DNA of 64,000 bases from Carallia brachiata. Lineage: Eukaryota; Streptophyta; Magnoliopsida; Malpighiales; Rhizophoraceae. Where the stretch lies: positions 9,292,095 to 9,356,094 of the forward strand of contig JADCRB010000013.1 of the NCBI GenBank assembly GCA_021464245.1, read 5' to 3'. The translations under genes and the position numbers were made by a program. Below the pieces are notes generated by a model, which saw nothing but the letters and a program-made list of their open reading frames with translations, was not told the origin of the DNA and made no database searches. Within the stretch, counting starts at the first letter, position 1; each line of letters starts with the position of its first letter. Shown in pieces: positions 1 through 64,000 of this stretch.

Positions 1-1708
1 TACAACTGCCAAGTTGTCCTCGATTTTAATGCCATGATATTTAAGGAGAACCAGACTGCAGATTTATCGATGATGAAAATGCTACTAGGGAATGAAATAA
101 GCTACAAAATGAGCATGAAAGGGATCCAATGGGTAGAAATCCCGAATACAATTTTCCGAAGATTATAAACAAGTCATACATCATAGGAATTGAATAAAAC
201 CAGCTGGCAGTGAAGAGCACTAATTCCAAGAACCATTACTAAGATGGAGAACACTTGCGCAATGCATTTCACACTAAAATTCTCATCAATCTCCACATTT
301 ATACACCCTCTGCGTTAATTGTTGCAGAGACGAAAAACTAGCGAATGATATTACCCTATAAACTGCGGGTTAACTGCAGGTACACAAGTGGCAAGTGCAG
401 CAGTGGGTTTCCGTATGCTCTTTCTTTTACCAGCCGACTTACTTCTAGTATAAACAGAGCAGGGCTCAAATATTTCATGACTGGCAATATCTAATGCAAA
501 TAAGACAGGCATTAGGGCGCAAATCACACCATAAACAAAGACAATGTAAACCACAAGGATCAGCAACTCAAAGCTAGGAATGCCATCCATTATAACTAAT
601 ATCTCACAAGTCACAAACCATGATACCAGCAAACCAGTCACCAACATGAAAGATATATTTCCACCATGTCGTGAACCCCCAAAAGAGGGAAAACCAGAAA
701 GGAATACATAAGCATTGTAAACTTTTCTGTGGATGAAAGAAATATTAGTCTATTCTTATAGAATAACTAGGAACAAGAAGATTTTCATTCAACTCTTCGA
801 TTGGAGAACACAAAAATTCATATATCAAAAATATTGCACCCATATGATACGGAGAGAAGCAATTTCTACTACTTCAGCAATAACATGAAGCGTAATTTTT
901 CTGTGAAAGAAAAACAACAAAAAAAAACAAACAAAATAAGACGACCCAGAAGAGTGATTCATCTAAGACGAGCAAAAAACGGAAGGAAGCCGTCAGAAGA
1001 AAAATAATGATACATCGGATTAAAGGGGAGAAACAAAACAATTAACTCCATCGGCTACGCCAACAATTCCCAGAGAAGCGAAACCCAAGAGAAAAAAAAA
1101 AAAAAGCAGAGTAAAAAAGAAAATGATGCAGCAGAAATAATGGTAAAATAAAACGAGTGATTGAGCAACAAATAAGAGCCCACAGGATACAAAACCCAAA
1201 TTCTAAAACCTAAATCAACAAAGAAGAAAAAGACCCGAGATTCCCCCAACTCCAATTGAAAAACCTACCCAATCTTGTAGTTTAAAACATCAATTAAAAG
1301 AAGGAAAAAAAAAAGAGGGAAAAAAAAAAAGAGGCTACCAGCAGGAGAAGAAGAAGTAATCGAACGAGAAGGCGTCGAAGCACAAGAGGGAACCACAAAG
1401 GAACTAGGGTTTGAAGTAATGTTGTTGTTGGGGAAGAGTCTGCATTCTTCATTCTATCCAGCCTCATTTGCTTTTCACAGTGTAGACGAGGGCACATTCG
1501 CAAATTCACTGTAACTCTGTAACTTTTCTCTGCTTTTCCCTTCATTTTGGAGAGAGCTTTCGTACGGTACAGTAAGGCACTACTTTCTCCTCACTTTCCC
1601 TTTAATTCCTTCTTCCGCTTCTCCGAACAAGGAAAATACTTTTTACTATGCAACTTTCTTTCCTCTTCTTTTCTTTTCTTTTGCTTTCCTTCTACTCCAA
1701 ACAGAGTG
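1..1708. mobile_element. Right part of a Pack-Harbinger element carrying sororin exons (copy 1)
   Basis: This is the paralogue of the complete element at 49311-52720, cut by the left edge of the window. Its right terminal repeat ends with ACTCCAAACAGAGTG at 1694-1708 and is followed by TAA (1709-1711), the 3-bp target site typical of PIF/Harbinger elements. About 1555-1708 resembles the right end of the MITEs at 58595-60127; the DNA to its left is captured sororin sequence. Confidence 0.7.
273..1453 (-). pseudogene. Sororin-like gene fragment (cohesin protection factor), copy 1, partial
   Basis: Sororin protects sister-chromatid cohesion by opposing WAPL at cohesin. Three putative exons are visible: 1339-1453, 355-490 and 273-309. 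GT and AG sites and phases agree throughout (115, 136 and 37 bp). The middle exon reads EPCSVYTRSKSAGKRKS, which I recall as resembling the conserved EPxSVYxRR-SA-KRK stretch of plant sororins. The family's C-terminal exons would lie left of the window; they are present in the second copy at 50131-50797. The 5' part of the gene, with the start codon, is absent: before 1453 the frame meets a stop, and the DNA beyond about 1555 is transposon end. It is a captured fragment, not a complete gene. The 98-aa open frame at 351-647 is an intron-exon composite of this locus. Confidence 0.6.
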
Positions 1709-1977
1709 TAAGTGTCTGTCTTTAAGATGGCTTCACATCGCAGTGACCTTTGCCTCCGTTATACCAAATAAAATGTAATTTCGTACACATTCATTCTCTC
1801 TTCGATTCAAAAATTGGCACAAAAAGGCAAAAGTTAACAAAATTTATTTCTTATATAAAGTTCCATCATTGATACAGCCACGCCTTCTCGCCAGGCTTAT
1901 GGCTTACAATTATTGCTATTAAATTTTTTAGACTCCCTAGTAATTGATTTTACTAGGAAAGTGCTTTTATTCATCTT

Positions 1978-2274
1978 TCATTCATGTACAAATGTTTGTT
2001 TATGCAGGCATATACAAACATGAAAAACGCAGTCTGCTGGGCCTGTGCCGAAGGGACCACATTTTATATCAGAGCAATCATCATCATTCTTACATTTCTT
2101 CGTAGGGACTTCTTCAGCTTTTGGCACTGCGGTCACTGTAACACATGCCAATAGTTTCATTTGTTAGTTACTATCAAACAACTAGTTAGAAAAAATTAAT
2201 CACCGAGAGAGAGAGAGATAGAGAAAGAGAGACTAACAAAGTGAGACAATCAAGAGAACAAATTAGAAGGCCAT
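1978..2274 (-). pseudogene. NCR/defensin-like cysteine-rich peptide gene, copy A (nonsense in signal peptide)
   Basis: It has the structure of the family: exon 1 at 2238-2274 (37 bp), an intron beginning GTTAGTC and ending TTACAG, and exon 2 at 1978-2135. Exon 2 keeps the six-cysteine core, CKNDDDC, then C after 4 residues, C after 9, and a final CVFHVCIC. In exon 1 the fourth codon is TAA, where the paralogue at 53692-53728 has TTA, so the signal peptide is cut after three residues. A 478-bp MITE (2302-2779) also separates the start from the promoter, and the TATA box is altered (TATGAATA on the minus strand at 2870-2877, where paralogues have TATAAATA). The reading frame that starts with MKLLACVT begins inside the intron and is not the native start. 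Confidence 0.8.
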
Positions 2275-2301
2275 TTTGAAAGAAGAGTTCTCCAAATCTT
2301 T

Positions 2302-2779
2302 GGGGATATCAATATTTTTAAGTTTTTTTATATTTGACTCTTAAACCTTTTTGACATTTCATTTGAATTCTAAACCTTTTGATTTCATATTATATCAGTC
2401 CTTTAAGTTACAAAAAGTAGTCAATCAATTAATAAATGAGTTTAACTTAATAAAAATTATTTAAAAAAAGTTAAATATATGAATTAAATATTTTTTCATC
2501 AACAAAATATGCATATTAAATATTTTTTTAATCAAAAATATACGAATTAAATAAGTAACATGCATATTTTTGATAGAAAAAATAATCAATTCATATATTT
2601 AATTTTTTTTTAAATAATTTTTCGTAAAGTTAAAATCATTTTTTAATAAATTGATCACTTTTGGTAAACAGAGGGACTGATTTGGTAGAAAATATAGGAC
2701 TCAAATGAAATGTCAAAAAGATTTAGAACTCAAACGTAAAAAAACTTAAAGGTTTAGGACTAAAAATATTAATATCCCC
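2302..2779. mobile_element. MITE, probably hAT-type, 478 bp
   Basis: It is flanked by AAATCTTT (2294-2301) and ATATCTTT (2780-2787), an 8-bp target duplication with one mismatch; the paralogous block has a single ATATCTTT at this place. The ends are inverted repeats: GGGGATATCAATATTTTTA on the left, and the complement of TAAAAATATTAATATCCCC on the right. It has no coding capacity. It lies in the 5' leader of peptide gene copy A, 27 bp upstream of its ATG. Confidence 0.85.
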
Positions 2780-2787
2780 ATATCTTT

Positions 2788-3861
2788 GGGTACGCCTATA
2801 GCCTGTAGTCGCAAAATTAAGATGAGAATAGTTTTCTTGCAGGTGCATTTTGGGGAAAGCTCATTTGAGTATTCATAGGCCTAAAAATTTAATGGCTTTA
2901 AATCTGAGGCAACAGAAAGGATACTCACATTTATTACAATTTAAAACCAAATCCAGAGAGAAGATTACATATATTTAATTTTGTAAATAAATGTTAATGA
3001 GTGTCCCAATATACTTTATAAGAAAATTTTTAATATATCTACTATATTATTATTTTTAGTCAACAATTCAACAATTTATATTACTTTATTGTTATTTCGG
3101 AACTATTTAAATCAAATCACCAAATTTTTTTCATGTTAGAATAATTTAGTTCTGCTTAAATACGTTGGAGCTCCACTACAAGGTGTAACTCAGGTAGTAA
3201 TAAATTGGTCATGTAATCCATCTAGAGTCGTCTAACATGTTATCTATTTTTTTTTTTTCAAATTCTCTCATTCGGTGAGTTATCTTACTTTGATTCCACT
3301 TTGATTTCACCTAACTAATGAATATTTCCAAGTATCTCCCAACAAAATTAATGTATTCACATCTCTCAAGAGACAACTCAATTGTTAAGAACCTAGATCT
3401 CTATCTCTAAGAAGATAGTATGTGATTTATCAAAATGGGCTTTGGCATTTGTCACATAATTTATCTCCTAAATATATAGTTTATCTTTTTTTTTTTTCCA
3501 AATTGAGTCATTCAACGAGTCATATTTCTTTAATTTCACTTTGATCTCACCTAACAATTCATACCAAGCATTTTCCAACAAATTAATGTATTCAGCATCT
3601 CAGTTGTTAAGAACTTAGATCTCGATCTCCAAAAAAAAGATAGTATGTGATTTAGAAGAATGGGCTTCCATATTTATCACATAATCTATCTCATAAATAT
3701 ATTACATTAAAAACATAATTCTTCTATGTAAAAACATTACGGTAATACAAGATACTTTTTTTGGGTTAATATCTAAAAAAATCATGATCTTTCGTATATT
3801 AATAAATATAACATCACTTTTAATAATTTATAATTTAGGCTCTGTAGTCGCAAAATTAAAA
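2788..3861. other. Array spacer without genes
   Basis: AT-rich spacer shared with 53850-54820. It begins with the old promoter side of peptide copy A. I see no exon, RNA gene or mobile element. Near 3843-3848 the sequence jumps relative to the partner block, which marks a deletion. Confidence 0.6.
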
Positions 3862-3875
3862 TGAGAGTAGTTTTC

Positions 3876-4941
3876 CTTCTTTTTTTTTTTTTAACATAAA
3901 AGAAATCATTGCATTAATACTCGTAAAAACTGTGTATAGGGTCAACAAGAAAACGCTGGAAAAACCTGCATAAAGCAGGAAAGTTAACCGGCTTAAATGG
4001 CATACAAATCAAGTGGTCGACACGACCAATTACAAACAGGGCACGAAGCTTATTTACATTAGATTCTCTGGCGAGGATATCTACCAAAATAGACTAAACT
4101 GACCTAACTATGTGGTATTGACTAGATCTAATCTTGCTGAACAAAACTGCTAATGGCAGTAACTACCACACCTCAACGGACCTGTGATGAAAATTGGTTG
4201 GGTGCGCCGACAACAATTCCCAACAACGCTAAATTACTTTCATACAAACATTTAAACACGACACATATCACTCAATACAAAAGGATGCAGCAGAAGCCAT
4301 AACGACCAAATCCAACGGCGGTGGTTGTGACGGAGGGTGGCGACGATGACTGGCAGGGACTAGGACATAAGCGGCAATGGTGGAGGCTTGAGCGCCGGTG
4401 GCGGGTGCGCCAAATGAGGCAGCATCAGTGTGGCTAGCGCTGAAGGTGCCAGCTTCAGCTACAGAGGGCTGGACTCTGAATGTAGTGCCGGTAGCCAGTA
4501 CGAAAATTCTAGCAGTAAGAACGGGATCAGAGTCGACGTCACCGGCAGCTAGTTCAGCAGCACCGACGAAAAAGACGCCGTTGCGGGCGATGGCACCGCT
4601 GATGAAAGCGTCAAAAAAGGTGGAAGACCAATAAGGAGCACGGATCTGGGCCTTAGAGGGCCATGGGTTATGATATTTAAGCTAAATCTTGACGAAAACA
4701 AAGCAAAATGCTTTATGGCAGTGGTGGGGAAAGAGAGAGGAAAGCAACGGGTTGGGTAGAAGAGAGATGAGGGAAGACATGAGGAGGCGTGGAGGAAGAG
4801 GAGAAGAGGGAGAAAGACAAGTTGGACGCCAGGGTGGGTGGCTTGCCGGAAGAGGTGGCAACCGCCAGCCAGAAAGGGAGGAATTTTTGAAAGACAGAGA
4901 GAGATTTGAGAGAGTTAGGCTTTTTGCTCTCTTTTTTAACG
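3876..4941 (-). mobile_element. Poly(A) retroposon of about 1.07 kb (LINE-like or processed sequence)
   Basis: It is flanked by TGAGAGTAGTTTTC (3862-3875) and TGAGAATAGTTTTC (4942-4955), a 14-bp target duplication with one mismatch. A T-run at the left end is the poly(A) tail of a minus-strand insert; just inside it, the sense strand reads ATTAATGCAATGATTTC, like a LINE 3' end. The sense 5' part is C-rich with Ser/Pro/Phe-rich frames (4713-4967). A GC-rich middle (about 4330-4640) looks codon-structured but gives no protein I recognise. A copy lies at about 57541-60150, interrupted by two MITEs. Confidence 0.65.
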
Positions 4942-4955
4942 TGAGAATAGTTTTC

Positions 4956-5976
4956 TTGTAAATGCATTTTTTGGGGAAAGCTTATTTGACTATTTATAAG
5001 GCTAAAAATTCAATGGCGTTAAATCTGAGGCAAAAGAAAGGACAATCACATTTATTAAAATTTAAAAGTAAATCTAGAGAGAAGATTACATATATTTAAT
5101 TTTGTAAACAAATGTTAATAAGCATCTTAGTATACTCTATAAGGAATATTAATGCATCTACTATGTTACATTTTTTGTCAACAATCCAACGTTCTATTTT
5201 ATTTTATTATTATTTTGAAACTATTTAAATAAAACCCCTGAGCTTTTTTATGTTAAAATAATTCAATCTTGCTTAAACAAATTAGAGCTCCACTACAATT
5301 TTAGATAGTACTAAAGTAATCACGTAATCCATTTAATATCATCTAACAGTTTATTTATTTATTTTTTTTAAATTCATCCATTGAATAAATCATATCATTT
5401 TGATTACACTTTGATCTTATTTAACAAATCTTACCAATTATGTTTCAATAAATTAATGTATTCATATCTCTCAAAAGATATCTCAGTTATTAAAAACTTG
5501 TATCTTTATCTTTAAGAAGATAGATGCTATATATGAGAATGAGCTTCCGTATTCATCACATAATCTATCTTATAAATATATTACATTGAAAACAATAATT
5601 CTTCTATGTAATAAATTACCATAATATATAGTAGTCTTTTTTGGTTTTAATAATTTATAGTAGTTTGATTACATTAGATTTTTGGTTCATAAATTTTTTT
5701 ATTTATTTTTAATTAATTAATTATACGATATCTGTCCATTTACCAAAGAAAAAGAAGAATGGGTTCAGGTCTATATAACTTCCAACAAAACTTGGCAACG
5801 CACATCAGATTAGATTCTTTTTGTATTATTGGTCCTAAACCCCAAATTCAACTTGGTGCATATTTGCAATTAGGATTTATGTGTCCGAATGGTAGATAAG
5901 CCTACTTTTTGCCTCCATGTATCTGTTTCTTTTTTGCTTTGTTATTATAAATCGTAGTACAAAAAAACATTAATGT
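4956..5976. other. Array spacer without genes
   Basis: AT-rich spacer shared with 60156-61237. It starts with the conserved upstream block of the peptide genes (CTATTTATAAGGC near 4990), but no peptide exon lies beside it. Nothing else is recognised. Confidence 0.5.
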
Positions 5977-6127
5977 GTCCCTTAGGAACAGCCTAATGGT
6001 TAGAGTTCAAGTCTCTATTTTGAGTTCAAATTTTAAGAAGGAAGGGATGAGATTTATAAGAGAATAGAACTATCCTTATTCTGTAGTTCGGTCCAATAGG
6101 CCTCCAAGTAAAAAAAAAAAAAAAAAA
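5977..6127 (+). mobile_element. Short SINE-like retroposon
   Basis: About 150 bp flanked by perfect ACATTAATGT repeats (5967-5976 and 6128-6137) and ending in a run of A. The head holds tRNA-promoter-like boxes (AGCCTAATGGTTAGAG and GAGTTCAAATT). The same insertion is present in the partner block at about 61238-61391, so it predates the segmental duplication. Confidence 0.65.
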
Positions 6128-6137
6128 ACATTAATGT

Positions 6138-7926
6138 TTAATTGCCTGCGTTTTGCTTCATTTCCTTTGGAAACTTCTGACAACCAAGGGTCAACATCCT
6201 CAATAACTTATCAGATAGAGAAGCATCATAAAATCATAAATGTTGAAACTGCATTTCATTACAATCCAAGACGACCGAGAAACCACCAACCGAAAGTTGG
6301 TTCCCATAGGTATCCACTCCTGGACATTGAAATCCCCGTTCCATGTTTATTGTCCAAGCCCTTTTGAGGGCCAGTCAATGAAATTAGCAAAGGTAATATA
6401 CCTTTTTTTTATTATTTTGGATATATTAGGTAATGGAGTCTAAACTTTAGAATTCATTTATTAAAAAAAAAGAAAATAAACAAAACTTTAAAAAATAGGA
6501 AGAAAAGAAAGCCATAAAAAGATTCGAACAAAATACGTGTCCAATCCTCTAGAACACATTTTGAGAAGTTTATCATATGGAGGTTTTTGTTAATTACAAA
6601 ATAATCATATAATTTATTTAAAAATATCTAATAATTTAGTTATTTTTTTAAATTCAATTATGTAATAATATCAATAATTTTATTTTAATCTTATTTTAAA
6701 TTTTTAAAAAAATTCCTCAAATATTTTTCTTTTTGAAATGCTTTGCTGGCAAAAGTGTCGTTTGTGAGAGAGAACTCCCACTCATTTTGACCAAACCGTT
6801 TGCTGAATTAATAATACCGTGATACGCCATGTGGAAGGACAATAGTGACAATCAACATTGTGGGTTATATCACGATGACACGCGTTACCGCAGCACGCTA
6901 CAGGGTAGTGTCAGCGTGGTTATGGCCCACTTTTCCTATTGCTGTAGCCTTCGTGCCAAAAGGCCTAAAGATAACAGTAAAATTAGGTGAACATCTTAAT
7001 AAAATACGTAAAAATTATGTAATTAATTTAATTATTTAATTATTTTTTAAAATTTAATTTATTTTTTAATCTAACTTATTAATCTTACTTATCAACTTTA
7101 TGACGACTTATAAGTATATTATATAATTTTTCTCGAATGGATATATAATTCATCGTAAATAGCATTTTTTTTCCTTAAATACCTTGTTTTTTTTGTTATT
7201 AGCTAGTTGGTAGAGAGCGTAAATGCCCTGTTTGTTTTGCTTTTTTTAAGTTTAAAAAAATTATTTTTTTAATTATTATTATAATCATTATTTATTAATT
7301 TTTTATTATTTTTTTCTATATTTTTTTCTTTATACTTTTTCTGTTTGTCTAAATAACTTATTTTTTACCACTTTTCCTTTCATAAATTATTATTTCTTTC
7401 TTTTCTTTTTACATTTTTTCTTTGTACTATCTTTATTTATTAAAATAACTTATTTTTTACTACTTTTTCTTTACAAATTATTGTCTATTTTTCTTTCTTT
7501 ACACTTTTTTTATTTATCAAAATAATTTATTTTTCACAACACTTTCTTTCTCATTCTTTTTTTTTCTACACTTTTTCTCTCAATCCAAATACACCAAAAG
7601 AGTGACGTTGAGAGACGACAGGAGAGCGGCAGAGAACATTGAGGAAGAGAGACCATAAAGAGCGAAAAGGTGCCCATAAATTGTGAAAACAAATGAGAGT
7701 AAAGAAAAAAAATAATTAATTAATTATGATTTAATTAGTATTAAAATTGAAAGTTTTAAGTTTAAATATAAGGCAGAGTCAATTAATAAAAAAAAACATA
7801 TGAAGAAAGTCAAGAGAAAAGATTGAAAAAAAAAACATTTTAGGAAAAAAATTTCTAAAAGATATAGAAAAAGAGGTTATAAAAAAAGTGAAGAAAGATG
7901 AGAATCCAAAGTCCACACAATTGCAA
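6138..7926. other. Array spacer with a recurrent low-copy segment
   Basis: It holds a segment at about 6140-6400 that recurs near 36650-36860, 55800-56420 and 61400-61650, with moderate GC and a clear sequence identity between copies. It may be an old gene fragment, but I cannot identify it. The segment around 6830-6970 (CACGATGACACGCGTTACC) is another array landmark, seen again near 18360, 24630, 30550, 48090 and 62330. About 7240-7570 is a T-rich low-complexity tract. No gene is supported. Confidence 0.5.
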
Positions 7927-8882
7927 TTTAAGGTCGTTTGTTTTGTGTAAAATTGTTTAAGGAAAAATATTTATCTGATTTTTGGCTATTTGTTTCGCAT
8001 AAAATATCGGTCAACAAAAAAATTTAGTCGGTCAAAGATAAAATCTTAAGCTTTTAAGGTTATTTCTGTAAATTATTTTACGGAGTCGATAGCTTTTATA
8101 CAAAAAGAAAGTATAAACCGTAAGAAGTGCACGAGCGAGGGATAAAAAGATAAACCTTCGAGCCATGGTTGGCTTTGTCCGTTACCAAAACTAACCTTGT
8201 CGTCGTACTCGCTGGTCACTGGCGGACATTATCGCTATCGAGGTAAATTACTTTTTTTTAATTTTTTTTTTAATAAAAAAATATTTAACTTTGAGTAATA
8301 TTATTTTGTTGCATATGATAGCAAGTATGATAAGGTGTTGATTGCCTCCAATAGATTTAGGATTACCGAGGCAAGATCTCCTTTTTGTAATCACTGTCAG
8401 TAATAATCGTAGTGTTATTTTTGGTAGTGTTGTTGTTGTTGGTTCTTTGGGCAGACATACTCTAAAAGGCAACTTTAGCATAAAATGATGGCCATGATGA
8501 ACTAAGCAGCCTATTTGATCCAAGGATGTTCAATTTACTTGGAGTAAGCATGAAAGATTATGAAGTTGAAGAACTGATGGAAAAACTATGTAGAGAGAGC
8601 ATGAAGTGAGGAGAGAGAGGGAGGATGATAGAGAGAGAAACAGAAAGATGTAATAAAGAGCGAGAGCAAAATTAACATACAAAGTTAATATTATAAATAT
8701 CTAAAAATTAACAAATTTTCTTATATGTGTACTAAATATAAGAAAATATTTATCAAAATTTTTCAATATTACCGCTAAATAGAGAAAATAATTTTTTTTT
8801 AAAAAAATTTCTTATAAAATTTTATACAAATAAATTATTTTTCAAGAAATAGTTGGACCCTAAAAATACGTTAGCTATTTTT
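7927..8882. mobile_element. Probable TIR element carrying a gene fragment
   Basis: The left edge begins TTTAAGGTCGTTTG and the right edge ends TTTTTCAAGAAATAGTTGG then ACCCTAAA; these are roughly inverted to each other. The right end resembles the end of another element at about 13350-13390 (ACAAATAGTGGACCCTAAA). Between the ends lies a non-repetitive segment with a short open frame (8496-8609). The partner block has the left part from about 63253. Boundaries and superfamily are uncertain. Confidence 0.45.
8496..8609 (+). pseudogene. Unidentified gene fragment (DELSSLFDPRMFNLLGVS...)
   Basis: The plus strand reads DELSSLFDPRMFNLLGVSMK and goes on with an acidic helix-like stretch ending EELMEKLCRES before a TGA at 8607-8609. 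In the partner copy (63834 to the window end) a 2-bp difference in the GA-rich tail keeps the frame open into a charged Arg/Asp/Glu-rich tail. The preserved, protein-like composition suggests a captured exon. I do not recognise the parent gene. It sits inside the TIR-like element 7927-8882. Confidence 0.35.
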
Positions 8883-8887
8883 TTATG

Positions 8888-9727
8888 GCATAAAGGTCAA
8901 TTTTGTCCAAAAATCTAAGGCCATTTATTGATTTTTATCCATAACTTTTTTTTTTGTGAAAACTGGTACAAAATTTTTTTTCTATCGCACAATTATACCC
9001 AACAGTTAATTTTTCTGTCAATTATGCTGACGTGACAACTGACGGAGTGCCACGTCAGCACAGTGATGACGTGGCACATGTCACGTCATCTCAAGTTGAT
9101 GACGTGATATTTTTTATTTTAAAAAATTTGAAAAAAAATTTCAAAATATATTTATATTTAATAAAAAATGAACCCAAGTTAATTTTCTAACAAAAAAATT
9201 ACTCAATTTAATAAAAAATTTAAAATAAAAATAATTGTCGTCAGAAGGGTTTTGAATTTGAAATATTTTGATTTTATTAAGTAAAGTAAAATTAATTTTA
9301 GAAGAATTTTAATTTAAAGGGTTTCGATTTTATTTGATAAAATTGATTTTAAATTGAGTTCTTTTTTCAATTTTTCATTAAATTGATTTTTTTTGTTGGA
9401 AGAATAAATTGAGTTCATTTTTAATTAAATATCAACATATTTTAAAAAAATTTAAAATTTTAAAAAAATAAAAAATATTATGTCATCACTGTACTGACGT
9501 GGCAGAGACAACGTCATCAGTTTTGCTGACGTGGCATCTGCCACGTCATTAACTTCGCTGATGTGGCGCTCCGTCAGTTGCTACGTCAGTATAATTGACA
9601 GAAAAATTAACGGTTTGGTATAATTGTGCGACGAAAAAAAATTTTGTACCAATTTTTATAAAAAAAATATTATGAATAAAAATTAATAAACCACCTTAAA
9701 TTTTAAACAAAATTGATCTTTATGCTT
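8888..9727. mobile_element. Foldback (long-TIR) MITE rich in TGACGT motifs
   Basis: The outer ends are GCATAAAGGTCAATTTTG (from 8888) and its near-complement CAAAATTGATCTTTATGC (to about 9727). Inverted homology continues for roughly 200 bp on each side (about 8888-9115 and 9480-9727), around an AT-rich centre. The inner arms hold many ACGT-core bZIP-type motifs: GACGTGAC, CCACGTCA, TGACGTGG and GTCACGTCA. T-rich flanks of about 9 bp may be a MULE-type target duplication. No coding sequence. Confidence 0.75.
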
Positions 9728-10294
9728 TTTTTTGATTGCCCTTGGGATTTGGGCTGAAAAAAATGGAAATGGAGAAAGTAAGGGAAAATCATTGCTTGGT
9801 TGAAAATAATTGCTTGGCGTAGCAACCGGTCGCCCTTTTTTTTTTTTTTTTTTTTCAAGTGAGTCACATTGTGTGCGAGTTCAAATAGAACCCACCTGCA
9901 TTAATATATCAACCGTTTATGTCTCGCGCTATCTATAGAACGGATGAGAGCCTATTTTATTTTAAGTACTTGTTAAAATTATTTATTTTTGATGAGTAAA
10001 ATTAATTTATAGTCTAATTCTTTTTTTTATGATGATTTCATATCATAATGACCTTTGCCTGCGTTATACCAAATAAAATGTAATTTCTTATACAGGTATT
10101 CTCTCTTCCATCCAAAAATTGGCACAAAAGGCAAAAGCTAACAAGATTTATTTCCCAATGTATATATAAAGTTCCATCATTCATACAGCCAGGCCATGTT
10201 TATGACTTACAATCATCATCGTCATATTAGGCCATGTTTATGGCTTACAATTATTATCATCATATTTTTTGAGACTCCCTAGTAATTGATTTTA
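9728..10294. other. Array spacer, 3' flank of peptide gene copy C
   Basis: It contains the landmark that follows each peptide gene on its 3' side: CAATGACCTTTGCC-like sequence near 10045 and TTCCATCATTCATACAGCC near 10170. The latter probably belongs to the peptide transcripts' 3' untranslated region. No other gene is seen. Confidence 0.5.
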
Positions 10295-10532
10295 GGGCAC
10301 GAGTGTACGGACAGAAAAAATTGGCCAGAAGAAGTGTAAATAATGCAACGGTATTACTGATTTCTGCAACAAAATTGATAAAATATGCAACAAAAATCAT
10401 CGCGTTATTTTTTGTTGCAGAAAAAATCTATGTTGTTGCAGAAATATTTTTTTTTGTTACATTATTGATAATTCTTCTGTCCTCCTCTCCTCTCTCTGAC
10501 TGTCAATCTTTTTCCTTGATGGTACTAGGAAA
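10295..10532. mobile_element. Small insertion (possible MITE) at the 3' end of peptide gene C
   Basis: Relative to the paralogues, about 238 bp interrupts the sequence between TTGATTTTA and TACTAGGAAATTGC. Near its ends are GGACAGAAAAAATT and AATTCTTCTGTCC, imperfect inverted repeats. A clear target duplication is not visible. It supplies the stop codon and the last few codons of the peptide gene. Confidence 0.45.
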
Positions 10533-10745
10533 TTGCTTTTGTTCAACTTTTCCGCATTGACAACTGTGAAAATGGCAATAGGCGGTGCCGCCGCGCCGAC
10601 CACAATCTACAAGAGCGCAATCCTTATCATTCTTACATTTTACAACAAATGGAAAGGCTTCAGCTCTTGGCACTGCCGTCACTGTAACATATGCCAATAA
10701 TTTCATTTATTAGTTACTATCAAATAACTAAATAAAAAAAAATTA

Positions 10746-10779
<34 letters not shown>

Positions 10780-10819
10780 AACAAAGTGAGCCAACCAAGA
10801 GAACAAATAAGAAAGCCAT
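10503..10819 (-). CDS. NCR/defensin-like cysteine-rich secreted peptide, copy C (intact)
   Basis: Two exons: 10783-10819, encoding the hydrophobic start MAFLFVLLVGSL, and 10503-10681. The intron runs from GTTAGTC to TTACAG and splits a codon after 37 bp. The spliced product is 71 residues: a signal peptide ending near AVPRAEA, then a mature part with six cysteines in the pattern C-x5-C-x4-C-x8-C-x4-C-x-C (CKNDKDC ... CHFHSCQC). The spacing and the CxNDxDC motif resemble legume NCR peptides (late nodulin family) and other defensin-like secreted peptides. By family, these act outside the cell or in the secretory path as antimicrobial or signalling peptides; target and function here are unknown. 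The last residues come from an inserted sequence (10295-10532). Start choice: seven paralogues share this ATG and splice site. Confidence 0.75.
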
Positions 10820-10928
10820 TTTGAAAGAAGAGTTCCCCATATCTTTTGGTAGGCCTATTGCTTGTAGTCACAAAATTAAGATGAGAATAATTTTCTTGTA
10901 TATGCATTTTGGGGAAAGCTCATTTGAC

Positions 10929-10936
10929 TATTTATA
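10929..10936 (-). promoter_or_regulatory. TATA box of peptide gene C
   Basis: TATAAATA on the minus strand, 110 bp upstream of the ATG, inside a block (GGCCCTATAAATAGTC) conserved across the paralogues. Confidence 0.65.
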
Positions 10937-10939
10937 GGG

Positions 10940-11940
10940 CCAAAAATTTAATGGCTTCAAATCTGAGGCAAAAGAAAGGATACTCCTATTTATTAAAATT
11001 TAAAAGCAAATCTAGAGATAAGATTACAAAATATTTAATTTTGTAAGATGTTAATGAGCGTCCCAGTGTACTCTATAAGGAATATTAATGTATCTACTAT
11101 ATTATATTTTCAGTCAACCACTTAACAGTATATATTATTTTAAGGTTAATATACGAAAATATCACTAACTTTATTTAAAATAAAAAATTTAGCACAAACT
11201 TTAAAAAGTAATAAATCTAATATCAATTTTATTTAAAGTAACAAATCTAATATACTGTAAAATCTTTTAAACAAAATTTACCTATTTTGATAATTAATAT
11301 TAATTTGTATAATTATTATGTTATCAAAATATATATATTTTTATAAATATATATTATCGAAACTGACAGATTTTATTTATATAAAATTATTAATTTTTTT
11401 TATATTAGATTAATTTGGCCCTGCTTAAATAAATTAGAACTCTACTACATGGTGCAGCTTAAGTGGCACCAAAGTGTCTACATAATATATTACATTAAAC
11501 ACAAAATATTTTCATGTAAATTACCATAATATATAATAGTTTTTTTTTTCATAATAGTGTTAGTATTTGAAAAAATCACCATCTTTGAGCAAATTAATAA
11601 GTATATCATAATTTTTAAAAATTTACTATTTAAGTTCCGTAAATATTTTTCGCAACAATTTGTCACGATTAAACGGACGACAATCGTTGATACAAGTGGC
11701 GTGGCGCGGCGTGATGAAAAGACATCAATGCTGACATTGACTTTGATGAAATTGGACGAGAAAAAAAAGAATGAAAAATGTTATTCAAAAAATATTATTA
11801 TAATTATATTATTTTTTCATAATTTTTTTATTAATTTATTCATTAATTTCTTCTTCATAATTTTTTATCAATTTAAATAATTTTATTTTTTCATATTTTT
11901 TTTTCACAATTTTTTATCATTCCCAACACTAACATTCACA
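10940..11940. other. Array spacer without genes
   Basis: AT-rich upstream flank of peptide gene C with the usual array landmarks, for example TCTACTATATTATA near 11095. The plus-strand frame at 11557-11880 is low-complexity and rich in Ile, Phe and Lys; I do not regard it as a gene. Confidence 0.5.
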
Positions 11941-11949
11941 AAAAGATTA

Positions 11950-13395
11950 TTGGACTAATATGTTGGTTTTCAACAAAAAATTTTCCTGGCAAACTTTTTC
12001 CCTGTTTTCCCGTGTTTGGAGAGCTGAAAAGATTCAGTCAACGGAAAATAATTGCAAAGTCAACAGAAGACAGTAGGCTTTTGTTTTTTTGTGGAAAATG
12101 GCTTCTCCTCGTGAGGGGAAGAAGTCATTTTCCGTGGAAGTTGCGCCCTGGAGAGAAGAGAGAGAGAGCGTATAAGTTAGAGAGAGAAAGGGCTGCTTCA
12201 AGCTATCGCCGGTTTCGCCTGTTACCGGCCGATTCGATCATCGTCCAGCCGGTCAACTTCACCGTCGCGGTTAGCCTTTTTTTTTTTTTTTGGTCTCTAT
12301 TTTTGCCCGTTGGCCTTAAAACGACCCAGAGTTTAACTTTGGGAATTTGGGTCTCTTCCACAGCTCTGTTTTTTGAGTTTCTGGAATCGATTTCTTGTAT
12401 GATTTGCTTGTCCCTCTTTTCCTGCATTATTATTTCTTTCAATTACTTTCTTTTTCTGGGTTTTTATAAATCTTTCTTTTTCCCTTTATTTCTATTTTAA
12501 CTTGGTTATTGAATCGTCTACTAGTTCAGGTTGTAATTGGGTTGGTGGTTACCAGATGATGGACAAAGATGGCTATCAATAGAGTATGGAGTTTTGTAAT
12601 TCACCGGTTTCCTAGCAAGGGTCCCATGTGGGTTCCTTAAGCAGCAATTTTGTTATCAAACACAGATTTACTCTCCACGTTCTGTGCCAAGATTGATAGT
12701 TATCTTGCTTGTACTTTAGATTGTGAACATAAGCTACAAAGAATCACAATTTGAAGGGTCTCATCTTGAGTATTGGTGCTGGCGATGGTGTTGCTCCTTC
12801 AGTTTCATTGACCCCAGCTAGCGGTGCTGGTGAGGCTGCAGCTACTGCTGCTCCCTCTGTTGCAGAGGAGAAGGAACCAATGAAGGAAGAAGAGCACGGT
12901 GTTGGTAGAGTAGTGATGGCAGAGCACGGTGTAATTGCGGGATTGCATTTTACAATAACACACGTTAGAAGACAGCCTTAAAAGATGATGAGTAATTCCA
13001 TGAGCAAAGGATGATTGTTGCTCTCTTTTGTCGAGATATTAATTTTGATTGTGAAGCCTCCAAGATATATATATATATATATTTTAATTGGGTTCGGAAT
13101 TGCAAAATCCCAAATTGTTGTCTTTTGGTTGTCAAGTATTATATGAATTTCCAGCAAATGTTAAATGTAATTAGTGAGAGAGGTTGCTTTAACCATAAAG
13201 CATTATGTATTATTTGTGCTATTTCAGAAAAATTCACAGTTTTCTTATAGGTGCACCAAAAACAAAAAAAAGTATTTTTCAACAACATAGCCAAACAATG
13301 AAAAATAGTCTATTTTTCTCATAAAAATTTTTCTCAACAAAAATTTTTTTCACAGACAAATTATTTTTCGACAAATAGTGGACCCTAAATGGACC
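11950..13395. mobile_element. Probable TIR element with captured gene fragments
   Basis: The region differs in composition from the array and is bounded by AT-rich ends with inverted resemblance: CAACAAAAAATTTTCCTGG near 11970, and AAAAATTTTTCTCAACAAAA near 13322. The right end shares AATAGT-GGACCCTAAA with the element ending near 8880. The interior holds a GC-rich exon-like block (12100-12270) ending at a GT-like boundary before a T-run, and a ribosomal P1 fragment. Exact termini are not established. Confidence 0.4.
12733..12981 (+). pseudogene. 60S acidic ribosomal protein P1-like fragment
   Basis: The frame reads LILSIGAGDGVAPS, then an Ala-rich stretch and SVAEEKEPMKEEE. This follows the P1 C-terminal half as known in plants: LILSVGAGGG, then an Ala hinge, then EEKKEE. 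The final acidic DDDMGFSLF tail, which binds translation factors on the ribosomal stalk, is missing; the frame goes on into unrelated sequence and stops near 12981. The N-terminal helical domain is not recognisable upstream. I read it as a degenerate captured fragment rather than a working stalk protein. Confidence 0.5.
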
Positions 13396-15140
13396 TAAAG
13401 ATCCAGACTGACTCTGACACGATGATCTATTTGACACATCTAATTAAGTGACAGACCATGAGTATCTGCCCCGCCCGTATAGACCTAGTCTGCAATTCTT
13501 TGCACGCATCATTTATATGGCATGTTACATGTATTTGACTACTAACTATAAATGATACCAACCGATTTAATGATATAATTAACCAGTGCACCAACGTCAC
13601 CAATACCAAGAGCTCTCCAGCACACGCGGTAATTATAAAATGCAAAGACAATAAAGAGTGGTGTAAACTTTTCTATATTGGCTCTTTATTGGCTTTGGCA
13701 TGCGTGTTTTGAATTTTTAAGTATGTGGACATGCAGTAAAACAGGCTGCTGCTGAAGCCAGTTTGGGAGATGCAAAAGCTTATTCCGGTGATTGTAAGCC
13801 CTGACCCGCGTAGAGCAAGTCTGTCCAGGGTGTCAATCGATGTGAAAGTGGAGAAAAAGTACCAAGAATAATTATCCGTATCCATAACAGTTTAGAAATC
13901 ACAAAAACAAAATTTAATATCGTGAATGTGCAGGATATTGACATTCTAAGAAGAGTGAGGTTTTACACAGAAGATATCAAGTTCTAGTTCTAGTTAACTG
14001 GTAATTTTGATTCTGATTCTAATGGACTGACAATTTCAATTTAGATTCTAACTTCAATTCTAATTAATATCTAGTTTCGATTTAATTTGATTTAATTTAG
14101 ACCGATTTAATTTAGTAATAACTTCTTTTCTTAAAAAAATAATTTAAAATTGTAAAAATTGTATTTCAATCAAATTAAAGAGTAAAATTTGAATAATTAA
14201 ACGACCTAAACTTAATTAAATATTAATTAAGATGACTTGGCATTCTCCTTGAGATTTAGAATAATTAAACGTCACATAATTTATTACTTTTATAATTTTA
14301 ACTTACTATTTATCTCGTTGTTACTTTTAATGTGTAATATTAGTTGCTTCCGTTTAGATGGCCTGCTTTGGTGATAATGGATTTTTTTGTTGCAAAATTG
14401 TACAAATCTTTATTGAAATATTTATGATCATTTCTTACATTCTTAGCATTGCCTTTGGCCAATTATTAAGAGACGTAAGTGCTACAATGATTCTGGTGAT
14501 AAACTCAAGCGCATTTTATCAAAGATTTTATCCTTTACTGTGCTCATCAGCAACAATTGAGACTTGGGTTTTGAACTGCCAATCGAATTGTCGATTATAC
14601 GGTTTGAAAAAAAAAAAAAAACAGAGAGAGAGAGAGATCGAACCAATGAACCGGTTTGCGCAATTCCAATTAACAGTTGGTCTAAATCTTGGTTTCAGAA
14701 TTGAACCGAACTGATAATCACTCCTACTTCTACCGAAGCTATCTGCCTAAGTTATCAGGAAAGAAAGAAAGAAAGAGGGAGAAAAAAAAAGAAAAAAGTA
14801 GATTGTTCAAGAGTTTTTTTGTCGTCCGAATTACAATAAATCTTTAATTTTTTATAAGTGTAGTTATATTTTTTATAATAAAAAAATAAATATAATTTAC
14901 TTTCTTTTTATTATAAAAAAATTATCGTTATTACAAAAAATTAAATAACCATTGTAATTCGGATAAAATTCAGACAAAATAATTCAAACAGTTTCCCCAT
15001 GCCAAAAAAAAAAAAAAGACGATTCCCAAAGGATTAACGAGGAAGCAAACGAAAACAATACAATTATACAACTTAAATATTACGAGAAGATTAACGAGCA
15101 AGGAAACAAAAAGAATTCTATTCTACAGGGGTAAGCGGAC
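13396..15140. other. Intergenic region, nothing clear
   Basis: Several short open frames (13427-13651, 13673-13885, 14358-14714) have no motif I recognise and no supported exon structure. About 13980-14110 repeats GATTCTAAT-like words. About 14610-14640 and 14760-14800 are A- and GA-rich simple tracts. Confidence 0.4.
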
Positions 15141-15148
15141 CCCACTCC

Positions 15149-15157
15149 TATTTAAAA
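15149..15157 (+). promoter_or_regulatory. Likely TATA box of the membrane protein gene
   Basis: TATTTAAAA lies about 612 bp upstream of the ATG at 15761 today. Without the 478-bp MITE and its 8-bp target copy, the distance would be about 126 bp, a normal spacing for a plant promoter with a short leader. Confidence 0.45.
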
Positions 15158-15273
15158 CCCTGACTAGGCAGATAGCTACCCCCAAAATGTGATACTTCTT
15201 CACTAGCAAGCCTCTGTTACTCTCTCTCTCTTCGGTTTTTTTGTTTTTTTTTCTTTCTTCCTCCTATTAACAC

Positions 15274-15751
15274 CAAGGTTGTCAAAATCGGACCGGTCAT
15301 CGAACCGAAACATTAATGGGTCAAGGTTGAACCGGTCGAACCGGTATTTGAACCGGTATTTAATAATATATATATGTATATAAGTAATTAAAAAAATAAT
15401 AATTATATATAATGATTAAATATTAATTTTTCTAATTTTAAGGATTAAATTGAAAGTTTTAATAAGATTTAGACTAAATTGAACTTTTTAATTAAATTTG
15501 GTACTCAAATTATAATTTAAATAACATTTAGAGTCAAATTATAATTTATGAAAATTTTAATTTTATTGAACCGGTTTGAACCGGTCCAACCGGTCCGGTT
15601 TTCGACCGATTTTTACCGGTTTTGACCGGTTCTTGCCGGTTTTGACCGGTCCGAGTCATTGCCGAAAAATCACCTAAACCGGCCCGGACTCCGGCCGGTC
15701 ACCGGTCTGACCGGTCCGACCGACCGGTCCGGTCCGGGTTTGAAAACCTTG
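15274..15751. mobile_element. hAT-type MITE, 478 bp, at the start codon of the downstream gene
   Basis: The ends are CAAGGTTGTCAAAATCGGAC and the complement of GGTCCGGGTTTGAAAACCTTG-like sequence. Perfect 8-bp target duplications ATTAACAC flank it (15266-15273 and 15752-15759), the size typical of hAT elements. The interior is built of repeated ACCGGTTTTGACCGGTT-like words around an AT-rich core. Family members lie at 31709-32177 and 55256-55732. It is non-coding. Confidence 0.9.
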
Positions 15752-15760
15752 ATTAACACA

Positions 15761-16414
15761 ATGCAAAGGCAGTCTCTCGGCTCACCGGTGTCCAAGCTCC
15801 ACAGCCACCACGTCGGCGGCAGCAAAGACGACGCCGTCGAGGCGGCGGAAGATAACAAAGCAGCAAAATCTCGCCGGCTCTCACTGACGTCGGCGTCATT
15901 ATCACTATCACCGTCCTCCTCCTCCTCGTCGCCTCCGAAACCAGAGAAACTGGTCCACCTTATTCCGCTTCTCACTCTTTTCTGCTTCCTTGTACTCTAC
16001 CTCGTCTCCCACACTCCCTCCCAATCTGGTGCGTCAAAAATCAAAATCAACGGCCGAGATTTACTTAGCTTCCATCTCCATTTTTTTACCAAAATATAAA
16101 AAAAAAACTCAAATACTCTGTAATTTTTCGTTGCAGATTTGGCTCAGTTCAAAGGATTCAAGCGGCCGTTAAAGCACATAGGTATAATGCAGATTGATTA
16201 AAACAAATTCTTCTATGTTGATATTACGATTATGTTTAAATTTTTCAGTTTTTGGTTCCTTGTAGATTCGACGGAGGTGAGCGAGGTGGACCGATTGACT
16301 GAGCTCCGGAGAGGCGATGTTGTGGCGATTAGAAGCTTCAGGAACTTGCAAGAAATCGCCGACAAACCGTCGAGCCGGAAATCCCGTTCTCACCGGAAAT
16401 CCGCCGGTTTCTGA
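15761..16414 (+). CDS. Single-pass membrane protein, plant family of unknown function
   Basis: Three exons (15761-16028, 16137-16181, 16266-16414) join with clean GT-AG boundaries and matching phases into a 153-residue protein. The N-terminal part is basic and Ser-rich (about residues 1-62). A hydrophobic helix follows, LVHLIPLLTLFCFLVLYLVS (about residues 64-83), then a short outside or lumenal part with DLAQFKGFKRP, and a C-terminal segment reading RRGDVVAIRSFRNLQE with a basic SRKSRSHRKSAGF tail. I recall unnamed Arabidopsis 'transmembrane protein' genes with this layout; no function is known to me. Codon use and GC are higher than the surroundings. The hAT MITE ends 9 bp upstream of the ATG, splitting the leader from it. 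Confidence 0.85.
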
Positions 16415-17028
16415 GCCGCATTTTCCGGTTCTTCCTTTCTCTCTCTAATCCAATTCTGTAATTCTCTCCGTGCGGCCTCCGTTCGCACGTGCAATTCACG
16501 TTTGCTATTTTTAATATACATTTTTCCGTACGTTTTACAAATTCAAAGTCTCGTTCGCATCCGCATTTGCTTGCTATGTTGTTTCTGTATAAAATCTATC
16601 CGTTGAGCATTTGGCTTCCGACGGCGAGGCGTATGTTAGTAAATAATGAATTTTTTGCTATCCTGCGCGGACCGACAGTGCGTACCGTAGTCTTTTTTTT
16701 GACGTTGGCTTAGTTTATCGTGCACCAAGTGTTGTGATGATTGGAGTCCAGCTGGCTAATGGGGATGTTGGGACCGTTAGTGGCGCCCTCCTTGGCTGGG
16801 GGTTCAGAAAAGCCAGCTGGAAAGTTTAGTTTTGTGTGAAGATTAATTGTTTATTTTTTTTAATTTTTGTAAGCGTGAGGGCGACCATTTATGACGATTT
16901 ATACTAAATGATTCTTGATATATTTACAATTGTAGACATATTATATTTATCAAAGCGGTTAGATTGTCACAAAATTTCGTGAATATAAAGGATCACAAAA
17001 ATAGTTTTGTTATATAAAAAATAATTTA
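16415..17028. other. 3' flank of the membrane protein gene
   Basis: Probably 3' untranslated sequence at first (CT-rich, then TTTCTGTATAAAATC near 16582). It then passes into AT-rich spacer. No other gene is seen. Confidence 0.45.
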
Positions 17029-17599
17029 TATTATATGAATAATATTTATATACTATAAAATATTTTATTTAAATATTTATTATATTAGTATAAAACATTA
17101 TTGCGTTATATAAAATATTTTACGTGTACCAATTTCTCTTCTTCTCTCTCTCTCCTAGACTTTGAGATAGGCTAAAAATGTGACAAAATATTAGGAAGTT
17201 TTGAAATTTGGCCCATTTGGTTTGGTTTTGTTTTTTCTTTTTGCATTTAGTTGACAAAAGAACAATTTGTAAATGTGTTAGCTGCATTGTATAATTCAAG
17301 CAACGAACAAGTATTGGATGGACGTCATGATCTTATGCAATTGAGTTTACCTGCGTTTTTTAGTATTTGATTTTGGGACTCCGTCTTCGTTTTGTTCACG
17401 GGTTTTTTGGAATATGTCAACTTATTAGGCCTATGGATGTATCTTGGAAATTGGATTTTTGTATTGATCAAATTATTGCAATGTTTGATTTGGGACTCCG
17501 TCTTCGTTTTGTTCACTGGCGGTTTTTAGGATATGTCACACATATGAGGTAGAATTTCGATTTCATGTGATTTAGCAACATAGTGAGAAGATAACCAAC

Positions 17600-17775
17600 A
17601 ACCGTTAGTTTAAGTAATAAGAGACTCGATATTTTTTAAATAAGATTTTATATTCGAGTCTTGTAAATGAAAAAAAACAGTGTTGAGAAAGTCACCTCAA
17701 TATGAGTCCGACAGTGTTCGAACCGGACTAGTCGAGAACTCAATAAGATATACTGAATACTAAGAAAAAACTAAA
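17600..17775 (+). mobile_element. SINE-like retroposon
   Basis: A tRNA-like head (TAGTTTAAGTAATAAGAG, then TTCGAGTCTTG) is followed by GATACTGAATACTAAGAAAA at the 3' end. The tail resembles the SINE at 32705-32898 (AGACTGAATACTGGACGGTC). Its copy in the second duplicate is near 23845-24015. No target duplication was established. Confidence 0.45.
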
Positions 17776-20710
17776 AAAATATATATATATAGGAAAAGAT
17801 AATGTACTATTCTCTTTTTTGATTTGGAATATTAGGTAATGAAGTCTGATAGTTTAGATTTCATTTATTAGACAAAAGGAAAATAATAATAATAATAATA
17901 AAACAAGGGGGGAATTAAAAACCACATAAAGATCGGAACAAAATACTTGTCCAATCCCTCAAAAAGGCCAATCACTCAAAGAAGGGATTTCAGTAATGTG
18001 ACGCTGTCGTTTGTAAGGGAAAACTTTCTAATATTTTCAACCAAACCGTTCGCTAAATCAGATAAGTTTCTGCGCCACACATGCTAGTTATACAAAATTG
18101 TTGTACTTAAATTAATAAATATAATTATTTATTAATAAAATTAAAATTTAGATGAGTGTTATATTAAAATTTAAAAATATAAATTTTATATTATATGTAA
18201 TTTTAAAAAAATTGTATAAAATATTAATATATTTTGTTAATAAATAATTATATTTATTGATTTGAGTATGATGTATTGATATGATTGGTGAAAATGACTG
18301 TCAAACCTTTCTCCTGCTGAATTAATAATGCCCCATGACGAAGGATAACGATGACGGTCAACATTCTTGATTATATCTGATGATGCCACGCGTTACGCAA
18401 CGCGAGCACGCTATAGTGTCGGTGAGGTAGGTTCTGGCCCACTTTTCCTATTGCTTTTATTGCTTAGGCCAAGCGACGTAACGGGTTCCACGCCAATGGG
18501 CTGAAAATTAATCATCAAAATATAAACACGGGTCTCACACAATGGTTTATAATATTTTATTATTTTTTTTATAAATTTAATTATTTAATTTATATTATTT
18601 TATAGTTACCATAAAATTATTTTAATGAAATTCAACAAAATTTTCCCATTTTTATTAGCTAATTGGTTTCCTTTGATTCTTTTTGCCATTTCGATATACA
18701 TTGTCATAAAAAGGGCGAAGATATATTGAGGAGATGAAGTGGCAATAGGGAGCGGAAAGAGGCATACAAAGGGGAAAAAAAGGAGAGAGGGGCGGGGGGG
18801 GGGAAGAGGAAGGGGGAGCGTAAAAAGAAAAAAAAGTAAGCATAGAGATTTGAGAGAGAAATTGTTGAGATAAACGAAAGTAAAGAAAAAAAATATATTT
18901 TAAAAGTCAGAGGAAAAAGATATCTAAAAAAAAGTTCCAAAAAAAAAAAAAGTTAATTAAAAAAAAAAAAAATGAGAACATATTTAACATCCAAAATACT
19001 GTAATCTAAAAGGCACAGTTGAAAGTTAGTTTTTTTTTTTTTCTTTGGGATTTGGGCTTCAAAAGATAGAAATGGATAGAGTACAAGGAAAAAAAAATTT
19101 GTATACTCCAAAAAAAAATGTTTTTAACGCGGGTACTATTATTCTCTAGTCGGCTTGAGTTCTCACTAATAGTTTTAACAGTGTTATAAAAAAAAATTGT
19201 TTTTTCCTGTAACCATTAAATATTTAGTCAAATAAAAACTTGCAAGATGCTATCATGGACTGCCACAGTTGAATTCTCATGTCTCAAGCCCACTTCATAA
19301 ATTAACTGGGAGTGGCAAGAAATGAGGCCGAAAAATTTTCGTTTGTTTTTGTAGAAAAATGATCGAAAGAAAATGATAAAAAATAAAAGTAATAACAAAG
19401 TGATTTCTTATCTTTTAGAGAAAATAAACGATAAATAAAATTTTGAAAAATTCAAAAAGTTTTTCCCTGGAAGTGACTGATCAAAATCTGAAAGTTTTGG
19501 CGAGCAAAGAGAAGAAATAAGACTGTTTAAATGATTTTTATTTGTATTACTAAATTGACAATTATTCAATCATCAAAGCATGCATTAATATTTATATGTA
19601 ATACAAGTATTATTTACTGACATTAATTTTGTTTCTCTCTATTTTCTCATAACATTCAAATAAAATAAGGTTAATATATGTTTTATAAATCTGGTTTGAC
19701 ATTTAAAAAAGTTAAATTTTTTTTGTAATAGATCTATACACCGTCATTTTCATCTAATAGAATCCAGCTGACTTATGCCAAGGTTAAGGGCATATATCTC
19801 GTGAGTGTCATCTCTGCAGAAAGCAATACATTCTGAAGTCATCAGGTTAATTAGATTATGTTGGATGAAGATGATGATGTGCTACATCTGATAAAAAAAT
19901 TATACACATATTAAACTGTTACTTTTTAAATATTGGGCTAAATTTGTAAAACTAAGCAAAATTCAAAATATTTTTGCACATTAATTCTATAAAATATTTA
20001 TTTTTATATAGATCTTTCCCCTTATTTTTTTGTCTTGGTAATCATATCTTTTCCCTTATTTATAATTTAGCCAAATTAGTTATAGAAAATTATTTTCTTT
20101 TTATTCATTTTCTCACAGCTTTCTTTTACTTCTCATTTTCAATCCAAACATGGCACAAGTTAATTTATTAGCACATGAGGCATATTTTTTTTTTTACTTT
20201 TTTAAAAATTGATCTAAATCCGCAAAATTTACGATATATTAATAAATTAATATATTGACCCTTTGTATCTCACCCTATATGTAGAAGAGTAATTATATAT
20301 ATCACGAAAATTATATTAAAATGTCTTGAAATTTACTTATAGAAACAATCATCAATTTTTTTAATACTGTTAAACTAAAAAAGGAAAAAAGTTAATAATT
20401 GTTTTCATGATTGTGAGTGTTTCATGATTTTCGTAATATATAATTTCTCTTTTGTAGAATAGATAAAAGTCTTAGTTTCAAGTTTATATCTTTATGCTTT
20501 CATACTGCAATGACCTCTGCCTCCATTATAGCAAATACAATGTAATTTCTTACTCATTCTTTCTTCCATTCAAAATTTGGCATAAAAAACTTGGCTTAAA
20601 AGACACAAGCTAACAAAAAATAAATAAAGTTCCATCATTCATACAGCTACGTACGCCTTGTCGCCAGGTTTATATGGCTTGCAATTATTACCATCATATC
20701 TTGAGCCTCC
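17776..20710. other. Array spacer within duplication copy 1
   Basis: AT-rich spacer with array landmarks: CAACATTCTTGATTATATC near 18360, TTAGCTAATTGG near 18655, and TTTGGGATTTGGGCT near 19042. A purine-rich tract (about 18770-18860) gives spurious Pro/Ser/Phe-rich frames on the opposite strand. No gene is supported. Confidence 0.5.
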
Positions 20711-21026
20711 CTAGTAATTGATTATACTAGGAAATTGCTTTTGTTCATCTCTCAAGCATATACAAACGTTTGAAACGCATACGCTGATGCCGCGACCACA
20801 ATATCTTTTATTAGAGCAATCCTTGTCATTAGTGCACTCATAATCCCTGGACTGGCTTCAGCTCTTGCCACTGCTGTCACTGTAACACATGTTAATAATT
20901 TCATTTATTAGTTACAATTAAATAAATAATTAACGTTTATTGGGGATAAAACTAACTAAATAAAATTAATCAGAGAGAGAGAGACTAACAAAGTGAGCCA
21001 ATCAAGGGGACAAATAAGAAAGCCAT
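20711..21026 (-). pseudogene. NCR/defensin-like peptide gene, copy D (frame offset between signal and cysteine domain)
   Basis: Exon 1 at 20990-21026 reads MAFLFVPLIGSL, with Pro where the other copies have Leu. The intron boundaries match the family. From the acceptor, the signal frame reads VARAEASPG and then lacks cysteines. The cysteine core, C-x5-C-x5-C-x6-C-x4-C-x-C (CTNDKDC ... CVSNVCIC), lies in another frame of exon 2 and ends at the TAG at 20711-20713. No alternative GT-AG pair near the boundary restores the frame. The TATA box (21135-21142) is intact. I regard it as a pseudogene unless an unusual splice is used. Confidence 0.7.
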
Positions 21027-21290
21027 TTTGAAAGAAGATTTCTCCATATTTTTCGGCGTGCCTATAGCTTGTAGTTACAAAATTATGATGAGAAATAGTT
21101 TTCTTGTGGATGCATTAGGGAAGGCTCATTTGACTATTTATAGCGCCAAAAATATAACGGCTTTTAAATCTGAGGCCAAAGATAAGATACTCACATTTAT
21201 TAAAAATTAAAAGCAAATCAGAGAGAAGATTGCATATATTTAATTTTGTAGGTGGATGTTAATGGGTTTCCCTAGTATACTCTATACAAT

Positions 21291-21615
21291 TGTCCAAGAT
21301 ATTATTATGATTTGAGAATTTTTTCATATCCAGCCTAATTATAAGACCTTTTCATATTAATCTTGATTACAATAATATATTCTGATATAGTTTATTCAAT
21401 TGCAATAATATCGTTGATATTCTCCATTATTATATGATTCTTTCTATTATTAAATAATTATGTAATTATTACAAGATTATTAATTATTATAGATTATTTA
21501 CTTATTTAGTCATACACAACCCCATAAATAGGGTCCTCTAAATGATTTTGTGCAGTTGAGTAATACAATTTTACATTCTCAATTCTCTCATTTCTCGTAT
21601 TATTTTTGTCGATAA
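21291..21615. mobile_element. Possible solo LTR or TRIM-like insertion
   Basis: The insertion is absent from the paralogous spacers. It begins TGTCCAAGATATTATTATG and has ATAAATAGGGTCCTC near 21531, then TTGTGCAGTTGAGTAATAC and a TTCTC-rich end. The layout (TG start, TATA box, leader) resembles a short plant LTR, but a CA end and a target duplication are not clear. It is also in copy 2 at about 27607-27941. Confidence 0.4.
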
Positions 21616-22546
21616 GGGTTATTAATGCATCTACTATAGTATATTTGTAGTCAACCATCCAAATATATTTCATTTTGTTCCTACTTTAAAGTTATTTAAA
21701 TAAAGCTACCAATCTTTTTTCATGTTAGAATAGTTTGTTCTTAAACAAATTAGAGCTTTACTACATGTGTACCTTTACTATATAATCCATTTGACGACAT
21801 CCAAAACTTTATTTGTTTTATTTCTTATTTCAAATTTAGTCATCCAATGTTTATATCACTTTAATTTTATATACGAAATTCTACCAAGTATTTCTCAATA
21901 ATTAATGTATTTACATTTCTCAGAAGATACCTCAATAGTTAAGAACTTAATTTCTATTTTCAAGAATATGTGATTTATGATAATAGTCTTGCATATTTAT
22001 CACATAATTTATCTCATAAATATATTATATTAAAAAAAATTCTTCTATATTGAAACATTACCATAATATACTGTAGTTTAATTGGATTTGATTTTTGGTT
22101 CACAAATTTTTATTTATTTATTTCTAATTAATTAATTATGCGATATCTTTCCATTTAAGTTCAACAGAGAAAAAAAGAAGAATGACTTCCTCTAATTGGC
22201 TTAGCTTTTCAACGAGCCAGTGTAGGAATGGGAGATGAACTTCACCTCCAATATGTATAGCCTATAACGCTCCCGAAGACAGAGGAAAAAATTTTCAGGT
22301 CTACATTAAAGAGTACTGCTCATTCTATCAATATCTTGAACTTGTTCATAAGAGACCCACTTATGGGAATCACGATTCCGCTCTACCTTTTAAGCAAAAG
22401 TAAGCTAACTGGTAATCGAGGATGGACCAACATTTTTAAAATGATGTATGTTTGTATCGCACACTTTTATCAGACATGATATTCATCCGATACTCTTTAA
22501 ATACTTTATAATATGTTCAAAAATATAAGAATAAGAAAATTTGAAT
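21616..22546. other. Array spacer without genes
   Basis: Conserved spacer; the segment near 22270-22430 (GAGTACTGCTCATTCTATC) recurs near 28660 and 34520 and may be an old retroposon. Nothing coding is seen. Confidence 0.45.
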
Positions 22547-22649
22547 CTATTTAATTAGTATAAAAGAGAAATTTAGAGACAACTTCTCCTTCATTCAAGC
22601 TGCCATGTGGCAATTTCTCCTTCAACTTCAATTTTTCTTATATTAAAAA

Positions 22650-23140
22650 ATTACACATAAATGCTCATTAATTTAATTAACATTCTTATTTCTCACTGAT
22701 GTCCACTTATTGGCTGAAATCTATTTAATTACATATTAATGCTCATAACCGAAATTGACATTAATTATAAAAATAACTCAATTGGGGAGAATTAACATTC
22801 TTATTTCTCTTGATGTGTACTTATTGGCTGAAATCTATTAATTACATATCAATGCTCATAACCGAAATTGTCTATTTAATTACATTCTTATTTCATTGAT
22901 GTGTACTTATTGGCTGAAATCTATTTATTACATATCAATGCTCATAACCGAAATTGACATTAACTATAAATAATAACTCAATTGGAGAGATTAATATTCT
23001 TATTTCTCATTGATGTGTACTTATTAGCTGAAATCTATTTAATTACATATCAATGTTCATAACCGAAATTGTCTATTTAATTACATATCAATGCTCATAA
23101 CCGAAATGACATTAATTATAAATAATAACTCAATTGGGAG
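22650..23140. repeat. Tandem repeat, imperfect units of about 90-170 bp
   Basis: The phrases GTGTACTTATTGGCTGAAATC, ACATATCAATGCTCATAACC and TAATAACTCAATTGG recur four to five times with partial deletions. It is unique to the segment between the two 5.5 kb copies. Confidence 0.75.
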
Positions 23141-23274
23141 ACTTACCTATTATATAAGTGAGTGGCTTACCATTTGTTTGTCACAGAAGCATTGCATTGC
23201 ACGACTGAACTGAATTATAATCGTCCAAAATTTCAGGTAACATTCAATATATCATTGTTTCCAACTTCAATTTC

Positions 23275-23275
23275 N
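23275..23275. other. Assembly gap of one N
   Basis: This is the only ambiguous base in the window. It falls exactly at the junction where duplication copy 2 begins, so the join is an assembler decision rather than sequenced continuity. Confidence 0.95.
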
Positions 23276-26200
23276 TATTATATGAATAATATTTATATAC
23301 TATAAAATATTTTATTTAAATATTTATTATATTAGTATAAAACATTATTGCGTTATATAAAATATTTTACGTGTACCAATCTCTCTCTTTCTCTCTCTCT
23401 CCTAGACTTTGAGATAGGCTAAAAATGTGACAAAATATTAGGAAGTTTTGAAATTTGGCCCATTTTGGTTTGGTTTTGTTTTTTCTTTTTGCATTTAGTT
23501 GACAAAAGAACAATTTGTAAATGTGTTAGCTGCATTGTATAATTCAAGCAACGAACAAGTATTGGATGGACGTCATGATCTTATGCAATTGAGTTTACCT
23601 GCGTTTTTTAGTCTTTGATTTTGGGACTCCGTCTTCGTTTTGTTCACGGGTTTTTTGGAATATGTCAACTTATTAGGCCTATGGATGTATCTTGGAAATT
23701 GGATTTTTGTATTGATCAAATTATTGCAATGTTTGATTTGGGACTCCGTCTTCGTTTTGTTCACTGGCGGTTTTTAGGATATGTCAACATATGAGGTAGA
23801 ATTTCGATTTCATGTGATTTAGCAACATAGTGAGAAGATAACCAACAACCGTTAGTTTAAGTAATAAGAGACTCGATATTTTTTAAATAAGATTTTATAT
23901 TCGAGTCTTGTAAATGAAAAAAAACAGTGTTGAGAAAGTCGTCTCAATATGAGTCCGACAGTGTTCGAATCGGACTAGTCGAGAACTAAATAAGATATAC
24001 TGAATACTAAGAAAAAACCTAAAAAATATATATATATAGGAAAAGATAATGTACTATTCTCTTTTTTTTGATTTGGAATATTAGGTAATGAAGTCTGATA
24101 GTTTAGATTTCATTTATTAGACAAAAGGAAAATAATAATAATAATAATAATAAAACAAGGGGGGAATTAAAAACCACATAAAGATCGGAACAAAATACTT
24201 GTCCAATCCCTCAAAAAGGCCAATCACTCAAAGAAGGGATTTCAGTAATGTGACGCTGTCGTTTGTAAGGGAAAACTTTCTAATATTTTCAACCAAACCG
24301 TTCGCTAAATCAGATAAGTTTCTGCGCCACACATGCTAGTTATACAAAATTGTTGTACTTAAATTAATAAATATAATTATTTATTAATAAAATTAAAATT
24401 TAGATGAGTGTTATATTAAAATTTAAAAATATAAATTTTATATTATATGTAATTTTAAAAAAATTGTATAAAATATTAATATTATATTTTGTTAATAAAT
24501 AATTATATTTATTGATTTGAGTATGATGTATTGATATGATTGGTGAAAATGACTGTCAAACCTTTCTCCTGCTGAATTAATAATGCCCCATGACGAAGGA
24601 TAACGATGACGGTCAACATTCTTGATTATATCTGATGATGCCACGCGTTACGCAACGCGAGCACGCTATAGTGTCGGTGAGGTAGGTTCTGGCCCACTTT
24701 TCCTATTGCTTTTATTGCTTAGGCCAAAGCGACGTAACGGGTTCCACGCCAATGGGCTGAAAATTAATCATCAAAATATAAACACGGGTCTCACACAATG
24801 GTTTATAATATTTTATTATTTTTTTTATAAATTTAATTATTTAATTTATATTATTTAATAGTTACCATAAAATTATTTTAATGAAATTCAAAAAAATTTT
24901 CCCATTTTTATTAGCTAATTGGTTTCCTTTGATTCTTTTTGCCATTTCGATATACATTGTCATAAAAAGGGCGAAGATATATTGAGGAGATGAAGTGGCA
25001 ATAGGGAGCAGAAAGAGGCATGCAAAGGGAAAAAAAGGAGAGAGAGGGGGGGGGGGGAAGAGGAAGGGGGAGCGTAAAAAGAGAAAAAGTAAGCATAGAG
25101 AGTTGAGAGAGAAATTGTTGAGATTAATGAGAGTAAAGAAAAAATATATATTTGGAGAAAGTCAGAGGAAAAAGATATCTCAAAAAAAAGGTTCCAAATT
25201 TTTTTTAAAAAAAGTTAATTAAAAAAAAAAATGAGAACATATTTAACATCCAAAATACTGTAATCTAAAAGGCACAAGTTGAAAGTTAGCTTTTTTTTCT
25301 TTTCTCTTTGGGATTTAGGCTTCAAAAGATAGAAATGGATAGAGTACAAGGAAAAAAAAAATTTGTATACTCCAAAAAAAAAATGTTTTTAACGCGGGTA
25401 CACTATTATTCTCTAGTCGGCTTGAGTTCTCACTAATAGTTTTAACAGTGTTATAAAAAAAAATTGTTTTTTCCTGTAACCATTAAATATTTAGTCAAAT
25501 AAAAACTTGCAAGATGCTATCATGGACTGCCACAGTTGAATTCTCATGTCTCAAGCCCACTTCATAAATTAACTGGGAGTGGCAAGAAATGAGGCCGAAA
25601 AATTTTCGTTTGTTTTTGTAGAAAAATGATCGAAAGAAAATGATAAAAAATAAAAGTAATAACAAAGTGATTTCTTATCTTTTAGAGAAAATAAACGATA
25701 AATAAAATTTTGAAAAATTCAAAAAGTTTTTCCCTGGAAGTGACTGATCAAAATCTGAAAGTTTTGGCGAGCAAAGAGAAGAAATAAGACTGTTTAAATG
25801 ATTTTTATTTGTATTACTAAATTGACAATTATTCAATCATCAAAGCATGCATTAATATTTATATGTAATACAAGTATTATTTTACTGACATTAATTTTGT
25901 TTCTCTCTATTTTCTCATAACATTCAAATAAAATAAGGTTAATATATGTTTTATAAATCTGGTTTGACATTTAAAAAAGTTAAATTTTTTTTGTAATAGA
26001 TCTATACACCGTCATTTTCATCTAATAGAATCCAGCTGACTTATGCCAAGGTTAAGGGCATATATCTCGTGAGTGTCATCTCTGCAGAAAGCAATACATT
26101 CTGAAGTCATCAGGTTAATTAGATTATGTTGGATGAAGATGATGATGTGCTACATCTGATAAAAAAATTATACACATATAAACTGTTACTTTTTAAATAT

Positions 26201-28886
26201 TGGGCTAAATTTGTAAAACTAAGCAAAATTCAAAATATTTTTGCACATTAATTCTATAAAATATTATATTTTTATATAGATCTTTCCCCTTATTTTTTTG
26301 TCTTGGTAATCATATCTTTTCCCTTATTTATAATTTAGCCAAATTAGTTATAGAAAATTATTTTCTTTTTATTCATTTTCTCACAGCTTTCTTTTACTTC
26401 TCATTTTCAATCCAAACATGGCACAAGTTAATTTATTAGCACATGAGGCATATTTTTTTTTTTACTTTTTTAAAAATTGATCTAAATCCGCAAAATTTAC
26501 GATATATTAATAAATTAATATATTGACCCTTTGTATCTCACCCTATATGTAGAAGAGTAATTATATATATCACGAAAATTATATTATAAAATGTCTTGAA
26601 ATTTACAATTATAGAAACAATCATCAATTTTTTTAATACCGTTAAACTAAAAAAGGAAAAAAGTTAATAATTGTTTTCATGATTGTGAGTGTTTCATGAT
26701 ATGATTTTCGTAATATATATAATTTCTCTTTTGTAGAATAGATAAAAGTCTATTTAGTTTCAAGTTTATATCTTTATGCTTTCATACTGCAATGACCTCT
26801 GCCTCCATTATAGCAAATACAATGTAATTTCTTACTCATTCTTTCTTCCATTCAAAAATTGGCATAAAAAACTTGGCTTAAAAGACACAAGCTAACAAAA
26901 AATAAATAAAGTTCCATCATTCATACAGCTACGTACGCCTTGTCGCCAGGTTTATATGGCTTGCAATTATTACCATCATATCTTGAGCCTCCCTAGTAAT
27001 TGATTATACTAGGAAATTGCTTTTGTTCATCTCTCAAGCATATACAAACATTTGAAACGCATACGCTGATGCCGCGACCACAATATCTTTTATTAGAGCA
27101 ATCCTTGTCATTAGTGCACTCCCCATAATCCCTGGACTGGCTTCAGCTCTTGCCACTGCTGTCACTGTAACACATGTTAATAATTTCATTTATTAGTTAC
27201 AATTAAATAAATAATTAACGTTTATTGGGGATAAAACTAACTAAATAAAATTAATCAGAGAGAGAGAGACTAACAAAGTGAGCCAATCAAGAGGACAAAT
27301 AAGAAAGCCATTTTGAAAGAAGATTTCTCCATATCTTTCGGCGTGCCTATAGCTTGTAGTTACAAAATTATGATGAGAAATAGTTTTCTTGTGGATGCAT
27401 TAGGGAAGGCTCATTTGACTATTTATAGCGCCAAAAATATAAGGGCTTTTGAATCTGAGGCCAAAGATAAGATACTCACATTTATTAAAAATTAAAAGCA
27501 AATCTAGAGAGAAGATTGCATATATTTAATTTTGTAGGTGTTTCTCAAAAAAAAAAAAAATTTGTAGGTGGATGTTAATGGGTTTCCCTAGTATACTCTA
27601 TACAATTGTCCAAGATATTATTATGATTTGAGAATTTTTTCATATCCAGCCTGATTATAAGACCTTTTCATATTAATCTTGATTACAATAATATATTCTG
27701 ATGATAGTAATTTATTCAAATTGCAATGATATCGTTGATATTCTCCATTATTATACGATTCTTTCTATTATTAAATAATTATGTAATTATTACAAGATTA
27801 TGTAATTATTATAGATTATTTACTTATTTAGTCATATACAACCCTATAAATAGGGTTCTCCTGGAAATGATTTTGTGCAGTTGAGTAATACAATTTTCAC
27901 ATTCTCATATTCTCTCATTTCTCGTATTATTTTTGTCGATAAGGGTTATTAATGCATCTACTATAGTATATTTTTAGTCAACCATCCAATAATATATTTC
28001 ACTTTGTTCCTACTTTAAAATTATTTAAATAAAGCTGCCAATCTTTTTTCACGTTAAAATAGTTAGTTCTTAAACAAATTAGAGCTTTACTACATGTGTA
28101 CCTTTATTAGTATCAAAGTGACTATATAATCCATTTGACGACATCCAAAATTTTATTTATTTTATTCTTATTTCAAATTTAGTCATCCAATGTTTATATC
28201 ACTTTAATTTGATATAAGAAATTCTATCAAGTATTTCCCAATAATTAATGTATTTACATTTATCAGAAGATACCTCAATAGTTAAGAACTTAATTTCTAT
28301 TTTCAAGAATATGTGATTTATGATAATAGTCTTGCATATTTATCACATAATTTATCTCATAAATATATTATATTAAAAAAATTCTTCTATATTGAAACGT
28401 TACCATAATATACTGTAGTTTAATTGGATTTGATTTTTGGTTCACAAATTTTTATTTATTTATTTCTAGTTAATTAATTATACGATATCTTTCCATTTAA
28501 GTTCAACAGAGAAAAAAGAAGAATGACTTCCTCTAATTGCCTTGGCTTTTCAACGAGCCAGTGTAGGAATGGGAGATGAACTTCACCTCCAATATGTATA
28601 GCCTATAACGCTCCCGAAGACAAAGAGGAAAAAATTTTCAGGTCTACATTAAAGAGTACTGCTCATTCTATCAATATCTTGAACTTGTTCATAAGAGACC
28701 CACTTATGGGACGAATTCCGCTCTACCTTTTAAGCAAAAGTAAGCTAACCGGTAATCTAGGATGGACCAAGATTTTTGAAATGATGTATGTTTGTATCGC
28801 ACACTTTTATCAGATATGATATTCATCCGACACTTTTTAAATACTTTATAATATGTCTAAAAATATAAAAATAAGAAAATTTGAAT
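23276..28886. repeat. 5.5 kb tandem duplication, copy 2
   Basis: Near-identical partner of 17029-22546. Differences are mostly short indels in A- or T-runs, plus a 30-bp insertion near 27541 (TTTCTC and an A-run with repeated TTTGTAGGTG). It holds peptide copy E, a second SINE-like copy (about 23845-24015), and the solo-LTR-like insertion (about 27607-27941). Spacer between these holds no gene. Confidence 0.9.
26993..27311 (-). pseudogene. NCR/defensin-like peptide gene, copy E (same frame offset as copy D)
   Basis: Exon 1 at 27275-27311 reads MAFLFVLLIGSL; exon 2 starts at 27164. The six-cysteine core is present but out of frame with the signal peptide, exactly as in copy D, so the shift predates the duplication. 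It differs from D by three extra bases in the pro-region (CCC at about 27121) and by Leu for Pro in the signal peptide. The TATA box TATAAATA lies at 27420-27427. Confidence 0.7.
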
Positions 28887-31708
28887 ACATATATCAGACA
28901 TTTCTAATTCGCATATTAGACATATTTAATGTACTCTCACATGTGTGTGTGTGTATATATATATATATATTTCAAATTTTTAAATTTGGTTGCTTGCTGC
29001 ATTGTCTAATTTAAGCAACGAACAAGTATTGGATGAACGTCATGATCTTATGCCATTGAAATTACCTACCATTTTCTTATTTGATTTTGGGACTCCGTCT
29101 TCGTTTTGTTCGCCGGTTTTTTGGAATACGTCAACATATGAAGCGTATGGCTATCGTCCGTCCATAATCCAACGTTAGGTAGAATTTCTATTCCAATAAT
29201 TTTGCAATGTCTTGGAAATCGGATTTTTATATTGATCACTGACTAAATTATAATAACATTTGATTTCCGTCTTCGTTTTGTTTCCTGGGTTTTTTGGAAT
29301 ATGTCAACATATGAAGCCTAATGCTATCGTCCATCAAACTTATCCTTTGATTATTTTGGAATAGGGAGTTTGAACTTTACATTTCATTTACTAGACAAAC
29401 GGAAAATAAAAAGAAAAACTTTCAAAAAAACAAGGGGAAAAGAGAAAACCATAGACAGATTGGATAAATGCATGCCCAATCCTCCAGAATAAATTTCAGG
29501 AATTCTTTGCGGCGAAACTGTCGTGTGTCAATAGAGGCCTCGAATTTGACTTGATCTGATTCTGAACCCATCTAAGAAAATGCCGCGCCAATTTGACTCC
29601 AAAGTGATTTGATTCAAAATTGGTCCAAATTTAAAATAATCTGAAAATTTAGGATCAAAATCAATTTAGACTGTAATGAACTACAACATGATTTACAAAA
29701 AAAAGAAAAAAAGCAAAATAAAATATTATAATATTTTAATTATAAATTTTATGTTACGAAAATATAGATTCTAATACTTTCACTGGAGAACTTACAATAG
29801 ACTCTTTTTAAAATATTTTCAACTTTTTTTTGTAAATTTCAGATTTTTGTTGGGTTTTTTAATTTGTTTTAAATATTTTCTTGTGTTATTTTTTAATTTT
29901 ATACCGTTTTTTTTTTTGTTTCTTAAGAATTTTGTACAAATTTTTTCAAATTTTTTAATTTTCAAAATTTTTAATAAAAATGACAAGTCATAAAAAATGA
30001 TAATATGATCAACTCATTAGTGAACTCAAACCTGCTCCAAATACGATACAAACCAGAGCAATCTAAATTCAAAATGACCCAAATATAAGCCAATTCGAAA
30101 AGGCCCAACCTCCAAATGATCTGACTCGACAAATTGTTTTGATACCTTGACTGAAAAATTTATCAAAAAATATTTTATGTCAACGTTTGAGAAAATACAC
30201 GATAAATATATAGTAATTTATATTATTAAATTATAAAATATGTATTGACTTATAAAATATAAAGATAAACTATTATTATATGCAGTTCAATACAAACGTG
30301 CTTGAATGGCTTACTACTTTATTATCTCCTATTCACCAAACTGTTTGCTAAATTAATAGGGCTTTATTATGCAATCTTACAATAGGAGTCATATGGAAGA
30401 TACGTAATTAATTTAACAGTTTATCTGTTTTTTAAGTTTTAAATTTAATATATTTTTTATAATTTAATAGTTTAGATATTTATTTGTCAATTTTGTGTCT
30501 ATTATTTTATGTTTATTTAATTTTTTCTAAATTAATAATACGCCGTGACGAAAGAATAACGGTGACGCTTTATGGCATCACGGGCGGGTTGTAAGGTGAT
30601 GTTCTGGTCCACTTTTGCCATTGCTTCAGCTACGTCGTTGTAACGCGTTCCGCGCCAATGGAGCCAATGAAAAATAATTAAGATAGTTTTTTTTAATGGG
30701 TTTACAAAAAAAACATAAAATAATAATAATGGCTTTACAAAAAAAATTAAATAATAATAAAATGATATTTATCCTTAAATAGTTTAATTATTGAAAAAAT
30801 AGAGAACGTAAAGAGTGATATAGAGCAGACGGACAACAAGAGAGTAGAGAACATTGAGGAAAAGGGAGTGTAAAAAGTAAAAACGTACGCATAAATTGTG
30901 GAGACAAATGATGTACACAGAAAGAAAATAATAATAGATTATGATTAATTGAAATTAGAATTATTTTTAAAATTAAAAATTTCAAATTTATGTACCGAGA
31001 CAAGTCAATTAATAAAAAAAAATAAAACATATGAGGAAAGTTAAGAGAAAAGATTGAAAAAAAAGTATTGGGTAAAATCTTTTTAAAAAAATATACAAAA
31101 GGAGGTTAAAACGTCAGCATTTTTGTCTTTTTGCTTTTGGGGTTTGGGCTAAAAAAATTGAAATAATAATTGTTTGGATGAAAATAATTGCTTGAGTAAG
31201 CAACTGATTGTCCCCTTCTTTTCAAGTGAGCGATTTAGACTCGCATCGTTTGTGAGTTTACATAGAACCGGCCTACATTAATATATCAACCCTTGCGTTT
31301 CCCCCTATCTGTAGAACAGAGGAGAACCTAGGTTGCAAGTTTATCTTTACGATGATTTCACATCGTAATGACCTTTACCTTCGTTTTACCAAATAAAATG
31401 TGTTGTGCGTTTATAAATTAAATGATATTAATATTATGTCAATAAAAGTCTGACTTCTTCAATTGTCCACTCTCTTCAACTAATTGATTTAAATTTTAGA
31501 TATCTGAAAAAAAAAAAAAAGTAATTTCTTACACACTCATTCTCTATTTCATTTAAAAATTGGCACGACAGGCAAAGGCCAACAAAATTTATTTCTCATT
31601 GTATAAATAAAGAGTTCCATCATTCATACCGCTAGGCCTTTTTGCCAAGTATATGGCTTACAATTACTACCATCATATTTTTTAGACTCCCTACTTATTG
31701 ATTTTAAT
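28887..31708. other. Array spacer without supported genes
   Basis: About 28985-29340 is a diverged third copy of the segment at 17270-17550, with the phrase GGGACTCCGTCTTCGTTTTG in two internal copies. A TA/TG microsatellite lies near 28948-28972. About 29500-30140 is AT-rich with no pattern. The frame at 30788-31030 is low-complexity. Confidence 0.45.
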
Positions 31709-32177
31709 CAAGTTTGTCAGAACCTGACAGTTATCGAACTGAAAATATTAGTGAATCAAAATTTAATTGGTTAAGGTGAAGGTTCAACCGGTTGAACTGG
31801 TCGAACTGATATTATATATATATATATATAAGTAATTAAAAAAATATTAATTATAAATAGTGATTAAATATTAATTTTTTAATTTTAAGAATAAAATTGA
31901 AATTTTTAATCAGATTTAAAACTAAATTGAACTTTTTAATTAAATTTAGTACTGAAATTATAATTTAAATAACATTTAGAGTTAAATTATAATTTATAAA
32001 TTTTTCAATTTCATTGAACAGTCCAACGGTCCAGTTTTGACTGGTTTCTATTGATTTTGACCAGTTTTTACCAGTCCAAATCACCTCTCAAAATTTTTTT
32101 AAACCGGCCCAAACTCCTGACCGGTCATCGGTTTAACCAGTCCAACCGGTCGGTTTAGTCCGGTTTTTACAACAATG
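31709..32177. mobile_element. hAT-type MITE (same family as 15274-15751), 469 bp
   Basis: Flanked by ATTTTAAT (31701-31708) and ATTTTAAC (32178-32185), an 8-bp target duplication with one mismatch. The ends CAAGTTTGTCAGAACC and GGTTTTTACAACAATG match the family. It lies at the 3' end of peptide copy F. Confidence 0.8.
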
Positions 32178-32434
32178 ATTTTAACATGAAGTTGATCTTG
32201 TTCAGTTTTATTAATAATGAATGTTAAAAATGCTGGCGACAGTGAGATTACAATCTTTAGTAGGACAATCCTTATATAAGTCTTACATTTTACAGTCCAT
32301 GGAACGGCTTCAGCTCTTGGCACTGCCGTCACTGTAACACATGCCAATAAGTTCATTTATTAGTTACTATCAAATAACTAAACAGAAAAAATTAATGAGA
32401 GAGAGAGAGAGACTAACAAAGTGATCTAAGCCAT
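32178..32434 (-). pseudogene. NCR/defensin-like peptide gene, copy F (degenerate)
   Basis: The ATG is at 32432-32434, but exon 1 is reduced by a deletion and reads ATG GCT TAG. Exon 2 begins with the family's AVPRAEAVP pro-region and CK, then loses frame: the DCPTKDC part of the core is found only in another frame and the last cysteines are gone. A hAT MITE interrupts the 3' end. It is clearly non-functional. Confidence 0.8.
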
Positions 32435-32704
32435 TTTGAAAGAAGATTTGTCCGTATTTGGGTATGCCTAAAGCTTGTAGTCGCGAAACTAAGATCAGAA
32501 TAGTTTTCTTTGTATATGCATTTTGGGGAAAGCTCATTTGACCATTTATATGGCTAAAAATTTAATGGCTTTAAATGTGAGACAAAAGAAAGGATACTCA
32601 CATTTATTTCAATTTAACAGCAAATCTGGAAAGAAGATTACGTATCTTTAATTTTGTGAATAAATGTTAATGAGTTTCCCAATATGCTCTGTAAGAAAAA
32701 TTTT

Positions 32705-32898
32705 ATCAACAGGTACTGGTACGAATGACAAAGGTCTATCACCGTTTAACTAGAGATTTTGAGTTTGAGTCCTTAAAGATGCAGACGTGTTAAATACCTA
32801 TTGAGAGAATTTTTTTACCTTTCGAGATCTTACCCGAATCGGTCCATATCAGTCAGTCCATTAGACTGAATACTGGACGGTCTTAGATAAAAAAAAAA
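32705..32898 (+). mobile_element. SINE
   Basis: About 190 bp with a tRNA-like head (GGTCTATCACCGTTTAACTAGAG, with GAGTTTGAGTCC as B-box-like), a 3' part AGACTGAATACTGGACGGTC and an A-run. AAAATTTT flanks it on both sides (32697-32704 and 32899-32906), at a place where paralogous spacers have AGAAAATTTTTAATATATC uninterrupted. Confidence 0.7.
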
Positions 32899-32979
32899 AA
32901 AATTTTAATGTATCCACATTATTATCATTATTTTTAGTCAACAATTCAACAATTTGTATTATTTTATTATAATTTTATA

Positions 32980-34285
32980 GTCTGTTTATCTTACATGTTC
33001 GATATTACTGTTCTTAATTATTACTGCAGATTGCTACTACTGATTATTGATTGTTGGTTGCTGTTACCTGTTACTGATTGTTGAAAAAACTAATGAAGTG
33101 TTTGGTTAACTTTATACTTACTGTTACTGTTTAATAATTAAATGACTAATTTAAATATTTAATTTACATTAATATATTATATTAACAAAATTATCTTTAT
33201 ATTTTATAATTTTTATTTTTAGAATAAATATTCTCTAAATAATATTGAGATTTTTTTACTTAATTTTTTTTAAAAAAAAATTAATGTTTACTAGATAATA
33301 AAAAATATAATGTTTGAAATATTTTTTTAAGTATCAATATTAATGAAAATTTGAAGTACAAAAAATATTTAAGAATTGTTGAAAAATGAAAGTGTTACGT
33401 TTATATAAATACTGATAAAATTGAGTAACAACTAACAAATCATATTCAAGTTATAAGTAAAAAAATAATGAATTTGTATAAATATTATTTAAGAGTATTT
33501 TAGTGTATATAAATTATTATCAATATTAAAAATTAAAAAGAAGTCCAAAAAGCAGTAAAAAATAATCTTAAGGGGTGTTTAGGTTAACTTTTAGGGATGG
33601 TACATTTATATTTTATTTTTAAATAGTAGGAAGATGAGTATTTGATTAATTTTTTTGAATTTCTGTTTAATTCAACTTATTTCCTTATATGACATTCTAA
33701 AAGCAGCTGATTGAAAAATAGTTCAAGATTATTTTTTACTATTTTTTGGGTTATTTTTCAGTTTTTAATATTAATAACAATTTCTATAGACTAAAATACT
33801 CTCAAAAAATATTTATACAAATTTATTATTTTTTCACTTACCACTTGAATATGATTTGTTAGTTGTTACTTAATTTCATCAATATTTATATAAACAAAAC
33901 ATTTTCATTTTTCAAAAATTCTCAAATATTTTTTTAATTCAAATTTTCATTAATATTGATGCTTTAAAAAATATTTTAAATATTATATTGTTTGTTATCT
34001 AGTAAATATTAATATTTTTTTCAAAAATAAAAATTAAGTAAAAAAAATTCTCAATATTATTTATAGAATATTTATTCTAAAAATAAAAATTATAAAATAT
34101 GGAGATAATTTTGTTAATATAATACATTAATCTAAATTAATTATTCAACAGTAACAGTAAATAAAAAGTTAACTAAATACTTTATTAGTTTTTTCAGCAA
34201 TCCGCAATAGGTAACAACAATTAGTAATTAGCAATCATTAGAAATAACTAGTAACAGTAATATCGAACTGATAAGTAAAACAGAC
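32980..34285. mobile_element. Giant foldback element with arms of about 590 bp
   Basis: The left end GTCTGTTTATCTTACATGTT and the right end, whose complement reads GGTCTGTTTTACTTATCAG, begin a long inverted repeat that continues almost to the centre (about 33575 and 33735). Matching landmarks are GTTAACTTTATACTTACTG on the left and the complement of CAGTAAATAAAAAGTTAAC on the right. The central spacer resembles sequence just right of the element (34290-34370) in inverted orientation, so a second MITE may be nested here. It is non-coding. Confidence 0.8.
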
Positions 34286-34370
34286 CCTTAACTTACTTTT
34301 CAATCAATTACTTTTAAGATGTCATATAAGAAAATAAGTTAAATCAAACAGTAACTCTGAAAAAATAATA

Positions 34371-35367
34371 TTTTATTTATTTATATATATAGTAGTTTGA
34401 TTACACTAGATTTTTGGTTCATAATTTTTTATTTATTTATTTTTAGTTAATTAAATATGCAATATCTTTTCATTTAATAGAGAAAGAGAAGAATGGGTCT
34501 ACTAATTGCGTTAGGTTTCCAGGTGTATATAGAAGAGTATTGCTCACTTTGTCGATATCTCGAACTCGTTCGTAAGAGGCCCACTTGGGGGATGAATCAC
34601 AAGATGCACTCGACTTTTAAGTGAGCTGACTGTTAATCTATGGTACACCCTCAGTTCAAAAATGACGATGTTGGCATACGAATCGGTCATTACATTTTTC
34701 TGATATTTTTTTGATTGCGTATCAGATATTTTAAATGTATTTAATAAAAAAATAAAAATAAAAATAATTTTGATATGCATTTCATATATTTTTAATTTGT
34801 ATATCAGATACTTTTTATATATGTGCTTGATATTTTTAATTATTATGTTATATATATATATATATATATATGTTAGAAACCTATAAATTAATTTCAAAAT
34901 TTTCAAAATCATAACTATTCTGAGGAGATAAATATTTGTTATTTTATCAATTATGCTAATTGGTTTAATTTATAATTTTTAAATATTATGTGATATATAT
35001 ATATATAAAGTTTCTTAAGAAAATGCCAAATACATTATAAAATACAATAATAATAATTAAAATAAATTACATATTAAAAATAATAAATTTATTAAAATAT
35101 TTAAATCTACATATATATGTCTAACATATATTTTAAAGTCATATTAACGCTGAGCAAGTGTTCTAATTTTCTAAGAGTTTGTATGTCCTCATGTCCATGT
35201 TGGTGTTCTCATATATGTGTCTACGCATCATTGCTGGTAATATTCCAAAATGCAAACATTTTTTTTTTTAATTTTACATGCAATATGGTAGTAAATTGAA
35301 TAAGATTTGTTGACCAAAAAAGTAAATATTTTGGGAGACTAGAATTCGAAGCCCAAATTCATCCAAC
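34371..35367. other. Spacer without genes
   Basis: AT-rich, with a TA microsatellite at about 34851-34871 and another at 34993-35006. The frame at 34544-34912 is low-complexity. No gene is supported. Confidence 0.5.
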
Positions 35368-35457
35368 TTATTCAATGTTACCGGTAAAATAACAGAACTC
35401 TTTGACGTCTCGCTGAGTCGCTCGTGGAGAAACATTACTGACTTTCACCGTTGCTAC
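35368..35457 (-). pseudogene. RRM exon fragment, BPA1-like (ACD11-binding partner family)
   Basis: After an acceptor-like TTGTTGCAG, the minus strand reads VATVKVSNVSPRATQRDVKE, then FCYFTGNIE and a stop. This follows the start of the RRM fold (beta1, alpha1) in the plant BPA1 family, whose members read VKVSNVSLxAxERDIKEFFSFSGxIE. Only this first part is present; RNP2/RNP1 and the rest are missing and the frame ends at TAA (35368-35370). Cys in place of the second Phe suggests decay. In Arabidopsis these proteins bind the cell-death regulator ACD11; this fragment cannot do so. Confidence 0.5.
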
Positions 35458-37555
35458 CTGCAACAAGCACAGAAAATCAACTAAAATCTCACAGTGCAAA
35501 AGAATGGAGACGTAAATGATTGGAACTTCCAACAAAACTTGGCAACGCACATCAGATTAGATTCTTTTTGTATTATTGGTCCTAAGCCCCAAACCCAACA
35601 TGCTGCATATTTGCACTTAGGATTTATATGTCCGAATGGTAGATGAGCCTACTTTTTTCCCCCACTTATCTGTTTCTCTTTTTCATTTTTCATTATAAAT
35701 CGTAGTATACAAACAAAAAAAAAAATGTTTAATTGCCTGCATTTTGCCTCGTAGATTGGCAATGGGGCGGAGCCGGGTTTTGCAATCCCAATCGCTGCCC
35801 CATTTTAAACAAAAATTTAAGTTGAAGCAAAAATTTACCCCATATAATACAATCCCAAGAGCCGGGTTTCTCTTTTTCATCCTCACCCGATCCTCAACCA
35901 AAAATTTACCCCATATAATACAAATCCTTGTAAAAAATGGAACTTGAAGCAAAGTTGCAAATCACCTCAACAACATTCTATAAAAAAAATATATATCCTC
36001 CAGTATCCAAAAACACTAAACAACCCACTCTATAATATTAACCTACTCTAAACGCAAACCTTATAATAAGTTTTGATCTCACTCTATAACATTCCCTTGC
36101 CACATTTCTCTCGTGTCAATAACCAAAAATTTATTTTTGTCTAAGTTCATTTCCATGTGATCGTTAAAGTGTTCCAATAATAAAAAAAAAAAAATCCTCA
36201 CTGCATTATGTCAGATGTCAAGCGTAGTTCAAAAAAAAAAAAAAAACAGACACACACACAGACAAATTCCTCACTGCATTGTTTTAGTTCCGTTGTTCTA
36301 AATGTCTGCACTACAATGACCCCCCTGCATTAACGATAGAATTCAAGAATAGAGGTCCAGAAAATATCTATGCGATTATTAAAAAAAAAAATTATGACCA
36401 AGAAAAATATTTTAACAATTTTATCCTTGATAATATATATTATATAATGATCATAAAAGAGTAAAATAATATAAATAAAACAGGACAGAAATACGGCAAA
36501 GACTATCAATTCCATCTCTGTTTCCATCCCCACAAAAAAAAACAGGGATCGGGGATTCCCACCCTGATCTCCAGTCAAACTTAATTAACCCCATCTCTAT
36601 TGAAGCGGAGTTGAACGGATTTCTTTTCGCCATCCCTATTGCCTCATTTCTTTTGAAACGTCTAACAGCCAAGTGTCAACATCCTCAATAACCTATCACA
36701 TAGAGAAGCATGATAAAACCATAAATGTTGAAACTTAATTTCATTACAATACAAGAAGACTGAGAAACCACCAACCGAAAGTTGGTTCCCATGGATGTCC
36801 ACTCCTGGACATTGAAATCCCCGTTCCATGTTTAATGTACAAGCCATTTTTTAGGGTCACTCTATGAAATTAGCAAAGGTAATGTACTTTTTTTTTTGGG
36901 ATATATTAGGTAATGGAATCTGAATTAGAATTTATTTATTAGAAAAAAGAAAAATAAAAAAAATTTTTTAAAAAAAGGAAAAAAGAAATCCATGAAAAGA
37001 TTGGAACAAAAGACGTGTCCAACCCTTAAGAACGGATTTCAGGAGGAATTTCCTCACACATATGTGTTTTAAGTAAAATCAAAGCAATCACACAATTTGT
37101 TTAAAAGTATCTACTAGCCGAATATTTTTTTTGGATATACTAGGTAACGGAGTCTGAACTTTAGAATTCATTTATTATAAAAAGGGAAAATAGAAAAAAC
37201 TTTAAACAATTAGAGAGAAAAGAAAGCTTTAGAAAGCTTGGAACAAAATACGTGTCCAAACCCGCAGATTGGGTTATGGGAAGAATTTTACCATATAGAT
37301 ATATTTTAAATAGAATTAAAATAGTTACATAATTTATTTGAAAGTATCTAATAATGTATTTTTTTTTTCAAATTTAACCATTTTATAATATTACTTTAAT
37401 TTTACTTTAATATTATTTTAAACTTAAAACCTTCGTCAAATTTTTCTCTTTTTGAAATACTTTGTGAGAGAAAACCGAACCGTTTGCATCCACACAGTGC
37501 AGTCACACGCGAATGAGAAAGTGCAACTTATACCTAACTAAATGTAACCTCCTTA
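35458..37555. other. Array spacer, interrupted by the LTR retrotransposon
   Basis: It contains the recurrent segment at about 36650-36860 (see 6140-6400) and two tandem partial copies of a TAGGTAACGGAGTCTGAAC-like segment (about 36896-37070 and 37134-37300). A-runs lie near 36182 and 36232. No gene is supported. Confidence 0.5.
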
Positions 37556-37560
37556 ATAAT

Positions 37561-38365
37561 TGTAAACATCATTTTCAAAGAAAAAAAAAAAAGTCAAAAT
37601 TGGCGTTGCCGATTTCAAAGTCGGCAACGCCAACTTTGAAAAATATTTTCAATTAAAAAGATTTCTTTCACATGTGATGTTCACCTAGAAAAGGAATCCT
37701 ATAAATAGGCCCCTGCCCCCCAGTTCAAAATACATTCAGCAAATATGTAAACAGAAAAATTCAGAGAATTTGAGAGAAAAAGAAAATTTTGAAAATCTCT
37801 CAAGAAAATTTCTTCTTTTCTTACGTGCTTTTATTCTGCAGTATACTCTCCTAACTCCTTTTTGAGAGATATTTCAAGGGTAAGACCCAAAAAATTTGCT
37901 GTTTCCATTTCCAAAGTTATTTTTAGATTTATATTCTCCGATCGCCCTAGATCTGAATTTATGAGAATATAAATCTGAAAATATCAAATTACTACAAATC
38001 CAGCTGGGATTAAGCCTCAAACGGCCCTCAGCAAAATCCAGGCAGCTCATCCGAGAACAAGTCCCTTCGACCTTCGGTGAAATTAAGTCAGATCGGCTCA
38101 GATCAGGTCTCTGCGGTTTTTAACCGTAGTCAAAACGTCCAAATCAGATCCGGTTTCAGTCTACCCAGTTCAAGAAAAAGTTGTGGAATTTATTTCTGTC
38201 AAGATCACACTCGTGCAGCCCTTGACCGAGTCAAAAACGGAACACTAATCGGAGGATCTACGGAGATCGACCCCACGTAAATTTCCTTTCATTTTTACAA
38301 TTTTTATTTGTAATTTATTTTTGTATTTTCGAGTTTAATTTTTAGCTCGAAATTTACGCTTTACA
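37561..38365 (+). repeat. 5' LTR, 805 bp
   Basis: Nearly identical to 47011-47819; by eye there are roughly a dozen to fifteen differences. TATAAATAG at 37700-37708 is the likely promoter TATA box. A hairpin with 13-bp arms (37600-37612 and 37621-37633) lies near the left end. Confidence 0.95.
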
Positions 38366-38370
38366 AATTT

Positions 38371-38390
38371 TTGGCACGCTCAGTGGGACC
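38371..38390 (+). promoter_or_regulatory. Candidate primer binding site
   Basis: TTGGCACGCTCAGTGGGACC begins 5 bp after the 5' LTR end, at the expected position. I could not assign the priming tRNA. Confidence 0.6.
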
Positions 38391-38416
38391 ACTTCACCTC
38401 CCATCTCTTGTTCCTT

Positions 38417-38598
38417 AAAAAAAAAAAAAAAAAGAGGTAAAAGGGGAGCCGAGAGAAAAAAAAAAAAGAAGACAAAAAAAAAAGTAAAAAAAAGTAAAAA
38501 GAAAAAAGTAAAAAAAAAAGTAAAAAAGTAAAAAGTAAAAAGTAAAAAAGTAAAAAAAAAGTTAAAAAGAAAAAAAAAGTTAAAAAAAAAAAAAATTT
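38417..38598 (+). repeat. Purine-rich leader of the retrotransposon
   Basis: About 180 bp made mainly of A with GTAAAA, GAAAA and GAG words between the primer site and gag. It gives a spurious Phe/Leu-rich frame on the other strand (38380-38682). Confidence 0.8.
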
Positions 38599-38618
38599 AC
38601 AGGTGTTCAGCACATCAA

Positions 38619-39914
38619 ATGGCACCAAAAAAGTACAACTGCTGCCACAAAAAGAAGGCAACGGCTCCATTGCCTGCATCAACTACCCTACCTGGGTACG
38701 CAGGTCCAGAAACCCGGGGACGGACACAATTTCTTGCCGTCCAAACCCGACAAAATATCGAAATGGAGAGTCCACAGCTTGCCACAACAGGATCTCTCCC
38801 CTGACTCTCTTGCCGCATGGAGGAGTCGATCACCCACCCCGATCGAAGTCGGGGGCAACACGACGAAGCCTGCTCAACAAAATCCGACTCACACAGAAGA
38901 ATCAGAAGAGTTTTCTCCCCCAGTCTTTCCCAGAGCCTCATCTGTTGCCGTCATGATGACCAACACAACCAGCACAGAGGAAAGAATTTCAGAATTGGAG
39001 AACAAAATTTTGCAGCTGATCAGAGTCGTGGAGGAAAAAGATCAACAGATCGCGCTCTCAAAGGAAAAGCCCCGATCCAAGTTGATCCTGAAATCCGCGA
39101 GGAGCAACCATATCCACCCGGTTTCACTCCAGAAGCCACACCAGCCGACGTCTTCACTGCAGAAAAGCGACCAGGTAGTTCTACACAGCTGCCACCCTCA
39201 AATTCTGTAGTTCGCTATCTGTTCAACAATTGCAGGAAATGATAGCCAATACGATCCGACTGCAACAAGCTACATCCTTCCAAGGATCACAGATGTACGT
39301 CAAACCGTACACCAGACGGATCGAAAGTCTCAACATGCCTTTGGGCTACCAGCCGCCCAAATTTCAACAATTCGACGGACGAGGCGATCCCAAACAGCAC
39401 ATCGCCCACTTCGTTGAAACCTGCAACAACGCAGGGACTTATGGAGATCTCTTGGTGAAGCAGTTTGTTCGTTCACTCAGGGAGACCGCTTTCACCTGGT
39501 TCATAAATCTTGAACCAGAATCGATCGACAGTTGGGAACAGCTACAACGAGAGTTTCTCAACAGATTTTTCAGCACTCGAAGGACGGTAAGTATGATGGA
39601 GCTTACCAGCACCAAACAAAGAAAGGAGAGCCCGTTGTCGAATACATCAACAGATGGCGTGCCCTCAGCTTGGACTGCAAAGATCGCCTGACGGAGACTT
39701 CTGCCGTGGAGATGTGCATCCAGGGAATGCATTGGGAGCTGTTATACATCCTGCAGGGTGTCAAACCCCGAACTTCGAAGAACTGGCGACCCGCGCACAT
39801 GATATGGAGATAAGCATCCAGACTTCCGGAGGCACGGTTCCCATCCAGTTGGACCAGCAAGGGGGCAGAAGGGAGATTAAGAAACCCAACAGCTCCGGAA
39901 AAGGAAAGAAGTGA
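38619..39914 (+). pseudogene. Retrotransposon gag (frameshifted)
   Basis: Gag forms the particle that packages element RNA. The likely start is the ATG at 38619 (MAPKKYN). A coiled-coil-like stretch, ERISELENKILQLIRVVEEK, follows near 38980-39045. The capsid-type domain is clear from about 39350: KFQQFDGRGDPKQHIAHFVE, then FTWFINLEPESIDSWEQL. It carries on in other frames after about 39600 (EPVVEYINRWRALS). At least three frame changes are needed to read it from end to end, so it is broken. No intact zinc knuckle was recognised. Confidence 0.8.
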
Positions 39915-40599
39915 TGACTGTTGAAGCCGCACCAGTAAAAGTGGGCGCCAGGCTAAGGTAAATCCTCCGACCCAAATAACTCAGCCAAAACAACAGGAAA
40001 GGCGGAAGGTGACATTGCGAGAGTTGGAGCAGAAGCAGTATCCATTCCCGACTCAGACGTCCCCGACATCTTGACAACTCTGGAGGCGAAGCTGATCGAA
40101 CTCCCAGAGTGCAAGCGGCCGAATGAAAAGGATCGAGTCAGCGATCCGAGATTCTGCAAATATCACCGGATAGTAAGTCATCCAACCGAGAATGTTTCGT
40201 CCTGAAGGAGCTAATCATGAAGCTCAAAAGCCAGAATAAAATCATTCTGGACCAGGAAGGCGTAACCTCGGCAAACCAACCACCATCACTTCAAAACCAT
40301 CAGAAGAGGTGACACACCGTAAGGAGGAGCCGCTCGACAACAAAAAGTCGACAACGGAGAAGGTATATGAAGCTCTCCAAACCCTTCTCGCTAACCCTCA
40401 GCTGTTTATAGCTTTGCAATCAACAGAAGTGTGGCAAAATCAAGTCAGCAATACTCTCCAGACCTCAGCTGAATCAGCCATCAAATGATTCTAACTCAGC
40501 GAGGAGCAACAGAGGCCCAAAATCACGTCGGATGTTACTCTGCTATCTCATTTTCAGATGAGGATCTCCTGCTGGGGTCCAAACCCCACAATCGGCCGC

Positions 40600-41256
40600 T
40601 GTATGTATCAGGCTATGTGAAGAACAGAAGGTCGACGTATTCTGATCGACGATGGCTCAGCAGTCAATATTATCCCAAAATCCACCATAAAGGAGCTCGG
40701 CATCGGCATTGATGAATTATCAGACAGCCGCTTGATGATTCATGGCTTTAATCAAGGAGGACAGAAAGCAATTGGGATGATTCGCTTGGAGCTAACTATC
40801 GGTAATCTCACTTCTAGCACTCTATTTCACGTGATTGATGCACGTACCACATATAAGATGTTGCTAGGACGACCATGGATTCATGGAAATGGAGTTGTGC
40901 TCTCAAGCCTGCATCAGTGCTTCAAGTACTACAATGGTGGCGTTCAAAAGGTCAATGCTGACTTAAAGCCGTTCGATGATGCTGAATCACATTTGGCGGA
41001 TGCAGTCTTCTACACCGACACAGACAATCCGGAGATCATTCCATCAAAAGCTACTTGGACTGGGGGCATCCACAAAAAGGGAAAAGCTGTCGAAGAACCT
41101 GCCAATGCCAACCCCAGGCTCCAACAAATGAAAAGCTGCCACAGCCTGCTGAACTCGTCCGAAGGATGTTGCATCTTCAAGCTCCACTCCAGTCCTACGC
41201 TATGTGCCGAAGTCACGACGCTCAGAAGGTCAACCCCCTTTCTCTTATTGTATTGA
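40600..41256 (+). pseudogene. Retrotransposon aspartic protease region
   Basis: The frame reads RILIDDGSAVNIIPKST at about 40636-40686; the DDGSA at 40648-40662 stands where retropepsins have D-[ST]-G. The same frame continues through HGFNQGG and ends with KMLLGRPWIHG, the usual end of the fold. This domain is uninterrupted, but frame changes lie on both sides. Confidence 0.75.
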
Positions 41257-41747
41257 TCTTAAACAGGAGCAAGGTCATAGCCAACCCAAAACAAAGGAGC
41301 TGCACAACCTGAAGGAGACTTACACTCTGCCGATACCAAAGATTGAGCCGGTTTTGTCTCAAACCATTAAAAGGCTTCGTCAAACCACACACGGGGGCAG
41401 TCGAAGGCGGCTCACTTCCAGAAAGAAGAACACATGAAGGATTTGATCCTAATGCATACAAGCTTTTGGCAAAGGCGGGCTATGACTTCTCAAACCCGAG
41501 CACAATGGGTACGCTGCCGTCCACACATGGCGCTTCTCAAACATCACAGTCCCGACCTGGCTTAGGCTATCAGGAGAAGTCACCTGTGCGGATCACGCTA
41601 AAGAGCCGAAGCCGAGCAGCTGATGCACGTGCCATCACCACCAACCAAACAAGACAGGCTTATCCAGTCAAACAAAGAAGGTGAAGTCAGAGGTTCTGCA
41701 TTTCATGTCACAATTAGCGAGGAGGCTGAGTCGACTCATCAGGTGAA

Positions 41748-43171
41748 GTGAAGGAGGCTCCCCCGGAACTTGAAGATGGTGGCCAAGCAACTGTTGATGA
41801 ACTCAAGGAGGTCAATCTTGGCTCTCCGGAAGATCCTCGACCTACATTTGTAAGTGCTTTACTTACTGCAGAAGAAGAGCAAGAATATGTTCAGGTATTA
41901 AGTCAATACAGGGACGTGTTCGCATGGAGTTACAAAGAAATGCCTGGACTTGACCCAAAAATTGCGGTGCATCGTCTAGCAGTAAAGAAGGGTGTCGTTC
42001 TGTCAAGCAGCCACAACGACGGTTCCGCCCGGAACTCATTCCACAAATCGAGGAGGAGGTGAACAAGCTGATCAATGCGGCTTCATCCGAGAGGTCACCT
42101 ACCCAACGTGGATTGCCAACATTGTCCCGGTAAGAAAGAAGAATGGACAGTTGAGGGTATGTGTTGATTTTCGAGATCTTAACAGGCCTGCCCGAAAGAT
42201 GACTTTCCATTGCCCATAACGGAGATCACAGTCGATGCAACAACGGGTCACGAAGCATTGTCTTCATGGATGGTTCTTCAGGCTATAACCAAATCAGAAT
42301 GGCACCAGAAGACGAGGAGTTGACAGCATTCCGCACCCCAAAAGGTATATACTGCTACAAAGTTATGCCGTTTGGATTGAAAAATGCTGGCGCCACTTAT
42401 CAACGTGCTATGCAAAAAATTTTTGATGACATGCTGCACAAGATTGTAGAATGTTATGTTGATGACTTAGTTGTAAAGACTAAGAAGCGCAAAGACCACC
42501 TCGAGGATCTCAAGACAGTGTTCGAAAGACTTCGGAGGCATCAGCTCAAAATGAACCCTCTCAAGTGCGCATTCGGTGTCACATCAGGAAAGTTTCTTGG
42601 GTTCGTGGTGCGCCATCGTGGAATCGAAGTTGATCAGTCAAAGGTTGAGGCAATTCAAAAGATGCCTGAACCTAAAAACCTGCACGAGCTGCGAAGTCTA
42701 CAAGGAAAGCTGGCCTACATTCGCCGTTTCATCTCCAATTTAGCTGGGAGATGTCAACCTTTCCATCGGTTGATGAAGAAGGATGTCAACTTCGAGTGGG
42801 ACGAAGCTTGCAGCAAAGCCTTTGAGAGCATAAAGAAGTACCTTTCCAATCCACCGGTCCTAGGTGCTCCAATTCAAGGAAAGTCGTTGATTCTCTACAT
42901 TGCAGCGCAGGAAAGATCTTTGGGAGCCTTGCTTGCACAGGAAAACGAGCAGGGAAAGGAAGTTGCCCTGTACTACTTGAGCAGAACACTAAACGGTCCG
43001 GAGCTGAGTTATTCGCCCATTGAAAAGACATGTCTAGCACTGTTCTTTGCCATTGACAAGCTGAGGCACTACATGCAAGCTCACACGGTACGTCTCATTG
43101 CCAGAGCTGATCCTGTCAAATATATCTTATCAGACCAATCTTGTCAGGACGACTTGCCAAGTGGGCAGTAA
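41748..43171 (+). pseudogene. Reverse transcriptase and degenerate native RNase H
   Basis: A linker (41748-42062) is followed by RT in pieces: 41992-42219 gives TWIANIVPVRKKNGQLRVCV and DFRDLN, and 42266-43171 gives DGSSGYNQIRMAPED, the MPFGLKNAGATYQR motif and the catalytic YVDDLV (near 42455). Connection and RNase H-like parts follow to about 43130. In the native RNase H, the first catalytic Asp is replaced (ILYIAAQERSLGALLAQ), as is usual in Tat elements that carry a second RNase H. Frameshifts at about 42055 and 42215-42266 break the enzyme. Confidence 0.85.
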
Positions 43172-43329
43172 TCCTACAAAGCTACGACATTGTCTACGTG
43201 CCTCAAAAAGCAGTCAAAGGACAAGCTCTAGCAGACTTCCTTGCAGATCACCCTTCCGTCAGATTGGGAGTTCACAGATGATCTTCCAGATGAAGAGGTC
43301 TTTTACATTGAGCACTACCACCATGGACG

Positions 43330-43842
43330 ATGTTCTTTGATGGTGCAGCAAGGCGTGATGGTGCTGGTGCCGGCATAGTGTTTGTCACTCCTCAACGACA
43401 AATACTACCATATGCTATCATTCTCGGTGAGTTATGTTCAAATAATGTTGCTGAATACCAGGCTTTGATCATTGGTCTTCAAATGGCTGTCGATATGAAG
43501 ATTCCAACTATAGAAGTCCATGGAGATTCCCAGCTCGTCATCAACCAACTTACAGGATTGTATGACGTGAAGAAAGAGGACCTTGCGCCTTACCATCAAC
43601 GTGCTCGACAGCTAATGGATGAATTTGAAAGCATCACCTTGGAGCATGTGCCTCGACGAGAAAACACTCAGGCAGACGCGTTGGCTAACCTGGCACTTCT
43701 CTTGCAAAGTCAGAAATCCAGGCTACAGTTGTTGCGTATGCCAGAAATGGATAGTGCCAAAAGGATGATGAAGAAACTACAGCAGCCAACGCTGTATCTG
43801 TACGTCTCGCGGAGGACGAGATTGGCGCCAACCAATCATTGA
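43330..43842 (+). CDS. Second (archaeal-type) RNase H domain of the Tat element
   Basis: One uninterrupted frame carries the four acidic catalytic residues in order: FFDGAARRDGAGAGIVF (D), NNVAEYQALIIGL (E), VHGDSQLVINQLTG (D) and RRENTQADALANLALL (D). This type of RNase H, placed between the native RNase H and integrase, defines the Tat group; it degrades the RNA strand during reverse transcription. It is part of a polyprotein whose neighbours are frameshifted, so it is probably not expressed as designed. Confidence 0.8.
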   Translation: MFFDGAARRDGAGAGIVFVTPQRQILPYAIILGELCSNNVAEYQALIIGLQMAVDMKIPTIEVHGDSQLVINQLTGLYDVKKEDLAPYHQRARQLMDEFESITLEHVPRRENTQADALANLALLLQSQKSRLQLLRMPEMDSAKRMMKKLQQPTLYLYVSRRTRLAPTNH

Positions 43843-43849
43843 CTACCTA

Positions 43850-45035
43850 CAGCACGGGAAGCTGCCGAAGATCGTCGTCATAAGACAGAAATTCAACGAC
43901 GAGCTCCCCGCTTCATATATCTCAAGGATGCTCTGTATCGAAGGTCTTTTGATGGAGTTTTACTTCGCTGCCTAGCCAATGAAGAGGCAAAACAGGCTCT
44001 CACTGAAGCACATTCTGGTGTTTGTGGCGGACATCAATCGGGCCTAAGTTGCACTTCCAACTCAGAAGGATGGGATACTACTGGCCAACCATGGTACGTG
44101 ATTCATTGAGTTTGCTAAAACTGTCAAGCTTGTCAATTTCATGCAATTACATACATCAACCACCGGAGCCACTGCATCCAACTGTCTCATCCTGGCCCTT
44201 TGAAGCTTGGGGTCTCGACTTAGTGGGGCCCTTGCCAAAGTCATCCCTGGGTCACCTGTACATCCTCGCAGCAACCGACTACTTCTCAAAATGGGCTGAA
44301 GCCATTCCACTTAGAGAGGTAAAGAAGGAGCATGTTGCCAATTTCATCCGGACTCAGCTGATCTATCGCTATGGAGTCCCTCGATTCATCATCACTGATA
44401 ATGGTAAGCAGTTCTACAACAGCTTAATCGACAAGCTCTGCGAGAAGTTCAAGTTCAAGCAGTACAAGTCATCCATGTACAATGCCCCAGCAAATGGCTT
44501 GGCCGAAGCATTCAACAAGACCTTATGCAACCTGTTGCGGAAGGTAGTCTCTAAATCCAAAAGAGATTGGCATGACAGAATTCCGGAGGCATTATGGGCG
44601 TATCGTACAACTTACCGGACTCCAACACAGGCGACGCCATACTCACTTGTCTACGGTGTCGAAGCAATACTGCCGTTGGAAACACAGATTCCATCCCTGC
44701 GCATGGCTGTTCTGGAAGGACTCACACAGGAGGAGAATGCTCGCCTACGTCTGGATGAGTTAGAAGCCCTTGATGAAAGGAGGCTCGAAGCACAACAGCA
44801 ACTTGAGTGCTACCAAGCCCGGCTCACCAACACGTTCAACCGCAGGGTCCGCCCTCGATCTTTTCAAGTTGGAGACCTTGTTCTTGCAGTGCGACGGCCC
44901 ATCAACATGAAGCATCGGCCTGGTGACAAGCTTACTTCCAAATGGGATGGGCCATACCTAGTGCAGGAGGCCTATACTCACAACGCTTACATGCTCAGAC
45001 CAAGAAGGCGTCCGAATCGGCCCAATCAATGGTAA
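43850..45035 (+). pseudogene. Integrase
   Basis: The open frame 44022-45035 holds the catalytic core: WGLDLVGPLPKS (first D), FIITDNGKQF (second D) and ANGLAEAFNKTL (E), with WAYRTTYRTPTQATPYSLVYG after it. A C-terminal part with GDLVLAVRRP and KWDGPYLV follows. The upstream zinc-binding region is damaged: the CxxC half near 44120 lies out of frame. The frame ends just before an A-run. Confidence 0.85.
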
Positions 45036-45054
45036 ATCTGAAACAATATGTGAG

Positions 45055-45098
<44 letters not shown>

Positions 45099-45456
45099 AA
45101 AAATCAAAAAAAAGAAAAAAATCGGAAGTCCCGATCTGAAAGTCCAAGCGAAAACCCAAATCCAAAAGTCCAAACCCAAACACTCGACCCAAAAACCCAA
45201 ATCCAAAAGTCCAAACCCAAACACTCGACTCAAACCCAAATCCAAATCCAAAACCCAAAACCCAACCCAATTCAATTCCAAGCCCAAAACCCAAAATTCC
45301 AAGTTCAAAATCCAATCCAACTCCTGGCCCACATGAGTATAAACTGTGAACGGCCCAAAAATATAAAAGCAACGGAGGGTTTGAGTCTGAAACTCAGCAT
45401 CAGTCTCAACCGATCTTCACCAAACACCAGACCTTTGCTCCTCTGCCACAAGAAAG
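45036..45456 (+). repeat. A-run and CCAAA-rich low-complexity tract
   Basis: An A-run (about 45054-45093) is followed by about 190 bp of AACCCAAATCCAAAAGTCC-type repeats (about 45140-45330). It separates integrase from the captured homeobox sequence. It is not the plant telomere repeat. Confidence 0.75.
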
Positions 45457-46057
45457 ATGGAACCAGTTGCAGAACCTCAAGACAAGGGAGAAGAAAGTCG
45501 CCCCGCACAAGGTGGCAACCGACCATGGCACAACTGCAAATTTTGGAGGAAGTCTTCCACAACAATGGAGGTATTATGCCTATGCATCTCAGATTTACCA
45601 ACTTGTCTCACGATTGCGCCCACTCGGGGCAATCGAAGGAAAAAATGTGTTTTATTGGTTCCAGAATCGGAGAAGCAGGAAGAAACCAGCACTGAGAAGC
45701 TGATTTTTCCAAAGAACAGTCTACATTCCGATGGTAGATCCCACGGTACAAACTTCGCCCTCAAATGAAGCAGGTCCGAGTTCTCCACTGCAATGGTCTC
45801 TTCAGGTATCATCAAAGCCGTAGCCCATGGGAGCATGCATGCTGGTCCTGGTGGTCTTACGGAGTCAGCCAAGGGTTCATCCCTCCTAGTACTTAAGTCT
45901 AGGAGGACTTTTTCTAGCAGAAAGGAGTCATTCCGGCGAAACTTTGCCTCTCTTTTCAGAATATTCCGGCATCAACCAGCCGGAAAGCGACGTCAACATC
46001 ATCGGCCCACCAGACGAGGTCGAGCTTGACTTGGAGCTGCGCCTCGGGCCCCGCTAG
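45457..46057 (+). pseudogene. Captured WUSCHEL-related homeobox (WOX) sequence inside the retrotransposon
   Basis: WOX proteins are plant homeodomain regulators of stem-cell and organ fate. Three family hallmarks occur in order on one strand. Homeodomain at 45504-45690: TRWQPTMAQLQILEEVF, then in the next frame SQIYQLVSRLRPLGAIEGK and NVFYWFQNRRSRKK. WUS-box at 45941-45955: TLPLF. EAR repression motif at 46025-46045: LDLELRL, in the same frame as the WUS-box and followed by TAG (46055-46057). The IEGKNVFYWFQN third helix and TLPLF point to the WUS clade. A one-base frame change lies inside the homeodomain near 45580, another near the N-terminus, and an in-frame stop precedes the WUS-box, so it is decayed. 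It lies between integrase and the polypurine tract, within the target duplications, and so moved with the element. Confidence 0.8.
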
Positions 46058-46090
46058 GACGGCCGACAAGATAAGGTGCAACGACTTTGG

Positions 46091-46156
46091 CAGCACACGG
46101 TAACGACTTCTGCAGCACACGGCAACGACTTCTGCAACACACGGTAACGACTTTCG
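46091..46156 (+). repeat. Three 22-bp tandem repeats
   Basis: The unit is CAGCACACGGTAACGACTTC plus 2 bp, repeated at 46091, 46113 and 46135 with one or two substitutions. It leads directly into the palindromic G-box. Confidence 0.9.
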
Positions 46157-46168
46157 TGACACGTGTCA
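46157..46168. promoter_or_regulatory. Palindromic G-box
   Basis: TGACACGTGTCA is a perfect 12-bp palindrome with the CACGTG core recognised by plant bZIP and bHLH factors. It lies about 120 bp upstream of a TATA-like sequence (TGTATATATATC at about 46281) and 177 bp before an ATG in good plant context. Confidence 0.5.
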
Positions 46169-46344
46169 GCCGCTGCCTCTTTTGTCTCTTATGCAGGAAA
46201 AGGACGTGGAGGACCCTACCCGATTCTGCGTACCTTCTTTTTGACTTTTCAAAAAAAAAAAAAAAAAACTTTATCGTATGTGTATATATATCTTGCATTC
46301 CCGAATTGTAATACTCACCCCTCAACTCTTCTTTCTCAAAAGAA

Positions 46345-46659
46345 ATGGCTAGTCTCTGCACTTGTCTCAGGAAGTTCTTCGATCAAGAAGTTGGAGGCGC
46401 ACGAACTAAGAAAAGAAGGAGTAGTCTTTCTCGAGGGATCCCTAGAAACCCTCGAAACTCATTCTCCAACGCCATCGGTGTCATGGAGTTCCAACTACTC
46501 TCCTTAGTTCACATCTATCGCAGCGAGCCGAGAAGTTCTGATCATCCCTCTTGGATCTACAAATGCAGCGACGTGCAGGGAAGTTCCAACTACTCTCCTT
46601 ACGTCGAAGCAGATTCGGGAATCATCACCATAACCCGTCTCTCTGTGCGCAGGTCTTAA
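46345..46659 (+). CDS. Hypothetical 104-residue protein in the 3' accessory region of the retrotransposon
   Basis: The frame starts in a plant-like context (AAGAAATGGCT), about 55 bp after a TATA-like TGTATATATATC, and runs 104 codons: MASLCTCLRKFFDQEVGG, then a basic KKRRSSLSRG stretch. The repeated DNA phrase GTTCCAACTACTCTCCTTA (about 46488 and 46582) shows an internal duplication. I recognise no domain. It may be a second captured sequence or an accessory frame of the element; it could also be chance. Confidence 0.35.
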   Translation: MASLCTCLRKFFDQEVGGARTKKRRSSLSRGIPRNPRNSFSNAIGVMEFQLLSLVHIYRSEPRSSDHPSWIYKCSDVQGSSNYSPYVEADSGIITITRLSVRRS

Positions 46660-46994
46660 AGTTCTGTAGTTCTGGGTCTTCCTCATAGGGAGGTTCAAAT
46701 TCTTTGCCTACCGGATCATCCTCACCAGAGCTCTAGAACTTTAAGACATATAAAAAATCCTTTGCGGGTTATGGAAGCTCAAACGCACCTGGAGCCAGAA
46801 TGTCAATTTTTATATTGGCTGGGCTGCTAACTTTCTCAAGATCGTATCGGGTTCCTATTGCGATCCAACAACAGCAGGCATGGTCAAAGATAGAAGACTC
46901 CAAGATTCAATGTTCATCAGGACGTTTCCAAGTTTCAAACTGAACTTCAAGACTCGGTGCGAATCACGTCTGTAAAGTTTTTCCTTACCGACCC

Positions 46995-47010
46995 TTGAAG
47001 TGGGGGCATT
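46995..47010 (+). promoter_or_regulatory. Polypurine tract
   Basis: TGAAGTGGGGGCATT-type sequence ends directly at the TG of the 3' LTR, where plus-strand DNA synthesis is primed. Confidence 0.8.
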
Positions 47011-47819
47011 TGTAAACATCATTTTCAAAGAAAAAAAAAAAAGTCAAAATTGGCGTTACCGATTTCAAAGTCGGCAACGCCAACTTTGAAAAATATTTTC
47101 AATTAAAAAGATTCATTTCCCATGTGATGTTCACCTGGGAAAGGAACCCTATAAATAGGCCTCTGCCCCCCAGTTCAAAATACATTCAGCAAATATGTAA
47201 ACAGAAAAATTCAGAGAATTTTGAGAGAAAAAGAAAATTTTGAAAATCTCTCAAGAAAATTTCTTCTTTTCTTACGTGCTTTTACTCTGCAGTATACTCT
47301 CCTAACTCATTTTTGAGAGATATTTCAAGGGTAAGACCCAAAAAATTTGCTGTTTCCATTTCCAAAGTTATTTTTAGATTTATATTCTCCGATCGCCCTA
47401 GATCTGAATTTATGAGAATATAAATCTGAAAATATCAAATTACTACAAATCCAGCTGGGATTAAGCCTCAAACGGCCCTCAGCAAAATCCAGGCAGCTCA
47501 TCCGAGAACAAGTCCCTTCGACCTTCGGTGAAATTAAGTCAGATCGGCTCAGATCAGGTCTCTGCGGTTTTTAACCATAGTCAAAACGTCCAAATCAGAT
47601 CCGGTTTCAGTCTACCCAGTTCAAGAAAAAGTTGTGGAATTTATTTCTGTCAAGATCACGCTCGTGCAGCCCTTGACCGAGTCAAAAACGGAACACTAAT
47701 CGGAGGATCTACGGAGATCGACCCCACGTAAATTTCCTTTCATTTTTACAATTTTTATTTGTAATTTATTTTTGTATTTTCGAGTTTAATTATTTTAGAC
47801 TCGAAATTTACGCTTTACA
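47011..47819 (+). repeat. 3' LTR, 809 bp
   Basis: Partner of 37561-38365. It ends TTTACA at 47819 and is followed by the ATAAT target copy. Confidence 0.95.
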
Positions 47820-47824
47820 ATAAT

Positions 47825-48963
47825 TAGTGTGAGAATCTTTTTTAGGAAAAATAATTTTTTTTGAAGTTAAAAAATTTTATTTTTTAGTGTATACTATACA
47901 AAATTTAAATTTTTAAATTTTAAAGTAACATTTATCTAATTTTATTTTATTTTTTAAAATTTATAAATATAATTATAATAAATTAATAATTGATTATACG
48001 TTATTAAGTTTGTGCAGCGCAAATATGTGGCTAATAAGTATGGGTATAAAACCTCTCAATATCATATTAATAACGCGCCATGGTGAAGGACAACAGTGAC
48101 CGTTAACATTGCGGGTTATACCATGATGACACGCGTTATCGCAGCACGCTGTGGTATAGTGCCAATTGGGTTATGGCCCTCTTTTCCTATTGCTGTCGCC
48201 GTTGTGATGTAACAGCCAGGCCTCCGTGCAAAGGCTCAAAAATAACAACACCAGTTAAATTTATAAAAAATATATAATTAATTTAATAATTTAATTTTTT
48301 AAATTTTAATATATTTGTTATAATTTTATATTTAGATCTGCATGTTAATTTTGTGACTATTTATATGTATATTATATAATTTTTTTCTAAATAAAATGTA
48401 ATTCATTGTAAATAGCATTTTTTTTATTAGCTAGTTGGTAGTAGAGCGTAAAGTGTGACGTAGAGGGATGAAAACATTCAGGAAGAGAGAGTGCAAAGAG
48501 CGAAAAGGTACACATAAATTGTGGAGACAAATGAGAGAAAATAATATATATATATATATATTTATTTAATTGGTATTAGAGTTATTTTTAAGATTAAAAA
48601 CTTTAAATTTAAATATAAGGCAGAGTCAATTAATATAAAAAAAAAATATATGAAGAAAGTCAAGAGAAAATAAAAAAAATATTGAAAAAGAGGTTATAAA
48701 ATAAGTGAAGAAAGACGAGAATCCAAAGTCCAACTATCGTAATTTTTTTTTATGTGGGTCTACACCATGAATTATTCGTTAACTTTCTCCGTATAGAGGA
48801 TCACATTAAAATATTATAGCGACCACACGAATCTTCTTCATTCTTGACCTTAATATTAATAAATTTTAAATTTATTACTGTACTATGATATAAATTTTTG
48901 TAAACTCTGGAATCACCCAAGCCATGTACCAACTATTGTAATCTAAAGAAACAATTTTTTCTA
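47825..48963. other. Array spacer, right side of the retrotransposon insertion
   Basis: It contains the landmark CCATGATGACACGCGTTATC near 48120 and GTTGGTAGTAGAGCG near 48434, plus a TA microsatellite near 48545-48560. No gene is supported. Confidence 0.5.
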
Positions 48964-49085
48964 GGGAGGTGATATTTGCACGCACCAAATACTTCTTACA
49001 CGCCCAACTAACATAAGAAGACAAAAATTTTATAGCTCAATAGTGCGTGTAAGAAGTAAATCAATGCGTGCAAATATAACTTCCC
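48964..49085. mobile_element. Mini MULE-type MITE, 122 bp
   Basis: The ends are GGGAGGTGATATTTGCACGC and the complement of GCGTGCAAATATAACTTCCC. TTTTTTCTA flanks both sides perfectly (48955-48963 and 49086-49094), a 9-bp target duplication as in Mutator-like elements. The inverted repeats cover about 40 bp each. Confidence 0.85.
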
Positions 49086-49694
49086 TTTTTTCTATTGCTA
49101 TTGGGGTTTGGACTGAAAAAAAAGGAAATGACGAAGGTACGGAAAAATAATCGCTTTGCTGAAAATAATTGCTTGACTCAACAACCGGCTGCCCTCTTAT
49201 TTCTTTTCAAGTGAATAATTTAGAGTCGCATCGTGTGTGAGTTAAAATAACACCCGTCTATATTAATAGATCCCGCTATCTATAGAACAAATGAGAGCCG
49301 ATTGGTTTAACACTCTGTTTGGAGTGTAAAATGAATTGGGAGAGAAAATAGAGAGAATGAAAGTGAAGAAAAAGAATGTAATTTTGTGAGAATTAAAATG
49401 GAGGAAAAGAATGTAACTTTTTCTTGTGTTGTTTAAAGTGATAAAAGAAATGTAAAGAAAAAAAGTAGAAAAAAAATAATAATTTGTTTGAATATGAAAA
49501 AGAAGTGAAGAGAAAAAATTTCTTTTTAATTACAAATAACAAATATATCCCCGTCAAATTTGGATTGAATTTTTTTTTAAGATTTTTTTTTTTAGAAATC
49601 CTAACCAACATATTCGTATATCGTCTAGAATTACCATTTTCGATAGGGATGTCACTATATAATTGATATTTCTTCCAATTCAACCCGTGAGAGT

Positions 49695-50130
49695 TTTTTT
49701 TTTTTTTTTGTTAGGTACAGAGGAGAAAAAATTGCATAAAGGTAAATCAAGATTTAAAAAATTGCCCATCAAAAATAAAATAATTTTTTCAAATGCTTGA
49801 GAACGATCAACAGCTATGCCTTTCGAGGAATTAGAATTTCCGTGTGTACAAATGCACACTGTACATTAGACTTTTACAAAACAGATATCATGTCCTCCTT
49901 GCACTGAGAAAAAATGGGTGGGATGATACGAACCGCACTAACTCGACATATACCAGCAGTCTTATTGACAGAGAGCTGATGGGGTTAGAAAATCTGCTGT
50001 CTTAACAGCATTCATTTTGTCACGCTTGTGTTTGCTGAACATAGCTGTCTGCCTGTACACAGAGTTGCTGGGTTGGGAAACCTTGATTCGTTTCTGCCCC
50101 AAGTTATATACATCTCATTCCCACGTCTGT
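49695..50130 (-). other. Probable captured 3' untranslated region of sororin
   Basis: Non-repetitive sequence between the left MITE half and the sororin stop codon. It has no coding pattern of its own. Confidence 0.4.
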
Positions 50131-52465
50131 TTAGTCCAAATCATCAACTGATGCAACCTCCTCCTCCAGCAGTTGAAACGCATCAACTTCTGCAAAGTAA
50201 GCCTTCTGCTGCTCAATGAAATCATGCGGCAGGTCATGGTTGATATTATTGGTCGCAGCTTGTGCGTGGCACTGCTTCTGCAATGTAACAGGAATTCGAA
50301 GTTCAGCTTGGTAACTGCTTATAAGGACTCTAATAGCAAATGGCGAGAATTTATGAAATCATGAGAACAAATCAAATCTAACCAATACAAACTATTTTAT
50401 GTTCTAGCAAAGAAGCTGGAATGCAAGACCATACAAACTGACTGCCAAGCTTTGTGCGTCTTAGTTGTACACATAGCAAGAGAAGTTAAAACTTTAAAAT
50501 CAGCTGGCTGCTGTGCTTGGGTACTCTCATAGAATATAACCCAAATATCTCAGCAGTCTAGGGATTAACTAGAGCAAAATTACACAGGTCACCACAAACT
50601 GGATTGTATACAATTCTTCCCACACATATTATGAAAATGATTTTGTCAATAAAGGTAAACACCATGCTAGACAGCTAAAAGACAAAAAGTGAAGTTAGAA
50701 GCCGCAATAATATCAAAAGATGGCAAAATGACGAGAAACTAAATCCTCAAACCTTTTTCGGAGGTTCTGTTGAGGACTTGAATGGACTGGAACTCCACTG
50801 AATTTATCCCTACATTGGGCAAGGCCAGAGGGCAAACAAGATTATATCAATCAACTGAGTGGACTGATATAAATGCCAGATTAGAATGTATGCTTTACAT
50901 GAAGTTAAGATCTTTGGCCACGGCCCATGATATAAATGAGAAAAGAGCTATACACACTAGATACATGAAACACGGAAATAAGGATCGGAAAAGAACAGTG
51001 ACTATTCCAAATCTAAGCAGTAGATGAATTACAACTGCCAAGTTGTCCTCGATTTTATGCCATGATATTTAAGGAGAACCAGACTGCAGATTTATCGATG
51101 ATAAAAATGCTACTAGGGAATGAAATAAGCTACAAAATGAGCATGAAAGGGATCCAATGGGTAGAAATCCCGAATACAATTTTCCGAAGATTTATAACAA
51201 GTCATACATAGGAATTGAAATAAAACCAGCTGGCAGTGAAGAGCACTAATTCCAAGAACCATTACTAAGATGGAGAACACTTGCGCAATGCATTTCACAC
51301 TAAAATTCTCATCAATCTCCACATTTATACACCCTCTGCGTTAATTGTTGCAGAGACGAAAAACTAGCGAATGATATTACCCTATAAACTGCGGGTTAAC
51401 TGCAGGTACACAAGTGGCAAGTGCAGCAGTGGTTTTCCGTATGCTCTTTCTTTTACCAGCCGACTTACTTCTAGTATAAACAGAGCAGGGCTCAAATATT
51501 TCATGACTGGCAATATCTAATGCAAATAAGACAGGCATTAGGGCGCAAATCACACCATAAACAAAGACAATGTAAACCACAAGGATCAGCAACTCAAAGC
51601 TAGGAATGCCATCCATTATAACTAATATCTCACAAGTCACAAACCATGATACCAGCAAACCAGTCACCAACATGAAAGATATATTTCCACCATGTCGTGA
51701 ACCCCCAAAAGAGGGAAAACCAGAAAGGAATACATAAGCATTGTAAACTTTTCTGTGGATGAAAGAAATATTAGTCTATTCTTATAGAATAACTAGGAAC
51801 AAGAAGATTTTCATTCAACTCTTCGATTGGAGAACACAAAAATTCATATATCAAAAATATTGCACCCATATGATACGAAGAGAAGCAATTTCTACTACTT
51901 CAGCAATAACCTGAAGCGTAATTGTTCTGTGAAAGAAAAACAACAAAAAAAAAAAAAAACAAAATAAGACGACCCAGAAGAGTGATTAATCTAAGACGAG
52001 CAAAAAACGGAAGGAAGCCGTCAGAAGAAAAAATAATGATACATCGGATTAAAGGGGAGAAACAAAACAATTAACTCCATCGGCTACGCCAACAATTCCC
52101 AGAGAAGCGAAACCCAAGAGAAAAAATAAAAAAAAGCAGATTAAAAAAGAAAATGATGCAGCAGAAATAATGGTAAAATAAAACGAGTGATTGAGCAACA
52201 AATAAGAGGCCACAGGATACAAAACCCAAATTCTAAAACCTAAATCAACAAAGAAGAAGAAGACCCGAGATTCCCCCAACTCCAATTGAAAAACCTACCC
52301 AAACTTGTAGTTTAAAACATCAATTAAAAGAGGGAAAAAAAAAAGGCTACCAGCAGGAGAAGAAGAAGTAATCGAACGAGAAGGCGTCGAAGCACAAGAG
52401 GGAACCACAAAGGAACTAGGGTTTGAAGTAATGTTGTTGTTGGGGAAGAGTCTGCATTCTTCATT
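50131..52465 (-). pseudogene. Sororin-like gene fragment (cohesin protection factor), copy 2, five exons
   Basis: Five exons can be chained with consistent phases: 52351-52465, 51381-51516, 51299-51335, 50753-50797 and 50131-50277 (stop at 50131-50133). Together they give about 158 residues. Key parts are a Ser-rich N-terminal stretch, EPCSVYTRSKSAGKRKS, a short basic EPPKK, and the C-terminus LPHDFIEQQKAYFAEVDAF followed by EEEVASVDDLD. The last part matches the conserved sororin C-terminal domain as I know it (DFIExQRAYFAEIDAFELxEEEV), which docks on cohesin. The frame lacks a start: upstream of 52465 is a TAG, then element end. All five exons remain open, so decay is slight, but without its N-terminus it is a captured fragment. 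It could still be transcribed, possibly as antisense or siRNA. Confidence 0.75.
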
Positions 52466-52736
52466 CTATCCAGCCTCATTTGCTTTTCACAGTGTAGACG
52501 ACGGCACATTCGTAAATTTACTGTAACTCTGTAACTTTTCTCTGCTTTTCCCTCCGTTTGGAGAGAGCTTTCGTACATTACGGTGAGGCACTACTTTCCC
52601 CTCACTTTCGCCTCTGATTCCTTCTTTCGCTTCTCCAAACGAACGAAAATGCTTTTTACTGCATAATTTCCTTTCCTCTTCTTTTCTTTTCTCTGCTTTC
52701 CTTCCACTCCAAACAGAGTGTAAGTGTCTGTCTTTA

Positions 52737-53260
52737 GGGTGTGTTTGTTTGAGGCAAATCCAATTTCTGGATTTGGTTTTCACCACTTTTCAGTGTTTGA
52801 GGTCAGGAATTTGAAAGATTTTGAAAAATCAAATTTTGGGCCATTGGATGAAAAGTGCATGTATTTATGGAAAACAACGTTCGCTCGAATTGAGCGAACG
52901 TCATTTTTCGTGGAGAAACATAGGGAGTACTGTTTTGATACTGTGCTAACACTATTTACAAAGTAAAAAATAATAAAATAATAATATTTTTTACTGTTTA
53001 CACAGTAAAAAATAATAAAATAATAAAATTTTTACTATTTATACATTAAAAAATAAGAAAATAATAATATTTGTACTGTTTGCACTGTAAAAATAATAAA
53101 ATAATAATAAAAGATTTCATTTTATATAATTTCACCAAATACAGAATAATATTTTCAGCACCACAGTCAAACACCGTAATTGAAAATAAAATTTTAGAAT
53201 TTTATTGTCCTCAGTAAATGATATTCCAGAATTTCATTTTCGTCAACAAACAAACGGACT
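52737..53260. mobile_element. MITE of 524 bp with internal palindrome and tandem repeats
   Basis: The ends GGGTGTGTTTGTTTG and the complement of CAAACAAACGGACT are imperfect inverted repeats. TTA flanks both sides (52734-52736 and 53261-53263), and TAAGTGTCTGTCT also occurs on both sides. Inside are a hairpin with 10-bp arms (52877-52886 and 52892-52901) and about four copies of a TTTTTACTGTTTACACAGTA-like unit (about 52955-53110). It is absent from block 1. Confidence 0.7.
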
Positions 53261-53415
53261 TTAAGTGTCTGTCTAGAAAATTTATTTCTTATATAAAGTT
53301 ACATCATTGGCACAGCCACGCCTTCTCGCCAGGCTTATGGCTTACAATTATTGCTATTAAATTTTCTAGACTCCCCAGTAATTGATTTTACTAGGAAACT
53401 GCTTTTATTCATCTT

Positions 53416-53648
53416 TCATTCATGTACAAATGTTTGTTTATGCAGGCATATACAAACATGGAAAACGCAGTCTGCTGGGCCTGTGCCGAAGGGACCACAT
53501 TTTATATGAGAGCAATCATCATCATTCTTACATTTCTTCGTTTTCGTAGGGACTTCTTCAGCTTTTGGCACTGCGGTCACTGTAACACATGCCAATAGTT
53601 TCATTTGTTAGTTACTATCAAACAACTAGTTAGAAAAAATTAATCACC

Positions 53649-53679
<31 letters not shown>

Positions 53680-53728
53680 AGAGAGACTAACAAAGTGAGC
53701 CAATCAAGAGAACAAATAAGAAGGCCAT
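53416..53728 (-). CDS. NCR/defensin-like cysteine-rich secreted peptide, copy B (intact)
   Basis: Exons 53692-53728 (MAFLFVLLIGSL) and 53416-53579 are joined across a GTTAGTC...TTACAG intron that holds a CT microsatellite. The product is 66 residues: a signal peptide ending near AVPKAEE, a Lys/Thr pro-part, then six cysteines as C-x5-C-x4-C-x9-C-x4-C-x-C (CKNDDDC ... CVFHVCIC) and the tail LHKQTFVHE. By family it should be secreted, with disulfide-stabilised folding; antimicrobial or signalling roles are possible but not shown. It is the closest paralogue of the dead copy A, differing by a six-base insertion that adds a Thr-Lys pair. The TATA box TATAAATA is at 53837-53844. Confidence 0.75.
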
Positions 53729-53836
53729 TTTGAAAGAAGAGTTCTCCATATCTTTGGGTACGCCTATAGCCTGTAGTCGCAAAATTAAGATGAGAATAGT
53801 TTTCTTGCAGGTGCATTTTGGGAAAGCTCATCTGAG

Positions 53837-53844
53837 TATTTATA
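53837..53844 (-). promoter_or_regulatory. TATA box of peptide gene B
   Basis: TATAAATA on the minus strand, 109 bp upstream of the ATG, the same spacing as in copies C, D and E. Confidence 0.65.
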
Positions 53845-53849
53845 GGCCT

Positions 53850-55247
53850 AAAAATTTAATGGCTTTAAATCTGAGGCAACAGAAAGGATACCCACATTTA
53901 TTACAATTTAAAACCAAAGCAAGAGAGAAGATTAAATATGTCTAATTTTGTAAATAATTGTTAATGAGTGTCCCAATATACTTTATAAGAAAATTTTTAA
54001 TATATCTACTATATTATTATTTTTAATCAACAATTCAACGATTTATATTACTTTATTATTATTTTAAAACTATTTAAATTAAATCGTCAAGTTTTTTTCA
54101 TGTTAGAATAATTTAGTTCTGCTTAAATACGTTAGAGCTCCACTACAAGGTGTAACTCAGGTAGTAATAAATTGGTCATTTAATCCATCCAGAGTCATCT
54201 AACATGTTATCTATTTTTATTTTTTTTCAAATTATCTCCTTCGGTGAGTTATCTTACTTTGATTTCACTTTGATCTCATCAAACTAATGAATATTTCCAA
54301 GTATCTCCCAACAAAATTAATGTATTCACGTCTCTCAAGAGACAACTCAATTGTTAACAACCTAGATCTCTATCTCTAAGAAGATAGTATGTGATTTATC
54401 AAAATGGGCTTTCGCATTTGTCACAGAATTTATCTCATAAATAGATAGTTTATCTTTTTTTTTTTTCAATTGAGTCATTTAACGAGTTATATTTCTTTAA
54501 TTTTAATTTGACCTCACCTAACAATTCATATTAAACATTTTCCAACAAATTAAAGTGTTCAACATCTCAGTTGTTAATAACTTAGATCTCGATCTCCAAA
54601 AAAAAAAGATAGTATGTGATTTATAAGAATGAGCTTCCATATTTATCACATAATCTATCTTATAAATATATTACATTAAAAACATAATTCTTCTATGCAA
54701 TAACATTACGGTAATACAAGATACTTTTTTTGGGTTAATATCTAAAAAAATCATGATCTTTTGTATATTAATAAATATAACATCACTTTTAATAATTTAT
54801 AATTTAGACTCTGTAGAAATTTTTTCTAACAAATTTACCACGTCGTCAAGTTTAATAATCATTTTTTACATCTGACGTGAATTTTAGTCACCATGTTTTT
54901 TTATTATATGTCAACATATAGTTCGCATCATCGAAACAAGTTATTACTTTTGATAGATTCTGTCTATCAAACTGCACAGGATAATAAATTTATTAGGAAA
55001 AGTTCTTACAAAATCTAAATTGTGATTTTTAAAAATCATGTTATATTTTTTAATTTACACAAAAAAAATCATGATTTTTTTATATGTATTAACCTTTTTT
55101 TACTTTTATTTAATATAGTAGTTTGAGCACATTAGATTTTTGGTTCATAAATTTTTATTTATTTATTTTTAGTTAATTAATTATACAATATGTTTACATT
55201 ATTGTTGCTCACTGACAAAAGAAACACTCCAGAGAGAAACTTATCAC
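53850..55247. other. Array spacer without genes
   Basis: Partner of 2880-3845 up to about 54820, then sequence deleted from block 1. AT-rich; nothing coding is seen. Confidence 0.5.
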
Positions 55248-55255
55248 ATGTCCCA

Positions 55256-55732
55256 CAAGATTGTCAGAATCAGACCGGTTATCGAACTGAAAATATTAGT
55301 GGGTTAAGGTTCAACCAGTTGAACCGGTCGAACCGGTATTTAATAATATATATGTGTATAAAAGTAATTATAAAAATAATATTTATAAATAGTGATTAAA
55401 TATTAATTTTTCTAATTTTAAGGATGAAATTGAAATTTTTAATAGATTTAGGACTAAATTGAACTTTTAAATTATAGTTAATGCTTAAATTATAATTTAA
55501 ATAACATTTGAGGTCAAATTGTAATTTATGAATTTTTTAATTTTATTGGACCGATCCAACCGGTCCGATTTTCACCGATTTTTACCGGTTTTGACCGATT
55601 CTTGACCGATTTTTTCCAGTTTTGACCGGTCCGAGTCACCCTTCGAAATTTACCAAAACCGACCCGGACCACTGGCCAATCCCCGGTTCAATCAGTCCGA
55701 CCGATCAGTCCGGTCCGGTTCTGACAACAGTG
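55256..55732. mobile_element. hAT-type MITE (same family as 15274-15751), 477 bp
   Basis: Flanked by ATGTCCCA (55248-55255) and ATGTCTCA (55733-55740), an 8-bp duplication with one mismatch. The ends CAAGATTGTCAGAATC and GGTTCTGACAACAGTG match the family, with ACCGGT-rich subterminal repeats. Confidence 0.8.
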
Positions 55733-55740
55733 ATGTCTCA

Positions 55741-57153
55741 TGCAAAAGGAGATCACATGCTTAGTCCCAAAATGCCACATCCACATCGTAGTATACAAAA
55801 AATGTTATTGTTTAATTGCCTACATTATGCTTCATTTTCTTTGAAAAATTCTAACAATCGAGTTTCAGTATTGTCAATAACTTATCTGATAGAGAAGCAT
55901 TATAAAATTATAAATAGTTAATATAGAAAAATATCACTAATTTTGTATAAAATAACAAATCTAATACATACTTTAAAAAATAATAGTTTATTCCTCTTTA
56001 ACAAATATAACACGCAATAGTTTCATATGAACAAAGTTCGTCAATTTCAATGACAGATTTATAAAAATATATCTGTTTCGATAACATAATAATTATAAAT
56101 GTTAGTGTTTGGTGATGTGTATGATTGTCACATCATCGAAACATGTAAATTATGTTTAAAAAATTTCACGACGTATTGATCTATTACAAAAAAATTTAAA
56201 GACGGATAAATTATTATTTTTTAAAATTAATATTAAATTTATTAATTTATGTAAAATCTATGATACGTTGTATATTAACTCAATCATAAATGTTGAAACT
56301 TCATTTCATTACAATGCAAGACGACTAAGAAACCACCGACTGAAAGTTGGTTCCCACGGACATCCACTCCCGGACATTAAAATCCCCGTTCTATGTTTAT
56401 TGTCCAACCTTTTTTTTGGGTCACTCAATGAAATTAGCAACGGTAAGGCAGTTTGTTTTTGCATTTTATTTTGGACATATTAGGCAATGGAGTCTGAACT
56501 TAACATTTAGTTTATTAGAAAAAATGGAAAATGAGGCCGTACAAAGATTGGAACAAAATACGTGTCAATTCATCGAGAACGAATTTCAAGAAAAAATTTT
56601 CCGGATAATTGAATTTGAAGTATTATTAAAATGCTTATATAGTTTCTTAAAAGTATTTAATTATTTATCTTTTTTTAAATTTAATTATCTAAAATTATTA
56701 ATATATCAATTCTTTGTATATCAATTCTTTGTCAATTATTAATATAAACGTGTTTTATTTTTTATTATTAAAAAATAAAACACGCTTATATTAATATATC
56801 AATTCTTTGTATATCGCTATCTATAGAACAAATGAGAGCCTATTGGTTTAAAGTTTATGTGACCTATTGGTTTATATCTTTTTTTTTTTTTACAACTATT
56901 GGTTTATATCTTTAAAATGTAATTTTTTACACACTCATTCTCTCTTCCATTCAAAAACTTGGCACAAAAGGCAAAGTTAACAAAATTTATTTCTTATATA
57001 AAGTTCCATCATTGATACAGCTACGCCTTCTCGCCAGGTTTATGGCTTACAATTATTACCATCAAATTTATTAGACTCCCTAGCAATTGATTTTACTAGG
57101 AAATTGCTTTTATTCATCTTTTATGCATATAGGAAATTGCTTTTATTCATCTT
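55741..57153. other. Array spacer without genes
   Basis: It contains two pieces of the recurrent segment (about 55805-55915 and 56285-56420), separated by AT-rich sequence. At about 56700-56810, TATCAATTCTTTGTATATC words repeat, and AAACGTGTTTTATTTTTTA meets its inverted copy. The 3' flank of peptide copy G begins near 56930. Confidence 0.5.
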
Positions 57154-57435
57154 TTATGCATATACAAATGTTTGTTTATGCAGGCATATGCAAACATTTA
57201 AAATGCAGTCTGCTATGTCTGTGCCGAAGGGACTCACATTTTATAGCAGAGCAATCATCATGATTCTCACATTTCGTCGTAGGCACTTCTTCAGCTTTGG
57301 GCACTGCGGTCGCTGTAACACATGCCAATAGTTTCATTTGTTAGTTACTATCACATAACTAATTAGAAAAAATTAATCACAGAGAGAAAGAGACTAACAA
57401 GGTAAGCCAATCAAGAGAACAAATAAGAAAGCCAT
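57154..57435 (-). pseudogene. NCR/defensin-like peptide gene, copy G (one-base insertion)
   Basis: The ATG at 57433-57435 opens MAFLFVLLIGLP, and exon 2 begins at 57312 with the family's acceptor. The frame is open through the first three cysteines (CENHDDCSAIKC). It then carries one extra base (TGTGAGTCCC where intact copies have TGTGGTCCC) and loses the last three cysteines, which persist in the next frame (CILNVCIC). The usual upstream block is cut by the retroposon starting at about 57541. It is probably dead. Confidence 0.8.
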
Positions 57436-58594
57436 TTTGAAAGAAGAGTTCTCCATTTCTTTGGGTATGCTTAAAGCTTGTAGTCCCAATTTTTTTTTTT
57501 TTTTTTGCCATAAGTAGTCGCAAAATTAAAATGAGAGTAGTTTTTTTTTTTTTTTACATAAAAAAAATTATTACATTAATATTCGTAAAAACTGTGTATA
57601 GGGCCAACACAAAAATGTCGGAAAAACTTGTATAAAGTAGGAAAGTTAATCGGCTTAAATGACATACAAATCAAGTGTTCGATACGACCAATTACAAATA
57701 AAGCATGAAGCTTATTTACGCTAGATACTCTGGCGAGAATATCTACCAAACTAAGACTAAACTTACACTGAAGCATTGACTAGATCTAATATTATTGAAC
57801 AAAACTGATAATGACAATATCTACCACACCTCGACGGACCTAGGAAATCGGTTGGGTGCACCAACGACGATTCCCAACAACGCTAAATTACTTTTATAGA
57901 AACATTTAAACGTGACACATATCACTCAATACAAAAGGATGTAGCATACGCTATAACAGCCAAATCCAACGGTGGTGGTTGTGACGAAGGACGGCAACGA
58001 CGACTGGCGGGTGGCCGGCAGCGACTGGGACATAAGCGGGAACGGTGGAGGCTTCAGCGCCGATGGCGGGGTGTGCCAGATGAGGCAGCATCAGTGTAGG
58101 TAGCGCCGAAGGCGCCAGCTTCAGCTACTATGGGCTGGACTCTGAATGTAGTGTCGATAGCCAGTACGACAGTTCTGGCAGCAAAAAGGGGATCAGAGTC
58201 GAAGTCGCCGGCATCTAGTTCGGCGGCGCCAACGACAAAGACGTCGTCACAGGCGATGGCACTGTTGATGAAAGCGTCAAAAAAAGGTAAAAGACCACTA
58301 GGGAGCACGGATCTGGGCCTTAGAGGGCCATGGGTTATGTTATTTAAGCTAAAACTTGACGAAAACGAAGCAAAATGCTTTATGGGAGTGGTAGGGGAAG
58401 AGAGAGGAAAGCAATGGGTTGGGTAGAAGAGAAAGGAGGGAAGACATGAGGGGGCGTGGAGGAAGAGGATAAGAGGGAGAAAGACAAGTGGGAGGCTAGG
58501 GCTTGTGGCTTGCCAGTGGAGGTGGCAACCACCACCCCGCCAGCCAGAAAGGGAAGAATTTTTGAAAGACAGAAAGAGAGATTTGAGAGAGTTA

Positions 58595-59359
58595 GAGCCT
58601 GTTTGGAGTGGAAAAGGGCTGAAGAAAGAAAGTGAAGAGAAAGAAAATAATGAGAAAGAAAGTGGAGGGAGAGAATGTAATTTTCTCTCAACTTGTTTGG
58701 AGTGATAATAGAAATAGGGAGAAAGAAAGTGATGAGAAAAAAATGATTTATTTGAATATGAGGAGAAAATGAAGTGAAAGAAAATTTTTAATTATAAAAT
58801 GACAATTATACCCCTAAACACAATTAATGTATAATTAAAAGGAATTTTACATTTTTTTTAATTATGTACTAAAAAGTCATCCTTTTCATGTTATAATTCT
58901 AACACCGTATAAATAGAAAAAATTATATATTTTTTTATTTATATATTAAAAAGTTATTTGTATCTATAATTTTATTTACTTTTAAAAATTCAATTTTCAT
59001 CAAATGAATAATTAATTTACCTTTTTTAATATATCAAATTTAAAGTACATCTATTATTAGTTTAATTTTAAAAACAACGAAAAGATGAATTAATGACAAC
59101 CATAAAAAAGAGAAAATCACAACTGTGCATGATATGAGGAGGACACTTTAGTCATTTTAATGTAGCCTTTGAGCTGTTCTTCGACTTTCTTCTCCTTTTA
59201 GCAAGAAAATTCGTACAGTACAGCTTTCCATGCCTTTTCTCGATTTTTGTGCAATTTTCTTTCTTCAGCTTCTCCAAACGGAGGAAACTTCCTCGATTAT
59301 TGTAGCTTTCTTTCTCTTGTATTTCTTTCCCTTGTTTTCTTTCCACTCCAAACATAGTG
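58595..59359. mobile_element. Tourist/Harbinger-like MITE, twin 1, 765 bp
   Basis: The left end GAGCCTGTTTGGAGTG and the right end CACTCCAAACATAGTG are inverted repeats with mismatches in the outermost bases. TTA flanks each side (58592-58594 and 59360-59362). It is non-coding; the minus-strand frame at 59152-59355 is chance. Confidence 0.85.
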
Positions 59360-59362
59360 TTA

Positions 59363-60127
59363 GAGCCTGTTTGGAGTGCAAAAAGGCTGAAGAAAGAAAG
59401 TGAAGAGAAAGAAAATAATGAGAAAGAAAGTGGAGGGAGAGAATGTAATTTTCTCTCAACTTGTTTGGAGTGATAATAGAAATAGGGAGAAAGAAAGTGA
59501 TGAGAAAAAAATGATTTATTTGAATATGAGGAGAAAATGAAGTGAAAGAAAATTTTTAATTATAAAATGACAATTATACCCCTAAACACAATTAATGTAT
59601 AATTAAAAGGAATTTTACATTTTTTTTAATTATGTACTAAAAAGTCATCCCTTTCATGTTATAATTCTAGCACCGTATAAATAGAAAAAATTATATATTT
59701 TTTTATTTATATATTAAAAAGTTATTTGTATCTATAATTTTATTTACTTTTAAAAATTCAATTTTCATCAAATGAATAATTAATTTACCTTTTTTAATAT
59801 ATCAAATTTAAAGTACATCTATTATTAGTTTAATTTTAAAAACAACGAAAAGATGAATTAATGACAACCATAAAAAAGAGAAAACCACAACTGTGCATGA
59901 TATGAGGAGGACACTTTAGTCATTTTAATGTAGCCTTTGAGCTGTTCTTCGACTTTCTTCTCCTTTTAGCAAGAAAATTCGTACAGTACGGCTTTCCATG
60001 CCTTCTCTCGATTTTTGTGCAATTTTCTTTCTTCAGCTTCTCCAAACGGAGGAAACTTCCTCGATTATTGTAGCTTTCTTTCTCTTGTATTTCTTTCCCT
60101 TGTTTTCTTTCCACTCCAAACATAGTG
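59363..60127. mobile_element. Tourist/Harbinger-like MITE, twin 2, 765 bp
   Basis: It has the same length as twin 1 and nearly the same sequence; only a few substitutions are seen. It shares the TTA at 59360-59362 with twin 1 and is followed by TTA at 60128-60130. Confidence 0.85.
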
Positions 60128-60155
60128 TTAGGCTTTTTGCTCTTTTTTTTAGCGT

Positions 60156-61237
60156 GAGAATAGTTTTCTTGTAAATGCATTTTTGGGAAAAGCTCATTTG
60201 ACTATTTATAAGGCTAAAAATTCAATAACTTTAAATCTGAGGCAAAAGAAAGGATAATCACATTTATTAAAATTTAAAAGTAAATCTAAAGAGAAGATTA
60301 CACATATTTAATTTTGTAAACAAATGTTAATAAGCATCTCAGTATATACTCTATAAGGAATATTAATGCATCTACTATGTTACATTTTTTGTCTAACAAT
60401 CCAACATTTTATTTTATTTTATTATTATTTTGAAACTATTTAAATAAAACGCCCCAAGCTTTTTTATGTTAAAATAATTCAATCTTGCTTAAACAAATTA
60501 GAGCTCCACTACAATTTTAGATAATACCAAAGTAGTCACATAATCTATCTAATGTCATCTAACAGTTTATTTTTTTTCTTTCTAAATTTAGTCATTGAAT
60601 AAATCATATCATTTTAATTACACTTTGATCCTATTTAACAAATCTTACCAATTATTTTTCAATAAATTAATGTGTTCATATCTCTCAAAAGATATCTCAG
60701 TTTTTAAAAACTTACATCTCTATCTTTAAGAAGATAGATGTGATATATGAGAATGAGCTTCCGTATTCATCATATAATCTATCTTATAAATATATTACAT
60801 TGAAAACAATAATTCTTCTATGTAATAAATTACCATAATATATAGTAGTTCTTTTTTGGTTTTAATAATATATGGTAGTTTGATTACATTAGATTTTTGG
60901 TTCATAAATTTTTATTTATTTATTTTTGATTAATTAATTATACGATATCTTTCCATTTACCAAAGAAAAAGAAGAATGGGTTGCACTAATTACCTTAGCT
61001 TTTCAGGTCTATTTCCAACAAAACTTGGCAACGCACATCAGTTTAGATTCTTTTTGTATTATTGGTCCTAAACCCCAAACCCAACTTGGTGTCCTAAACC
61101 CCAAACCCAACTTGGTGCATATTTGCAATTAGGATTTATGTGTCCGAATGGTAGATAAACATACCTTTTTCCTCCATGTATCTGTTTCTCTTTTTGCTTT
61201 GTCATTATAAATCGTAGTATAAAAAAAATATTAACGT
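60156..61237. other. Array spacer without genes
   Basis: Partner of 4956-5976. It has an internal duplication of GTCCTAAACCCCAAACCCAA (about 61064 and 61092). No gene is supported. Confidence 0.5.
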
Positions 61238-61391
61238 GTCCTTTAAGGGACAGTCCAGTGGTCAGAGTTCAAGTTTTTATTTTAAAGGTTTTGATTTCAA
61301 ATTTTAGAAAAAAATGAGTGAGATTTATAAGAAAAGAGAATTATTTTCATCGTATAATTCGACCTAATAAACTTATAAGTGAAAAAAAAAA
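61238..61391 (+). mobile_element. SINE-like retroposon (partner of 5977-6127)
   Basis: The same insertion in the partner block, with diverged body and flanks AATATTAACGT and ATATTAATGT and an A-run tail. Confidence 0.55.
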
Positions 61392-63252
61392 TATTAATGT
61401 TTAATTACCTGCGTTTTGCTTCATTTCCTTTGGAAACTTCTGACAACCAAGGGTCAACATCCTCAATAACTTATCAGATAGAGAAGCATCATAAAATCAT
61501 AAATGTTGAAACTGCATTTCATTACAATCCAAGACGACCGAGAAACCACCAACCGAAAGTTGGTTCCCATAGATATCCACTCCTGGACATTGAAATCCCC
61601 GTTCCATGTTTATTGTCCAGGCCCTTTTTAGGGCCAGTCAATGAAATTAGCAAAGGTAATATACCTTTTTTTTATTATTTTGGATATATTAGGTAATGGA
61701 GCCTAAACTTTAGAATTCATTTATTAGAAAAAAAGAAAATAAAAAAAACTTTAAAAAATAGAGAGAAAAAAAATTCATAAAAAGATTGGAACAAAATACG
61801 TGTCCAATCCTCTAGAACACATTTTGAGAAGAATTTTATTATATAGAGGTATTTTATTAATTATAAAATAACTATATAATTTATTTAAAAATATCTAATA
61901 ATTTAATTATTTTTTTAAATTTAATTATATAATAATATCAATAATTTTATTTTAATCTTATTTTAAATTTTTAAAAAAATTCCTCAGATATTATCTTTTT
62001 GAAATGCTTTGCTGGCAAAAGCGTTGTTTGTGAGAGAGAACTCCCACTCATTTTGTTTTGACGAAACCGTTGCTGAATTAATAATACCGTGATACGCCAT
62101 GCGGAAGGACAATAGTAGCAATCAACGCTGTGCTTCAGAGATTTGTTACCGATAATTATTTTTTATTTTTTTTATACATATTAATTATAAATCAATACAT
62201 CAATACTTTTTAATAATATTTTTATAATATTTTTAATATTTAATTTTTTAACAATTAATTAATACATATCTCATAAATAATAAATAAAAAAATAAAATAA
62301 ATATAACTGCTACTACCATTTCTTCTTATCACGATGAGACGCGTTACCAAAGGACGCTACAGGGCAGTGTCAGTGTGGTTATGGCCCACTTTGCCTATTG
62401 CTGTAGGCCCGTAGCCTACATTTTAATTATTTTTTTAAATAATAAATAAAAATTATATAATTAATTTAATAATTTAATTATTTTTTTAAATTTGATGTTT
62501 TTTTTCTTAAAAACCATTTTTTTTTGTTATTAGCTAGTTGGTAGAGAGCCTAAATGCCCTGTTTGTTTTGCTTTTTCTAAGTTAAAAAAAATTATTATTT
62601 AATTATTATTATTATCATTATTTTATTAATCTTTTATTTTTTTTATATTTTCTTTCTCCATACCTTTTCTATTTATCCAAACAATTTATTTTTTACTACT
62701 TTTTTTTCACAAATTATTATTTATCTTTCTTTTTCTACAGTTTTTTTTATACTGTCTCTATTTATTTAAATAATTTATTTTTTTACTATTTTTTCTCTTA
62801 CAAATTATTTTTTATTTTTCTTTCTCTACACTTTTTTACTTATCCAAACAATTTATTTTTCACAACACTTTCTTTCTCATTTTTTTCTTTTTTACACTTT
62901 TTCTCTCAATCCAAACACACTAAAAGAGTGATGTTGAGAGACGACAGGAGAGCAGCAGAGAACATTGAGGAAGAGAGACTGTAAAGAGCGAAAAGGTGCC
63001 CATAAATTGTGAAAACAAATGAGAGTAAAGAAAAAAAAATTAATTAATTATGATTTAATTAGTATTAAAATTGAAAGTTTTAAGTTTAAATATAAGGCAG
63101 AGTCAATTAATTTTATAAATAAAAAAAAACATATGAAGAAAGTCAACAGAAAATTTGAAAAAAAAAACATTTTAGGGAAAAAAAAGTCTAAAAAATATAG
63201 AAAAAAGGTTATAAAAAAAGTGAAGAAAGATGAGAATCCAAAGTCCACACAA
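61392..63252. other. Array spacer without genes
   Basis: Partner of 6138-7926. A private insertion of about 190 bp lies near 62135-62330 in the CACGATGA landmark region. T-rich tracts occupy about 62580-62900. The Lys-rich frame at 63019-63282 is low-complexity. Confidence 0.5.
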
Positions 63253-64000
63253 TTGCAATTTAAGGTCGTTTGTTTTGTGTAAAATTGTTTAAGGAAAAAT
63301 ATTTATCTGATTTTTGGCTATTTGTTTCGCATAAAATATCGGTCAACAAAAAATATTTAGTCGGTCAAAGATAAAATCTTAGGCTTTTAAGGTTATTTCT
63401 GTAAATTATTTTACGGAGTTGATAGCCTTTATACAAAAAAAAAAAAAAAAAAAGTATAAACCGTAAGCAGTGCACGAGTGAGGGATAAAAAGATAAGCCT
63501 TTGAGCCATAGTTGGTTTTATCCGTTACCAGCACATCAATAATTTTTAATATCATTTTTATAATATTTTTAATATTTAATTTTTTAATAGTCAATCAACA
63601 TATATTACGTAAATAATAATTATAAAAAAAATATTTATTACTACCAAAATCTATGATTCCAAATATGACAAAGTGTTGATTGCCTCCAATAAATTTAGGA
63701 CTACCGAGGCAAGATCTCCTTTTTGTAATCACTGTCAGTAATAATCGTATTGTTATTTTTCGTAGTGTTGTTGTTGTTGGTTCTTTGGGCAGACATACTC
63801 TAAAAGGCAACTTTAGCATAAAATGATGGCCATGATGAACTAAGCAGCCTATTTGATCCAAGGATGTTCAATTTACTTGGAGTAAGCATGAAAGATTATG
63901 AAGTTGAAGAACTGATGGAAAAACTATGTAGAGAGCATGAAGTGAGGAGAGACAGGGAGGATGATAGAGAGAGAAACAGAAATGTAATAAAAGCGAGAGC
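63253..64000. mobile_element. TIR-like element with gene fragment (partner of 7927-8882), cut by the window end
   Basis: It begins TTTAAGGTCGTTTG. From 63834 the plus frame DELSSLFDPRMFNLLGVSMK continues open to the edge with LCREHEVRRDREDDRERNR. An AT-rich piece at about 63525-63655 replaces the sequence seen at 8187-8310 in block 1. Confidence 0.4.

Follow-up and report, generated by a model that had tools for sequence, protein, structure and literature searches.

A WUSCHEL-type homeobox gene carried by a Tat-type LTR retrotransposon family of Carallia brachiata

In Phalaenopsis, Tat/Ogre-like elements carry an ORF for a 2-ODD (AlkB) protein, and a screen of 121 angiosperm genomes reported LTR elements with B3, YgdH, 2-ODD and further domains; YgdH, which is found in LONELY GUY proteins and associated with cytokinin activity, was reported in LTR elements of Citrus (PMC9289625). 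Section 12 of the same paper names no homeodomain among these domains, and the word is absent from its main text, which reports a dual RNase H across the Tat family (PMC9289625). In Retand elements the region from pol to the 3' LTR, 2,933 to about 6,560 bp long, holds antisense ORFs for TRP28, a predicted DNA-binding protein; in the available part of that text, the survey of 63 clusters (ORFs of at least 600 bp) gives no sense ORF of this region with a known domain (PMC11963269). Host gene sequences also lie within the LTR element Bs1 of maize (PMC7264820). As for the WOX family, the modern WUS clade is defined by the WUS box TLxLFPxx, and a survey of four Euphorbiaceae listed 59 WOX genes, the word retrotransposon being absent from the available part of its text (PMC9280045). 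An EAR-like motif is reported in the WUS and WOX5 subgroups (PMC5977200).

Here we confirmed the presence of a WUSCHEL-type gene inside a Tat-type element of Carallia brachiata. A first reading of this DNA knew of no description of such a capture, and our search, which covered open-access literature, likewise found no LTR element of a plant described as carrying a homeodomain or WOX gene; this is not proof of absence.

The element and its WOX sequence in the window

The window, i.e. the whole stretch of 64,000 nucleotides that was analysed, corresponds to C25:9292095-9356094 of an assembly of 337.5 Mb. The element and the WOX sequence within it have the following features (WOX sequence between integrase and 3' LTR).

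37561-47819, + strand: Tat-type Ty3/gypsy element (LTRs, target-site duplication and Pfam domains)
37556-37560: left target-site duplication, ATAAT
37561-38365, + strand: 5' LTR (TG...CA), 805 bp
39230-39691, + strand: gag piece (Retrotrans_gag, Pfam)
42266-43171, + strand: reverse transcriptase and first RNase H piece (RT_RNaseH_2/RT_RNaseH, Pfam)
43330-43842, + strand: second RNase H (RVT_3, Pfam)
44022-45035, + strand: integrase (Pfam)
45362-45368, + strand: TATAAAA, 95 bp upstream of the WOX start, candidate own promoter
45457-46057, + strand: captured WUSCHEL-type coding sequence, frameshifted
45507-45581, + strand: N-terminal part of the homeodomain, first frame
45584-45700, + strand: C-terminal part of the homeodomain with recognition helix NVFYWFQNRR, second frame
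45938-45955, + strand: WUS box, ETLPLF
46025-46045, + strand: EAR-like motif LDLELRL, followed by GPR and a stop at 46055-46057
46080-46153, + strand: 22-bp tandem array, 3.4 copies, 3' of the WOX stop
46997-47006, + strand: purine-rich tract preceding the 3' LTR (by eye)
47011-47819, + strand: 3' LTR (TG...CA), 809 bp
47820-47824: right target-site duplication, ATAAT

The Pfam domains of the element are arranged in the order gag, reverse transcriptase, two RNase H and integrase. The second RNase H after that of the reverse transcriptase is as in the Tat family, and the gag-RT-RH-INT order, the TG...CA LTRs and the 5-bp target-site duplication agree with it, the latter features being common to other Ty3/gypsy elements too. 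TRP28, which characterizes Retand, gave no match in three antisense ORFs of this decayed copy, nor in 10 of its 12 antisense stop-to-stop stretches of at least 45 aa. The integrase, the reverse transcriptase and the WOX alignment had no confirmed relatives in the viral and prokaryote collections. Between the two LTRs, 805 aligned bases show 15 substitutions and 2 gaps (K2P 0.0189), giving an age of 0.73 or 1.35 million years with assumed rates of 1.3e-8 or 7e-9 substitutions per site per year, respectively. The pol region is frameshifted, homologous proteins mapping to three frames at 42446-45036.

A large tandem duplication of host sequence (17023-22546 and 23269-28886) is 94-98% identical, and another of about 770 bp (58588-59363 and 59356-60131) is 99% identical. 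Two long broken stretches, 1-8667 and 51030-64000, have 85-96% identity and enclose further repeats, and this pair looks like a segmental duplication. When the joined flanks of the element (37100-37560 plus 47825-48450) were compared with the duplicated stretches near 6.4 and 61.7 kb as candidate empty paralogous sites, the similarity was not clean to the junction.

The sequence at 45457-46057 is a complete WUSCHEL-clade coding sequence with MEP start, homeodomain, WUS box, EAR-like motif and stop. A frameshift near 45582 divides its homeodomain in the window copy, and other copies of the same genome have it in a single frame. A profile of 126 WOX proteins was run on all 3362 six-frame open stretches of at least 12 aa in the window. 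Over profile positions 26-59 it scored 46.6 bits and over positions 1-35 it scored 20.4 bits, the two matches lying in neighbouring frames at 45507-45700, while the runner-up stretch in the window reached about 9 bits. As a control, 200 random 2-kb sequences with the neighbour-base frequencies of the element yielded 20638 peptides, the highest score among them being 8.5 bits. The window copy also matched the Pfam Homeodomain (E=2.1e-6) and the WUSCHEL structure 6RY3 (E=1.8e-9), and the Pfam EAR match had E=0.022 only, under the Pfam cut-off. The pattern of a WUS box, then L.L.L and then a stop, written after the motifs had been seen, occurred once in the window on the forward strand and not on the reverse strand; 3000 kb of order-2 Markov sequence contained no instance of it.

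The homeodomain is of the WOX type. The WUS box reads TLPLFS in the window copy, TLPLFP in several open copies and ILPLF or TLPLFL in others, and the EAR-like motif close to the stop reads LDLELRL or LDLELHL. A 201-residue query of the joined pieces returned 14 proteins among 96 candidates, all with the Pfam homeodomain and none above 53% identity. A profile search matched 1102 proteins and listed the best 120 of them; against the 126 fetched WOX proteins the best identity of the window homeodomain was 54%. The earlier note had claimed a WUSCHEL-type homeobox sequence, with homeodomain, WUS box and EAR motif in this order between the integrase and the polypurine tract inside intact target duplications, and both C-terminal motifs followed by a stop, i.e. 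nearly a whole WOX gene. All of this stood in the profile, Pfam and motif tests and in the ATAAT on both sides, and the gene runs from start to stop.

Copies of the element-borne gene across the genome

A DNA search of the own genome with the 601 bases gave 1214 candidate places, and in each of the 40 that were scored (window included), all 601 bases matched at 94% or more. A homeodomain search gave 1347 candidates, of which 150 were scored and all were above the Pfam cut-off, many of them tied near 49.5 bits with an equal length of 183 bp. Both totals are first-look candidates, host genes being included in the 1347, and are not a copy number. Two sets were taken for comparison: the DNA-ranked set of 29 copies besides the window, and the homeodomain-ranked set of 60 rows near 49.5 bits in list order. 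With 7 overlaps between the sets, 83 distinct copies were fetched including the window. Fourteen further places of the homeodomain list comprised nine of the captured type and five host WOX genes, and L006 was a sixth host gene.

An integrase stands upstream of the WOX sequence in 29/29 DNA-ranked copies, the aligned integrase pieces being 97.5-99.2% identical, and in 56/60 homeodomain-ranked copies (match over 300 bases; the other four had no such match in the fetched stretch). LTR sequence lies downstream in 29 of 30 rows (DNA-ranked set plus window), the exception being L032, with none in the fetched stretch. At all five 3' LTR ends checked, the adjoining flanks resemble neither one another nor that of the window copy, therefore these copies are separate insertions and the WOX gene moved together with the element. 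The claim of the earlier note that the element mobilised the WOX sequence was thus borne out: in related insertions, to which the note had pointed as a check, the homeobox lies within the element. In scale and age the event goes beyond a one-off transduction. We read the WOX sequence as an old capture, which now belongs to an amplified family as a standing gene and is no peculiarity of a single copy. That the element captured and amplified a WOX gene is, in our judgement, close to certain.

Four copies (L101, L102, L103 and L112) are more divergent captured variants, in which the recognition helix is preceded by EEKN or ends in NRRNRKK, and they suggest older subfamilies.

Many copies are still readable. 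From the start position, taking no account of the start codon itself, a frame of 200-219 codons is open in 32/60 homeodomain-ranked and 9/29 DNA-ranked copies, and the other 28 and 20, respectively, have no such frame. An MEP start with 195-215 residues is present in 21/60 homeodomain-ranked copies, and an MEP start with LPLF and LELRL in one frame in 7/60, this strict count being low mainly because many copies read LELHL. Among the 21 full-length copies the EAR-like motif is LDLELHL in 11 and LDLELRL in 7, with three single variants, and the two main forms may mark subfamilies. TATAAAA occurs within 160 nt upstream of the start in 27/29 DNA-ranked and 59/60 homeodomain-ranked copies, at a distance of 93-99 bp, mostly 95. 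As the copies are related, this conservation is by descent and possibly also by use, and the TATAAAA is a possible own promoter of the WOX gene.

Constraint, kinship and alternative explanations

The window homeodomain has kept 21 of 23 family-invariant residues, compared with 11 of 39 other positions (Fisher p 1e-6). Neutral drift to the same identity kept a mean of 12 of the 23 and a maximum of 18 in 2000 simulations, and 0/2000 reached 21. The homeodomain thus diverged under constraint, be it in the host or in the element. Within the DNA-ranked set, the homeodomain had 6 nonsynonymous and 9 synonymous alleles against site opportunities of 129:48 (one-sided binomial p 0.0075), a test that rests on 15 alleles and is less biased than the homeodomain-ranked set. 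The tail of the same copies had 39 nonsynonymous and 14 synonymous alleles against 270:108 (p 0.69), and homeodomain and tail differed at Fisher p 0.028. Integrase alleles common to at least two copies were 1 nonsynonymous and 15 synonymous (p 9e-8), and those of single copies 18 and 16, respectively. The homeodomain-ranked set gave 2 nonsynonymous and 18 synonymous homeodomain alleles, a count that favours conservation because the set was picked by homeodomain score. By NG86, 200 random pairs of its 21 full-length copies gave 0.048 for the homeodomain and 0.65 for the rest.

The stretch KNVFYWFQNRR is identical in 29/29 and 60/60 rows (89/89 rows, 82 copies). Identity to one reference copy was found for the WUS-box stretch in 23/27 DNA-ranked and 46/56 homeodomain-ranked ungapped rows, and for the EAR stretch in 24/27 and 20/56, the latter difference being apparently mostly the R/H variant. 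Another stretch, WSWWSYGVSQ, lies between the homeodomain and the WUS box (L075 ORF) and was identical to the reference in 28/28 DNA-ranked and 56/60 homeodomain-ranked ungapped rows. Allele counts and motif identity together show that the DNA-binding part is constrained and the rest weakly or not, the tail being almost neutral. From these sequence comparisons, the WOX gene has probably been retained by selection in the element family.

A first alternative is that the gene was captured once, is useless to the element and hitchhiked on a successful master, so that the low divergence of the homeodomain would reflect recent shared descent. The neutral-like tail and the many broken copies, including 10/29 DNA-ranked copies with a gap within the homeodomain relative to the reference copy, are what a passenger would leave. 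However, the homeodomain is at most 54% identical to the fetched WOX proteins and still has 21 of 23 family-invariant residues, which is unlike neutral drift; its alleles are less often nonsynonymous than the site opportunities would give; and the homeodomain has acquired synonymous changes, yet its recognition helix is the same in every row. We consider such a passenger unlikely.

Kinship bears on a second alternative, in which an already divergent host WOX gene was captured recently and all constraint was exerted in the host before capture. The tree placement agreed with the WUSCHEL-type assignment of the earlier note: in a 60-row homeodomain tree the window copy falls with the WUS clade and has a long branch (1.55). 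In a 32-row tree with four captured variants and six host WOX genes, the captured sequences form one clade (100/98), which joins the WUS clade at 95/87, within or beside it as far as the sixty-odd columns tell, on a branch of 1.27. Against a late capture, no homeodomain above 54% was found among the 126 fetched proteins, the captured protein has 50% identity to the genome's two WUS-like genes in the part that could be matched, and the captured clade has internal divergence. The best fetched match of these two host genes was a Hevea protein at 76% and 83% (best 120 of 1102 listed), which, taken by itself, would suggest a host in or near Euphorbiaceae. A recent capture is therefore distinctly improbable.

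In the two host genes the homology ends shortly after the homeodomain, like an exon end (by eye), whereas the open captured copies are uninterrupted from the homeodomain to the stop and have no intron, which suggests that a processed (intronless) transcript was captured. The idea of an intron inside the WUS homeobox was rejected, the homeodomain being one open stretch in the genome's own WUS-like genes.

A third possibility, a separate WOX retrocopy inserted in the window element after its integration, could draw on the A-rich runs on either side (45055-45121 and 46251-46268). It was refuted by the related copies, which have the same neighbours in the same order; moreover, there is no flanking repeat of at least 8 bp around 45100-46420 except A-rich words, and the LTR divergence is too low to leave time for 46% homeodomain divergence inside the window copy, so that this reading has hardly any probability left. 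Chance resemblance is refuted by the WOX profile with its random-sequence control, the Pfam and WUSCHEL structure matches and the motif-pattern test, and its probability is negligible.

Possible role and comparison with known systems

Our reading is that the gene was captured long ago and that the family has kept it as an accessory gene, the function of which we infer from sequence. A Tat-type ancestor would have taken up a processed WUS-clade gene between the integrase and the polypurine tract, and the element would then have amplified together with it. The accessory gene would be a sense ORF, possibly driven by a TATA promoter of its own, and would encode a DNA-binding protein of about 205 residues with WUS-type repression motifs. 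Capture followed by retention appears likely to us.

The unaltered 203-aa product of one copy matches WUSCHEL 6RY3 at E=2.7e-18. Its predicted structure has three helices with block-mean pLDDT of 92-94 at residues 21-70 and an overall mean of 61, and the tail, predicted with low confidence, is probably disordered. The best 11 Foldseek matches of this structure were WUS and STENOFOLIA homeodomains, led by those of WUS in complex with TGAA, TAAT and G-box DNA. The WUS box and EAR motif of WUS-clade proteins recruit TOPLESS-type corepressors. The captured protein would be made, enter the nucleus, bind DNA and recruit corepressors, and most likely it would act as a nuclear regulator that adjusts how strongly the element, or else host genes, are transcribed in meristem cells. 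WUS-type DNA motifs showed no enrichment in the LTR and were absent from the 421 bases upstream of the WOX start, so these counts give no support for a particular target.

The germ line of plants arises late, from shoot meristems controlled by WUSCHEL. The benefit to the element could thus come through transcription in shoot stem cells, the source of the germ line, and this stem-cell role we offer tentatively. A more specific version, in which the element-borne WUSCHEL acts on the shoot stem-cell niche by being expressed in the gamete-forming lineage or enlarging it, seems doubtful; if it were true, the YgdH domains in Citrus LTR elements would be a second, convergent case of uptake of a meristem regulator. 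LTR retrotransposons of plants are known to contain host genes, but a master regulator of development present in complete form, amplified and still under constraint goes beyond such cases, and it offers a direct route to asking how retrotransposons reach the plant germ line. Genome-wide WOX surveys may also pick up or mask transposon-borne members.

With WUSCHEL and the WUS-clade WOX proteins, the captured gene has in common a homeodomain with EGKN, a WUS box and a C-terminal EAR-like motif, and it begins with MEP like several fetched WUS proteins. It differs from them in homeodomain identity (at most 54%, window copy against the 126 fetched), in having NRRSRKK instead of NHKARERQ, in its shorter length, in the open copies without intron and in the EAR motif (LDLELRL or LDLELHL). 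Bs1 is a low-copy chimera of gene fragments, unlike the Carallia brachiata element, which carries a whole coding sequence and is amplified. Both have host gene sequence inside an LTR element (PMC7264820). As in Retand, an extra ORF lies between pol and the 3' LTR, but here it is a sense ORF with a homeodomain in a region of 1,975 bp, and the antisense ORFs scanned have no TRP28 (PMC11963269). The 2-ODD elements of Phalaenopsis are similar in being Tat-nested Ty3/gypsy elements in which a host-type gene was taken up and amplified and its domain kept, but their gene encodes an RNA demethylase, whereas that of Carallia brachiata encodes a homeodomain regulator (PMC9289625).
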